Shown piece by piece: positions 1-64,000 of a DNA stretch of 64,000 nt. This DNA comes from Isoetes taiwanensis (taxonomy: Eukaryota > Streptophyta > Lycopodiopsida > Isoetales > Isoetaceae). The number at the start of each line of letters is the position of its first letter. Position 1 is the first letter of the stretch. The stretch spans positions 13,279,156 through 13,343,155 of the forward strand of contig JAJEKV010000039.1 of NCBI GenBank assembly GCA_021234155.1, in the 5' to 3' direction. The notes under the pieces were generated by a model. The model did no database searches. It was not told where the DNA came from and saw only the letters and a program-made list of their open reading frames with translations. Both the position numbers and the translations under genes were made by a program.

Positions 1-160
1 AAATGCCTTAATTTATTTAAGCTAATTTATGATGACTAAGCCTGGCTCTCGTTGGGGTGCCTTGATTCCAAGGGTATTCCTTTAAACTATATCACGATGA
101 CTAATTCTTGTTCTCGTTGGGGTGCCTTGATTCCAGGGTATTCGTTTAAGCTAAGGGCTG
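1..160. repeat. 65-bp tandem duplication at the left edge
   Basis: Two copies of a 65-bp unit start at 31 and 96 (GATGACTAA...CTCGTTGGGGTGCCTTGATTCC), with a partial third copy at the window edge. No function is visible. The frame that runs through it is not credible as a gene. From 161 to 500 I see only AT-rich sequence, the 3' flank of the minus-strand gene that follows. Confidence 0.7.
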
Positions 161-500
161 GTATTAGTATATATCAAAATTTTATCCATTTGAATTTTAC
201 AAAACAAATACCCCTATTCAATGTACTATTCAATGTATGCTTCTAAATATGTCCTAACAATACGCAAAAAATTAGTTCGAGTAATTCTTGGAATGAAGGG
301 GAGCATATTTGTTCCTTCAAGGATTTAACAATTTACATTGCCAATGGGATTTGATTTTGGACGAGAAACAAGAACCAAAATCCAATTTTTTTTCAAATTA
401 CCTAGTAGTTGAAAGAGCAAAAATGATTTCTTTCACTGGTTGAACGTTTTAAATCGACATTAGGAACTTAAAAATATATAAAAAGCTGTGAAGCTTTTGG

Positions 501-1592
501 CTATGGAGATTTGCGAGAGGAACTCCGGCGTTCAAGTATATAAGGGGGAATCTGGATATCCTGCTCAGGGGCACGACGGCATTCTCTCAAAACGTCCTGA
601 ATGGCAGATCTAGAAGCGGCCAAAACCTGGCTAAGTTCACCGATTTGGAGCTCAACAGCGGCAAGCCCGTTGTCAAGCTGCACAGATTTTCTGCCCAATT
701 CTTCAGCAGACTGCTTAAGCTTCCATCCGTCCTCCTGATAGCTTCCCTTGCGCATTACTTCGTCGAACAATTCATGCAGAGCCAAAACGTGGGCATCCAT
801 GTCGGCCAATTCCGTCGTGAAGGAAAAGCCCCCTTTTGTTTTTCTGCTCTTCATCTGCTCCATAAGCATCCGATTCAGATCGAGCAACGAATTCGCCCAG
901 ATGGGCTCCTTATTGATGATCAATTCCTCCACATTCTGCTTGGGATTCATGGAAAGGGCGCGGGATAGGACCTGCAGAATGAAAATGGTGGTTATTCTGG
1001 TGCCATAGAATCCGGCGAGAAAGCTGCGCTGAGATGGGTGCCCATCTGAGAGGCCGAGGAGATTTTCCTCTGCGATTATGGATTCGACTTCGCGGAGCAA
1101 TTTCTCGCAGGTTTCGAGGCGGGCTTTCTGCAGGGAGAGCCGGCTAATTTCTTCGTCTCTGCCCTCGAGAGCTTCCATGCAATTTTTGAGCAGAAGGCGA
1201 GTCCGTTTGCACTGCCCTTTGTTGAACGATCCGTCCCGCTCCAGAGATTGAAGAGCCAGATGCACAAACATCTGATAATACCTGATATCCGCGATATTTT
1301 TGCGCAGCACATTGCAGACCTCCATCAGCTTCTCCACCTCGCTCTTGGCCTTCGTAATCTTAGACTCAATCGCGTGCTTTGCAGGCAAAATTTCTGGCAG
1401 AAGGGGCTCCAGATTTTCCCTTGTACTCAGCACCAAATCTAACGCTTGTTGGATCCATCCCAGACTCACCGCCCCTGCCCGCCCTAAACTCTGCAATCCC
1501 TCGCTCAGATTCGATTCGAACTCCTTCAGATCCGCTGGTCTTTCCTCCGGATTTGAATACAGAGACTCTGTTGTTGCCCCTTCTCCTACCAT
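501..1592 (-). CDS. BPS1: BYPASS1-like (BPS1/DUF793 family) protein
   Basis: An intact single-exon frame of 363 codons. Its length (the Arabidopsis protein is about 350 residues) and layout fit the plant BYPASS1 family: an N-terminal stretch with a conserved Trp (GWIQQALD, about residue 45), a long helical, charged middle part, a short hydrophobic block near residue 195-212 (FYGTRITTIFILQVL), a Trp-Ala-x-Ser-Leu motif near 230, and a helical C-terminus ending in a ladder of Leu/Ile with SRSAIQDVLRE. In Arabidopsis BPS1 limits production of a root-derived mobile signal that arrests shoot growth; its biochemistry is not settled. The family assignment is from remembered family features, not a search. 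The chosen ATG is the first in frame, and a TATA-like box lies about 180 bp upstream on the same strand. The C-terminus is Arg/Ser-rich (ERRSSSRKSP). It is the only ordinary host gene in the window that looks undamaged. Confidence 0.72.
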   Translation of the reverse strand: MVGEGATTESLYSNPEERPADLKEFESNLSEGLQSLGRAGAVSLGWIQQALDLVLSTRENLEPLLPEILPAKHAIESKITKAKSEVEKLMEVCNVLRKNIADIRYYQMFVHLALQSLERDGSFNKGQCKRTRLLLKNCMEALEGRDEEISRLSLQKARLETCEKLLREVESIIAEENLLGLSDGHPSQRSFLAGFYGTRITTIFILQVLSRALSMNPKQNVEELIINKEPIWANSLLDLNRMLMEQMKSRKTKGGFSFTTELADMDAHVLALHELFDEVMRKGSYQEDGWKLKQSAEELGRKSVQLDNGLAAVELQIGELSQVLAASRSAIQDVLRECRRAPEQDIQIPPYILERRSSSRKSP

Positions 1593-1771
1593 TTTTACTC
1601 GGATTCTTGCACCTGGGTATGAAATTCGAGGGACCCAACGGCCGATTTGCTCAGATTTTGCTTGAAGAGTGAGATCCGAGGGGAAAATTGTTCAAATCCA
1701 CGAAAAATTTGATGATTTGACGCGACGCAGTGCGGGTTTGGGCAGATGGAGTCCTGCTTGTGTGTATTGGG

Positions 1772-1779
1772 ATTTATAT
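1772..1779 (-). promoter_or_regulatory. Possible TATA box of the BPS1-like gene
   Basis: ATATAAAT reads on the minus strand about 180 bp upstream of the BPS1-like ATG, a usual distance for a plant core promoter with a short leader. No other TATA-like site lies between it and the start. This is inferred from position only. Confidence 0.35.
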
Positions 1780-2182
1780 GAAGGAATGCGTGTGCTTCTA
1801 GAACTAGTGGGTAGGCTTTCTGAGAGCACCGCTCCTAACAGCTTCTTTTTGGAGGACTGTTCAAAAATTGGTCTTCTGCTGCTTCGCTTTGACACGGAAC
1901 CTCGTATTTTGACTCATTCATGACCTCTCTCTTACGTCATAACATATGCCAACGAATTATTCAAATGCCACCAACGGACGAGATTTGTCTTCAGATGTTG
2001 TCCGCAGGCCTCGAATTTAGATTTTGTACAAGGGAACTGTGCATTTCCTACGTGGAAGCAGGTTAAAGGGCATTCTGTGGCACCGTTGAAGGGTGAGGCA
2101 CGTTTCAGAGAAAGAAATTTTGCCCCGTGGCATTGCTTGATAGACGCACACAACGGAATGCTCTTTAACTTGCTTTTACGTA

Positions 2183-2292
2183 TAAGGGAATGTCTCTCTG
2201 CTTGACATTCCCTGTGTGGAAACAATGCCGACGCCGGCAGGCGGAGGCATTGTTGACATCCCAGGAATGTCAAGCAAAGAGACATTCCCTTA
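2183..2292. repeat. 110-bp hairpin 1 with 29-nt arms
   Basis: Arms 2183-2211 and 2264-2292 are complementary with one mismatch (TAAGGGAATGTCTC... against ...GAGACATTCCCTTA). A second inner stem pairs AACAATGCC (2221-2229) with GGCATTGTT (2246-2254) around a GC-rich loop. It is followed directly by ACGTGGAAGC, a tag that also follows the other two hairpins of this cluster. No gene is recognisable between 1930 and 4600. Confidence 0.75.
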
Positions 2293-2361
2293 ACGTGGAA
2301 GCACCGCCTTTGCATTCTCAAGCGAAAACTGAGAATAGCAAACCGAATGACGGTAAGAGTT

Positions 2362-2440
2362 CAAGAATGCAAGGTAAATGGCTCCGCAAGGTAAATCCAA
2401 GAACGCCAGGTAAATCACCCGTAATGTAAGGTAAATTCAA
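2362..2440. repeat. Degenerate short direct repeats (AATGCAAGGTAAAT type), array 1
   Basis: About four imperfect copies of a 17-22 bp unit with core AAGAATGCAAGGTAAAT lie shortly after hairpin 1. Related arrays follow the other hairpins at 3396-3506 and 4318-4445. The shared hairpin-then-array order suggests one repeat family, but I cannot name it. Confidence 0.5.
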
Positions 2441-2720
2441 GAACAAGCGTAATCGAGGAAAAAACGAGTCAGCCAACCATCCGCTAAAGATTCAGGGAAA
2501 GAAACGGAGCCACATGTCGCAATGATTGGACGAGGCGTCAGAAATGCAAGGCAAGTTGCTTTTACCGCATAGGTAATGCACGCCGAAGAAACTCCGCTAT
2601 AATTTTGAGGCGGCGCGACTGCTGCTCCGCGCGATCGAAGCGCCGCGAAAAGCGCCTACATCGAAGTCCGGCGCGGTGTCACCGAAAAATTATTGCCTAA
2701 TTTCGACCGGCTGCATTACC

Positions 2721-3338
2721 TTACGTAATAAACCGAGGTTGAAATTACGATGTTGGAGCACCTATGGCGGACCGGAGATGGCTTCCTTTGCTATGGCGCA
2801 GCTTTTTCTTTGAACGCTTAGCACCTATCTATAGGGCTATGCATTGTCCGCCAGTCTACTTCGCAAAACCTTGTTATAGGATACAAAGTCACCGGATCCG
2901 CTTTGAAAAGCTTGAAGATCTAATTGAGACAGTAAGAAGCCCTCTCGGCAAGAATCTTGAAGCTCGCCTTCGTGATGTGTTTCTATCTTGAAGCTCACTC
3001 TCGTAAGCTCTATCTTGAAGCTCGCCTTTGAATCTTGAAGCCCAATCAGAGTGTGCCGCCACGCCCTCATGCTTATAGTTTCATAGTCCAACAAATTCCA
3101 TCTACATTTTTGAATGCTCTGCAATCGCCATAGCAGGAGTTGCAAAAAGAGGGAAGAGCTTAGTCGCGAAAACAGGGGCGCCATAGCCAAAGAGGGGAAC
3201 TATAGCCAAAGAAGGAAGAGGTTAGTCGCGAAAACAGGGGAGAGCTCAGCGGCGCCGCTCCGCCAATGTCGAGGACGATTACATGATTTAAAATAAGCAT
3301 AATTTTTTCAGTAATTTCAACCTCCTGTTTATTACGTA
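2721..3338. mobile_element. 618-bp segment bounded by 28-bp inverted repeats
   Basis: 2721-2748 (TTACGTAATAAAC...GAAATTAC) is the reverse complement of 3311-3338 apart from about three mismatches. The interior holds GC-rich fragments and four imperfect copies of ATCTTGAAGCTCGCCTT around 2950-3040, and no intact gene. This could be a MITE or a foldback module of the hairpin cluster. I did not find a clean target duplication. Confidence 0.5.
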
Positions 3339-3339
3339 T

Positions 3340-3359
3340 ACAGGAACGGCCATTCCTGT
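3340..3359. repeat. Short hairpin 2 (ACAGGAA/TTCCTGT)
   Basis: A 7-bp stem with a 6-base loop, followed by AACGTGGAAG like hairpins 1 and 3. Confidence 0.45.
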
Positions 3360-3395
3360 AACGTGGAAGACAGAGAGGTGCGATTCAGCAGTCCA

Positions 3396-3506
3396 GAATG
3401 CTGGGTAAAATCAGAGAATGTCGGGTAAAATCATAGAATGTCGGGTAGAATCACTGAATCCGCAGAATGTGAGGTAAACGCAAAAGAATGCCGCAGTAAA
3501 AATATT
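3396..3506. repeat. Degenerate short direct repeats (GAATGTCGGGTAAAATC type), array 2
   Basis: Five imperfect copies of AGAATGTCGGGTAAAATC, about 20 bp each, lie just after hairpin 2. The core (GAATG, a spacer, GGTAAA) matches arrays 1 and 3. Confidence 0.6.
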
Positions 3507-3620
3507 TGAGTCTGTTTGTTCTACCCGTTAACATTCCTGTAAAATAAAAGTGCCAAGTGGCACGGCGTGATAGGCAGATAGGGCTTAATTGCGCCTATCT
3601 GTTTTTTACTTTTTGTATAT

Positions 3621-3713
3621 AAGAATGTCCTTTTACAAAACATTCTGACGTGGAAGCGTTAGCGCGGAGGCGTGGCTGACACGCCGGAATGTCCTGTAAA
3701 AAAGAACATTCTT
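3621..3713. repeat. 93-bp hairpin 3
   Basis: AAGAATGTCC at 3621 pairs with the ACATTCTT end at 3713, and the inner TTTTACA...GACATTC parts also pair, around a GC-rich loop. The arms share GACATTC with hairpin 1, and AACGTGAAG follows. Confidence 0.65.
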
Positions 3714-3739
3714 AAAACGTGAAGTTTGTGTTAGGGTTT

Positions 3740-4260
3740 ACTCCGGCGACTCCTGCTATGGCGATGGCACCCTGTTCTGACTGTGGCGCCCTACTCATAC
3801 TCCTGCGATGGCGCCCTTCTCCTGCTCCTGCAATGGCTCCGGCGATGGCACCCTACTGCTGTTCCAGTTTGTTAAAACGTGGTTAGGATTTATTCTGTGT
3901 GCTCCGGCCATGGCGATGCATCCTGCTCCGGCGATGGCATAACAAAGCCGATTTGTGCAGTGACAAGGACGATTTTATAGACAAAGCCATTTTATCTGTT
4001 CTTTCTGGGCAGGGCACAAGGTAACTCTTCCTGAAGCTTTTTTGCTTTCTTTTGTTGCTTTCTTTTTTTCGAAGCTTTTCTTTTCTTTCTTTCTTTCTGA
4101 AGCTTTTCTTTTCTTTTCTTTTCAAAGCTTTTTTGAAGCTTTCGAAGCTTTTATTTTCTGAAGCTTTTGAAGACTTCTTTCCTTCTGAAGCTTTCTTTTA
4201 AGGAATCTGTAGGTGCTCTGAAGCTTTTTTTAAGGAATCTGTTGCTGGAGCTTTGGACCG
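3740..4260. repeat. Low-complexity block: GGCGATGGCACCCT repeats, then a GAAGCTTTT pyrimidine tract
   Basis: 3740-3935 contains repeated CTCCGGCGATGGCACCCT and CTCCTGCGATGGCGCCC variants. 4020-4250 is a pyrimidine-rich stretch with many copies of CTGAAGCTTTT. Reading frames through it are compositional artefacts. Confidence 0.6.
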
Positions 4261-4317
4261 GGGTTCAATTCCCTGGGCAGTAAATGTTCAATGTTCTGTA
4301 CAACTAAAAGAAGAAAG

Positions 4318-4445
4318 CAGAATGCGAGTCAAAATGCAGGTAGAAATCTTAGAATGCAAGTAAGAAACCGAGAATGCAAGTAAACTTCAGAATACAGGTA
4401 AGAAATTCTAGTATGTCGAGTAAAAACTTAGAATGCAAACAAAGA
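4318..4445. repeat. Degenerate short direct repeats (GAATGCAAGTAAA type), array 3
   Basis: Six or so imperfect copies of AGAATGCAAGTAAGAAA. It is the third array of the cluster, separated from hairpin 3 by the low-complexity block. Confidence 0.55.
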
Positions 4446-5070
4446 GGACATTTCGGAAAAGAAAACATGATACGTGGTGGCAGCTCATTGGCGGATTGGC
4501 CAGAAAGAACCCTAACTAAACTTTATGTAATAGGGATAATGTTCGGCCACAGCCCATTATGTAAAGGTTTCGTGGGTGCCCTCTGACTAAATATTCTCTT
4601 ATATAGGCCTGGAATTTAAATTTTGCATTCATCGTCTGCTCGTTATTTATACTTACAAGAAATTTATTGTTAGAAATAGGCCGCCGCGAATATTTCTTTT
4701 GTTCGAATTGTTTTCTAGTTTGAACGGTGATTATACGAAACAGTGCGAAAAGATGCCTAGTTTGACAATGTTGTGGTATTTGGGATCCTTAGATTATATT
4801 TGGGTTATGCATTCTATGCAGGAATGGTAGACTATGGATTTATATTTTCCTAGCTAGGCGGTATTTTAGTAGGTCGCCTAAGACCGAGCGAGAAGCCATG
4901 GACATGATAGCAAGAAGAGAATTGAAGCATTGAAGTACCATGCTAGCAAGGGACAATAAGAGCCTACAATGGGTATCATCAGGTAAGTTTGTTTACAAAA
5001 AAAAATGGTGAGAACCATATTTTAAATTGGTTAAGAAAAGCAATGGTTCGAAGCACCAAAGACATTAAGA

Positions 5071-5390
5071 AAAAGGAGATATTGTTGTTCTCTACCCTTG
5101 AAAACTATTACAACAAATCCAAGAAAACCAGGAAAAAGGAGATATTGTTCTTCTGTATCCTTGAAAACTATTACAACAAATCCAAGAGAGCCAGGCTGAT
5201 CAGCCAACAGAACAGTCTGGGACTGGATGTGGGGCAAGGAGCAAAAGCCTTTGGATGCTAAGTTGCATATTATTCCAAGAACCAGAAGCAAGATTGCGCT
5301 TTCCCGGATGTGGTGCAAAGGGCAAAAGCCTTTGGATGCAAAGTTGCATATTATTCCAGGAACTAGAAGCCGGATTGTGCTTATAATTAT
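5071..5390. repeat. Two adjacent tandem duplications (about 64 bp and about 84 bp)
   Basis: The first unit (AAGGAGATATTGTT...CAACAAATCCAAGA) is present twice at 5071-5190. The second (GATGTGG...AGCAAAAGCCTTTGGATGC...ATTATTCC) is present twice at 5224-5385. A relic of the second unit's end (AGAAGCCAGATTGTGCTTAT) recurs at 8626-8645. From 5460 to 6250 I see nothing but AT-rich sequence. Confidence 0.65.
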
Positions 5391-6664
5391 TACTAGAAAA
5401 AGTGCCCAGCGTTGCTGGGCTTTTGTCGGGATTAAACTAAAAAATTAAGATAAGAAAAAGGTTGACAACATTGGGTATTATGTTCCTCAAGCAAAAGTTT
5501 CCTTGGGTTTTAGTTCAATCATGTTATTTTTAGATTGCATAAACGTTGCATTAGGAAACAACCATAGAATCATGATTAATCTATCACATAATTGCAAATT
5601 AGACCATCACAATGCATGAAAACAATCGACAATTATTAATTGCGAAAATCCGCGTAAAGGACAAGTTGAGGTTCTATGAGGTTTTATTTATCATCATTGG
5701 TGTTAATTAGAGTTCCATTTCATATTGTTTTGTATTGTATTATGCACGGTATTATACCTCATTATGTTATATTGGTGTATTGTGGGGAGTATTATAGCTG
5801 ATTATGTTGTAGAGTGTTTTTCATTATTGAGCTTCGTGGAACTATTGAATATTAGGACTGACTTACTGATGATCTATGAGGCACTTCAAGAGCTAAATGC
5901 ATTTGGACGAAATTCTTAACTCATACTGCATCTCCCTCATCCCGAAGCATAAGGGGCTGTGTTATTTTTACACTGGCAAACATAGACTTAGAGGAGGTAG
6001 TTTTGCTTCAGAAAGATGATATGGAGCATCAATTAAAGGTGGAACATCGACTATAGGATAAGTTGCTCGCTAATTGTCAAGGGATTCCTTTACATGCAAC
6101 ATGATCTTGAAATGCATTTAGGAACACCTTGCAATTTTTTTCACGATTCCATTTATTAATTGAACACCTTGCAATTTAATTCCAAAAAAAGCCCCTAGTA
6201 TTAGTCTTTGTCTGTGATGGAATATCGCCCTTACTATTAGCTTTAAGTGACCGGCAATTTAAAGGCGCTTAAATGTCATAACATTATATTCCTTCTCCTC
6301 TCAGAAGAAAATCCCATAGCATGGAACCTTCAAGGTGTTTGGGAACTAAGGATCTTGAATATTTGGTTGAAAATGTATTACGCTTTTCTACAAAGATAAT
6401 CTTACAAGTAGGTCGCTTCGATTCCATGCAAGAAGTTAAAACAAAGACTAAGTTTCCTACAAGTTCCATCCTTTATCAAGAAAATGTACAATTGTCTCAA
6501 TCAATTTCTCGCCAGAGCCATCAAGGAGATTGAAACAAAGCTCCTAACCATAAATCCGAGCCAAAACCAAAGAGAGCAAGTGCTAATGCAAGCTGCCCGA
6601 TATCTATTAAGTGGCCATCCAAGAATTTCTGCCATCAAGGCAAGTGGCTTAATATGCAACCGTT

Positions 6665-8115
6665 CTCTGCAGAGCGCTTCATAGACCATGCAGTTTTCCG
6701 TAATATATTTGTAGGCTTGAGACCAAATTACTCGAGGCGTACGATCCATATCCGTAAATGTCCACTTCCATAAAATATAGCCACCTTGTTACGCCCCTCA
6801 TCCAAAGCCTTCTCCAACTCCCCGATTGCGCCTTTATTCCTTTCTCCAATAATCACAGAGTTCTCTACTATGTTGGCTGCGCCTTGGTCAAATTGCAACA
6901 CACGTAAGTTGATGCTTTTAGTAAGCTTACTCTATAGACTGAAATATAAATGAGTATCATTAAGGAGGACATACTGCTGCTAACTTATTTGCCTTGCCAA
7001 AAATACTTTTAAAGCGGATGAAAAGTCAAGGTTTAGCGCTGCCTTCATCTCGTGTGATTCATATAAAGGGGCATCTGATGGTGCACAAACTCCCTCTATA
7101 AGCAAAAGACCTAATAAGGGCATTGGCACCATTCTTGACATCCAGAAAAGCTTCATTTTCCAAGGACCTAAATCATCACGTGCCAGAGCCACTTTTGAAA
7201 TTACATTGCTAGAGACTTGTGCAAGATCTCTGGCAAAGGTGAAAAAATTCTCTCCACATTCCTCCTGCAACCATCATAGATCGGTATAAAATGTCTGCAA
7301 CAAATCTCAGAAGAGTATGCATTACCATACAAGACAATCTTAGCTTAAACACAACCACTCATATGATGGACAAGTTTAACAAACAAAGGAGCTGACTTAT
7401 TAAGTGTAAATTTGGACCTTTACCTGCAGACTTTTGAATGTTTCATAATCAAGATCTACATGGTACCAATTATCCTTTCTATAATCCATGCATTCAAGTT
7501 GGAAGTCAAGTTTAAGCAAACTTGCTAAGAGACGTTGAATATACTTCCTATAAAACTAAAACCCCGCTTCCTACGCTTGCTCCGCTTGGGGGGCTTCCAA
7601 CGGACAGCCTTGTTACTGTCCCTTCCTTTATCTGCCACCATCTCATACAGCACAGTCATATGAATCAAGCTCCCTTTGCATAACAGAGAAGTACCTGACT
7701 TATATTGACAGAATATTAGCTCTTTCAAAACCACTTCCAATTACAAAGACCAATAACACAGAAATATCATAAGTTCTTACTCTGTGTCAGCAATATGAAC
7801 TGCTGCTGCAAGATCCACCTGCAATAAAAATGCCCAGTACAAAATTAAAAAAACTTCATTTATGGTTAAAAAACACTTCAACATTGTTTGAGCTAGCCCT
7901 CCCAAAATACACAACTTCTTTCAACTAAAATGACCAGGAGGAAAGATATTGGACAAATGGATACAAGAGGCAGAGCCAAGGCCAAATGGACAGCAATAGC
8001 CATCAGACAAATTCTCGAAGATACAAAGAGATCAAAATGCTTACCATAGGCGCGATTTGCATGTGTCATATATGTCCAGGATCCACGCCATGACGCCATC
8101 TATTGCCATTTCTGC
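6665..8115 (-). pseudogene. Decayed TraB/PrgY/GumN-family gene with introns
   Basis: Exon-like blocks on the minus strand fit one plant TraB-type protein. They are: about 8110-8045 (ends at a GTAAGC donor); 7818-7782 (VDLAAAVHIAD, with a CAG acceptor); about 7720-7560 (VLYEMVADKGRD...); 7490-7425 (NWYHVDLDYETFKSLQ, then GTAAAGG); 7272-6995 (EECGENFFTFARDLAQVSS..., after an ATGGTTGCAG acceptor); and about 6935-6670 (NSVIIGERNKGAIGELEKAL...FYGSGHL...FGLKPTN). The ERN and YGxGH motifs are those I associate with TraB-family hydrolase-like proteins, which in plants are often plastid proteins. The last block has an in-frame TAG near its start, a TAA after RLE, and a frameshift near the GH motif. 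The fifth block seems to end at a GC rather than a GT donor. It is therefore most likely a pseudogene. A possible transit-peptide exon lies at 8380-8470. The family call is from memory of motifs. Confidence 0.5.
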
Positions 8116-9090
8116 CATATTCTTTGCTTGAAATTCATTCTAAACATGCATTAATAAGTTTGCTCATATAGGCAAAAGCCATGGAATAGAAAAAGAGTTG
8201 GATGGTTTACCTTGCAAATTTTTTTAAGCGCTACTACCGAACAGCCTCAGATGAAACGGCCGCTGCCGCTGCTGTTGCCGCTCAAGGCAAATAAATAAAG
8301 ATTTCCTGCATAATAAGAATACGAATACAAAGACTAAATAAAATCTAAGCCTGAATGATCAGATTTAGGGCTCCATGAAAGACCCAAGAACCCCATTCCA
8401 GTATTCAGGAACGGGAACTGGAAAGGGAAGACGCCCAGATTTGTGGGAAGAAGAGAGCCAGAACCGTCGTATCAAACAAAACCGCCAAAAGCCAAAATCA
8501 AGGGATGAAAATAAGTTAAAAAATTCAACGCGCAAGATTGCGCACAGACTATCATAAAATGCCTTTATTATTATATATAGATAACACTATGTTACCACTC
8601 GCAAAAGGTTTTGATTCCAGAGGACAGAAGCCAGATTGTGCTTATCATTATTATAACTCTATATTAGGACCTGCAAAAGTTTTTGATGTGCTTTAACCAA
8701 AAAGAAAAGTCATATTGTAAACACAGAAGTAATTGATGCACTTAGCCTAATGATGTGCTGCTGGTTAGATGCCTTTGAAAATGAGCCTTATCCCTTGGAA
8801 GATGTTCTTGGGAAGTGCTACATGAGAAACCAGAAGGGAGATGGCAAACCTGGCAGTGCAAAATATAGAAACGCATTTTTCTGAACCTCTTTTGACTCCA
8901 CACCACCAATGTTGCATGTCTCCCCTCGTAGCTTAACTTACAAAAGCATAAATACTATTTGATTTGTTTCCCATTTAATCTTGTCATAATGGCACTCTGC
9001 TTCTATTTATGATAACAGCTGAAACCAACCACGACAATTTTTCTTCCATAGAACCAATTGAACCACAATCCGTTGGGTGAAACGTACTAA

Positions 9091-9098
9091 ATTGCAAG
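9091..9098. repeat. Left target-site duplication of the hAT element (ATTGCAAG)
   Basis: It is matched by ATTGCAAT at 9675-9682, 7 of 8 bases. Confidence 0.7.
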
Positions 9099-9265
9099 CA
9101 GGAATAGGTTCTGTACGTATAAAATTTGTTTTTCTGGACGTATAAAATCCAAAAATACGTATTTTTAGGTAAAAACGTATTTTTCATATTTTTCCCTCGC
9201 CCGCCAGAAAACAAAATTTCGCTTACGCAAAAATTAAAAAAATAAATAAATAAGTTTTTTTTCGC

Positions 9266-9299
<34 letters not shown>

Positions 9300-9674
9300 T
9301 TTATTCCGCGTTTGCTTACGCAAAAACAAATAAGAACAAATATTTCGGCCGCAAAAATTTATATAAAAAACCTTTCTTTTTATTTTCACAGAAGAAAACC
9401 CCCTTTTTAAATTTAGAAAAAGGTTCAGAAGCAAACCGCTATTTTGCTTTAATCCGAAGAAGAAAGAATTTTTTTTTTTTTAATTTCAGATGCTTAAACC
9501 TCCGCTTTGCTTTACGTGAAAAATGTTTCGCGTGCGAAATCGCTTACACAAAAAATTTCCGACGCCGAAAATTTTTTTTGCCGTATTTTTGACGTATTAT
9601 ACTTCAAATTTGTGCCGTATCATTGAATAATATGTATTGAGTATAAAACGTATACAGTATTGAACCTATCCCTG
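9099..9674. mobile_element. Non-autonomous hAT-type element, 576 bp
   Basis: The ends are inverted repeats beginning CAGGAATAGGTTC (left) and, on the other strand, CAGGGATAGGTTC (right). They are flanked by 8-bp duplications ATTGCAAG/ATTGCAAT. Termini of CAGGG type with 8-bp duplications are the hallmark of hAT transposons. The interior is very AT-rich, with homopolymer A and T runs near 9270-9300, repeated CGTATAAAA/CGTATTTTT words and GCTTACGCAAAAA palindromic words. There is no transposase, so it depends on an autonomous copy elsewhere. Confidence 0.8.
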
Positions 9675-9689
9675 ATTGCAATAGTATAT

Positions 9690-11770
9690 GAAAGGCTAGA
9701 TGGAAGTCTCAATATTCTTAGTCAAATGTTCTGCAGGAGTCTGGATGCCCATGCTTCAAAGGTGGGCCAAGGGCAATTCAAAACCTTAGAAAGCATTTCC
9801 ATCTTGGTTTGATGGAGGAGGTACTTATTGTTACCTATTGTCACCTTTTACTAACTTTTTCTAAACGAAGACTTGCTTTTCTTCATGGGCAGCAATGTGT
9901 ATCATTGGTCTTGTCTCTTATTAGCAGCATCTTGGATGCTTGGAGAACCCGTCAATATGACTACTATCAGCATGTGCTCAATGGAATCCTATAAAGCTTG
10001 CCTTTCTTCTGCCAATCCTAATTTCTTGTTTGCCTTACTGGTGTCCACTGGGAGAATTGATTGTACCATAGCGTGCTCTCTTTGCCAAGAGGCCAATCTT
10101 AATGCAATAAATAAAGTTAAGTAGCTGATTAGCATTCTGGCCATGGCCTTGAAGGAATAATTCTGTTTCTGCTTCCTCTAGAAAATTATATTTGAGGTTG
10201 CAGATTGTAAGTTAAAGAGTGGTTGCGCTATTGTGATCCCTTTTGCTTGATGCCTTGGGCCCTTATTGTCAACCAGGACTTCTCAACACAAGATCACTCG
10301 TGTTCTTAGATAAGATTCAAATTTAAATGTTGAGATCAGGTGTAATCCTTGCATCAAAGTAAGTTCTTTGGATTTGCCATTCGAGAGGAGCTACGAATTT
10401 TGCTGATTGGAAACTTAGATGTGGTTTCCAATTCATATACTTCTACCTGGGTGATAAGGAGGGGAGAAGAAACTACACACAATTATGAGATGGCTTTACA
10501 ACAGGGTGCCCATCTACCATATATATGTCAATACAAATGCTACTTTTTTGGACCGAATAAGCCTGTTAAGGATGATTTATTGCTACATGTTTTTCTCGTC
10601 CATGTTAAATTGGATGAAGTAATAGAATTCGTCCACTAAAATGCGTAACATATGTTCTGCAAGCCGACAATGCCTTTGAATGGTGAAGCAAATGCAGTAC
10701 CATTTGAAGGAGAAGGCGCTCCAGTTTTAAGTCTCTGATTGGAAGCAACAAAACATAAACAGCAAGAACATAGGCAAATAAGAGAGCCGAGTGTTCCTGT
10801 CTTGGCCATGCCATTCATTAGTTCGGCATCCAACATTATCTGCAAAAGAGAAAGAACAAAACACCATAAGATGAGATTTAAGCAGACCTATTAAACGTGA
10901 GTTATGCCCAATCCCTCCCTTTCACAGCTGTTTTTTGAAAAAAACTGCCATAGCTTGCCGTCTTAGAAGAGTGCTCTTCCTCTTCTCGGTCATCATAGCC
11001 CACGTCTTTACAGAGTCTCCCAAAATTAGGTCATCTTCACCGATTTTGCCACTCATTGTGTTGGATCTGTAAAAAATAATGATCCATCTGTAGAAAACAT
11101 AAGTACCTAAGTTCAGCCCGCAACAAAAATGAATACCCGGGTTGAATCTGTGGAAAACATAGGTTATCAGAAAAAAGAAATAAATACCAGGATCAGTCTC
11201 TGAAAAATATCGATTCCAGTGATCAAGTTGCCACTCCTGCTTGCCCTTCTCACATTGGGGCCTTGCATTGGTATTTTTTCAGAGTCCTAAAAGGAATTAT
11301 AGCCATCGCCCTGCTTGCCCAAATAAATTTTCCACAAAGCGGGAAGGAAGCACCGTCCACAACTAATGGCCAAGGTTGCATTCAGCCTGTGCATCTCCTA
11401 CCTACGAAATCTTTGTGAAGCTTTAGAAAAGACTAGAAAATAAGTATTCCGACCCACCACCGAGCAAAGCCAGTTCTGAAGCGCATTTTGCCTTGAGGAG
11501 TATTTTGCTCGGATCATCAAACCTCTCGAAACAGAGACTAGGCTTTAAGTCGCCCAACCAGAGTTTGTTTTGAAAAAGCACAAGTCTGAGAGTTTCAACA
11601 CTCTGCATATCTCATGGTCATAACCCTTTTTTTTTCTACATATTGCCATAGCTCGCCATGCCACAACACTAGAGCTGAGGTCGTGCCCGCCATCGCCAAT
11701 AGCCAGGCATCAAAATCGCAGGAGGAGATTGTCCAAAGAAATTATACGTGGCATCTAAACATCCAAAACG
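9690..11770. other. No gene recognised; possible exon-like stretches
   Basis: Two minus-strand stretches look weakly exon-like. One is 10640-10848, after a CTCTTTTGCAG acceptor, with an open frame starting IMLDAELMNGMAKTG. The other is a 45-codon frame at about 10925-11060 starting MSGKIGEDDL. I recognise neither, and they could be remnants of captured genes. Confidence 0.25.
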
Positions 11771-11789
11771 ATTGCGGCGTAAAAAATTC

Positions 11790-12360
11790 TGTGTGACAAA
11801 AACAGAAAATAGAATAGAAAACTGCATTATATAAGTGTAGATAACATGCAAGGAATAAAATGACGCAGGATGAAGGGCTAATAGGCAAAGACCCTTTTAG
11901 CTCCATGAGCTATCAATAGACAATGAACTATTAATAGACAAAGGCTAAGATTGTATGGATGTATTATAAATACATTCCAACATCCCCCCTACAATCTTGA
12001 TCTCTTTGTAAAACAAAATAAGTAGCATGTACCTTCGAGGGTGAGATCAAATGCACAATACTGCAAGATGTATATCCCCCCTGCAGTTGATCTCTAGCTC
12101 GATTAAAAAAAAACTTTTCTTAACTTCTACCTTTTTAACTTCTGCCCGAACATAATGATTATGTATCTCTATGTGCTTATATTTGTAATTCAACACGATC
12201 TTTCGCAAGCGAATTAGCACCCTGATTGTCACAAAAACAAAATTGCTCTTTGAGATGGTGGAAATCCAAAATCTGCAAGGAGTCATTACAACCAAACTAA
12301 CTTCCGACAAGCAAAGGAAGCAGCCACATATTCAGCTTCTATGGTGGAAGTTGCAATCCA
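11790..12360 (-). mobile_element. Ty1/copia relic: RNase H end, polypurine tract and 3' LTR
   Basis: Minus-strand translation gives copia RNase H motifs in shifting frames: STIEAEYVAAS and ACRKLVWL (about 12340-12290), FCDNQGANSLAKD (about 12245-12205), then KHIEIHNHYVRAEVKK. A polypurine tract (AGGGGGGA) follows at about 11983-11990, and an LTR begins TGTTGGAATG at 11982 and runs to about 11790. Several frameshifts show it is dead. No upstream pol or 5' LTR is attached. Confidence 0.7.
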
Positions 12361-12719
12361 ATTTTGTTTCTTAATATGTAGCATAATAACAGGGGGTTTT
12401 CTTTGTGTTTTTGTACGCTTTTCACTAAGGTTTTCTTATGATTTCGTGATGTATTCAAATGGATGTACTAATGCGTACATCTAGAGTGCACCATTTCTGA
12501 GCCATTGATTTTAGCCTCTTTTTTTCGAGTGCAATTTTTTTGCGGCCTTTTTTATAATGGTCTTATGGTCTTTATCCCTCAATTTAAAAAGCTATTAAAA
12601 AGTACTACAATGTGATTATTGTATTATGCTAAGAGTGTAAGTAAACACATGCAACAAGGTATCCAAAGACAAAATATTGCAGTCAAAAGGCATGCAATAA
12701 GCTATCCAAAAGATCATCA

Positions 12720-14448
12720 CTAAACACTGGCTAGAGAAGGGACATGTCAATGGAGGGATCTCTGTGAAGCTCTGACTGGAAGATGTAGAACATATGCTTG
12801 CATGGAATGAAGCTTCCCTTTGCAACATGTTTCTAATAATCGGGACATGTGCATGAAGGCTCTTTCTTGATGCTAATAGTATATGCATTGCCATTTCTGT
12901 TCAAACCGAATTCCACATGTCTCTTATGAACAATCACATTACTTAGAACTGAGACATCCATGTCTTTGCTTTGCTCCAAATTTAGTTCTGCAATTCTACT
13001 AAGTCTAATCCTTCTGTTTACACGCTTACCATCACGTCTCATGATAGAGTGTTGACTTCCAAGACTGTTAACATACTGGACATCTTCATTTTGACGGGTG
13101 TATGTGGTTCTACTCAATTCTTCCAGATTATAGCCACCCTTTTCCAAAGTCTCGAGCTCATGAGGCTTGAATTTGACACCTTTATGTACAGGCCACAAAA
13201 AGGGACGATTAGGTGTGGAAACCATATCAGCATTTGGGTACCATGTGCACCTGTAGTTGTCAGGACAAAACCAAAAGAATTGCTCACATGTTCCTCCTCT
13301 ATAAGACCTTGTACCATAATAAGATGGCGCTGCAACTGATGATAGCCCTTTGTTAATCATTTGTCACATTTTTTACCATTTACGAAACCCTGCCTTGACA
13401 TCTTACTTTACTGCCATCATTTGTTCTACGAATGGCCCAGTTGGTATCAAAGATTTCTCTGTCATTAACGTCAACAGAAATTGACCCAAATAAATTTTTG
13501 ACTACCGAATCTGTCTCTGCTATTCTAGGTATATTTCTTGCTTGCTTGTCTGGTCTATATGTTCCAAACTCACCTACAGGTGTAGAGCTGTTCATGCATT
13601 TTCTCTTTGATATTGTTTGATCATTCCCACTAGAACCACACTTGGTAAACCCTGTCTGCTAACTCCCTGCATAACTGCATCAGTGACCTCCTTACTCTTA
13701 ATCCCAGTGCTTAATCTACCTTGCAACCTTGAGAGAAGTGTAGATATTCCTGGTCCTGATCCAACAAAGTTATGGTCGAGGTATGACTTGTATTTACTAC
13801 TTTGTAAGATAGCTTCTGTTAAATCAAACAAATTAGCATCATATAGAGTTAAAGTTTTTTTGTAACCTGTAGCTGCTAACCAACTTGCATGTCTACTTTT
13901 CGACAAATTAGTATATGCATAGCATCTTCTATTAAGGCACAAGCTTTCATATGATTTTCCCATCGACTCACTCTTTGATGCCACCAGGCCATCCATGAGC
14001 ATAATGCATTGACATTTGATGCAGAAACCTTCTCTAGAAGGCAACCTGTCATATAAAGATACAATTTATTTGGTTTATCTGAGTTTCTCCATTCCCTGCA
14101 GACTTTTATAAACTCATCTCTATATTCTGGATTGAGATGCTTCTTGGCCTGCCTCTGCATACACTGTTCAAAGTGAAAGACACAAGAGCACTCTTTTTTG
14201 CACACTTCTTTACCCTCAAAGAAAACATATCTAACTGCTATCCAATTTGCCTGGGCTTCATCAGCCATAAATCCATGAAATTGAGCAGGCTCGTAACCCT
14301 TAGATATCATCACTTTATTCAACTTTTTCCAGAATTTTCTTTGTGACTGGGCATCTTCTGTTTTCATATCACAAACTGCTATTGTGACCAAACTTCTTAA
14401 TCTGTAATATGATAACATTATATTAGTTAATATTAAGACAAAGTTCAT
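12720..14448 (-). pseudogene. SWIM zinc-finger, MULE-like transposase-type protein, frameshifted
   Basis: Four overlapping minus-strand frames (14448-13876, 14044-13592, 13595-13380, 13360-12833) line up as one protein of about 530 residues. The first contains FHGFMADEAQANW followed by a long helical part with C/H residues (CKKECSCVFHFEQC), the arrangement of the second catalytic Asp region of MULE-type transposases. The last ends SCTCPDY, with PCKHMFYIF about 15 codons on. This CxC...CxH pattern is a SWIM zinc finger, common at the C-terminus of MULE and FAR1 proteins. At least two frameshifts (near 13895 and 13590) and a stop inside the SWIM finger make it a pseudogene. Its N-terminal part is not clear upstream of 14448. 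It is transcribed away from the plus-strand ORF at 16.9 kb. Confidence 0.55.
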
Positions 14449-14854
14449 ATAACAAAAGGGCTACATTAAGTCGTCACTTACATAGGATCATACACATGAC
14501 ATGCCAATGTAGTCCATCTATGTATTCTTTTAACGTGATCAAAATGCACTCATGAGTTGCCAAGATCCTGACCGGGTCGCATTCTGTTTACTAAATCAAT
14601 TCCACTACCAGGACCAATGGTTGACATTTTAAAAATATAGCATCTATCATTATCTTTGTCATGGGTTTGGTATGGAAACTTTGAGCCATGGTTACCAACA
14701 CTTACTTTTCATATACATGATGTTGTTATAGTCATCAGAATATTGTTTATTTTCTTTCTTGCATCATCTATCCATTTCCTTAACACCGCCCTTGGGTTTT
14801 ATGGCTAAAACAAATATAATGCCCTAGGTCGCTACTATTAAAGGCTCATAACGC

Positions 14855-15112
14855 CTAGGGCGCATCATCGATAATACTCATAACACCCTCTGAGCAGGTG
14901 TTAAGGAAGATAACGCCTCGCCCCTGCGCTATGGGAATAAAATTTTCTGCAATATGGTCATAGCCAAAATGGTCTGCGCGTCCAACAGCTTCTTCTACCT
15001 TGTCGCTTGTCAACATTTCAATTTGATCAATGTCTCGATGTTGAAGAACATATGCAATCACCAATTGCATGGCCAATTCATTTTGCATCCGCTTTGGGTC
15101 CAAATTTACCAA
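14855..15112 (-). CDS. Unrecognised 85-codon ORF, possibly an exon of the divergent minus-strand gene
   Basis: The frame (MVNLDPKRMQNELAMQLV...) is not low-complexity and has a protein-like composition with a helical N-terminal half, but I recognise no family. It lies between the SWIM-finger ORF and the palindrome array on the same strand as the former, so it could be an upstream exon of that gene. Open sequence extends a few codons beyond the ATG (FSREHAELVPL), which supports the exon view. Confidence 0.3.
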   Translation of the reverse strand: MVNLDPKRMQNELAMQLVIAYVLQHRDIDQIEMLTSDKVEEAVGRADHFGYDHIAENFIPIAQGRGVIFLNTCSEGVMSIIDDAP

Positions 15113-15349
15113 TGGAACTAACTCGGCATGTTCTCGCGAAAATTGAGTGCAATCTACTTATGTCTTCCTTGCTTTCCACACGCCTAATGGGATGAGTGTG
15201 AGTTCCAGTATGGACTACTATGGCTTATACCAAATGTTGCTTATGCTGAAAATGAGGCATGACCATAATTCCAACACAAATATCACTTTGAATCACCTTG
15301 CCGTAGGTTGAAATAGCTTGAATCGGCAGCATCTTGAGTCGATACTTTC

Positions 15350-16243
15350 AAACGGCGCCGTTTGGGGTTAGTTCATTATCCAGAGCATATCTAGAGCATT
15401 CTTTTCTTGAGCATTTCGTTTCTAGAGCATTCGTTTCTTGAGCAAACGGCGCCATTTGGAACTTGTTGTATTGAAAGGGCATCGTTTAGGTCCTTCCAAA
15501 AATTCTTCTTTCATGTCATCATCGAATGTATTGACTGATTTGACTCGAATGTATTCATTTGAAAGATCTGTTTAACGGTGCTGTTTAACGGTATTCATTT
15601 GAATGTTTAACGATGCTGTTTGAAAGACTCGAATGTATTCATTTGAAAGTTTAACGATGCTATTTGAAAGATCTCTAGCTCTCTCATTTGATCTTGTAAA
15701 TAAATAGAGAAACAGTTAAAGAGCAAGCAAACGGCGCCGTTTGGGCTTTTCATTGAGCTTTTAAACAGTGAGGCTAGATAGGCTGTAAACGCTGGATAGG
15801 TTACTGTATCAGACTGTAAACGGCGCTGTTTGAGGTTGTTTCTTGCTCCTTTTTTCTGTATTCATTTCGTAAATAGAATAAGTATAATAGAACAGTTCAA
15901 ATCCAGAACACGCAATAGGTTGATTCGCATTATGTCATCTTACTTCTGTTGCTAGATATTGAATCAGATAATATCTTCCTTTTGATGCAAACGGCGCCGT
16001 TTGGACTTGTTTACATTCCTGCAATGTTGGGTTTGACATAGATAGATAGTATGCAAATAGAATAGATAGAATACAAAGTCGGATATTTTTACAAAGTAGA
16101 ATACTGAATTAAATATTTTTACTTCATCCAGAGGTAAACGGCGCCATTTAAAAGACCTCCACTTCTATCTATGACACTGAAGGGTTTTTATGCAATTTTC
16201 TAGTTCAATTTATGAGACACCGTTTTCTGAAATGGCACCATTT
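15350..16243. promoter_or_regulatory. Array of ten copies of a 14-bp palindrome (AAACGGCGCCGTTT)
   Basis: Perfect copies start at 15350, 15729 and 15989. Close variants start at 15444, 15573, 15608, 15652, 15818, 16136 and 16230, and the variants mostly keep dyad symmetry. They lie in the intergenic stretch between a minus-strand gene (12.7-15.1 kb) and the plus-strand ORF at 16.8 kb, with no other gene in it. Repeated dyad sites at a divergent promoter suggest binding sites for a dimeric protein, for example a regulator or an element-encoded DNA-binding protein. Confidence 0.7.
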
Positions 16244-16248
16244 GCTTC

Positions 16249-16385
16249 ATATTCAGATATAGTGCTTTCTTCTCAGAACATTATGCTAGTTGTGAAGGAT
16301 TATCACGTCGATCTATACATTCAGATATAGTGCTTTCTTCTCAGAACATTATGCTAGCTATGAAGGATTATCACGTCGGTCCATA
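16249..16385. repeat. 68-bp tandem duplication
   Basis: Two copies of CATTCAGATATAGTGC...GGATTATCACGTCG, about 95% alike by eye, just downstream of the palindrome array. Confidence 0.7.
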
Positions 16386-16903
16386 CGGTATGCTTTGCTG
16401 TTGATGTTTTGGATTCATCATGTTCATAGTTCATGTTCACAGTTCATTGTTTATTATCCAGGAGTTTAGGCGTTGTAAAAATTCGTGTCAAAGTATGAGC
16501 TTGAATTAGAAAGCTGAACCTCTTCTCTTGCCATTGTTTCATACCATGAGCATACTGTAGCTTCTAATCTGCATTTTTCTAATCTACAACACTTAAGGCC
16601 AGCTTTTATTGTATATTAGTTTCTAGAATTTTATTGTACTGCCTATTTTACGGCTGAGACAATAGCTTCCCTTTGGCATAAAATTTATTTTGATGTGAAT
16701 TATATCCTTTGCAAATTTGTATTTTATGTGCTGCTATCTATTGCCTAAAAAATCCTTTACTTTTTTGTTATGTGCAGTGCTATGGTTGTAACGAGGAAAG
16801 GAACTATATTACGAACACCTGAGAAGATGGGGAAGAGAAAAGGGTCGAAAAGCAGGAATAAAAAAATGAAGAGACAATTCATAGAGAAGGGGATGAAAAG
16901 AAT

Positions 16904-17755
16904 ATGGGAACATCAGACTTCATTGAAATGGAAGAGTTACAAGGTGCAGAGGATAGGCCTAGCATTGATACCGAGCCTAAAGAGGGTGAAGTTGAAAAAC
17001 CACTGGAAAAAAAAAGGAAGCATGAAGAAGAGGATCTTGTAGACGTCCCAAAAAATTTCACTTTGCAAATGATATCCCAGATCTTAAATGAACTCAGAAT
17101 TGTGCGGGGAAGAGATCCTCCCTTAATCTCTCTTTGTCGTATACAAGTAAACCAAGCAGTGCGCATTATTACCAAGGGAGCCAAGGCAATGCGCGAGACA
17201 CTAAGGAATGATGGGTACATACTTGAGAAGGGTAGTTTTATTCTATCTATTACTGACTCATTGGGCAATACAATTCCAGTCAAAGAACAGATTGTGCAAA
17301 GCTGGGATGATTTTTGGAAGCAAGAAAACAAAGCATTTGAGTCTGGTTTGCAATCCAATGAGGAATGGAGTGATCTTTCCAATAAGATGTTTATTTGCTG
17401 GGATGGGAACCATAGAACGGATGCCTGGTTGCACGAAATCAAAGAGAGATACTCTCTAGTAAGAAGCATGCACTTTTCGGTCAAAGCATCATTTGTGAAC
17501 ATTGAGCCCACCAAGGAGGCAGCCCTAGTACGAGCAATGAATAGTGATGTCTATAATTACATATTCATTTATACAAACAAGTACAATATATCTTTCAGGT
17601 TAAATGAGCATGGAATTGTAAAGACAAAGTTGAAAGACATACTTTACGGGGTGCACAGAATGACAAACTCTGATTTGACAAACTTCCTTGCCAATGTTAG
17701 CAGTCAAGAGCTTGCAGAAAGTAGAAACACAGAAGTGAAGGCAAGAATTATGTAG
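16904..17755 (+). CDS. ORF with a ParB-like DGNHR motif
   Basis: An open frame of 283 codons. The N-terminal 50 residues are charged and nuclear-signal-like (EKKRKHEEED). Residues 50-185 read like a ParB/sulfiredoxin-type fold: a strand-helix part (DPPLISLCRIQVNQAVRIITKG), a GY motif at 104-105, and MFICWDGNHRTDAW with DGNHR at 167-171. The GxxR/DGNHR loop is the nucleotide-binding and catalytic signature of ParB-like domains. The assignment rests on that motif alone. The first ATG of this frame is not certain: open sequence continues upstream (ETIHREGDEKN), and a better-looking start (MVVTRKGT at 16785) lies in another frame, so a frameshift or an upstream exon is likely. An acceptor-like TTATGTGCAG sits at 16766-16775. 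The frame ends in TAG, and coding sequence resumes one frame over at once. Confidence 0.5.
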   Translation: MGTSDFIEMEELQGAEDRPSIDTEPKEGEVEKPLEKKRKHEEEDLVDVPKNFTLQMISQILNELRIVRGRDPPLISLCRIQVNQAVRIITKGAKAMRETLRNDGYILEKGSFILSITDSLGNTIPVKEQIVQSWDDFWKQENKAFESGLQSNEEWSDLSNKMFICWDGNHRTDAWLHEIKERYSLVRSMHFSVKASFVNIEPTKEAALVRAMNSDVYNYIFIYTNKYNISFRLNEHGIVKTKLKDILYGVHRMTNSDLTNFLANVSSQELAESRNTEVKARIM

Positions 17756-18474
17756 TGCATCAAAGGCACAAGATGAAGAGGCGCAGTTTTTCTGATAATA
17801 GGAAGCGAAAAAATGTTGATAAGAATGATGGTAAGTCTGCCAAAAAACAACGTTCAGAAGCTTCAATACGGGAAGAGGAAGAAGTCCTTGAGATATTTGA
17901 TGACGTGGATGCTAGACCTTCATATGACTTCAAGAATGTCAACAGTCTCCTTGTATGTTTGGATGTGCATGTGCTAGCAAAGTCTATAGTGTCATTGGCT
18001 TCTTCTATGAACTTTAAAGACTTCAAGGAGTTAAGGGAGTTTGCACGTGCAAACAAAATGATTGACAAGATTTTGCAGAGGAATGGCAAGCCTAGAGATT
18101 GGGGCTTTCATGTGGTTCTTATAGATCTTGCTACAAAAATGATACCTACCATCGGGCATGATGAAATTCCAGCATGGAATTTATGTGATCAGGAGCTCAT
18201 AGATGCTAGCATGAGCATTGATACACTTTGCTTAGATGACAAAGGATTTGCATTGTGCATTTGTGCACAGGAACAACTAAAGACACTGGACATGTATGCA
18301 AAGACTGGAATTTGGAGAAATGTCAAATGTTCTTTCTATCCTCTAAGATTCCTTTTGGCCATAGCAAGGATAAGCTGGGAATGTATCTTTACAGCTTTAC
18401 AAGATATGTATATAATTCATGATAAGAGCATCGACGTAGTCAGATTACACGAAGAGGTCACAAAAAGACCATAA
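17755..18474 (+). CDS. Probable continuation of the ParB-like protein, unrecognised domain
   Basis: The 239-codon frame starts immediately where the previous one stops, in a different frame. It opens with a basic nuclear-signal-like stretch (KMKRRSFSDNRKRKN), then has an acidic patch and a structured part with Cys/His/Trp residues (WGFHVVLIDLATKMIP, DDKGFALCICAQEQ). Either the two are one protein broken by a single-base frameshift, or a short intron was missed. I do not recognise the domain. Composition matches the upstream frame. A related-looking exon remnant follows at 18926-19114. Confidence 0.4.
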   Translation: MHQRHKMKRRSFSDNRKRKNVDKNDGKSAKKQRSEASIREEEEVLEIFDDVDARPSYDFKNVNSLLVCLDVHVLAKSIVSLASSMNFKDFKELREFARANKMIDKILQRNGKPRDWGFHVVLIDLATKMIPTIGHDEIPAWNLCDQELIDASMSIDTLCLDDKGFALCICAQEQLKTLDMYAKTGIWRNVKCSFYPLRFLLAIARISWECIFTALQDMYIIHDKSIDVVRLHEEVTKRP

Positions 18475-18516
18475 AGACCAGCATGAAAAAGACCATGGAA
18501 AAAATTTTCCCTTTTG

Positions 18517-18698
18517 AGTTTTTCAATGGTCAACAACCAATGGCTCACAACAAAAGCCCCTTTTTTGTGCGTGTGGTGCATAATGGGCACATGAAGGGCC
18601 ATTGATTTTAGCCTTTTTTCCCAATGGTCAATAACCAATGGCTCACAACAAAAGCCCTCTTTTTGTGTGTGTGGTGCATAATGGGCACATGAAGGGCT
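18517..18698. repeat. About 100-bp tandem duplication
   Basis: TTTTCAATGGTC...AATGGCTCACAACAAAAGCCC...ATGGGCACATGAAGGGC occurs twice in a row. The words GCCATTGATTTTAGCCT within it recur at 12500-12516 on the far side of the SWIM-finger pseudogene, in the same orientation. Confidence 0.65.
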
Positions 18699-18925
18699 TG
18701 AAGGGCACATGTAGTGCAGTTTCCCCGCCGGCAACACATTTCTTATCATAACTTTTGATCCAAGGCTCTGTTTGAGATGATTTTTATTGCATTGGAAAGC
18801 TCTCTCCGAGATCTTTTTGATGCTGTATGATATGGATATGTTTGGTTAAGTTATATATGCTAAAACAGCAATTTTTCGGCCGGGTTTGGTAGGCTTTCAC
18901 ATCCTACCAGCTGATTAATACAGGA

Positions 18926-19114
18926 TTGCGCTATTGGATATTGTTTTATGGCTCATTCCGAATGAAGCTTGCAAAAAATTACCATGCATTTTTAGATTTT
19001 GAGGCAGTTATTAAGCAAATTCCAAGGCTTCTAGATCCTTGTGCTAACAAGCAGAAAAGTTTCCCACTTTGGTTTCTCACCACAAAAATCCATGGAGGCC
19101 AAAGGTCACGTTAA
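18926..19114 (+). CDS. Exon-like remnant, unrecognised
   Basis: A 62-codon frame ([24 protein letters not shown]...) of protein-like composition lies between the ParB-like ORFs and the copia insertion. It may be part of the same split gene. I cannot assign it. Confidence 0.25.
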
Positions 19115-19536
19115 CATTCCAGTTGAAAAAATGTTTGTGTATGGGTGTTGCAAACTTTATGACTTTCAGAATAATGGGATCAATCTGCTCTATCTTTATG
19201 GTAACTTTTACTTATGTTCTATTTGTTTTATTGTGATCAAATTCAAAAGCTACAGGTGATGAAACCTCAAATGTATTCTAGTTTTTTTCTGGTTTGAATT
19301 CTAAAATTTTTGTCACACCGGGGACGTTCCTAAGGCCCCCGGCGGCCAACAATTTTTTTTGAAACACAAACCATTAACATCCAACATATAAAAATTAAAT
19401 CCCCCAACACATAACAACCAACACATAACAACCATTGACATTAACAACCAACACATAACTACCATTGACATTAATTAACACAACCATTGGGTCCAACACA
19501 TTTAAATTAAAATCCCCCTTAAACCCCCTTTGGTTT

Positions 19537-19803
19537 GGGTGCATATTCACACGGGGGGTGACGTAGGGCAGCGAGAGCCCTCATAATTGTATTTTGCACG
19601 TAAGAAATCAGCACCATATAGTATTCCGCTTGAAATCTTATAGTATTTTGCGAATCTTGTTATACAGTATAGCAAATTTTTTACTTGCATATCCCACAAA
19701 TGAGGAACTTTACGTACTGTGTAGATTAAGGAATAAGGGGTGAATATGCCTATTCAACAGCTCTCGTTGCCCGGAGTCATTCCCCGTGTGAATATGCCCA
19801 TTG
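19537..19803. mobile_element. MITE-like element with about 45-bp inverted ends
   Basis: The left end GGGTGCATATTCACACGGGG (from about 19537), which continues through GGGCAGCGAGAGCC, is the reverse complement of the right end (...GGGCATATTCACACGGGG read on minus from 19801, with CGGGCAACGAGAGC). The interior is about 170 bp, AT-rich and non-coding. It abuts the RNase H end of the copia relic and probably cut it. The flanking stretch 19310-19535 is AT/CCAAC-rich, without a gene. Confidence 0.6.
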
Positions 19804-22303
19804 ATACTAAAGATGATCCAATGATAAAACAATTCCCATTTTTAGATCCCATTAGACGATCAGAACTTGTCCAATCTGCATCTGTATAACCTGTTAAGGG
19901 CATAGTTCCTTGTTCACCATCTTGCTTACAATATAGAAGTCCATAGTTGGTTGTGTCTTTCAAATATCTCAAAATATGTTTCGCAGCGATCCAATGTTCT
20001 TTACCAGGAGAAGACATAAATTGACCCAAAAGATTAGTTGCAAATTAGGCGAGAAGCATGTGCAAAGTATTGAAGAGCTCCAGCGAAACTGGCATAAGGA
20101 ATATTTTTCATTGCATCATGCTCTTGATCTGTTTGCAGACAATGCAACTTAGACAAATGCAAAATTTTGGATGAACAACCATACGCGATGCTACAACTTT
20201 GCACTGCGACAAATCAAACTTGTCCACTGCCTCTAGTATAGCATTTGTGTGGCTTAAATGCATCCTTTCTTTTGAACGATCACGTTGAATGTTGAAGCCA
20301 AGACAAGAACGGATATTTTCAAGATCAATCGTCTCAAATGTTGATACTAACTGCTTCTTGACAGAGATTAGAAAATTCATATCATTACAAACGAGAATAT
20401 TATCACCAACATAGAGTGCAACGAAAATGAATGACTTGCCATGATGCCTATTAGAAAGATTAGGATATGCATGAGATAATCGAAAATCAATGGAACAAAG
20501 CATCCGTCTTCTCATACCATTTCCTTGAAGCTTGTTTTAACCCATAAAGGGAACGATTCAACTTACAAACCATTTGCTCCTTTCCTGAAAGTGCAAAACC
20601 TTTGGGATGTTTCATGTAAATCCCTTCTGTGATATCTCTGTTAAAAAAAGCAGTCTTCACATTCATCTGATGAACTTCCAAGTCAAATTGCACTGCAAAT
20701 GCTAACAATGCACGAACAGTAGTCAAACGCACAACTGGAAAAAAAGTTTCTTCATCGTCAACACCTTCAATTTGTGAGTATCCCTTGGCCACCAATCGAG
20801 CTTTAAACGTATCAAAAGTTCCATCAGCCAACATTTTGGTCTTAAACACCCATTTACACTTGATTGCTCTTCTTCTAAAAGGCAATTCAGTTATAGTCCA
20901 AGTACCTTTAGAAAGCAAAGCATCATATTCGTCCTGCATTGCAATTTTCCACATCTCATGATTTGGTGAAGAGATAGCTTGCTCATATGTAACAGGATCA
21001 TGAGAAACAACCAAGGCATAATAATAAAGAATTTTTTGAGTAGGAACCCAAGTTCGAGTTGTGCGCCTTAGACTATTCTCTGGATTAGGCTCAACATTAT
21101 CTGGAATAACTTCATCAATAAAATTGCAAGAGCATCAACGTTAGCAAAGACATCAACATTGGCATGGGGTGCTTCTACATTCTCACTTTCGTTAGCAACA
21201 TGCAAAACTGGAGTATCAGTTTGATGAGCATCAGGAATTATACCAGTAACATCATCATCTGGAAAAACAGTTAGAATACTATCTGAAGGATTTACTGAAT
21301 TTGCATCCCCATGCAGATTCATCAAAGATAGCGCTATGACTAATCGACACCTTACGTGTCTCAGGGTCAAAAAACCTGTAAGCCTTTGAATCTGCAGAAT
21401 ATCCAATAAAAATAACCTTTTGACCTCTAGGGCCAAGTTTCTTGCGATCTTTATGAGAAACAAGTACATAAGCAATACATCCAAATTCGCAAATGAGAAA
21501 CTGATGGTTTTATACTTGTCCAAGCCTCAACGGGAGTAGTAGATTTTAGTGCAGGTGTAGTGAGATAATTTTAAATGTAAATAACAGTAAGAACAGCTTC
21601 AGCCCAAAAGTGCACTAATAAATTTGCATGAATCAACATAGATCTTACGGAATTTAAAACAGTGCGGTTCTTTTGTTCAGAAACACATTTTGTTCTGGTG
21701 TCTCTGGTATAGTAAACTCATGTTGAATCCCATGTTCTGTGCAAAATGCTTGAAAAACTTTGGATTTATACTCAACACCATTGTCAGTGCATAAAATCTT
21801 AAGAGGAAGGCCAATTTGACTTTCAACAAGTTTGCAAGAGACAGTGAAAATATCAAATACATCTGATTTCTTTTTCAAGAAGTAGGCAAAAGTATACCGT
21901 GTGTAATCATTAATGAACAACAAAAATAAGAAGAACCCCTAAAAGGCAAAGGGAAAGGACCACAGACATCAGAATGTACCAACTCAAGAATTTGGGTAGC
22001 ATGAATAGCGAAGTATGGAAAGGATTGGCAGTGCTGCTTACCCAGGGCACATGACTTACAAACTTCCAATTTGGCATGACTCTATAAGTGCAGACCATAT
22101 ACAATGGCTAGACATTCCATTTCTATAAGTCTTTGAAATTTTGAATGTGCAATACGAGAGTGCCACAGAGTACTGTCAGGGGTACTAGAAGTTGTAATAG
22201 CATATGCAAAATTATTATCTATGGAAAGTTCCCATAAATCATTATGTCTGTGTGCTAAAGTAAGAAGGGCAAAAGTATGCTGGTGGGTATCAAAAGCATG
22301 CAT
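19804..22303 (-). mobile_element. Ty1/copia pol relic (GAG-pre-integrase, integrase, RT, RNase H)
   Basis: Read 5' to 3' on minus, frames give copia domains in the usual order: a GAG-pre-integrase part (22303-22082, LWHSRIAHSKF), integrase (21923-21654, NDYTRYTFAYFLKKKSDVF and CTDNGVEYKS), a hinge with low-complexity sequence, RT (21014-20487, WKIAMQDEYDAL, KCKWVFKTK, ARLVAKGYSQ, DVKTAF-like NVKTAFFNRDI, SLYGLKQASRKW), a second RT part (20515-20108, FVALYVGDNI, where the YVDD site reads YVGD), and the RNase H start (20029-19804, HWIAAKHILRYLKDT, GYTDADW). Frameshifts and the D-to-G change in the catalytic site make it inactive. gag and both LTRs are not seen. The 3' end stops at a MITE. Confidence 0.85.
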
Positions 22304-22576
22304 CCTGACGTATGCTTATAGTAGGGTTTTAGCCCGCTTAAAGCACCCTGCTTTTGCTTAATTTGGGTGCTGGTGGGTGTAACCGCTCGTCATTTTTTCC
22401 ACGCCCTTCATGTACTCACATGTCCACCTCAGCAACGAACCGTTAGGAAATGATTGTGGGATTTTGGCTGGATTTTCGTGCGAGTGGTTGTACTTTGCAA
22501 ATTCGAGCCCAGAACTACTTCGATCTCATGGCCCGCGCAAATTCTCCTTCACTTATTCTCCCTTTGTCAAGAAATT

Positions 22577-23030
22577 CATGGCGCTTCCTGATACAGTCTT
22601 GGAGGCAATCACACGTTTAGCATTGGATTTTCAGCCTGATGAATTCTAATACACTGTTCCAGATTTATTGGATCTCACTGAAACACAGGAAAATATCGCG
22701 TGAAGATCCATTTTCCTCTGCAATTTACAAGAAATTGGATGCACAGAGAAAGAGAGTACAGAATAAGATGAGAAAAGCAGTGGTTGGACGGGAAGATCTG
22801 AGCAAGAGACGCAGGTAAGAAATAGCCAAGCTTATAGTTGATTACTTCAACAAGCTTACCAAAATGCATTCACTCGAACCCAAGGCCGATGTGATGAAGA
22901 GGGTGGTTCATCACCACGAAATGAAAATCCCAGAACCTAGAATTTTGCCAAATCCAAAGGAGTGCAAGGCGGCGGGGGTGTTATTTGAGATGCAATTCCA
23001 CTATGGCAGAGTTGTTAGGTACATCTAATT
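22577..23030 (+). pseudogene. N-terminal exon(s) of the SDGC/AHGKG transposase-like gene
   Basis: Coding-like stretches on plus include MALPDTVLEAITRLALDFQPDEF from 22577, a frame from about 22663 (KHRKISREDPFSSAIYKK), and, after an in-frame TAA that may instead be a GTAAG donor, EIAKLIVDYFNKLTKMHSLEPKADVMKRVV up to about 23030. They precede the better-preserved exons at 23.2 kb on the same strand, so I take them as the start of that gene. The order of frames implies missed introns or frameshifts. Confidence 0.4.
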
Positions 23031-23184
23031 CTTGATTTCATGTCTGTGCTTCTTTATGCTTTTAAGTGCTTGTATCCGCTGAGTGCACGAAATCAAGTCT
23101 GTGCTTCTTTATGCTTTTAAGTGCTTATATCTTTTGAGTGTTACTGGCTGGGAGAGGTTCATTGAATAATGTGCAATATTTCTT

Positions 23185-23960
23185 ATGATAGGTTCCAAAA
23201 GGGCAACAATTGCAACTGCTGCATTAAGAAAATCGGAAGCTGTCCTTGGATATGGTCCATGGTCTTGCTTCCAAAGGAGGTTGAGGTGCGATTCTCTCAC
23301 CCCTGCTTGCAAGAAAAGCATTATAAAATTCTGGAAACAAAATAACAGAGTCTCTCCTTGCAAGAAGGATGTTGTGAACACTATTGGAGACTCAGGCTTC
23401 CAAATTTCTTCCCTTGCACCTTATGGAGGTCACACAGGTATAAGTTTCCATACAAAAGCTCCTTGCAATTCTTGCATAAATATTTCTAACCAAAAGGCCA
23501 CCATTCAGCTGCAGCTTTTTCAACAATACAAAAAGGCACATCCTGAACACCCTGTTTGCTTAAAGGCTTTCGAGAAGTTGAAGCCTATTTATGTAAAGAA
23601 AGTATCAGAAAGGGAAACCTGCTGTTGCATATACTATATGAAGTTGGAGTATACCAGAGTAGGCTTGAATGCTTTAAGGTCAGCGAAAACTGGATTTCAT
23701 GGTGAAGAGTGCAAGTGTTGTTGTGAGGTCTGTGGACCTGGTGAGAAGTGTCTGGCCAGCCAACATACATATGACTCAAGCATCGAGCTCTGGAGGGCTG
23801 TGGTTTGCAACAAGAGCGAGGGTGAAGAATGGTATAAACATGACTGCTTGATGCAGAAATGTCAGAGGTGTGGCATAAAAAGTCTTCCTATATGTCCAAG
23901 AGAAAGAGAGGATCATGAGTTCTTGCTTGAATGAAAAACGTTTGAAAAGGTAATACTCTC
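23185..23960 (+). pseudogene. Middle exon of the SDGC/AHGKG transposase-like gene
   Basis: A 249-codon frame with a helix-turn-helix-like segment (KSIIKFWKQNNRVSPCKKDVV, about residues 44-64), a Gly/His-rich link, and a Cys-rich part (CNSC, CCCIYY, CKCCCEVCGPGEKC, CLMQKCQRCGIKSLPIC), probably zinc-binding. The frame stops at TGA (23932-23934), but coding continues in frame (KTFEK) to a GTAATAC donor at about 23950, and the next exon begins TLLQIPVETEE after a TATAG acceptor. The TGA therefore looks like a nonsense change in a once-continuous exon. This arrangement resembles uncharacterised transposase-like proteins I recall from animals. Confidence 0.5.
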
Positions 23961-24059
23961 TTTATTACATGCTGCAATATGCTGAGATGTGCTGTCATCC
24001 ACTGAATCATGCTTTTCTGCTTTCAACTTGCACTAATCTTCTGTTTTATGCTATAGACC

Positions 24060-24915
24060 TTGCTACAGATTCCAGTGGAGACAGAAGAAGCTGGTGGAGT
24101 TGCAGACTGTGTTACCAAGGAAGTACCAGGTGGCAGCAGAAAGAAAAGATCCAATGCGACCAAGAAGGGAAACAAAAGTAAGAAATCCAAGGTAGCTGGT
24201 GGGACACATTCTGAAACTGCAGCACAAGACGAGACCTCAACTGGCAAGGGGAAAAAAAAGAAAGAACCAAAGCCAGTTCTTAGATTGTCTTACAAGAGAA
24301 CGGCAGTGAAGGATTTCATTTCCTATCTGTGTTCCACATTGAAGATATTTGTGCCACATAATTACAGGGCTAGATGGCAGGCCCTGCAATTCAGGAGTTG
24401 CCTGGACAATATCCAAGATGGCATCATTGTTTCTGTAATTGATTTTGCAGAGAATTACAACATAAAGATAGAGCCAGCACTCACGTATATGATAGACAAA
24501 AGCTCTGGGATCAGAAAGCTATTGAAGGAAACCCATTTTTACTTAAGTGATGACAAGATTCATGACACTCTTTTTATGCAGCACTATCTTAGAAAGCACA
24601 ATTCATGGCTTATATCAAATGGTGTAGAATTCTCCAGGCATATAGTTTGGTCAGATGGTTGTTCTAGCCAATTCAAATCTGCCCTGTCATTCTATTTTCT
24701 GCCAAGATATCACAATGAGCTAGGGAAGGAAATAGTGTGGAATTTCTTTGGGATAGCCCATGGTAAGGGAGAGCACGATAGACAAGGGGCAGTCCTTAAG
24801 GGGGCATTCACTAGAGAGTAGCTCAAGTATGATGGGGTGAGATTTAGGGGTGCTGCTGATGCCTGTGAATTCGCGACTCGTTGGAATGAAGGTATCAACA
24901 ACGGGAATATCAAAA
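24060..24915 (+). pseudogene. Catalytic exon of the SDGC/AHGKG DDE-transposase-like gene
   Basis: The exon starts with a Lys-rich linker and then carries the core: VIDFAENYNIKIEP (first acidic site, about residues 126-140), LSDDKIHDTLF, HIVWSDGCSSQFKSAL (second Asp, about 200-205), and WNFFGIAHGKGEHDRQGAVLKGAF (about 228-250). The pattern FAENY...SDGCxxQFK...HGKGxxDxxGAxxK suggests a DDE/D nuclease. A TAG at 24820-24822 interrupts REQLKYDG-type sequence that remains open to 24915 (YDGVRFRGAADACEFATRWNEG), then a GTATTATAC donor follows. The TAG is most simply a CAG-to-TAG change. The intron 24916-25097 holds tandem TGCTGTATTGTGCTG words. Confidence 0.55.
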
Positions 24916-25097
24916 GGTATTATACTTTCATCTGCTGTATTCTGCTAAGTAATGCTGTCTATGCTGAGTAATGCTGTATTGTGCTGTATTGTGCTGAGTA
25001 GTGCTGTCTGTGAACTACTGTAATGTGATGAGTAGTGCTGTATTATGATGAGTAATGTTGTCTGTGAGCTGCAATACTTGTTGTTGTCTCTTTGCAG

Positions 25098-25634
25098 GTA
25101 CTTCTGTTGATAGGACAGACCGGCTGGACCAAGGAAATACACAGCATCCAGACATACATGTCCAAATCGACCACAAGGGTGGGTCATAGAGGTTTAAGTT
25201 GTTTCTGTGGTAACTGTTTGAAGGAAAACTGGTCATGTTGTGTGAATAGGCACAGGTTGAAGAATTGGAAGTATGTGACACTAAAGCCTATGAAGTCTAC
25301 TGGTGAAACACTTGATGACGAAATTGACGAGGCATTCTTTGAAGGTGATGGGGAATGGCTTAGTGGAAACATAGAGGAAGGTGACAATTTTGCAGTTGTA
25401 GCCGAGGAGGGCAACCAAGAGAATGCAGATTTCTATGTGGTGAAGTGTGCTAAGCCGAGGCATATTCTTGACAAAATTGTACATGACAGTTCAGGTCAGA
25501 CTTTTAATGTCGATGAACATGTGTTGGCTGATTTATACTATGCTATCCAACCCGATGGTAGTTGGGAGCTATTTCAAAACAAAGGTCTTACTTACCAATA
25601 CAGTCATCATGTCACACAATCAAGTTTGAGATGA
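25098..25634 (+). pseudogene. C-terminal exon of the SDGC/AHGKG transposase-like gene
   Basis: After a CTTTGCAG acceptor, the frame (KEIHSIQTYMSKSTTRVGHRGLSCFCGNC...) gives a CFCGNC...CC zinc-binding-like motif, then an acidic linker and a small domain (EGDNFAVVAEEG...DFYVVKC...VLADLYYAIQPDGSWELFQ) that looks like a Tudor/SH3-like barrel. It ends in TGA at 25632-25634. The order catalytic core, Cys motif and barrel fits one protein. From 25640 to 25900 there is AT-rich sequence with a duplicated TTTATCTTAAATTTTGAAGACC word. Confidence 0.45.
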
Positions 25635-25901
25635 ATCAAATTCCCGACACCAACAGGTATTCCGAGGGGGCTACCCATCAGATGATCCTTGACAACCTAC
25701 CATATGAAGGTTGAAAATGGTTTGACCTAGTTGTTTCATCATTTCAGCATTTATCTTAAAATTTGAAGACCTTTATCTTAAATTTTGAAGACCTTTATCT
25801 TAAATTTTTATGTTGTATTAGAGACATTACTTGGAATCAATACTCAAGATTACATAACGTAAGTCATATATATTACAAAAGGCTAGTGTACAATGGTATT
25901 T

Positions 25902-26640
25902 TCAGGAGTCATTGGAGTTTTCAGAGTGGATAGAGTCTTCAAGAATGGTGCCCAGCAACTGCATTTGTACCTCTTCTGGAGCATTGAGGATATAATAGGC
26001 CGAGACAAGATAGTTGTTGAGACAGTAATCTAGCACATCAACTGTCTCCTTCTGCAACCATGCATTAGTGATATCTAGCTGGGAGATTGTTTCTTCAACT
26101 GTATGGGAAGACAAGTAATCCAATGCTGGACACACAAACTTCTGCAAAAAGTTGTTCTCTTCCTGCCCCTTGAAAAGCATAACAGGAACGGTTATGTGTG
26201 CAGGGTTTAGAAACCCTTTGTGTAGGCTGTCATCTACCAAAAAAAATCATACCATGATATTCAGGAAAATCCTCAAGTACAACCTTCAACTCCTTGAAAA
26301 AAAGTTGCTTTGTTGTATTGGTTGGATGCTCGCATGCATAGCATTGCTTTTGACCATATGCCTTTAAGAATTTGGTCCGCAAATCTGGGTACAATGCATC
26401 CACCATATCCCTTGTATTCTGAAGTAGAGAAGCACTCCAGATCACAATATCAAACCTCTGTAGTGCCCACTCCACAAACTCATGATACCCTGGTCTGCAA
26501 TTATTTGCAGTTTCTTTTACAACATGGTTCGTTTGAGGTGGAGGCAAGATTTTTTGGCCCATTCTCCTCTGTTGTGTCTGTGCCAGTACACCATTTATGT
26601 CAAGCACCATCAACTTCCGTTTGGGTTCCCATCCCTCAAC
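25902..26640 (-). pseudogene. FCP1/NIF-type HAD phosphatase-like ORF with a frameshift
   Basis: Two minus-strand frames (26640-26230 and 26240-25902) together make one FCP1-like domain: KLMVLDINGVLAQTQ (the catalytic motif, with Asn at the second Asp position as in some plant members), RPGYHEFVEWALQRFDIVIWSASL, a linker with C...C, then VDDSLHKGFLNP, the acidic motif III. The frames overlap at an A8 run (26240-26247), where a one-base slip joins GMIFF to VDDS. This is either a true frameshift or a homopolymer sequencing error. The 3' part is helical (LFKGQEENNFLQKFV...). The frame is open at its 5' end into the tail of a gypsy gag (element B), so its own start is not defined. Confidence 0.6.
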
Positions 26641-26739
26641 ATTTCCACCCACGGTCGAGGTGTGCTGCGAGCTGTGCTGGACTCTGCTGGACTGTGCTGC
26701 CATGATGTGCTGGACTTTGCTGCGATCTGTAGGACTCTG

Positions 26740-27628
26740 CTTTAGCTTTGCTACCCAATGATGGAGAGTGCTGATAGCCATAGTCAGATCTAGTTTGATA
26801 TTGCCCTGCTGTCTTTCCTTTGAATGTAGCTGTTTCTGCCCTGGAGTTACTGGTGCCTCTTCCAAACTCAAGGCCTTATCCTCAGCCTCCCCGACTGTCC
26901 TTGGGTTGATTGCCCGAACAACCTCTTAATGTTGCTGTTCAGCCCTTCAATGTATCCATCCACTGCTTGCCTTTCCGTGATTCTAGGTACATTGAATCTC
27001 AGCCTCATGAATTCTTCGGTGTACTTGGCTACGGATAAGTTGCCCTAATCCAGTCTGTAAAACTGCTGTATCTGCCTGCTTGTTTGGGATCTCGGCACGT
27101 AGTGCTTGCAGAACGCCTTGCTGAAAGTCCTGAACTTGCAATTGTTTCTTCTCAGCTTGTTGGACTTTGCGTATCCTTTCCACCATATTCTGGCTGGCCC
27201 TATCAAGTTTGCCGTTGCCCCTTTATCTATGTCCTTATCTTTCATTCCATAAGAGTTTTTGAATTCTTCCATCTCATCAAGCCATGCTTCTGCCTCCATT
27301 CCTGACCTGTCCTTGCCCGAGAACTGTTCCAGCTTTCTTGTCGTCCAAACATTGCTCATTGCACTGTCTACCTTCTTTTGGTAGTCATCTACTTTTCTAT
27401 TCTTGTTTCTGCCCTGTGATGTGTCTGACTCACTGTCGGGGCTACTGCCGGATCCACTGTCTGAGGTCTCCGATCTGCTAGAACTGGAAGGTGATGGACT
27501 CCTCCTGCCTCTTCCTTTTCTTTTTCTGTCTTTCTCGGCAACCTGATTTTCTTCCCTTTCCGGCTGGGGAGCTTCGTCAATACCTCCCACAGGCGGTGGA
27601 GGTGGTGGTGGAGGTCCATACTCTTGAG
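26740..27628 (-). pseudogene. Element B gag, main part
   Basis: A 181-codon open frame (27590-27045) and its frameshifted continuation hold a retrotransposon gag domain: a Pro-rich start (YGPPPPPPPPVGG), an RS/SD-rich basic linker, DDYQKKVDSAMSNVWTTRKLEQFSG, EAWLDEMEEFKNSYGMKDKD, ARIWWKGYAKSNKLR, and FSKAFCKHYVP. Then, after a stop (TAG near 27046), YTEEFMRLRFNVPRITERQAVDGYIEGLNSNIKRL. The WW/W motifs and the KYTEEF-type helix are typical of gypsy gag. The tail (EAEDKALSLEE, QGQYQTRS) matches the tail of element A's gag before breaking off. The N-terminal part lies beyond the element A insertion, at 49820-50030. Confidence 0.8.
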
Positions 27629-27633
27629 CATGC
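27629..27633. repeat. Target-site duplication CATGC, left copy (element A)
   Basis: Matches 49815-49819 exactly. A 5-bp duplication is the usual size for gypsy integrases. Confidence 0.9.
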
Positions 27634-29206
27634 TGTGACGTCCCCTACTCGTATACGGTGCACACACCGTATACAAACATGAGTTCTTCCCCCATACCAG
27701 CTCCATGCCGATACAGGGCCCTCCACATGACACTGCAACCGCGAAGGGTTCCAGTGGGAAGAGTGAAGGGGTCATTTTACCCCGTCTCCCTCAGGGCCTA
27801 CCTAGCTGCGGAAGCGTACATATACATGTCAGTATATAAGAGCATCACATATCCACCTCTAGGGTGGTACATCACATCTGCATGAACAATGATCAGCACA
27901 ATGCATATGGGAAATCCTACCCAAGGCTCAGACTCAGGGATGGACTGACAAGCTTGGGTCTCCAGAGTTCGTTGCAGACATAATTCATGGCAATGGATTT
28001 GGCTGGCATAAGAACATGGCATTGGGTTGTCCACTCCATCCGCCCCTCCTGTGCACACCTTGCGGAGTAGGCTGAAAAGTGTTGGGACCTGACTGTAGCC
28101 CGCCGAATGCATAGCCAAAAGGGCTACTCCTGGGTTTCATCTCCCCAGTTCCGATGGGGCAGGTAGGGATCCTCCCTCCAGATATCTACATGCTGACTCA
28201 AGGTGACTAGAGGGCCACTGCCCCTATTCAACTGAACCCACTGGAAAGTCATGAACACCACTTCACGGGTGTCGAGCCCATGCCTTACCCACACTCAGTG
28301 GTAAGCCATTAGACCTAGTCACAATGATCCTCGGTAGGCCTTACACACCAGAGGGATCGTTCAAGAGTCAGGACACGAATCTCCTTCTTAGCCAGTCTGG
28401 CCCCTTCACCCACAACCAGGTGTGGTTCTTGTACACAGGCCGAATCTATAGTGTGCTAGAGGGCTAAACTAGGAGCATCCACTACCAAGCTTTAGGTCTC
28501 TGCCCCCCTTCCCAATACAAGGAGTTCATAGAGATACATCATCCGCATACATCACAGAAGAACTAAAGAACTAGATCTAATCTATATCATGGAGTTAGGT
28601 TCTTTAGTTAGTGTTTGGGATCTAGAGATCTAGGTAGCTGCTATGGGCAATTTAATAGGCTAAGCCTACTGATTCTATGATTGGAAGACGGTTTAAGCTA
28701 TTAAATTGACTAAATACCTGATCCTTGGGTGGCTCCTCCTAACCTAAGTTCAACCATCCTGCTGAGCTGATCGAATCAAGGGAAGCTAATGGTGCGATTC
28801 GCTTGGGCAGAGTCTGGGAGGCGGTTTTGGCTCCTGGGGCAGCCAAAACAGAGCTCTAAACCCCTATGGACGAAACTAGCAAGTTAGGGTTTTCCTACCA
28901 TAAATAGACGTGGGGTTAGGGCTAGGGTTTCCAATTACCCCTTTTAGCATGTGGGATAATTGGAAAGGGCCCACTTGCCTTTAATGGCTAGGTGGCAAAA
29001 TGTGCCCACATGGAAAGGTGTGCCCACATTAATGTGCACATTGGTAAATGTGCACATTAATAATAAATGCACATACCTAGCAAGTTGCCCCCTAGGGCTA
29101 CCCACCTGGCTACACATCGGCGTACACGTCAGTCGGAGTGGCGTGTACGCGTGACGAGGCAGTACAGTATACGTCCTGGGACCGTATACTGTGCTGGAAC
29201 ATCACA
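27634..29206 (-). repeat. Element A 3' LTR, 1573 bp
   Basis: Begins TGTGACGTCC and ends GAACATCACA on plus, so the ends are short inverted repeats of each other, as in LTRs. It is repeated almost unchanged at 48237-49814; by eye the copies differ by a few percent plus a short indel at the inner end. A TATA-like word lies near 27832. Small frames present in both LTRs are shared only because the LTRs are copies. Confidence 0.92.
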
Positions 29207-29219
29207 TTCTCCCCACCTT
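29207..29219 (-). promoter_or_regulatory. Polypurine tract of element A
   Basis: AAGGTGGGGAGAA on minus lies immediately before the 3' LTR, the position where plus-strand DNA synthesis is primed. A near copy lies about 40 bp further upstream (29248-29262). The stretch 29270-30080 is AT-rich 3' untranslated sequence of the element, with no gene. Confidence 0.75.
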
Positions 29220-30080
29220 GAAATGATGCTGTCCGCAGCATCGTGGGTCTCCCCACCTTGGAGTCTTCCTAATCTGCAATCAACGTGATGCATACAATAT
29301 AATACTTACACATTTACCAAGATTACCCTAAGGTAATATTTTTAGAACATTATTACGCCATTATACTATGGAATATTTATCAATTCATAACATCATTAAA
29401 CAAGTTATTCACTAGTTTAGTTATTACGACAATTAAGTTTAACAAAATTTCAACATTTCATATCTATAATTATTGTTCGAGGTACTCTTCATTCCTTGCA
29501 ACACATTCCAACAAAATTTGTGTTGCAAGTCTTTGTAGCTCGACCTCCTTGCCCTCCGGAGCGCTCTATTGGCCTGCAGGTCGACACTACGTTAGTACCA
29601 TTTTAATTATTAATAAAATTTTTGGTTATATGGTGACCACCCCACCTATCTACATGGATGCACGGCTAATCTCCCGGCGTAGGAAGAGGGTGAATCTTCC
29701 ATCGTGGCCGTGGAGACAGCGCCTATATGCCTATATGCCGCTCATGCCTACACCTCTAGTTGCCCAGCGTGGAGGATATCCTTCCCGTATAAGGGGCGTG
29801 AAGGATAGATTCCTCCTATCAAAGCATATATGGGGCTAAAGGTGCCTTTCCTATCAATGCATTCCTTAATGACCTTTCTCTCGAGGTCGTCTACTTCCGT
29901 GGGACAGAAGTAGACTTTCTAATCTACCTTCCACTCGTCCAAGCGGAAACGCGGTCATGCCTACATTGACATTACACCACGCCCTAGAGATCACCGTAGT
30001 GGTCTCATCATCGGTAACCACGCATGCGACCCATACCTAGCATAGGTTGCATGCGTAGATTAATCTTAACTACACAAGAA

Positions 30081-32506
30081 TTAATCTACACAATTCGACA
30101 TGCCTGCGCCGATTTCTTCGGAGATGACCTTGCCATCCCATTGCTCCATAAACTGTGGGTACTGCTTTACTAAATCTTTCTTAAGTACCCATGTCGCGTC
30201 TTCCACTGGCAAGTGTTTCCACTTGACCAAATATTGGAGTCCTCGTTTTCTTGAAAGCTTTATCAAGAATCAATTCTGGAACTATTTCCAGCTGCTCCTC
30301 CGTCATTTCCAACAACGTTGGAGTGTCCAAGACTTCGTCTGGGTTTGGAGTGTGCTTCTTCAACAAACTCACGTGGAAGACCTTATGAATCTTTAGGTGT
30401 GCTGGCAGATCTAACTTGTAGGATTGATTACCTACTCTCTTTTCTATTCTGAAGGGTCCAGCCCACCTTGGAGCAAGCTTCTTGCAATTCCCGATCCTGA
30501 GCTTCGCCTGCTTTACCTTGATCTTCAACCAAACATGGTCGTCAACTTGGAACTCTCTAACTGTTCGATGCTTGTCGGCAATGCTCTTCTGACGACTCCT
30601 TGCCGCTAGGAGATATCCTCGAACTTCTTCCACCAGCTGCTGCATATCGGTCAACATCTGCTGCGAAACTTCCACTTTTGATACGGGATTGTGCCAGGTG
30701 TCTGGAGTTAGGCATTGATAGCCGTAATTGATCATAAACGGCGACATTTGGGACGATTCCTGCTTGGTGTTATTATATGCAAACTCCACCAAGTGAATAA
30801 ATTCTTCCCACATACCTTGCTTATTCCAGACATAGTTTCGTAGCATGTCCTCCAAAATCCTGTTGGTCCGCTCCATTTGGCCATCCGTCTGAGGATGATA
30901 TGCCGTGCTCATGGATAGCTTCGTCTGAATTGTCGCAAAGAGGTCTTGCCAAAAGGCGCTCATGAATTTCGGATCCCTGTCGGAGATAATCTCCCTTGGC
31001 ATGCCATGAAGCCTGAAGATCTCTTTGGTGAAGAGCTTCGCTGTATCCATAGCCGTATCTGTGGTCCTGCAAGGCACAAAGTGTGCCATCTTCAACAACT
31101 TGTCGACCACTACCATCAAGGCATCTTTCCTTCTTACTATCCTTGGAAGCCCTGTGATGAAATCCATGCTGATCACCTCCCACTTAGCGTTTGGCACCGC
31201 TAATGGCTCTAATGCCCCTGGAATTCGAAGCTGCTCCGCCTTTGTCTGCTGGCATAGCTGACATTCTCTGATGTAGCGAGCTACCTGCTTCTTCATTCCT
31301 GGCCAATAATAGCTGCTGCGTACTTTGAAATATGTTTTCATGAATCCCGCATGGCCAGCTATTGGGCTGTTGTGCGTGTCATGGAGGATCAATTTCCTTA
31401 CACCTGATGATTCGGGCACGCACAAATTGTTCTTATGGTATAACAGGTTGCCTTCCTTCTTATAATGTTTAAAGGCTTCCCGCTCTTTATCTGTTCTTGC
31501 CTCCCTAGAGAGGCTTGCCCATACTTCCTTGAAATCCACATCCGTTGGCAAGGACTCCTCAATCTTCTTACCAAAGTCGCTGGAGAGCGTCGAAATTGCA
31601 TTACAATGCACTCTAGTTGTCAGGGGATGCTTTGAAAGCGGATCTGCTACTACATTGAGTTTCCCTGGCTTGTAGACTATATCAAAGTCATATTCTTCCA
31701 GGAACTCCATCCACCTTCTCTGCCTCAGATTGAGGTGTGGTTGCGTGAATACATACTGGAGGCTCTGATGATCTGTATCCAATTGGAACTTCCTTCCCAA
31801 AAGGTAATGCCTCCAAATTCTTAATGCCCTGACAACCGCAAGCAATTCCTGATCATGCGTGGGGTAGCGCGTTTCGGCGTCGTTCATCTTCCTGGAATCG
31901 TACGCTACCACACGCTCTTCTTGCATGAGGACTGCGCCTGTAGCTATCTTACTCGCATCTGTTGCTACAAGCTTATCTTTCTCTAGGTCCGACAGGGTTA
32001 GGACTGGGGCGGTTGTTAAAGCTTCCTTCAATAATTCAAACCCCGCTTGGGCTTTCTTGTGCCAATGCTCCGCCCAATCTTTTACCTTTTTCACCCTCGT
32101 CAAATTTGTTAGCGGGGCCGCTATCTTAGCAAAGTTCTTCACGAACTTCCTGTAGTACCCTACTAGCCCGAGAAAACTTCTGACCTCATGCACATTTTTC
32201 GGCGCCGGCCACTGAATTACTGCTTCAATCTTGGCGGGATCCATCGAGATTCCTTCTGCTGAGATCACATGACCAAGGTATTCCATCTTCTCCGTCGCGA
32301 AGTGGCACTTTGACAACTTGGCGTACAACTGGTGCCTCTTCAACTTCTCCAGCACTCTTCTTAAGTGTTGCACGTGCTCTTCAAGGGATCTGCTATACAC
32401 CAAAATGTCATCAAAGAAAACTATCACAAAGGTGTCTAGGAACTCCCTGAAGATATCGTTCATGAGCCTCATGAACGTTGCTGGGGCGTTTGATAAGCCA
32501 AAAGGC
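30081..32506 (-). CDS. pol: Element A pol, 3' part: RT end, RNase H, integrase, chromodomain
   Basis: The long frame starts at [12 protein letters not shown] (RT) with the catalytic FFDD at residues 31-34. RNase H follows ([14 protein letters not shown], Asp184; DTDHQSL near 245; NVVADPLSK). The integrase has its HHCC zinc finger (H379, H385, C416, C419) and the catalytic triad D449 (SMDFITGLP), D510 (IISDRDPKF) and E546 (DGQMERTNR), and the [18 protein letters not shown] barrel lies near 690-715. The frame then slips near 30250, and the other frame gives a chromodomain ([23 protein letters not shown]). An integrase with a C-terminal chromodomain marks the chromovirus branch of Ty3/gypsy. In known chromoviruses this domain guides integration to particular chromatin. 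The upstream half of RT lies beyond the inserted element, at 41.5 kb. Confidence 0.93.
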
Positions 32507-33599
32507 ACACTGACCCCAATTTTTGGTCCACAGTTGTTTTTTCCTTGTACGGAAGTGTTGTTTTATGCCAAAAACAACACCAAAATGGCCCAAAAAGTCC
32601 ACGTGGCCCGTTTATCCGGATTTGCACAAAGAGACAGTGGTTTTTTGGCAAAAAATCCCACAGTGGTTTTTCTCACACTTTTTTGTTTTTTTTGTCAACG
32701 TGTCCTTTTTTTCAGTGTTGTTTTTACCGAACTTTTTCGACGTGTAGTTTTTTTTCTTGACTGCTGTTTTTTTGAAGAGCCACATGTTGTTTTTCATTAA
32801 AATAAGACACGTAGATTTAAATATTGCTATACGTGAAAGACTAACTTACAACAATGGTTTTTAAAAAAACCACATGTTATTTACAAAAGAACGACATGTG
32901 TTATTGAAATCTATCTATTGTTTTTAGTGCTATAAAGTATTGTTCTTCTAAAATAAGGACATGTAAAAGAGCATTATAATAATATATAGGAAATTCAAGG
33001 TGTTGTTTCTAATTACCTTTTAGCTAATAAAATATTGACACGTAGTATACTTTTTAAATTAAAAAAAACTTATTTTAACTAATCAAATATCGACACGTGG
33101 CATACATTTTTAAATAAAAAATTATTATTATGACATGTAGAAAAAATATTAATGTTTCTAACATATCTTCGAACCAATCAAATATTGCCACATGGCATAC
33201 ATTCAAATAATAATATATACCACAATTTAAAAATCAATATGATTGTATTTAAAATAAGAAAGCTTGTAGGAATCTAGTGGATCATTAAGTCTAAGTGCTT
33301 CTTTGATAAATCATTATATGCAAATAAATACATGCCATTAAAACCATTGGAGGGAAAAGATGGAAGTACATAATATACTGACTGTCGAGAATTGGAAAAG
33401 AGAAATACTGATAAAAAATTGTAGACTAAAACCATGAAGTTGATATTTTTTTTCGTAAAGGCAATTGCCTACTCATACAATGCAGACTGCAACTAGTCTG
33501 AGATTATATACAAATGAATCAGCAGATCATCTTGCCGAGTTCCAACTGTAAGCTTGAAGCTTGAGCAAGATATAAAGTATTACATTTATTTTCATATAA

Positions 33600-34730
33600 A
33601 GCCTGTTGCAGCAAACAAACACAAATCAGTAAACTGCGCGGCAACAAACCCAAATCAGTGAGGAGAAAAGAGAGAATGAACAAAAAGTACATGTGGATGA
33701 ACAACAGCAGCATAGTATTTTGTCATATATCCGCAATGCTTCTGTGCAATAAAAAGAAAACAGTAAGAACAGTAGGAACAGTAAGAACAGTAAGAAAAGT
33801 AAAGAGTTAGAAGTAAAACCTAGCCCCTGCCCTTGCAAATCCGCATGACCTTGCTCCTTAAAAATGATATTTCTGCTTCTGCACGTGCTAAGGCAGCCCA
33901 AATATGTATGTTCTCCATTGACTGCAAACAATGAAGAAACCTATCAAACAATCAACATGTAGCCGCCTCTGAAGAAAATGTGAAAGCAAACAAAACAGTA
34001 AATCAGAAAATCTTGCTTCTAATATTCATGAAGTGGTACCTGAACCTCCCATAACTGTTGATGTTTCTGGGAGAGCCTTGGGGGCAGCTTGATGGTCCCT
34101 TTATGCATAGGATGTGGGCCAATCCCAGTAACGCATCCTGGTGCTGCATATCCATAATATCCTGCATAAGGAGGCACGTAACCAGCAGCAAATGCTGCTT
34201 GCTGTTGTGCATACCATGCATTTGGGTTCCAAGGCCCTGCCAAAAGTATTTGAGACTTGGAATTGGTTAGAAAATAGCAAACAAGAGTAGGCTACCATCA
34301 CAAAACTTCTAGCAAGTAATCCTTAACGACACTTTCTACAGAAATAAAAGCAATACCTGCCAGATGATTGATTCAGTTTTTTCAGATGCACGAAAGCAGC
34401 ATTCTCCACCACTTGGGTTTCAGATACGCCGGATTTGCCATATCCAAGAAGGAAAAGAAGGAAAATAGCCTGAAGGAAAAGAAGGCTGGAAGAAAAAGAG
34501 GTTGCCATAGCCGGAAGGAGGAATGTTAGAACATGCCAGATCTCTTTGTGATCCCGGATTTGTAATGAGGATTGCCATATCCAAGAACAAGCAAGGCCAC
34601 TAAGGCCAGCCCTTGCCCTTGCCCTCGCCCTCGCCATCGCCATCGCTAGCTGGAAGGAAAAGAAGGAAAAGAAGGTCGCCATAGCCGGAAAGAGGTCGCC
34701 ATAGCCGGGCCGGAAGGAAAGGTGCAGGCA
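33600..34730 (-). pseudogene. Captured host-gene exons inside the 8.9-kb element
   Basis: Minus-strand exon-like pieces have splice-like borders. One is about 34385-34325 (VVENAAFVHLKKLNQSSG, then GTATTGC). Another is 34223-34045 (GPWNPNAWYAQQQAAFAAGYVPPYAGYYGYAAPG..., CAG before it, GTACCAC after it), which is Tyr/Pro/Ala-rich. A third is about 33915-33828 (SMENIHIWAALARAEAEISFLRSK), whose donor reads GG instead of GT. I do not recognise the parent gene. The pattern suits gene-fragment capture by a DNA transposon. Confidence 0.4.
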
Positions 34731-35214
34731 CGACCCAAGGCGGGAAAGCTGACAACCAATAGGATGCTACTACGAGGATCACCATCCAAACCGTTCATCG
34801 GCGCTAAATCTGGTCTGTTCATCTGGGCAAAAAAAAAAACCTATATTACAATTTATTTTCGACGTTGTAATTAGGTATAATGTTCCGCAATGAATATTAC
34901 TTGGGGACATTTTCTAATTTGGGGGCGTCCTTCCTTCACCAAAACTTCCACCGCCATAGCTTCCACCTTCACAGCTCCGGTGCCGTCGATACACCCTTCG
35001 ATGTTGCCATAGCTTGGCGACATATAGAAAGGCAGGTTAAACAGGCGATGTCGGCCCTTTGCCGAGCTCTGTTTTGAGCAGAATCTCATCCACCATAGCC
35101 GAGCTTGGAATTAAACGAGGGTCCGTCATGAAAGGTATTTCTTGCAATCTCCATGAAATGAGGAGAAAATTGAAATTTGCATAAGTTGACATGCACATGA
35201 TGATGTGGCATGCC

Positions 35215-36680
35215 ATTGGTGATATGTCATACCAAGCAAGCAAGACAAACTTCTGACTAGGCCAAAAATATAAAAATGTGCAACTTTGGTTTCCCATGAG
35301 ATGATGTGGCAAATTTTTTGTGACATGGCAAGATATGGGTGTGTGGACATGATGATGACTATGCAAGCTTTTGGGCATGTTTGTCTCCGTCTCTCGAAAA
35401 AAAATGTAGGGTTCACATTATGGGATGCTTCCCTTGCCACAAGTGGTTAGGATTTTTCTGGCAACATCATGCCGTTACCCTTGTGGCACCAACAAATAGC
35501 ATGGAAAAGATGATGTGGCACTCTGAGTGGTGATATGGCATGCCAAGTAAGCAATTCCAAGTTTTGACTAGGCCAAAAATGAAAAGATATCCATCTCTGA
35601 ACTTTTCATCTGATGATGTTGGCAAATTTTGGGTGACATGGCAAGATGGTGGTGACATGGACATGTAATAGAATGAAATTCCATTTTCCCTGTTGTGATT
35701 ACATGGACGACTCGTGAAGGGAGTGGGTTGTTGAATCTCGTGAGTTCAAATTGAGGGCTTCTAATTCCGCAACATTTCAAGCAGACTAGAAGGAAAGGAA
35801 ATGAATGTCACAAGGTTATATACATGTCCAATAATACGGGCGCCTACACAAGGCAAACTTGTGGACCATGATATATGATCAATCCTTGGTCCTTTGTACT
35901 TCTAGAAAGATTCTCTAGATAACCATTGAAACATTCTTTACAAAGTCAAGTCTACAAACCCATAATGCTCAAAACATGCCACCTAGGCTCCAACATGCCA
36001 CCTAGGCTTCAACATGCCAAGGTGGCTCAACCATGCCACGTGGGCTCCAACGTGCCAAGGTGGCTCAAACATGCCACCTAGGCTCCAACATGCCAAGGTG
36101 GCTCAAACATGCCACCTAGGCTCCAACATGCCAAGGTGGCTTAAACATTCCACCTAGGCTCCAACATGCCAAGGTGGCTCAACCATGCCACGTGGGCTCC
36201 AACTTGCCAAGTTGGCTAAAACATGCCATGTGGGCTCCAACATGCCACCTAGGCTCCAACATGCCAAGGTGGCTCAATCATGCCATGTGGGCTCCAACAT
36301 GTCAAGGTGGCTCAAATATGCCACCTAGTCTCCAACATGCCAAGGTGGCTCAACCATGCCACGTGAGCTCTAACGTGCCAAGGTGGCTCAAACATGCCAC
36401 CTAGGCTCCAACATGTGGCTCAAACATGCCGCATGGCCTCCAACATGCCACCTAGGCTCCAACATGCTAAGGTGGCTCAGGCATGACACCTAGGCACCAA
36501 TATGCCACCAAGCCACCTAGGCACTCCAAATGGTGACATGGCATACCAAGTAAGCAAGGTCAAGTTTTGACTAGGCCAAAAATGAAAAGATGTCCATCTT
36601 TGATCTTTTCATTGGGTGATGTTGGTAAATTTTGGGTGACATGGCTAGATGATGGTGACATGGATATGATGACTAGGACT
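35215..36680. repeat. About 140-bp dispersed repeat, three copies
   Basis: CCAAGYAAGCAA...TTTTGACTAGGCCAAAAAT...GGTGACATGGCAAGAT is present at about 35222-35355, 35544-35675 and 36545-36670. The third copy is separated from the second by the minisatellite at 35968. It is non-coding. Confidence 0.6.
35968..36515. repeat. Minisatellite block 1, 38-bp unit
   Basis: About 14 imperfect units, each made of two 19-bp halves: AACATGCCACCTAGGCTCC and AACATGCCAAGGTGGCTCA. The second block at 38328-40075 is the same repeat on the opposite strand. Frames through it (MPRWLKHATW...) are artefacts. Confidence 0.9.
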
Positions 36681-37459
36681 TTATGCAAGAAATATGATAA
36701 ACCTTTGAAATTTTTGGTAGAGGAGTTTGGCAAGGGATAGAATAGAGGGATCTTGAAGAACTTAAAGCGCTGACACCCTTTTCCAAATCGAACGGACCCG
36801 GGACTTTCTTGCGCGCTTCCTCACGGAGGGGAGAGGCCAGACCCAGAAAATGGACCTCGGAAGGGTTGTCGAGGCAGCCTTTCTGTCGGCTCCTCCGGGA
36901 GGGCAAATGCCAATCCCCCCCCCCCCCCCCCCCCTTTCCGAGAGCTCAATTTTCCTATCCGACCGTTGAATCCGCCATTCAAGTAACCTGCTTCGAGCAG
37001 GCTCAAAAAAATCCAAGATCCGTCCAGGAGAACTTATCAAACCACGAAGCGTCCTGTGGGTTTACCACGTAGAAGATCAAGTGTTGTCGTTCGGGCAGTA
37101 CAAAGACTCTGGAATGGAGATTCGACTTCGCCACGTCGTCCGGAATGGCGAAATTACCCCAGGGACCAAGTTACATGGCCATTTTGGCAACGAAAGAAAC
37201 ACGAACCCTCCACATAGTGGTATTCCGCAGCCACCTCCTAGGCCAATTGACTACGAACGTGTTGGACATGAGCTACGTTGGTGCTTCTTGGAGAAGGGGT
37301 GGTCTTCTGCCCACGAAACTTGCTCCCCGGGGTAAAGTCGACATTTTGAGTCCATTGGCAGAGTCAATTCACAGTTCCAGAGTGGGAAAGTTGCCCGTCC
37401 GTGGCCAGGGTTCTTTGGGAGAGGACCTTTGGGGCGAACTGCCTCCGAAAGGTTTTAAA
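36516..37459. other. Non-coding interior of the 8.9-kb element
   Basis: Contains a C-tract of about 19 bases at 36917-36935 and GC-richer sequence up to 37340. It may include captured gene fragments, but I recognise none. Confidence 0.3.
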
Positions 37460-38315
37460 GGTCCATCTTATGGCGTCAACACCCTACCTCTACGTGATGA
37501 CATTGTACAAGATTTTGGTCGAATCTGACTAGGATATAGCCTCCGAAACGTAAACCCTGTGTGTTGCTAGGTTATTGAAGGGTTTACGTTATGGGGGTCG
37601 AGTTTTAGTCGGTTGCACTTGGGTCATGGTTGAGAAGCTGCAATTGAGAACATGAAGCAATAGGAATTGATGGAATGGGGTTTGGAGTTATCCTCCTCCC
37701 AGTGTTGCAATTAGAAGTCAAGAGCGCCTTTTGCTGTTTGGGATCATTCGGGATGGCCAATAGATCCAAACTCTGTTAGTTCAGTTGCCATGGCTCCGCA
37801 TGTGTGTTTAGCAAAGGCGCACCTAGCTATCCAAGAAAACGACCACGTTTTGGCCTCCGAAACGTAAACCCTGTGTGTTGCTAGGTTATTGTAGGGTTTA
37901 CGTTTCGGAGGCCAAAATGTGATCATTTTCTCGGATAGCTAGGTGCACCTTTGCTAAACAGACATGTGGAGCCATGGCAACTGAAATAACAGAGTTTGGA
38001 TCTATTGGCCATCCCGAATGATCCCAAACAATTTTGCAACTGCAAAAGGTGCTCTTGACTTCTAATTGCCACACTGGGAGGAAGATAAATCCAAATCCCA
38101 TTCCCTCAGTTCCTATTGCTTCACATTTTCAACTGCAGCTTCTTCACCATGTCCCAAGTGCAACCTACTAAAACTCGACCTCCATAACGCAAACCTTTCA
38201 ATAACCTAGCAACACACAGGGTTTACATTTTGGAGGCCGTATCCTAGTCAGATTCGACCAGAATCTTGCACAATGTCATCACGTAGAGGTAGGGTGTTGA
38301 GCCATAAGATGGACC
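37460..38315. repeat. 856-bp imperfect palindrome
   Basis: The left arm begins GGTCCATCTTATGG at 37460 and the right arm ends CCATAAGATGGACC at 38315. The centre is near 37888, with an inner perfect part CCTCCGAAACGTAAACCCTG...GTTTACGTTTCGGAGG around 37853-37909. The arms match over their whole length with scattered differences. It is flanked on both sides, directly or nearly so, by the 38-bp minisatellite in opposite orientations. Confidence 0.85.
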
Positions 38316-38327
38316 AGAATCTTGCCC

Positions 38328-40075
38328 ACTTTGGCATGTTTGAGCCACCTGGCATGTTTGAGCCTAGGTGGCATGTTGGAGCCTAGATGGCATGTTTGAG
38401 CCACCTTGGCATGTTCGAGCCTAGGTGGCATGTTGGAGCCACCTTGGCATGTTGGAGCTTAAGTGAGCCTGCATGGCATGTTTGAGCCTATGTGGCATGT
38501 TTGAGCCACCTAGGAATGTTGGAGCCTAGGTGGCATGTTGGAGCCCACGTGGCATATTTGAGCCACCTTGGCAACTTAGAGCATAGGTGGCATGTTGGAG
38601 CCTGCGTGGCATGTTTGAGCACGTTGGAGCCACCTTGGCATGTTTGAGCCATTTTGTCACGTTGGAGCCTAGGTGGCATGTTGGAGCCACCTTGGCATGT
38701 TTTGAGCCTAGGTGGCATGTTAGAACTCACCTTGGCATGTTGGAGCCCGTGGCATGTTGGAGCCCAAGTGGCATGTTTGAGCCACCTTGGCATGTTGGAG
38801 CCTAGGTGGCATGTTGGAGCCCATGTGGCATGTTTGAGCCACCTTGTTATGTTGGAGCCTAGGTGGCATGTTTGAGCCACCTTGGCATGTTGGAGCCTAG
38901 GTGGCATGTTGGAGCCCACGTGGCATGTTTGAGCCTAGGGTGGCATGTTAAGAGCCACCGGTGGCATGTTGGAGCCTAGGTGGCATGTTTGAGCCAACTT
39001 GGCATATTTAAGCCTAGGTGGCATGTTGTGAGCCACCTTGGCATGTTGGAGCCTAGGTGGCATGGTGGAGCCCACGTGGCATGTTTGAGCCACCTTGGCA
39101 TGTTGGACCTAGGTGGCATGTTGGAGCCTAGGTGGCATGTTTGAGCCCACCTTGGCATGTTTGAGCCTAGGTGGCATGTTGGAGCCTAGGTGGCATGTTT
39201 GAGCCACCTTGGCACGTTGAGCCTAGGGTGGCATGTTGGAGCCACCTTGGCATGTTGGAGCCCTGTGAGCACGCATGGCATGTTTGAGCCTATGTGGCAT
39301 GTTTGAGCCACCTAGGAATGTTGGGCGTGGGTGGCATGTTGGAGCCCACGTGGCATATTTGAGCCACCTTGGCAAGTTGGAGCATAGGTGGCATCTTTGG
39401 AGCTGCGTGGCATGTTTGAGCACGTTGGACCTAGGTGGCATGTTTGAGCCATTTTGCATGTTGGAGCCTAAGTGGCATGTTGGAGCCACCTTGGCATGTT
39501 TGAGCCTAGGTGGCATGTTAGGAGCCACCTTGGCATGTTGGAACCCACGTGGCATGTGGGCCCCGTGGCATGTTTGAGCCACCTTGGCATGTTGGAGCCT
39601 AGGTGGCATGTTGAAGCCCATGTGGCATGTTTGAGCCACCTTGTCATGTTGGAGCCTAGGTGGCATGTTTGAGCCACCTTGGCATGTTGGAGCCTAGGTG
39701 GCATGTTGGAGCCCACGTGGCATGTTTGAGCCACATTGGCATGTTTGAGCCTAGGTGGCATGTTAGAGCTACGTTGGCATCTTTGGAGCCTAGGTGGCAT
39801 GTTTGGAGCCAACTTGGCATATTTAAGCCTAGGTGACATGTTGTGAGCCACCTTGGCATGTTGGAGCCTAGGTGGCATGGTGGAGCCCACGCGGGCATGT
39901 TTGCGCCCACGTTGGCATATTGGAGCCTGCATGGCATGTTAGAGCCAGCGTGGGTATGTTGGAGCCACCTTGGCATGTTGGAGCCACCTTTGTGGCATGT
40001 TTGAGCCACCTTGTGTATGTTTGAGCCACCTTGGTGGCATGTTTGAGCCACCTTGGCATGTTTGAGCTGATTGGG
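38328..40075. repeat. Minisatellite block 2, 38-bp unit, inverted relative to block 1
   Basis: About 45 imperfect units of TGAGCCACCTTGGCATGTT/GGAGCCTAGGTGGCATGTT. A higher-order pattern is visible: the stretch 38480-39080 is repeated at about 39265-39880 with the same local variants (GGAATGTTGGAGCCTAGG, GCACGTTGGA), so one round of longer segmental duplication has occurred. Confidence 0.9.
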
Positions 40076-40126
40076 ACCTGAGATCATGTGCATATGCTCA
40101 AAAAATGGATTTGAGGCATAAAAAAG

Positions 40127-40512
<386 letters not shown>

Positions 40513-40869
40513 GGATCTGATAGACTTGTTGGTTCCCATGGATGTTAAAGTTAAATTCAGTTCAATTCAATTTTGGGATCTTCATAATGCCTTTGCATTC
40601 TAGTTTTCTATAAGCATGAGGGGTAAAGGGACAATAGATGAGATATTGCATTTTTGCACCGGTCCTGCACCCCCTCAAGGAATACAAATCAAATTCTTGA
40701 TGGTTTTGTTATGCAAAAATAGGTGTTAAGTAATTGAAGTAGTTGAAGTAACTTGTCTTACATGGAATACTAGTATAAGGACATGTGATCGTGCACATGC
40801 ATCACATGTAGCAAATCAAGTACTCCCCTACCACTATAAAGACCCGTGATATGGAAGGATAATTCTTTC

Positions 40870-41205
40870 CTACTTCTATAAAGACATGTGACAATAGAAG
40901 TATTACACATGTCGTAATTCATGTATTCTTTTCCTACAATGCCTTAGCAAATAAAGTACTGGTCCTACTACTATAAAGACATGTGACATGGAAGCATATG
41001 ACATGTAGAGAATCAAGTATTCTTTCCTACTTCTATAAAGACATGTGACAATAGAAGTATTACACATGTCATAATTCATGTATTCTTTCCTACAATGCCT
41101 TAGCAAATAAAGTACTCATCTCCTACTACTATAAAGACATGTGAATGGAAGTATAGGACATGTAGAGAATCAAATATTCTTTCTACATCTATAAAGACAT
41201 GTGAC
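40870..41205. repeat. Right subterminal direct repeats of the 8.9-kb element
   Basis: Units of about 60-95 bp contain CTATAAAGACATGTGACAAT and TTCTTTCCTAC, repeated five times next to the right terminus. The matching GACAYGT words at the left end suggest transposase-binding sites. Confidence 0.7.
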
Positions 41206-41451
41206 AATAGAATTATTAGACGGTAGAAATTCAAGTATTCTTTCCTACAAAGGATTGTATTATAAAATGACATGTCACAATAGAAGAAACTACAAAACAA
41301 CAGTGGATGTTTTAGTCCACTGAAAAAAGAACACCATTATCGAACAAAACCATACCTCCACAAATCCACATGTAGGATTCTTTGAAAACAGGACATGTAG
41401 ACCTACCAAAACTGATGTTTTCAACAGTGGACCAAAAACCGGGGTGAGTGT

Positions 41452-42000
41452 GAGGCATTACCGTGAATTCATAGTGCCCATACCGCGTTCTGAAAGCGGT
41501 TTTATGAATATCTTCTTCCTTTATCCGAATTTGGTGATAGCCCGACCTTAAGTCGATTTTGGAGAAGACCTTTGCACCTTGGAGTTGATCCATCAAGTCA
41601 TCTGATCTTGGGAGCGCATACTTGTTCTTAATGGTGTGCTTGTTCAACTGCCTATAGTCTATGCACATCCTTAAACTGCCATCCTTCTTCTTTACAAAGA
41701 TAATGGGTGCTCCAAATGGCGAGACGCTAGGTCTAATGAAGCCTAGGTCGAGCAACTCCTGCAATTGCTTCTTTAGCTCCGTCAACTCCTCAAGGCCGTC
41801 ATTACGTATGGAGCCTTGCTTGTCGGCTTTGCTTCGCCTGAAAAGCTATCTCACACTCGACTCCCCTATAAGGAGGGAGCTGCTTGATCTCATCCGGGAA
41901 CAGCTCGTGGAACTCCGTGATCAAGTTAGCTATCTGCTTAAGCAACTTAATTGTTGAGCACTTTATCTTCTTCACTTTCTTCTAATTCCGGCTCTTCAAT
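41452..42000 (-). pseudogene. pol: Element A pol, 5' part of RT
   Basis: Frame from about 41785: [95 protein letters not shown]. These are RT motifs 1-4, including the catalytic Asp in KIDLRSGY. It breaks off exactly where the inverted-repeat element starts and continues at 32506. Upstream frameshifts (about 41800-41960) separate it from protease. Confidence 0.9.
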
Positions 42001-42580
42001 CTCAAGCTTGAAGATGTATGCCATCTGCTCGCTCTTGATGCACTTGAACAGCCGTTTAGAAGACGCATAATCGCATGATGGGAACAACTTCTTTACCCGC
42101 GATCTCGATGATCTTGCCGCCGGTGTTGGGAAGGTCACCTTCCGCTTCCACAATCAATAATGGCCCCTCGCTGGTCCAAGGTACTCCATTCCTATGATCA
42201 AGTCGTATTTGCCAATGCCCATTACTTCTTGCCCCATCCGATATTAATCCCCGGCAAGTCGATGTCGGTTAATTCTCTTGCCTCGCCCTACCTTCTCGCT
42301 CCACTTGCTAAGACAATGGGCCTTGGTTTTGACTTTAGTGGTTTCAACTTCAACATTTGAACCATTCCGGGGATGCAAAGTTATGGCTACTTCCCGAGTC
42401 TATCGTGACTATGAAGGACTTGGTTTTGGCCTTCCCCACGTGGAAATTACTTTATACTCGCTCTCTGCTTGCTCAGATCTATTGCGGCAAAGATATGACA
42501 CTCACCCCAATGTAGTCGAACTAACTTCTTGCCGCCGCCGCCGACGTAGTGTCCCAATCTCCCAACTCGCTTAGCGCCGC
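42001..42580 (-). pseudogene. Element A protease region
   Basis: SFIVTIDSGSSHNFASPEWF reads on minus, with the aspartic protease triad Asp-Ser-Gly at 42392-42400. The rest of the domain is split by frameshifts. Confidence 0.7.
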
Positions 42581-43740
42581 ACTCACGTATGGGCAGCCAC
42601 CCTGCCCTATGGCCTGGCCGAAGCACCAACCAAAACCGCTTATGCACTCCTATCTCTTTTCCTTGGGCATAGCCTGCAAAAAGGATCGCACTGCTTTGGA
42701 GTAGTTTGACCCCTCCTGCTTGTCCTTGAAGGACACTTGCTTTTTCTCCTGCTGCTTCCCTTGGTTGCCACCATATGGGGCTCTAGCTGGGCCTGGGCTT
42801 GCTGCCCTAGGGCTATAACTCCCTGTTGCCTTACCTTTATCCTGGTAATACTGCTACCTCTGCCTGCTATTGTGAGGTCCTGTTCCTTGCAAGCTTATTG
42901 CCTTGGACTCTGCTTCTGATACTGTCTTAGGATTTATTGCCCTTACAAGCTTGCGGATCTCCTCATTCAGGCCCTCGATGTAGCTCTCCACTGCATGCTT
43001 CTCACCCAATTTGGGCACATCTGACCCTCGGACCTCATGAATTCCCTCAGATGCTTAAGATCGATTTGTTGCCTTGTCGCTTTTGCCGTAGAATTGCTTT
43101 GCATCATCTTTGGACTTATGCTCTCTCGGGACATAATGGCGCTTGAAGGCTTTAGCGAACTTCCTGAACCTGCAAGCATCCCTGCTTAAGCCATGGGCCT
43201 TGGCATAACCCTTCCACCAAATCGTCTTTGCACCCGAGGTTAGCCATTTGCTACCACGCCTTTATCCTTATCCTTCATACCATACAGCGTTGCCGTATTC
43301 ACTCATCTCGTCGAGCCAAGCCTCCCTCCATGCACGACGCATTTCCGCTCGAGAATTTGCTCGAGCTTCCTGGCCTTCCAAACATTTCCCAATGCAGAGT
43401 CTACCTTCTTCTGGTAGTCAGAGGCTCTTGTGTCCCTTTGTCGTCCATTTGTGGTATCCCTCTGCCTTCCATGTGTAGTGACCCTCTGCCTTCCATCTAT
43501 ACGGTCTTGGGCCTGGTCTTCCTCTTCCTCGGAGTCGGAGTCTGAATCCGAGCTTGAGTCGGAGGATTCCAGCTGGAGGACCTCCTTCTCTTGCTCCTCT
43601 TCTTGTCTCTTCCTGTTTTTTGAGCTGATGCTTGCGGCAACTGAGCATTGCCCACCAACCCGGGCCGCTTGGCTGCCAGCAAAAGCCTTTATCTACCCAG
43701 TCCGGCCTCATCTCTGATGGATATTTCCTCTTCAAGGGTT
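42581..43740 (-). pseudogene. gag: Element A gag with degenerate zinc knuckle
   Basis: In alternating frames, minus translation matches element B's gag: DYQKKVDSALGNVWKARKLEQ, YGMKDKDK, and KHLREFMRSEGQMCPNW. The tail (INPKTVSEAESKA) follows, then a Gly/Pro-rich stretch and a broken CCHC-like knuckle (GWCFGQ...GGCP, 42590-42640). At least four frameshifts. Gag would form the virus-like particle of the element. Confidence 0.75.
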
Positions 43741-44025
43741 ATGGGTCCAAATTCCTCGAGCAGTTTCCTTGCCTGGGTGGCCTCATGCGGACTCTGTTCT
43801 TCCATATGTTCTCGGCGTTGTCATTCCCCTGGGCCTAGGCCTCTAGCTGCATACACAAGTAGTTCATGGCTATATGGTTAGTTTTACTTGTTCTCTTGCA
43901 TTATTTATGTTTGTTGGTATAGCTGGGGACACAAAATACATCAACAAAACATTTAAAGTGCAAAAGAAATTATATTTATATGATATCATATCCTAATACA
44001 AAAACCCCCGGGATCAAGAATCTAA

Positions 44026-44990
44026 CTATTCTTGGAATCGCCGGTATGATGGGTTATCCTCTAGGAACTTCTTCACTTGGGCTGTTCCCACTGAATGACC
44101 CAAGTTCCTAAGGACATTGATTGAAGATCCCCCCTGCAAAGCTCTCGCCAATTCTTCTATCCTGCGCTCGGAGGTATAGGCTGCAGTCACTGCCAGTCTT
44201 CCCTGCCGTCTGTAAGGTATGGCAAAGTAAAAAACATCGAGTGCTATCTCTCTCTTCACCAGGATGGCATACTCGGTGTTTGGAGCTAACCGAGCATGCC
44301 GGCCAAAGCCTGAGAGTGCAATTAGCATCGATGCTCCTTCCTCGCCCCTGGGGGTGAATTTGCGGTGAATTACCGCTATTCTTCCATCCATCAGCAGGGG
44401 AAGGTAATACCGCCGCGACACGTGCTGCGTGCCAATCCTCGTCTCGGCCCTCCCTCCAAATCTGCCCGCGCATAGTCATCAACCTCCACCGTGGTGAGCT
44501 CTCTGTAGTCTCTGACTGTTGCTGAAGCTCTCCTGAGGTCGAACTCGCCTCTTCTCTCCCGGGGAGGCGTTGCAAGAGCTTGCCGTTAAGATGTTCGAGG
44601 GTCGCGGGCGGATCCCCATCTGTTCTGTAGAGCAAGGGAACTCTTCCTCCGTCCGGTAGTTTGTTCAAGGGCCTTGTCTACCTCCATAATCCGCATGATG
44701 TTCGGCTTGATATCTGAGGTCGACTCTCCCGCGTGTAAGTGTCGGCTTCCCCTTACTTGGAGTGGGAAGTCGGAGGTTCCTCGGACGATGAAGTCGCCCG
44801 TGTCTGTTCTCTCGGGAGTAGGTGCAGCAATGTTCGTGGTCGATACTCCCTTTCCTGCACTCCTGGGAGTTTTGGATGTAAACTTAGGAGCAAAAATTCT
44901 TCGCCCTCGACAATGATGGGGCTAGGCTTGTGATGCCTAGCCCAAGGGTGGCGCGATCCTAAGAGTCTCGCCGCTTCTTTCAAGTCTTGC
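44026..44990 (-). pseudogene. Element A ORF3, unrecognised, conserved in element B
   Basis: Two frames make one protein. The first part (44990-44753) has SPIIVEGEEFLLLSL; the second (44421-44026) has YYLPLLMDGRIAVIHRKFTPRGEEGASMLIALSGFGRHARL, AYTSERRIEELARALQGGSSINVLRNLG and a basic C-terminus. Element B encodes the same blocks (VIEGEEYIL; FSPRGEE..LLIALSGFGQH; ARALERGSFRNILRNVG) at 50.2-51.3 kb. Conservation of protein motifs between two diverged elements shows selection in the past. I know no family for it. It sits between ORF2 and gag, where gypsy elements normally have nothing. Confidence 0.6.
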
Positions 44991-44999
44991 CACTCTTGT

Positions 45000-45593
45000 T
45001 CTGCTTGCCGCTGCTCTTCCGCTGGGTCGAGCTCGACGTAGTCTTCATCCTCTTCTTCTGACTCCTCGTCTTCTTCTTTTCCTTCTTGCTCCCCTCAGAT
45101 CGTGCGAAGGAGTTGTTTATCTTCGCTGGCTGGCTAATGGGTCCACGTCCATGGGTGGGATGGAGGTTTCTCCCATGGGGTTCTCGGCACGATGGGTGAG
45201 GAAAATGGCTAAGGCAGTGTTGAAAGAGAAGTACTTGGTCCTGTTGACAGTCAGGACCATTGGCTCGGGCGTGCGCTGGGCCTTGTTTGTGAGGTACTTG
45301 GCAATGTTTGGGACATCGCCTAAGGCTGCTTGAAGGGCTTGCCTGGGGACATAGTAACCTATGCAAGGTGGGAGCTGCACTAAAGAATGTCCTACCCTAG
45401 CTTGGAACTCGGACAGGACTCGGCTATATGCTGGGGTTGCGTGCAAGGTTGCTTGGACATCTATCTCCTTCCGGAAGACCCAGAAAATTTCATCGGCGTC
45501 AGCCTCGGCAGCATGAGCGCTGGCGCTGTCCCATCGCCTGAAATCAGAGGTTGCCATGAGTTTAATGAGGAAGAGAGTAGCAAACGGTTGCAA
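45000..45593 (-). CDS. Element A ORF2, unrecognised, conserved in element B
   Basis: The 158-codon frame (45593-45117) contains DVQATLHATPAYSRVLSEFQ, a YYVPRQALQAALGD block, RTKYFSFNTALAIFLTHRA, and GETSIPPMDVDPL. Element B's ORF2 shares the spaced motifs (DLHATL..TP.Y, ..LSQALGE, RYVSAHAALALFMQY, GEPSIQPLDLAPL). A Lys/Ser-rich tail in another frame (SKKEKKKTRSQKKR..., 45110-44980) probably belongs to it after a frameshift, and then runs on towards ORF3, so ORF2-ORF3 may have been one polyprotein. Function unknown. Confidence 0.6.
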
Positions 45594-45858
45594 GAGCGCC
45601 TCAGGGAGTTGGAAAATCGGCTAAGGGAGCAGGAGCAAACTCGTAGGGTGCTACCGACCTATTTATAGAAAAGGGGAAAACCTTAATTTTTGGGTGACTT
45701 GGAAAATTCTTGGGGTTGGGCAGTTCTAGCCTATATTGAGGTCTAAATGAGGATTGGAAGACTACTTTAAGGGTTTGAGCATGACTGGGTTACCTAAAGA
45801 TCTTAACATAACAGGTTGGAGATCATTTGGACAAGTTATGGTGGAGAAATGGTAGGAG

Positions 45859-45925
45859 GTCTCACAGGTAGCGCCTCGTTCAAAAGCTACACTTTAGTTT
45901 CTTGACCAGGCGCGACGTGTGAGAC
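45859..45925. repeat. Element A palindrome 1, 67 bp
   Basis: Ends GTCTCACAGGTAGCGCCT / AGGCGCGACGTGTGAGAC pair, with an inner AAACTAAAGTTTAGTTT-type dyad. It lies downstream of the H3-like ORF (in element sense), between it and ORF2. Confidence 0.92.
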
Positions 45926-46058
45926 ATCAGTCCCATTTTGATCAAAACATGTCTAATTTGGGTAAACTAAGGGTGTAAGGGTAACATACTCATTAAATTA
46001 AGCAGAATCGACCCCTTACTTGGTCACTTTGGAGCTGTTTTGGGCAATTTTGGCCAAG

Positions 46059-46125
46059 GTCTCACAGCTAGCGCCTCGTCCAAAAACTAAAGTTTAGTTT
46101 CTTGACCAGGCGCGACCTGTGAGAC
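46059..46125. repeat. Element A palindrome 2, 67 bp
   Basis: Same sequence family as palindrome 1 and nearly perfectly self-complementary. It starts exactly 200 bp from palindrome 1. Confidence 0.92.
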
Positions 46126-46267
46126 ATCACACCTTTTGGTCTGCAAATGTCCTATTTCACTAAAACAAATACTAGAACCTGCTAATTTGTCCTAATTAAA
46201 CAAGTTCAGACACATAAAGTACTCAAAATTGATTATATTACAAAATTTTTGATTATTTACAAGATGT

Positions 46268-47562
46268 TTATCTGGGATCTTTCTTAATTAAACTAGCTAA
46301 TTGCATGTCTTTCCTCATGAGGGTTACTCGCTTCGCATGAACAGTGCAAGCTGTCGAGTCTTCAAAATGTTGCACTATCCTCTGCTCAGCCGCTTCCTGC
46401 AGTGCCAGCAGCATCTCATCTGTGACCCTCATGTCGGTCCTAAAATCCTGCATTACTTCTCGGACCAAACGAGCAAAGGGGGCACGGGGGATTAGGAGGC
46501 CGTAGCTGCGCTGGAAGTGCCTAATCAGTGCTCTTCTCTCCACCTCCTTCCTGTCGACTTTCTTCTTGGCTGGCTTCTTGGGGGCCTTGGGCTTTGGTGG
46601 TGGCGGCTTTAAGGTCTGCTGTTTCGTTGGGCGTCCTCCCTCGATAAACCTGACCTTGTTCTCCTCATAGTACTTGTTGTACGCCTCCCACTCCTTCATG
46701 TATGCATCGTGCTCCCTCTTCTTCCTCTCATAGATCTTGACACGGTCCGTGACGTAGGCCTCTTGGGCAGGCCGTGGTTGCTTCTTCCTGTCCCACTTCG
46801 GATAAGGAGGGGGCTTCTGCACTTGGTCCTGCTGTTCCGGGTCGGGCTGCTCTTGATTAGGTGTTGGCTGCTCGTCACCCGGGAACTTCGAAGAACTTCC
46901 ACCTCCGGTGTTGGGGATGTAGTCTTCGTCGGAGGAGTCGTCGGAGGGGTTCGGGGGCTGGTCGGCTGGCCGCTCGTTGATGACGACCTTGGGGTTGGGC
47001 TTCCTTCTTGGTGGAACGTCCTTGAGCTTCCTTGGGCCCTCCACGAATTTCCCCTTTGCCTTCTTCTTCTCCTGGGCCGCTTTCGCCTCTTCTTCCCTCT
47101 TCCTCTTCCTGCTTTCCCGGCGCCGTTGTTTCTTCTCGTGTTTTGCAATCCATGCCGCGAGGTCTTTTTCTTCGCTTGGGTCGATCCTTGGCCCGCTGTG
47201 CTCTTGCCGCTCCTTTGTCCTCCTTTCCCGATGTGCTTCCTCCTCTTCGTCTTCGAGGACCTCTGTTGCTGCATCAGAGTGGTCCTCTTTCCCTTCCTGC
47301 TCTTGAATTTCCCGCTCTATCTCCTCGTAGACTTCCCTTGTCTCCTCGTCCATGGAGGTTGGTGATGAGGCCTCGCCTTGATCCACCTAACGATTGAAAA
47401 CGCCAATCGCATCGGATGTATCTTGATCTTCCTGATGTCCTCCTCGCTCGGCTTAACGACCCCCTCGCGAGCCTCTCCACGGCATCCCCGACAAGGTTGG
47501 CGTCAGGGCGCCGGTGGCTTCGCCGGACGAGGGCTTCCCCGGCACCGCTTGGTCCGTGCCAT
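46268..47562 (-). CDS. Element A ORF1: histone H3-derived protein
   Basis: An open frame of 372 codons (47386-46268; first ATG at 47353) ends in a histone H3 fold, residues 282-372. RALIRHFQRSYGLLIPRAPFARLVRE matches the H3 alpha-N region and start of helix 1. MQDFRTDMRVTDEMLLALQEAAE matches loop 1 and helix 2, with loop 1 of canonical H3 length rather than the longer CENH3 type. HFEDSTACTVHAKRVTLMRKDMQLASLI matches the end of helix 2, loop 2 and helix 3. Residues 1-280 are acidic/basic low-complexity (E/K/R/P/Q-rich, with KKXKRRESRKRKR-type nuclear signals). Upstream, at 47562, a second frame starts MARTKRCRGSP, the H3 tail start as in element B; a frameshift or lost intron separates it from the main frame. 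Palindrome pairs flank it. Expected role, by inference: nucleosome-like packaging or chromatin targeting of the element. Confidence 0.88.
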
Positions 47563-47770
47563 GTTTGACGGCTCGTCGATCGGATATCAGCCAAAAAGAT
47601 CGCCTAAGTGGGAGAGCCGGATTTCTAGGGCGGAACGCAAAATGAGTGGGGGGTCTACATCTATTTATAGCTTGGGGAATTTTAGGTCAAAATCTAAGTT
47701 GCTCTATTTAACGTGCCAAGGCACTTATTTACTTAAAACATACACTTATTTCAGAGATTTTTAATTATTG

Positions 47771-47837
47771 GTCTCACAGGTAGCGCCTCGTTCAAAAACT
47801 AGAGTTTAGTTTTTAGACCAGGCGCGACGTGTGAGAT
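47771..47837. repeat. Element A palindrome 3, 67 bp
   Basis: Third copy of the GTCTCACA...GCGCCT palindrome, on the 5' side of the H3-like ORF. One end base differs (GTGAGAT). Confidence 0.9.
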
Positions 47838-47962
47838 CTTACACATTTGTAACTAGTTTAAGTGATTTAAACATACTATTCTAACTGATTCTTACCTTGG
47901 AACTCGCCTTACCATATTACTTTGGTGAAATTATCAAGATTTAAGGTTTTTCTTGGCTCAAT

Positions 47963-48029
47963 GTCTCACAGGTAGCGCCTCATCCAAAAACTAAAATGCA
48001 GTTCTTTGACCAGGCGCGAGCTGTGAGAC
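47963..48029. repeat. Element A palindrome 4, 67 bp
   Basis: Fourth copy, 192 bp from palindrome 3. It lies between the primer-binding site and ORF1, i.e. in the transcript leader. Confidence 0.9.
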
Positions 48030-48224
48030 CACCTTGCCTGGGGAGTGTTTGGCTCATTCTTTTTAGTCTTATTAAGTTCCAGTTCACTTAATTGTTACTA
48101 GCTTAGCATAAACTACAAAAATGAGAAAAAAAAAATTTTCCCACTTTTCGAGGCTTGAGGATCCTATCAAGTTAGTACTACTGGGAGCATGGTCAGTGCT
48201 TTGCTCTTGGTCTCCAAGAACATT

Positions 48225-48235
48225 GCTCGATACCA
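48225..48235 (-). promoter_or_regulatory. Primer-binding site of element A (initiator Met-tRNA type)
   Basis: TGGTATCGAGC on minus, one base from the inner LTR edge, resembles the plant initiator Met-tRNA 3' end complement TGGTATCAGAGC with a deletion. Element B has the exact form. Confidence 0.65.
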
Positions 48236-48236
48236 C

Positions 48237-49814
48237 CGTGGCGATCGCCTACTACTGTGATACGGGTGCACACACCGTATACAAACAGAGTTCTTCCCCC
48301 CCATACCAGCTCCATGCCGACATGAGGGGCCCTCCACATGACACTGCAACCGCGACGGGTTCCAGTGGGAAGAGTGAAGGGGTCATTTTACCCCGTCTCC
48401 CTCAGGGCCTACCTAGCTGCGGAAGCGTACACATACATGTCAGTATATAAGAGCATCATATATCCACCTCTAGGGTGGTACATCACATCTGCATGAACAA
48501 TGATCAGCACAATGCATATGGGAAATCCTACCCAAGGCTCAGACTCAGGGATGGACTGACAAGCTTGGGTCTCCAGAGTTCGTTGCAGACAGAATTCATG
48601 GCAATGGATTTGGCTGGCATAAGAACATGGCATTGGGTTGTCCACTCCATCCACCCCTCCTATGCACACCTTGCGGAGTAGGCTGAAAAGTGTTGGGACC
48701 TGACTGTAGCCCGCCGGATGCATAGCCAAAAGGGCTACTCCTGGGTTTCATCTCCCCAGTTCCGATGGGGCAGGTAGGGATCCTCCCTCCAGAGATCTAC
48801 ATGCTGACTCAAGGTGACTAGAGGGCCACTGCCCCTATTCGACTGAACCCACTGGAAAGTCATGAACACCACTTCACGGGTGTTGAGCCCATGCCTTACC
48901 CACACTCAGTGGTAAGCCATTAGACCTAGTCACAATGATCCCCAGTGAGGCCCCTTACACACCGAGGGATCGCTCAAGAGTCGACACGAATCTCCTTAGC
49001 CGGGCCCTGCCCCTTCACCCACAACCAGGTGTGGTTCTTGTACACAGGCCGAATCTATAGTGTGCTAGAGGGCTAAACTAGGAGCATCTACTACCAAGCT
49101 TTAGGTCTCTACCCCCCTTCCCAATACAAGGAGTTCATAGAGATACATCATCCACATACATCACAGAAGAACTAAAGAACTAGATCTAATCTATATCATG
49201 GAGTTAGGTTCTTTAGTTAGTGTTTGGGATCTAGAGATCTAGGTAGCTGCTATGGGCAATTTAATAGGCTAAGCCTACTGATTCTATGACTGGAAGACGG
49301 TTTAAGCTATTAAATTGACTAAATACCTGATCCTTGGGTGGCTCCTCCTGACCTGAGTTCAACCATCCTGCTGAGCTGATCGAATCAAGGGAAGCTAATG
49401 GTGCGATTCGCTTGGGCAGAGTCTGGGAGACAGTTTTGGCTCATGGGCAGCCAAAACAGAGCTCTAAAACCCTATGGACGAAACTAGCAAGTTAGGGTTT
49501 TCCTACCCTAAATAGACATGGGGTTAGGGCTAGGGTTTCCAATTACCCCTTTTAGCATGTGGGATAATTGGAAAGGGCCCACTTGCCTTTAATGGCTAGG
49601 TGGCAAAATGTGCCCACATGGAAAGGTGTGCCCACATTAATGTGCACATTGGTAAATGTGCACATTAATAATAAATGCACATACCTAGCAAGTTGCCCCC
49701 TAGGGCTACCCACCTGGCTACACATCGGTGTACACGTCAGTCGGAGTGGCGTGTACGCGTGACGAGGCAGTACAGTATACGTCCTGGGACTGTATACTGT
49801 GCTGGAACGTCACA
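48237..49814 (-). repeat. Element A 5' LTR, about 1578 bp
   Basis: Nearly identical to 27634-29206. The outer end (GGAACGTCACA) is intact. The inner end (CGTGGCGATCGCCTAC) has drifted from TGTGACGTCCCCTAC, so the edge is placed by alignment and by the adjacent primer site. Confidence 0.9.
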
Positions 49815-49819
49815 CATGC
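49815..49819. repeat. Target-site duplication CATGC, right copy (element A)
   Basis: Matches 27629-27633. Confidence 0.9.
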
Positions 49820-50030
49820 ATTAGTGGTATTGCCCACTGTAGTAGTTGCTGCATCTGATTCCTCATCTGGGCCAATCTTGCATTCATTGTTTTGACTGTC
49901 ATGTCTTGTTCGTCGTCGTGTTCCCGGCCGAACAAATTCCTAGGTTGCCACTGGTGCTGCCGGCCTTGGCCTTGAGACCCTGACCCGGTGTTCCTGGCTG
50001 CAAGTATTGGTCATCAATGTTGTTACTTAG
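49820..50030 (-). pseudogene. gag: Element B gag, N-terminal part
   Basis: Open minus frame with ARNTGSGSQGQGRQHQWQPRN, then a segment with the helical MNARLAQMRNQMQQLLQWA. It runs without a stop into the CATGC duplication and continues beyond element A at 27628. Confidence 0.75.
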
Positions 50031-50223
50031 GTTATGCATTATTCAACCTTATTTACAAGTCAATTATTGTTAGGTATGAAAGAAATCATGTTCAAATTCC
50101 AACTTATAAGTTAAAGACAATTTGTGACAATTAGAGTTATACATTACATAGGGTATATGATAGTACATAGAACTGAGGACATTTTTATACATTTTAGAAG
50201 ATAAGTTTGAAAGCAGAAAGTGT

Positions 50224-51306
50224 TCATCTTCGAGAATTCTTGACGTCCCTAAGTCGAAGGCCTTTGCCGACATTGCGCAAGATATTCCTAAAAGATCCAC
50301 GTTCGAGGGCTCGAGCCATTTGAGGTGCAGGGAGTTCGGATGCCGTTGCCGCAATTACCATCAATGGTGCGTCTCTCAAGTGGCCCCTGGCGAAGTCGAG
50401 GCAGTGGAGTACCACGGACAAGGGGGGTTCACAGTTTTGCATGCACGGGAAGGGGATTTTTTGGACCCATTTTCGTACATATACGGTCGGCAGGGGGTCC
50501 CTTTTCTGGTATTTTTTGCACTATTCTAGGTAATTTTTATTCGAAAGGGGTCAAATTTTGCTTTTAAAGATCCGTATATAGGGGGGTTTTTTGCCACCCC
50601 ATGCACGCAGATGGCATATCCCCCTTATACATGAGTGAATCCCCCTTGACCACGGATCTCTTGAAGAGAATGATATGATCCGTGTGGCTGCTCAGCTTGA
50701 CGTGCTGTCCGAAGCCCGAGAGTGCTATGAGGAGCGCCACAGACTCCTCCCCTCGCGGGCTGAACTCCTTGTGAAAAACTATCATCTGCCCTGGCTGAGG
50801 ACTGGAAGGTAGTACCGGAGTGCCTTACCCTTTCCTATGGTCTTCGAACCTGTGCCCTTTCTTTGAGCTGCTTCGCCGTAGATGTCTAATGCCAAGAGGT
50901 CTTCATGGTCTCTCCACATGGTGGTTGCGCTTTCCAGGTTGATGCTACTGGATGCCTCCTGCATGCTCCTTGATCGAACCGTTTGGCTAGAGCTTGGGCC
51001 CCTCCCTGGTTTGTATAACCTGCTTTGGATCTCCTAAACTTCTTCCTCTGGAATGATCGGCTGTTGTTGACGATACATCTCCCTTATGTGCTCGTAGGCG
51101 GCGATGTCTGACATCGTCTCACCGGCGTAGGAGTGCCTTTTTGCTACTTCACTTGGGACCTCCTGATAAGAGTAGTCGATGAAGTCACTCTGCTGCTCTT
51201 TTGCAATCAAGCCTAGGAGCTCATCGATTCTAAGCCCTTCTTCTTGGCAGTATGGAAGGTTGAGGGTATCATTTGCCAAAATATACTCCTCCCCTTCGAT
51301 TACCAT
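50224..51306 (-). pseudogene. Element B ORF3, unrecognised, conserved in element A
   Basis: Frames 51306-51034 (MVIEGEEYILANDTLNLPYC, IDELLGLIAKEQQ), 50785-50564 (IVFHKEFSPRGEESVALLIALSGFGQHVKLSSHTDHI) and 50442-50224 (LPAPQMARALERGSFRNILRNVGKG) are collinear with ORF3 of element A. Between the last two, a stretch rich in GGGG/CCCC and TTTT runs (50450-50620) looks like inserted or scrambled sequence. Function unknown. Confidence 0.55.
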
Positions 51307-51505
51307 CGGTGATAGAGCTGTGATGCCGATTGGTGGTTCATTGGCCCGCCTTATGACTTATGTCATCATCGTGCCTTGCTATGCACCTCTCCATTCTTGT
51401 CGCCTCTCTGCTCTCCCAACCTGGGTTTTCTTCCCCTAGCTGCTCGTAATCCTGCTCAATTTGGAATGCCCCTATTCTTGTGCCATGGTACTCGTACTTC
51501 GCAGA

Positions 51506-52006
51506 CTAGATCTCATGTATCTGGCCTTGCTCCATTCTTGTGTTGAGTGGCGCTAGGTCCAAGGGCTGGATCGAGGGCTCCCCCACCTTGTTGACTGCCT
51601 TGTACTGCATGAATAAAGCGAGGGCCGCATGCGCCGAAACATACCTGTGCCTATGGGCTCTACAAGTCATGTAATCGTCCCTTTCCTTTCCCATTGCTGC
51701 CCCTTCCTCTGGATCCCCCTCCCCTAAGGCTTGGCTCAACGAATCTAAAGATACCCACTTGCCTCCCCTTGGTAGAAGGCTAACTTCCCAGGGTAAGATC
51801 TGCTGGTCATATTGGCAAACTATGTCAGTGTAGTAGGGGGTCCTAGTCAGGGTTGCATGCAAGTCAAAGAGATGGTCAAAGACATGGAAGGCCATCATGG
51901 ATGTGGCTGGCACTGTCGTACCATCAAACAAAATTGGTGGGCGCCATTGAGCAGAGGTGGGTGTAAAAGATGGCTTGGAAGAACTGATGAGAGCTTGGTA
52001 AATCAC
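51506..52006 (-). CDS. Element B ORF2, unrecognised, conserved in element A
   Basis: A 166-codon frame, open throughout. It shares with ORF2 of element A the blocks DLHATLTRTPYYTDIV, WVSLDSLSQALGEGDPE, HRYVSAHAALALFMQY and VGEPSIQPLDLAPL, in the same order and spacing, while most other residues differ. This is the clearest sign that ORF2 is a real protein of this element family. The middle has a PWEVSLLPRGGKWV segment. No transmembrane segment and no catalytic motif known to me. Confidence 0.65.
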   Translation of the reverse strand: MIYQALISSSKPSFTPTSAQWRPPILFDGTTVPATSMMAFHVFDHLFDLHATLTRTPYYTDIVCQYDQQILPWEVSLLPRGGKWVSLDSLSQALGEGDPEEGAAMGKERDDYMTCRAHRHRYVSAHAALALFMQYKAVNKVGEPSIQPLDLAPLNTRMEQGQIHEI

Positions 52007-52246
52007 CTAAGATGGTGAGAGCAATTTAGGTGAAGGGAAAATGGCTAATGAGGCTCCCTTTTATAGACTAGGGTTGCCTCGGCTTCCGTGCACAAGGGTT
52101 CTTGATAGAACAGACCTTTGTTCTAAGCTTATGGATCTCCAAATAAGGTACCATGAAGTGCAAATCTAAGCAAAACGAGGCAAGAAACACTACATGGCAG
52201 TTTGTTGGGTCAAATTTGGATAATCCTGGTCAAAATGGGTCAACTC

Positions 52247-52309
52247 GAGTGGGTTCGCGCGAAAGGGGTCTGCGTCGCGAACGCAGAGGCGTTTGGCGCG
52301 GACTCACCC
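52247..52309. repeat. Element B palindrome 1, 63 bp
   Basis: GAGTGGGTTCGCGCGAAA pairs with the end GTTTGGCGCGGACTCACCC, and the inner CTGCGTCGCGAACGCAG forms a second stem. Confidence 0.9.
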
Positions 52310-52447
52310 GGTTGGGCCGATTTCTAAGAAAACTAAACTTTTCTAGGGGTTGTAAGATGCTAACATGCCTATTTGGATCAATTCTAACCTAGTTAGCAAC
52401 TTACTTCATGGTAATTGGACATCTAGAAGTGTTATTTCAAGGCAACT

Positions 52448-52510
52448 AGGTGGGTTCGCGCGAAACGGGCCTAAGTCGCGAACGCAGAGGCGTTTGGCGC
52501 GGACTCACCC
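52448..52510. repeat. Element B palindrome 2, 63 bp
   Basis: Same family, 201 bp from palindrome 1. Confidence 0.9.
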
Positions 52511-52647
52511 AGTTCAGCCGATTTTTGCTACTTTTGGATGTTTTTGACCAAAATTAACTTCTAAACTAGATTCCTAGGCAGATTCTAAGCATTTTACTAT
52601 CTTTTTTCACAAAATTTGGACCAATTTGCCCCAAATTGAGGATACTC

Positions 52648-52710
52648 GGGTGGGTTCGCGCGAAACGGGCCTGCGTCGCGAACGCAGAGGCGTTTGGCGT
52701 GGACTCACCC
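52648..52710. repeat. Element B palindrome 3, 63 bp
   Basis: Same family, exactly 200 bp from palindrome 2. The surrounding 200-bp spacers are not similar to one another apart from a short CCGATTT/CCAATTT word after each palindrome. Confidence 0.9.
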
Positions 52711-52946
52711 GGGTCGGCCAATTTGAGCCAAATTTGGATTCTTATGCTAAAATTTTATGCTAATTAGACAATTCTAAGCATTCTAATTATGATACAAGGA
52801 ATTATACTCACAATTGATTCATACAAGAGTACTATTATATCAAAGAAGAGGTTTAATTTACAGAGAAAATTGACTTTTATAACTAGTAATTAGAATATAC
52901 AGGGGAAAAACTTATATATTTATAAGGTTTACAAAATTGGAGGTGT

Positions 52947-54106
52947 TTAGGGCCTCTCTTTACGGATCCTCCTCGCCAGATGCAGGTCCTTCGATATCAC
53001 CGTCACCCGCTTGACGTGGATTGCGCAGAGGTTGCCTTCCTCGAAGAGCTGGACCAGCTCTGCCTCTGATGCCTCCTGCAGGGCCCGGACCATCAAGGGT
53101 GTCACTCTGTAGTTTGTCCTGAACTCCTGCATAATCTCCCGAAGGAGCCGCTCGAACGACGCCTTCTTGATGAGGAGATTATTGCACTGTTGGAAGTGCA
53201 TAATCTCCCGAAAAACTCGGGCATGCCTTGAATTAGGTCCATGGTGGACCTTCTTCGGCGGCTCCGGTCTTGGTGGTAGCGGCTTGGGCTGGTTCTTCGT
53301 CTGCCCACCCTTAACGTACTTTTGTACGTTTTGCTTGCAGTACCAATCATTGTACCTCTTCCACCGGCGGAGGTTTGGTACACCTTTTTACGACGCTGGA
53401 ATTCATGATCTTGTTTTAACATGAATTCCCACTCGCCCACCTTCTGCTTCTTTATCACCTTCGGTGGCTTGGGCCACTTCGGGTATGGTGGGCGAGCATC
53501 TGGGTTTGAGGGTTCCTCAGCATCTCCTTCGGGCTCTTCTTCCGTATGCCCGGCTGCTTCACTCTCCTTCTCTTCCTCTTCTTCCTCCTCCTCATCGGTG
53601 GGGTCCTGACGAGGTTCTTCAATATGGACCGTCCCCCTTGGACGGTCCTGGTCCCTTTTGGACCTCTTCTCCCTCCTTCTTGCTTCTTTCTCCCTCTCCC
53701 TCTTCTTTCTCGTGGCCCTCTCCTCTGGCCATTCAGTCACCTTCTCCTTGCCTTTCTTCTTTTTGGAGGTGCCAACCTCCTCCTGGTGTGGCTACTGCTG
53801 CTGCTGCTCTTGTTGTTGCTGTTGCTCTTGGTCCTGCTGCGGCTGCTGGTGCTCTTGCTCCTCCTCCTGATCGGACAGAGGACCGAAGTGGATGGTCTCG
53901 TCCATCCGCTGCGTCTCCACGGAGGAGCTGCTCTGGGCCTCCTCCTGGGAGGCGTGGAAGGTCTCGTCCGTAGAGCTGGACGGCTCCTCCTCCCTTCTCG
54001 GCCGAAGATGCTCGGGGATCTTCTTCCCTGGACCTGCTGCTGCTTCTGCCATTGAGGGTGTGCGCCTTGGGCTAAACTTCCTTGCAGTGCATTTGGTCCT
54101 CGCCAT
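52947..54106 (-). pseudogene. Element B ORF1: histone H3-derived protein with the H3 tail
   Basis: The ATG at 54106 opens MARTKCTARKFSPRRTP, the histone H3 N-terminal tail with A1-R2-T3-K4, T6-A7-R8-K9 kept (Q5 is Cys, S10 is Phe). A long Glu/Gln/Lys/Ser-rich insertion follows, with one in-frame TAG near 53790 (in a CAG run) and a frameshift between about 53370 and 53210. The frame then gives the H3 fold, from [33 protein letters not shown] (53215-53130) through [45 protein letters not shown] to the stop at 52947. The fold is very close to ordinary H3 (FExxNLCAIHxKRVTxxxKDxxLARRIRxER) and lacks the longer CENH3 loop 1. Position (5' of ORF2, gag) is the same as in element A. The capture is certain; a packaging or targeting role is inference. 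Confidence 0.9.
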
Positions 54107-54634
54107 ATCTTAAGGTTAACCAAACTGATTACGTTAAGCTGATTAACAAGGAAGAGGGGTTTAGGCAAGGTTAGAGGGAAAATGGGGTGGCAAGAAGATA
54201 TTTAAAAGGGAAGATGCTCTAGGGAATATTCTCCTGCTATTAATAGCTCTACTAATTAGCCCCCCTTATTAATTATCTCAGTATACCTATTTGTTAGTAT
54301 ATGGTTAATGCTGTATTATACTATAATTTTCGAATTTTTCCTAATGGTTTGAAGTGTTAATTATGAATTTGCGCCATTTTTTACCCGGGTCTCGGATTGG
54401 CATGATTCTTCGACCCATTTTGGGTGAAATCTGATGCTAATGCATAATTTCCACTCCAACTTTACTAGAATGTTAATTTGACTCATTCGTTTCTCCCCAT
54501 TTGACAACTTAGTCTATTCTTACGGGCCCACTACCTAGGAGAAAAAATTTTCCCCTATTTTCGAGGCTATTAGGCCTGTTAGACTACTTACTAGGGACAT
54601 GGTCAGTGCTAGTTCCTGGTCAACCAAGAACATC
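54107..54634 (-). other. Leader of element B, no gene
   Basis: AT-rich untranslated sequence between the primer site and ORF1. A stretch at 54539-54634 (GGAGAAAAAATTTTC...ATGGTCAGTGCT) closely matches element A's leader at 48120-48215, so the two elements share their 5' leader sequence. Confidence 0.6.
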
Positions 54635-54646
54635 GCTCTGATACCA
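54635..54646 (-). promoter_or_regulatory. Primer-binding site of element B (initiator Met-tRNA)
   Basis: TGGTATCAGAGC on minus is the exact 12-base complement of the plant initiator Met-tRNA 3' end, the common primer of gypsy and copia elements. Confidence 0.85.
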
Positions 54647-54950
54647 CCCTACAAAATATACGGCGCCCGACCGTACACTCCGTAGGAAATCCCCCATCCG
54701 GTCCTTCTGTGACGTTCCACGTATTTATACGCCTTTTTGAGTATAAATACATGCATGACACGTCATTATGAATAACTAGTAATGCCCGGCGTTCTTTGTC
54801 GGTCAGAAAGTTATCAACGAACAATGAGAAGAGAGGTCATAATAACTGTGGTGTAAAACCGTTATTGACATCTAATTACATATTCAAGAGGTAGTACATC
54901 GTTACTCATAAGTCATTTCAACATGAAACTTACACACTGAAGATGTAGTA
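54647..54950 (-). repeat. Element B 5' LTR, inner part
   Basis: Begins next to the primer site. CCCTACAAAATATACGGCGC resembles the inner end of element A's LTR (CCCTACTCGTATACGGTGC), and later words (TCCCCCATCCGGTCC) also align. The outer end is not identified; similarity fades after about 54950, so the LTR is truncated or too diverged. Confidence 0.5.
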
Positions 54951-55009
54951 CACCGTTACCAGTCTAAAGGGGCTACAAATTATTGCAATCAAAGACAATG
55001 ATTGATTAA

Positions 55010-55459
55010 TGCCTATATAATATTGTATGAAACTTGACCTATGTAAAACTGTATGAAGCTTGACCAGATACATAGACCTCGCTTAGTTTGTGGAAAACTC
55101 AAAAACATTTATATTCCTCAGGGACTTGCCTATATTATACCTATCATTACAATTTTTTACCATCTTAAGTTCCAAATTTTCATTTGTATATAAACTTTTC
55201 TTATATGTTGAGTCAGAGCAAGTCTATTTTCCATGTATTATAAATATAATGCTAATTAATGCCCTTGTAAACATGTATGAAACTTAACTAAATATATGGA
55301 CAGCTTATTTATCCCCGCTTAATTTGTGCAGAGCTCAAAAACTTTCTCTTTCCCAAGGCTTGCCTATATTATAGCTATCCTTATAGTTTTTGACCATCTT
55401 AAGTTCTAGATTGTTATTTGCATACAAACTTTTCTTATATGTTGTGGAGTCGAGCAGGT
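55010..55459. repeat. About 237-bp tandem duplication, AT-rich
   Basis: Copy 1 about 55010-55222 and copy 2 about 55250-55459 share CTTGCCTATATTATA, GACCATCTTAAGTTC and AAACTTTTCTTATATGTTG in order, with many point differences. No gene is seen from 54950 to 55948. Confidence 0.65.
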
Positions 55460-55948
55460 CCACATCAGCTAATTTATTATATATTGCACTAAAATCATAG
55501 CTTGACCTGCAAAACAATATTAGCTTAACCAATATGTTGTAGACGCAGCAGACGAAATGCACAAACAATCTAGAAAGATTAAATCACAGCATAAAAGATG
55601 AGCAAAGCTATGGCATCATGCAAACACAAAATGTTGTATCATAAATGACATGCATACAAAAAGAAAGCACAACTTTAAAGAAGCTTACAAAAAGCATTTC
55701 TAAAACCCATTCTATTTCACCCTATAGGAAATTTGGGTGACACAGAATTAGAAAGAGTAGCGGATTGGGAATGCCATTATTGCAAAAAGCCATCATCACG
55801 AAAAGCCATCCATGTAACTACTTATATTTTTATTATATGATTTGCTTCAATGAGAGCAGTCTAATGATACCACTTACAATAAAGTTGATTCTTATATTTT
55901 ATCATATAGGTACTGGAAGAACTTGCAGAACTTGCCATAACCTTGCAC

Positions 55949-55961
55949 AACATGAAAAACA
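55949..55961. repeat. LINE target-site duplication, left copy (AACATGAAAAACA)
   Basis: A 13-base match to 59092-59104. Confidence 0.85.
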
Positions 55962-58150
55962 CTAGGTTCTTGAAGGACGAGGACTTCGCCTGGGAGTGTC
56001 GGCGGATTTGGTTTCGCATCTTTCGGGATAACTTCGGGATGTCTGGTATGATAAAGGCTTTAGCGGCTGTTAAGTCATTTGCAAAGTCTTGGGGGAGAAT
56101 GCGGGCGCAGCAGGAGCGTGAGTCCTTAGATGCCTTATATCGTGAGCTGGAAACTCTTAGACGGGGGCCTTCTGACGGCTTTCGTGAGAATGAGATATTG
56201 CGCCTCATTGCAGCGGACGAGTCGAGAAGAGCTGCACAGGCAAGGGTGAAGGCGGGGGTCACTTGGCTGAGGGAAGGCGACACTAATTCCAGAATGTTCT
56301 TCAGGGCAGCTCGACAGAAGAAATATGCAGCATCAATGTCGTCGTTGAAGTTGCCCGATGGTCGGGTTTTGCAGTTGCCTGCGGAAATCAAAGAGTTCGC
56401 ATTTCAGCACTTCTCTCACTTTTTCGTGAAAGGACGTTTCCATCGCGGACGCCTTAGAAGAAGTTGTTGTCAGCAAGATCTCCTGTAAGATCTCGACTGA
56501 GCAACGTCAGGCGTTGCAGCTGCCACTCACTAAACAGGATCTGGAGGAGGCTTGTCGCGCTTTGGCTCCCCACAAATGCCCTGGCCTGGACGGCATCCCC
56601 ATTGAGTTTTTCAAGGAGTATTGGGAGTGGCTAGGGGACTCTTGTTACAGACGGCGTACCAAGATCTCTTGGGTGCGGATGCTCTAGACTATAGACTCAA
56701 CACGGTCTGCATCTCCTTAATTCCCAAGGTGAAAAATCCGTGTCTATCATCGATCAAGGCCCGACACGCTTGTTATCCTCTCGTATATAAGATAATTCGC
56801 GGCGGCCCTTTCCATGAGGCTTCACCGGGTCCTGCAGGAGGCTATTAATCCAATGCAATCGGGGTTCATTCCAGCCGCCAAATTCTTAATAATGTTGCAA
56901 AATGCTTTTGAGGGTGTACATTGGGCACGGAAAATGTCAGTCACGGATAGTCTATCCGGTCGGATTTTGGCAAAGGCGTATGATGTCATTCCGGGGATTT
57001 CTTGAAGAGAATGATGCCGGCCTTGGGGGTGTGGAGAGAGCTTTACCGCCGCAAGCTTTGAAACTCCTTACTTCAGCTAGAGCCTCGTACTCGCCATGGT
57101 GAGTCTTCTCCGATCTTCGGGTTGGTCGGGAATTCGCCAGGGGTTGCCCAACCGGTCGTGCACTTATTCACCATTGTTGCGGAAGCCCTTTCTCGCTTGC
57201 CGCTCTGCTTTGGATGCGGGGTCATAGAAGGTCTCATGATGGCGGATGGCTCGCAACAAATTGGCGGTCCGTAAGATGTCAATTAATCCTTCTTGTTTTT
57301 TGCAAGTCGATGAGGTGAATTTAACAAACACGAAAAGAGTCACTGGACACATTTTCTATTGCTTCCGGTGTTTAATGAATTGACAAAGTGTTCTGGCCGG
57401 TGTCCGTTATCGAGCCGACACACCTCGCCATTTTATCCGGCTTTCCCCGGGCAGTGCGGCTCGCGGGGTAATGGTTCTAGGCTTTTGGGTATCCCGTTTG
57501 GCATGGATATTTCCGCCTCAAGCATCCGGGAGGATATCCCCGTTGGGCTGCGTCGACATCTTAATTGGTGGAAGGGTGGGAAGCTATCAATGGCTGGTAG
57601 AATTACATGCTGGCAAAGTCCGCTTTGTGTTCGACGCATATCTACATGGCATCTATTATTTTAGCGCCGAGAGTAAGATGCGTGAAATTTCCATTATTAT
57701 CCGTAACTTTGTTTGGGGAGGCAATGAGGAAGGCGCGGTGGTCAAGGTTGCGTGGTGGAAGTGTGTGTGCGCCCAAGTCTCAAGGGTGGGTTGGGAATTT
57801 TGGACCCGTCTCTCCATAGCAAGGTCCCATTTCGAAGTTCATTTATGGTATACTTAGGGAGGAGGTTGACTCCCCGGTATGGTAATCGCTCCCTCCAGTC
57901 TGTCATACTCATTGGTTTTTTCATAAGCCATCCGCCTGTGGTAGCGACTCCCGGGCGCTATTTTCGGATATTAAGCCTTACGCCAATGCCTCTCCCTTTA
58001 CGAGGGAGGGTCCGCTATGCATGGGAACAGGTTCGCCCATTATTTGAGATAGATGCCTCGGTACCGCATCCGGTTGACCTCATCGCCATGGTGGATCCCC
58101 TTGCCCGCGGGTGAGCATATATTGGCGTCCTATGGGACCCACGGGTTCAG
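55962..58150 (+). pseudogene. LINE reverse transcriptase part, frameshifted
   Basis: Several frames alternate: 55962-56488, 56500-56640 (LTKQDLEEACRALAPHKCPG), 56700-56800, 56814-57005 (LHRVLQEAINPMQSGFIP, a NPxQxGF-type RT motif), and 57471-57860. The expected catalytic YADD region between about 57000 and 57300 is scrambled or deleted. The protein cannot be made. Confidence 0.75.
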
Positions 58151-58165
58151 CGTAGATGGTCCCAA

Positions 58166-58972
58166 ATGAGGCGTTTCTTCCGATGGGGACTGTATCTTGA
58201 TGGCCGCCATTTTGGCAAAACAAGCTTCGGACAGTTTGGGCTAAAAGAATGCGACATGGTCATCTGGGTCCGTGTGGCGAGTAATCTTCCTTTGCATCCT
58301 CCACAGGGGACGGGTCGGGTATGGCGGTGTGACCCAAGGATTGTGCCTGATAACTTTGTTAAGACTTGTTATGAGCTTCTGGCTATTCAAGATGAATTAC
58401 CTCCCCCGAATGGCTGGGTGTTACAAGTGCCAGGCGATGACTGGGGCCAGATGTGGAAGTGGGTGTGGAATCCAATATCGCCACCCAAGACCCGCACATT
58501 GCTATGGCAAATAGTGCACCGGTCTTTACGGGTAAATACTTGGGTCCACAGGATTAAGCCGTTCATCAGTGAACTATGTCCGATGTGTGGCAGCTCTGCT
58601 GAGACCTTGGAGCACTGCTTGTTTTTATGCGCAGAGATTCAGCATCTTTGGCGGTGGGTTGAGCGTTTGTTTCATACCTCTCTTCAGTGTCAAGAGGTTC
58701 TTTTGGGTATATATCCTAGGAGTTGGCCCCGCGTTAAGAAGCTAGCCTTCCATCTCTGTAAAGCATGGTTGCTCTGGTTTATTTGGAAGAGACGGCGTAT
58801 GAAGGTGTTTAGGAATGAAGAGACGTACCCTGGTATACTCATCCCTCGGCTGAGGTACAGACTTTATCTTTCATACTTGGCCTCCACTCGGAAGGAGCAG
58901 TTTAAGGCAGCGATTTGGCAAAACACTCTTCATATAGTTGATAGTTATGGTGTATTCATCCCGTATGGGTAA
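58166..58972 (+). CDS. LINE ORF2 C-terminus with zf-RVT domain
   Basis: An open frame of 268 codons. Residues 135-205 hold the zinc-binding RT-associated domain seen at the C-terminus of plant LINE and RT-related proteins: WKWVWNPISPPKTRTLLWQIVHRSL, then ELCPMCGSSAETLEHCLFLCAEIQHLWRW (CPMC...H...C). Helices and a basic C-terminus follow. It is intact here, but its RT upstream is dead. Confidence 0.85.
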   Translation: MRRFFRWGLYLDGRHFGKTSFGQFGLKECDMVIWVRVASNLPLHPPQGTGRVWRCDPRIVPDNFVKTCYELLAIQDELPPPNGWVLQVPGDDWGQMWKWVWNPISPPKTRTLLWQIVHRSLRVNTWVHRIKPFISELCPMCGSSAETLEHCLFLCAEIQHLWRWVERLFHTSLQCQEVLLGIYPRSWPRVKKLAFHLCKAWLLWFIWKRRRMKVFRNEETYPGILIPRLRYRLYLSYLASTRKEQFKAAIWQNTLHIVDSYGVFIPYG

Positions 58973-59091
58973 TTGATTTTTGCGGTATCAGGGTTGCTAT
59001 GCAAGCATGCTTGCTTGCGTAGGTGTACCTATATCGCTCTTCATGTACTTCTTTATTGTTAATTAATTAATTTTATCCCTCAAAAAAAAAA

Positions 59092-59104
59092 AACATGAAA
59101 AACA
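59092..59104. repeat. LINE target-site duplication, right copy
   Basis: AACATGAAAAACA; its first two bases are the last two of the poly-A tail. Confidence 0.85.
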
Positions 59105-59154
59105 TGTTGCACAACCTAGCAATTGCCAGTAGCCAATATTACTGAACATCATTA

Positions 59155-59305
59155 AATAACAACAAACTTACTATCAGAACATTGTTAAATAACGACAAAC
59201 TTACTAACAGAACATTGTTAAATAACAACAAACTTACTATCAATGCTATTGGCATAAAAGCAACGTATTATCAATGCTATTGGCATAATAACAACTTATT
59301 ATTAT
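59155..59305. repeat. Short tandem repeats (about 43 bp and about 30 bp units)
   Basis: AACAACAAACTTACTATCAGAACATTGTTAAAT is present about 2.5 times, and TATCAATGCTATTGGCATAA twice. From 59400 to 60660 no gene is seen. A GC-rich patch at 59535-59650 follows TCCTATATTATAAAACCG, which faintly resembles a Helitron 5' end. Confidence 0.55.
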
Positions 59306-60754
59306 CAAGTGCAAACAGTCACAACTTAATGCTCACTCATGCTTTTCAAGCTGTATCACTTTTCATCAATAAAGATTTAAAGCAATGTCATTGCAACTGA
59401 AAGCTCATTGTGCATAATAGATGTTAAATTTGCACTCTGAGTTTGCACTCTAACTTATAGTTAGGGATTTTAAATATTTTAAGCCAATGCAGTTTTCCCA
59501 AGGGTGTGAGGGCATACATCCTATATTATAAAACCGTGGCGTCGGTCTGTCCGCCCGATCGACGCCCGAGATCGCCCCAATGTCCCTGCCCCCCGTCGGA
59601 CGGCGCAGATTTGTCCCTTTGTGCCTCCGCCTTGATCGATGGCTTAGATTGTGCCACATGGATACGTGTGTTTGCAAAGGAAAGGGTGTGACGTCTAAAA
59701 TAATGTTTCGTAAAAGGGGCGACGAAAATCTTAAAATCGAAATGTTGGCCGAAAGGGTGGGACGAGTAACATAGGCATTGGATTTGATTGTATACGCTCC
59801 ATAATGCGAATTGGATTTAGGTTGGTTGCAATCTGGTACCAGGAAAAGGAAATTTGGTAAGATAATATTGCAGGTAAAAGAAGAACATTTGTTTGTTTGC
59901 TGTGTCATTGAGTACAGCTTTTAGAATTTATTCCGAGTATTTCTTTCATTCAGTTGTCGACATTTACTATAAGAGTATTTGCCTCCATTTTCGGCATTCA
60001 GATTTGTCGTTGTGATTGCATGGTAGATTTAGGAGCTCCTGGAACTCCCGCCGTCTTCATTTGATCCTTTGCTGTAAGACTAAATGCTGGGTTTTTTAAT
60101 TTACAGGTCTTGAGCATTTCATATACGAAAGACGGGTGCTACTTTGGAGGTTTTGTGCTGTTGGATGTTTTTGTCTTCTTCATGTCATGTTGTGATAAAA
60201 ACATGTCTGAATAATACATATGAAGGAGCCGCTGTGAGTTGAAGAAAAAGGTATGTTTCTGGGATTCGTTTTTTGTAATTTGCTCTTTGATTTCAGTTTA
60301 TCCATATTATCGACGGTGTAGAATTTATGTTAAAATTACAATTGAGTTTTATTATAACCAAGCTTCCTTTTATTACAACCAAGCTCTTTTATTATAACCA
60401 AATGTTTAGATCTTGCTGAAATTTTAGATACATTTCATGTAATGTACATTAAAGCCGTGATTCTTTTGAATACTTTCTAAGAAATATAGGTTGCAGCCAT
60501 GACATGTTTTTAAGATACTCCTGCGATGTTACATAAAGTGTCACACCATTTACTATCGAATCCAATACCAGAGTATTAAATGTCTCTCTTATCCATAGTC
60601 GTTAATTTATGCCAGAATCTTATATTATAATGTTATAGCGTAAGTATGTCATGAATGAAACCCTAATTTGGATGGTTGAGATCATCCGATTGCATTCGGA
60701 GGTCGAGATTTATCGCACGACTTCCCTCCACCATGATTGGCCATGCTCTAATGT

Positions 60755-62470
60755 CTGAAGAGGAAAGGGAAAAGGAAAAGGGAGGAGAAAATGGCAAAGT
60801 GAAAGGAAAAAAGGCATGGGTAAAATGGAAAGAAAGAAAGGAAAAAAGGAAAGCGAAAAGAGCACGAAAAAGGAAAAGGAAAATAAAGAAAAAAAGGACA
60901 CTATGAAAAGGAGAAGATGGAAAGGATGAGGATAGGAGTAAAAGGGAAGTTGAAAAGGGGATGAGGAAAAGGGTAGAGAAAAGGGAAGGGAAAAGGAAAA
61001 GGAAAAGGAAAAGAAAAGGGAAAGGGGAAAGGAAAAGGTAAAAAGAAAGGGGGAGGAGGAGGGAGTGAAAAGGAACACCGGGAAAGGGGAAGAGTAAAAG
61101 GTGGGGAAAGGAGGAAAAGGGAGGAGATAAAGGCAAAGTGAAAGGCAAAAAGGCACCGGATAAAAGGGAAAAGGAAATAGAAAATAGCACAAAAAAGAGA
61201 AAGGAAAAGTAAGAGAGAAAATAAAGGAAAAAATGACAGTATGAAAAGGAGAAGAGGGAAAGGGTGAGGACAGGAGTAAAAGGGAAGGGAAAAAGGGGAT
61301 GAGGAAAAGGGTAGAGAGAAGGGAAGGGAAAGGGGGAGAGAAAAAAGGTGGGGAAAGGAGAAAAACGGGAGGGAAAAAGGACACGAAAAAAAAGGAAAGA
61401 GAAAAAGGAAGGAGAGAAGGGATGGAAAGGGTAAAAGGAAAAAGCGAGGGGGCAAAAGGGAAAAAGGACATGGGGAAAAGAGGAAGAGAAAAGAAGGAGA
61501 GAAGCGGAAAAATGGAAGAGAAAGGAGGGAGGAAAGGGGAAAGGGAAAAAGAAAAGAACAAATGAGGGAGGAAAGGGAAAGAAAAAGACTACGAGAAAAA
61601 GGGAAGAGGGAAAGGGTGGGCAAAGGGAAGGAATAAATGGCACTGTAAAAAGGGGAAGAGAAATAAAGGGAAGGGAAAAAAAGACAAGGAGGTTGAAAAT
61701 GGAAAAGGCAAACGGAAAAAAAGTGGAAGTAAAATGGAAAAGGCAAAAGGGAAAAAAAAAAGGAGGTAAAATGGAAAATAGAAAGGGGAGGTGAATAAAA
61801 AAGGAAGAGCAAAATAGAAAAAGAAAAAGAGAAGGAAAAAAAGGGAAAAGGAGGGGGAGGAGGGAGACGAGGAAAAAGGTGAAGAAAAGAGAAAAGAGGA
61901 GCGAAAAAAGAGCATGAAAAAATAGAAGAGAAAAGGGACATGGCAAAAAAGGAAGAGGGAAAGGGTGAGGAAAGGGGAAAACCGAAGGAAAAATGGACAT
62001 GGAAAAAAGGAAAGGAAAAGAGGGAAAAGAAAAAAGGAGGGGGAAAAGGAAGACTGAAGGGCTGGGCAAAAGAGGAAAAGGGAAGGGAAAAAGGGGAAAA
62101 AAGAAAAGGTGGGGAGAAGGAAAGGGAAAAGGGAAAAGGGAAAGGAAAGGGGAAAGCAGAAAGGAAAACTTAGAAAGAAGGGCACGAGGAAAAGGGGAAG
62201 AGGGAAATGGGAAAAGAGAGGGGGGAAAGGGCACAAGGAAAGGGAAAAAGGGCAACCACAAATTGGAGAAAAGGGAAGGGAAAAATAGAAAAGGAAAAAT
62301 GGGGAAGCAGAAACAAAGAAGAGAAAAAGAGGAAATGGAATAATGGAAAAAGAAAAAAGTAAATTGAAAAATGTAAAAAGGGAAAAGGGGCAAGGGGGAA
62401 ATAGGAAAAAAAAAATAGTAGACAAAGGCAAAATGAAAAAGGAAAACGGAAAAGATAAGGGGAAGTGCAA
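60755..62470. repeat. 1.7-kb purine tract (AAAAGGGAAAGG type)
   Basis: The plus strand is almost only A and G with irregular AAAAGG/GGGAAAAGG units. The stretch 60755-61130 is partly repeated at about 61130-61330 (shared GGAGATAAAGGCAAAGTGAAAGG and ATGAGGAAAAGGGTAGAGA words). The long frames on minus (Phe/Ser/Pro/Leu-rich, up to 610 codons) are artefacts of this composition, since TAA/TAG/TGA cannot easily arise on the pyrimidine strand. Confidence 0.95.
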
Positions 62471-62479
62471 AATGTGGTC

Positions 62480-64000
62480 GAATGCAAGAATCCATTTAAC
62501 AATTGCTCCAAAGATGTCATTCCCACGCTTTCTATGCTCCAGCAACGCTGGCACTTTACTAGTAACCATATGTAATAATTGATCCCGTATAACCCAGTTC
62601 TGCAATAATTATCTCCAGAGGAACTATGATAGTAGCGCAAGGATGTAGAATTTGGCGCCTATTTGCCTTAACTGCTGTGACTTACAAAATTTTGGGCCTG
62701 AACGTAAAAAGTTAAGAACATGCAAAATGCCAAAGAATGATCGTATATGCGCTCCCCGATATTTAATGCCAGTCCGGTGCCTTTGATAGTTAGATACAAA
62801 TATGAGAGGTCAGTTGTTCCCTTAATAGACGGAACTGAATATCCATATTGCAAGTTTGCATTTTTCGCTTTGACCTCACACTTAGGCTACCATGGTAGAG
62901 AAAAGGGTTTTATAGAGAAGTGGAGGAGGACATGGTTTTAGTTTCATTGCAATTCTAATCTCCATTTTTCTCGCAATTTTTACTGTGTTGCTTTCCCCGC
63001 CAGCTCTATTCTCGCACCATTCTATTTAAGCGCTTATCTCGAGCTTTATTCAAGGGCTTCTTTCACCCTCGTAATACATATATGGGCCAGTATGCATTCC
63101 CCCTTGCCATATGTTGCTGGTTTTCATGCTTTCTTACGTAGCCTAATATTATACATCCAATAATCACCGTGGCCCTTATTAAATAAACCCGGTCAATACA
63201 TATTGTCATTTCTAAAAAACGCTGCATCTCATGGAAAATCTTTGCAGCAAAGAACTATATGTCCTTGGTTTTCTTTTCGTATCCAATGTAGACAATAACT
63301 CCCCGATCCCGCATCCATCAATTGTGTATCATGAAGCGGAAAAGAAATGGACCTTCCCTAAGATTTATTTCCACGCTTGTGTTTTCTATACAAAAGCTTT
63401 CATATGCATCATTTGTGATATGACGCCTTCATTTACAATCTTCCAAGATAGTAGATGGATGTTAGTGTATGATGGGTTCATAGATAGTTATGTTTATGAT
63501 GTCATCCGCCTATGAACCTGTTCTTACATCCAAAAGCTAAATTAAATTTTTCTTTCCCAAAGATAAAGTTTAAAGGTTCAAAATTGTGGCCGGCTTTCAA
63601 CATCAAAACAATATTGCTGCATAGGACAGAAAAAATGGCCATACTGCATAAATACCACCATATGCATCTATGAGCGAATTGTAGTTCTCATAGAACAACA
63701 TCTGGCAGTCTCATTGCATCTTCATGAAATCCTTTTGGCTTCTTTGTACTTTCCCTTTTACCATAAGAATCAAGTAAAGCATTATAAGTTACAAAGACGT
63801 GCAATATGACTATTTAAGTTCCCAAGCATTGGTCTCATGGAAGGTTCCTTTTCAATATTTTTATTTTTCTTAACCAAAATTTTGCAGGTTGAATAAATGA
63901 GAATATATTCTTATTCTCTAGAAAACTTATCCATCTAGCGTGAACACAGGGTTTCATAATAGGTGGTTATGAATAAGATTTTTTTTTTGCTTTAAGTTAT
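62480..64000. other. No gene recognised at the right edge
   Basis: AT-rich sequence with short frames only (for example 62747-62941 and 63231-63515 on plus). None has a recognisable motif or repeat. Confidence 0.4.

Follow-up and report, generated by a model that had tools for sequence, protein, structure and literature searches.

In the genome of Isoetes taiwanensis, a gene derived from histone H3 belongs to the regular make-up of many copies of one Ty3 chromovirus lineage. In the window, the whole stretch of 64,000 nt that was analysed, two such elements (A and B) are nested one within the other, and each has an H3-fold gene before ORF2 and gag.

Two nested chromoviruses with H3-fold genes

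The minus strand of element B from 54106 to 52947 starts MARTKCTARKFSPRRTP, continues in a long charged stretch and ends in an H3 fold, the arrangement that the initial annotation had described. The fold piece matched the Pfam Histone family (PF00125) with E = 1e-24 and H3 chains in the PDB with a best E of 4.6e-26, which is far beyond chance. The tail is nearly canonical, with C at position 5 (ARTKCTARK). The single open reading frame of the initial annotation is not there: a TAG interrupts it after about 104 codons, and there is a change of frame near 53330–53390. The gene does follow the element's own primer-binding site and stands upstream of gag, as had been claimed, with the gag pieces now displaced beyond an insertion (Table 1). 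We take the primer site TGGTATCAGAGC to be that of initiator Met tRNA.

The insertion is element A (27634–49814), the younger of the two, which entered element B between the ORF2 pieces (51336–50239) and the gag pieces (27422–26812) of the latter. It carries a second H3 gene that had gone unmentioned. The element A fold matched PF00125 with E = 6.7e-26, and its best relatives in the PDB were H3 chains. Checked against the histone profile, the folds of A and B scored 91.4 and 87.6 bits, both above the cut-off of 26.4; both window copies are frame-damaged.

The LTRs of element A are 96.5% identical over 1571 columns. Since this LTR pair and a 5-bp target-site duplication enclose the H3 gene, the gene has been carried in real transposition. 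The minus-strand order of element A is H3, ORF2, gag, protease, reverse transcriptase (RT), RNase H and integrase, with RT interrupted by approximately 8.8 kb of other sequence, and its own primer site is degraded. Between its LTRs the element codes for gag, RT and integrase, which rules out a DNA-virus histone. Within the RT interruption, 35966–40067 is a long degenerate repeat array in both orientations. Upstream of element B, frames at 55910–58972 resemble a non-LTR retrotransposon by eye.

Table 1 Features of elements A and B in the window.
Feature	Position	Strand	Evidence
Element A H3-like gene (opens with MARTK at 47562 and then shifts frame; the fold lies in an open frame of 372 aa, 46268–47386)	46268..47562	-	
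Element A 5' LTR, start TGTGACG	48252..49814 (48252 is the aligned limit)	-	LTR alignment
Element A 3' LTR, end ACGTCACA	27634..29206	-	LTR alignment
Element A 5' target-site duplication (GCATG)	49815..49819	-	
Element A 3' target-site duplication (GCATG)	27629..27633	-	
Element A pair of 67-nt hairpins upstream of H3, spacing 192 nt	47769..48032	-	
Element A pair of 67-nt hairpins downstream of H3, spacing 200 nt	45854..46129	-	
Element A ORF2, broken	44029..45557	-	
Element A gag, protease, first part of RT	41321..43877	-	
Element A rest of RT, RNase H, integrase, chromodomain region	30084..32508	-	
Element B primer-binding site	54635..54646	-	
Element B H3-like gene (H3 fold preceded by ARTKCTARK tail and charged insert)	52947..54106	-	Reading, Pfam, PDB
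Element B strong hairpins (three), spaced by about 200 nt, lying between H3 and ORF2	52241..52724 (copies begin 52241, 52443, 52644)	-	
Element B ORF2 pieces, 31–54% identical to A-type ORF2	50239..51336	-	
Element B gag pieces, 49–64% identical to A-type gag, beyond inserted element A	26812..27422	-	

Recurrence of the H3 gene in A-type elements

A protein search of the host genome with the element A H3 gave at least 134 matches (110 scored of 24,160 first-look candidates). The sample comprised 20 long loci with up to about 8 kb of downstream sequence (L009–L028) and 20 shorter loci. All were picked by H3 similarity, and copies with the same pol without H3 fall outside the sample; it therefore does not follow that every copy of the lineage carries H3.

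The H3 reading frame of the 20 long loci was 371–486 aa, with an in-frame MARTK-type start in 12 and none in eight. Downstream of it we found ORF2 in 19 loci, gag in 15, protease in 14, RT in 12, RNase H in 11, integrase in 10 and a chromodomain in eight; seven had the full set from gag to integrase in order together with the chromodomain, and parts absent from the others may be decayed, interrupted or past the 10-kb limit. Pfam identified the Ty3 domains of L025, including the chromodomain (E = 1.1e-9). The primer site was exact in 18 of the 20 loci; of the other two, one had a single mismatch and one gave no match. Where the primer site and the ATG were both identified (15 loci), they were 660–696 nt apart.

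This recurrence at a fixed place in 20 A-type loci rules out a one-off H3 insertion, the outcome that the initial annotation had set against a gene of the family. The copies that speak against it are A-type rather than B copies, however, and were all found through H3. With the purifying selection and the related lineage C described below, the proposal that H3 is a gene of a retrotransposon family is supported. At L006, two A-type H3 folds (1507–1794 and 3185–3475) lie about 1.7 kb apart, which suggests a tandem or nested copy.

ORF2, which lies between H3 and gag and encodes a protein of some 510 aa, had no Pfam family above the cut-off. Its single database relative was P0138 (501 aa, 47% identical), on a 2007-bp contig. 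No annotated protein with the same insert appeared in a profile search with 15 copies, where the matches listed (120 of 185) covered 19–33% of the query, i.e., the fold and little more. A protein search with the fold region gave 14 matches, and the 10 inspected were CENH3-like or other long H3 proteins; in both searches candidates were limited by length and shared words. Ten ENA proteins of 384–433 aa (P0102, P0117, P0125, P0126, P0129, P0131 and P0133–P0136) have a MARTKQTARK start, in most followed by NTGGK or similar, a long insert and a terminal H3 fold, and from these sequences would seem to be a second set of H3s with a long insert. A viral_contigs scan with P0126 gave no relative.

Selection on the A-type fold and tail

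The fold codon model covered 89 codons in 44 sequences, namely 43 A-type folds (two from L006) and the window B copy. Omega was 0.087 with the starting tree and 0.075 with the final one, and lnL was -3059.2 versus -3423.7 with omega fixed at 1, a gain of 364. The dN/dS check proposed for the fold thus returned strong purifying selection. Median pairwise dN/dS was 0.084 for the fold (43 copies), 0.079 for gag (14), 0.035 for RT (9), 0.135 for integrase (11), 0.17 for ORF2 (16–18), 0.17–0.18 for the H3 insert and 0.226 for the first 37 codons of the H3 gene (34 tails). Judged by these medians, the A-type fold is about as constrained as gag. The 43 folds were free of in-frame stops; such stops fell in the latter half of the insert in 13 of 44 records and in the N-terminal part of ORF2 in 10 of 18.

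The tail could be compared in the 34 of 44 records whose N-terminus matched the query; the other 10, which include the window and at least one too-short stretch, reflect decay or too-short stretches. Among the 34, T3 and K4 were kept in 34, Q5 in 33, R8 and K9 in 32, and A7 and R2 in 30, and residue 10 varied freely. The ARTKQTARK segment had a pN/pS of 0.127 against 0.483 in the next 27 codons, with the lower pN in 99 of 100 resamplings. The initial annotation had suggested from K4, R8 and K9 that chromatin proteins can modify or read the tail; these residues are indeed conserved in the A-type tails that matched, but the tail is absent from the five N-termini of lineage C that were read, so being read by chromatin proteins cannot be what the tail contributes in all of these elements.

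Within the fold, H113, C110, K115, R72 and R83 were kept in 43/43 A-type copies, D123 in 42/43, and the histone-contact positions R69, R72, R83, C110, H113, K115, R116 and D123 in 41–43/43. We assume that C110, H113 and D123 form the H3–H3' interface and that R69, R72, R83, K115 and R116 are histone contacts. Other positions have changed: R63P and K56R were each present in 42/43 and E at residue 87, a chaperone site, in 43/43. Because of these substitutions and the 54 and 56% identity to host H3 of the two A-type folds compared, nucleosome assembly of the A-type protein is not assured.

A related lineage with another N-terminal region

A genome search with canonical H3 gave at least 150 matches (150 scored of 9,022 candidates), of which 15 were full-length at 96–98% identity and were taken as host genes, and 135 were at 71–86%. 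Eight of the 135 (L052–L059) were read as C-type. In L053–L056 the protein starts MA(I/N)TKSAPDP..., and its new N-terminal region of about 200 residues is followed by a charged linker and then the H3 fold. L057 and L059 diverge further from this form, and L052, L058 and L059 had no readable start. The ARTK tail was absent from all five C-type N-termini read. The C-type folds compared are 85–89% identical to host H3 (L053 and L056, 85 and 88%; L057 and L059, 88–89%). Four C-type frames scored 137–144 bits with PF00125, and E values across the B, A and C folds ranged from 1e-24 to 3e-42.

The element context of lineage C was taken from the downstream DNA of two loci. At L060, RT, RNase H, integrase and chromodomain were 83, 85, 80 and 75% identical to A-type, gag and protease had no match, and an ORF2-like frame precedes RT, its likeness being by eye since tblastn with A-type ORF2 gave no match. 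The order at L061 was ORF2-like frames (by eye), gag (64%), protease (60%), integrase (80%) and chromodomain (65%), with no match for RT and RNase H. No primer site was found in the upstream parts fetched of C-type loci.

C-type dN/dS was 0–0.039 in all 15 pairs of six copies, with dS saturated in pairs that include L057 or L059 and in host versus C pairs; the host H3 pair L049–L050 gave 0.028. On these ratios, the C fold is the most constrained of the element H3 folds. Residues 86–90 read SSAVL, SHAVL or STAVL in three host genes, and TFAIL or THAIL in seven of the eight C-type copies and LLGVL in one.

Origin of the captured H3

A and B formed one group in both trees (support 96% and 83%), and the insert is common to both by eye, while C grouped with host and canonical H3. 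The AU test accepted both a single origin of A, B and C (p = 0.24) and a grouping of C with host H3 (p = 0.17). The H3 phylogeny suggested by the initial annotation placed A with B and C near host H3, but single and separate origins both pass. Repeated capture of H3 by one lineage, if it occurred, would be a sign of strong selection for H3. Residue 77 is E in three host H3 genes, in B, in four of eight C-type copies and in the A-type loci L026, L027 and L033; it is D in Chlorella H3 and presumably also in Arabidopsis H3. This shared E is a hint, not proof, that H3 may have been captured from a related host.

Hairpins near the H3 gene

A 67-nt hairpin occurs up to four times per A-type element, twice before H3 and twice after. 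All four were present in 17 of the 20 long loci and three in the other three, after one stray match far downstream in L017 was dropped. The spacing was 184–192 nt before H3 (214 in L026 and L027) and 196–201 nt after it, near the nucleosome repeat length. RNAalifold gave a poor consensus (-3.4), and symmetric pairs were therefore counted instead in 92 distinct 67-mers (five of 97 distinct sequences had another length and were left out). Symmetric cells paired in 84.0%, compared with 81.2% in shuffles (maximum 81.9%) and 36–45% with the partner slid. Cells changed on both sides numbered 73 versus a mean of 34 in shuffles (maximum 44), counts that the kinship of the sequences inflates. The element B hairpins have another sequence at similar intervals of about 200 nt. 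A scan of two C stretches did not show the fixed-place A-type hairpins, and the element B leader did not clearly show them either; Rfam gave no family at E ≤ 0.1 in window positions 45000–55000. Possible roles for the hairpins are control of H3 synthesis, RNA packaging or nucleosome phasing.

Comparison with known systems

The nearest likeness is to DNA viruses that carry one captured H3 without other core histones, such as Manila clam xenomavirus, Dishui Lake phycodnavirus and Sylvanvirus, as given in the available part of a review (PMC9145170). In some of these H3s the tail is longer or divergent and the alpha-2 chaperone site, which the review stresses, is altered; the review argues that single viral H3s probably form nucleosomes with host histones (PMC9145170, available part). 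Here, by contrast, the carrier is a plant-integrated, multicopy LTR retrotransposon lineage, in whose H3 a charged insert separates tail from fold or the N-terminal region is new. The bracovirus histone H4 is likewise a captured core histone on a viral agent, but it is H4, not H3, and is delivered by a wasp virus, not a retroelement (PMC9145170, available part).

The elements share the Ty3 gag-pol order and the C-terminal integrase chromodomain with chromoviruses (PMC3350952, in the part available). By eye, the L025 chromodomain is without the Y24 and Y48 cage residues, as in group II of that paper; the H3 gene and ORF2 before gag differ, and neither is mentioned in its available part. Our literature search of open-licence papers found no histone-bearing retroelement. 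The word "retrotransposon" has no occurrence in the available text of the viral-histone review (PMC9145170), nor has "histone" in the available main text of the I. taiwanensis (PMC8566536) and I. sinensis (PMC10541799) genome papers. Within that literature, the initial annotation's remark that capture of H3 by an LTR retrotransposon is not described agrees with what we found, and on this limited evidence a chromovirus lineage with a histone gene appears to be new.

Possible function of the element H3

For this mobile, selected H3 gene we favor, with a probability of about 0.5, the reading that its protein pairs with host H4 and enters nucleosomes, the N-terminal part acting as a recruiting handle. 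The H3-like protein would be translated from element RNA, its fold would pair with host H4 and with H3, and it would enter nucleosomes on the new element DNA copy or on host chromatin. There the long N-terminal part (ARTKQTARK and charged insert in A and B, the other region in C) would change recruitment, which may ease expression, evade silencing or favor integration together with the integrase chromodomain. The fold and a long non-canonical N-terminus are common to A, B and C, and the integrase chromodomain is present in A and C. As C is without the tail but has the most constrained fold, a shared function most likely needs the fold, and from the sequences it would most likely be H4 pairing and nucleosome entry. 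More tentatively, the element might build chromatin of its own, with special H3 nucleosomes on its DNA and a self-recognition loop between the H3 N-terminus and the chromodomain of the same element, by which integration would be steered or copies kept expressible. On this view the hairpins flanking the A-type gene would belong to that packaging or to the controlled synthesis of H3.

Alternatively, ARTKQTARK could be a decoy or recruiter of readers and writers of H3K4 and H3K9, with the fold as a mere carrier. The A-type conservation that stops at K9 and the low pN/pS of the tail would fit such mimicry. A decoy would need no H3–H3' interface, however, and the best conserved fold is that of C, whose five N-termini read are without ARTK, so tail mimicry alone cannot be the function common to all, and we consider this explanation unlikely.

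We judge it just as doubtful that the protein is a nucleocapsid-like basic histone compacting element RNA or cDNA in the particle, with no nucleosomes formed. The position of H3 as first gene and its charged insert would suit such packaging, and whether viral H3s assemble on the viral genome is left open in the available part of the review (PMC9145170). Against this, the element has a gag, with a sub-threshold zinc-knuckle match, and the conserved residues are histone–histone contact positions.

Still less likely is a poison histone that titrates host H4 or blocks chaperones and so loosens silencing of the element. The altered chaperone site (E87 in all A-type folds, TFAIL or THAIL in most C-type copies) and the altered DNA contacts (R63P) would fit, but the close identity of C-type folds to host H3 does not, and high expression would be needed.

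A captured CENH3 by which the element aims at centromeres is improbable. Plant CENH3 N-termini start with MARTK, and CENH3 has in common with the element H3 a long divergent N-terminus and several fold residues (by eye RHFQ, LLIP and VTLMRKD in A-type); A+B with plant CENH3 was not rejected by the AU test (p = 0.81), in a tree without the host's own CENH3. On the other hand, loop 1 has the canonical H3 length by eye, the C-terminus is of the GERP type, C groups with canonical H3, and the element H3s show no clear grouping with CENH3; L009 was 51 and 56% identical to two plant CENH3s and 56% to host H3.

That H3 is a functionless hitchhiker copied along with the element is very improbable: the many broken copies, both window ones included, and the stops in the insert would suit it, but an omega near 1 was rejected, the fold is constrained about as gag is, and C-type dN/dS reaches at most 0.039.

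Transposon silencing by hosts works largely via histone H3 marks. An element-borne H3 would be a direct move in this silencing contest and a new route for a mobile element onto chromatin. As natural histone variants with the tail far from the fold, or replaced, these genes offer a way to test which parts of H3 matter. They also caution that, in a genome like this one, many sequences resembling H3 may be genes of elements, and the elements that carry H3 may shape the chromatin around themselves.
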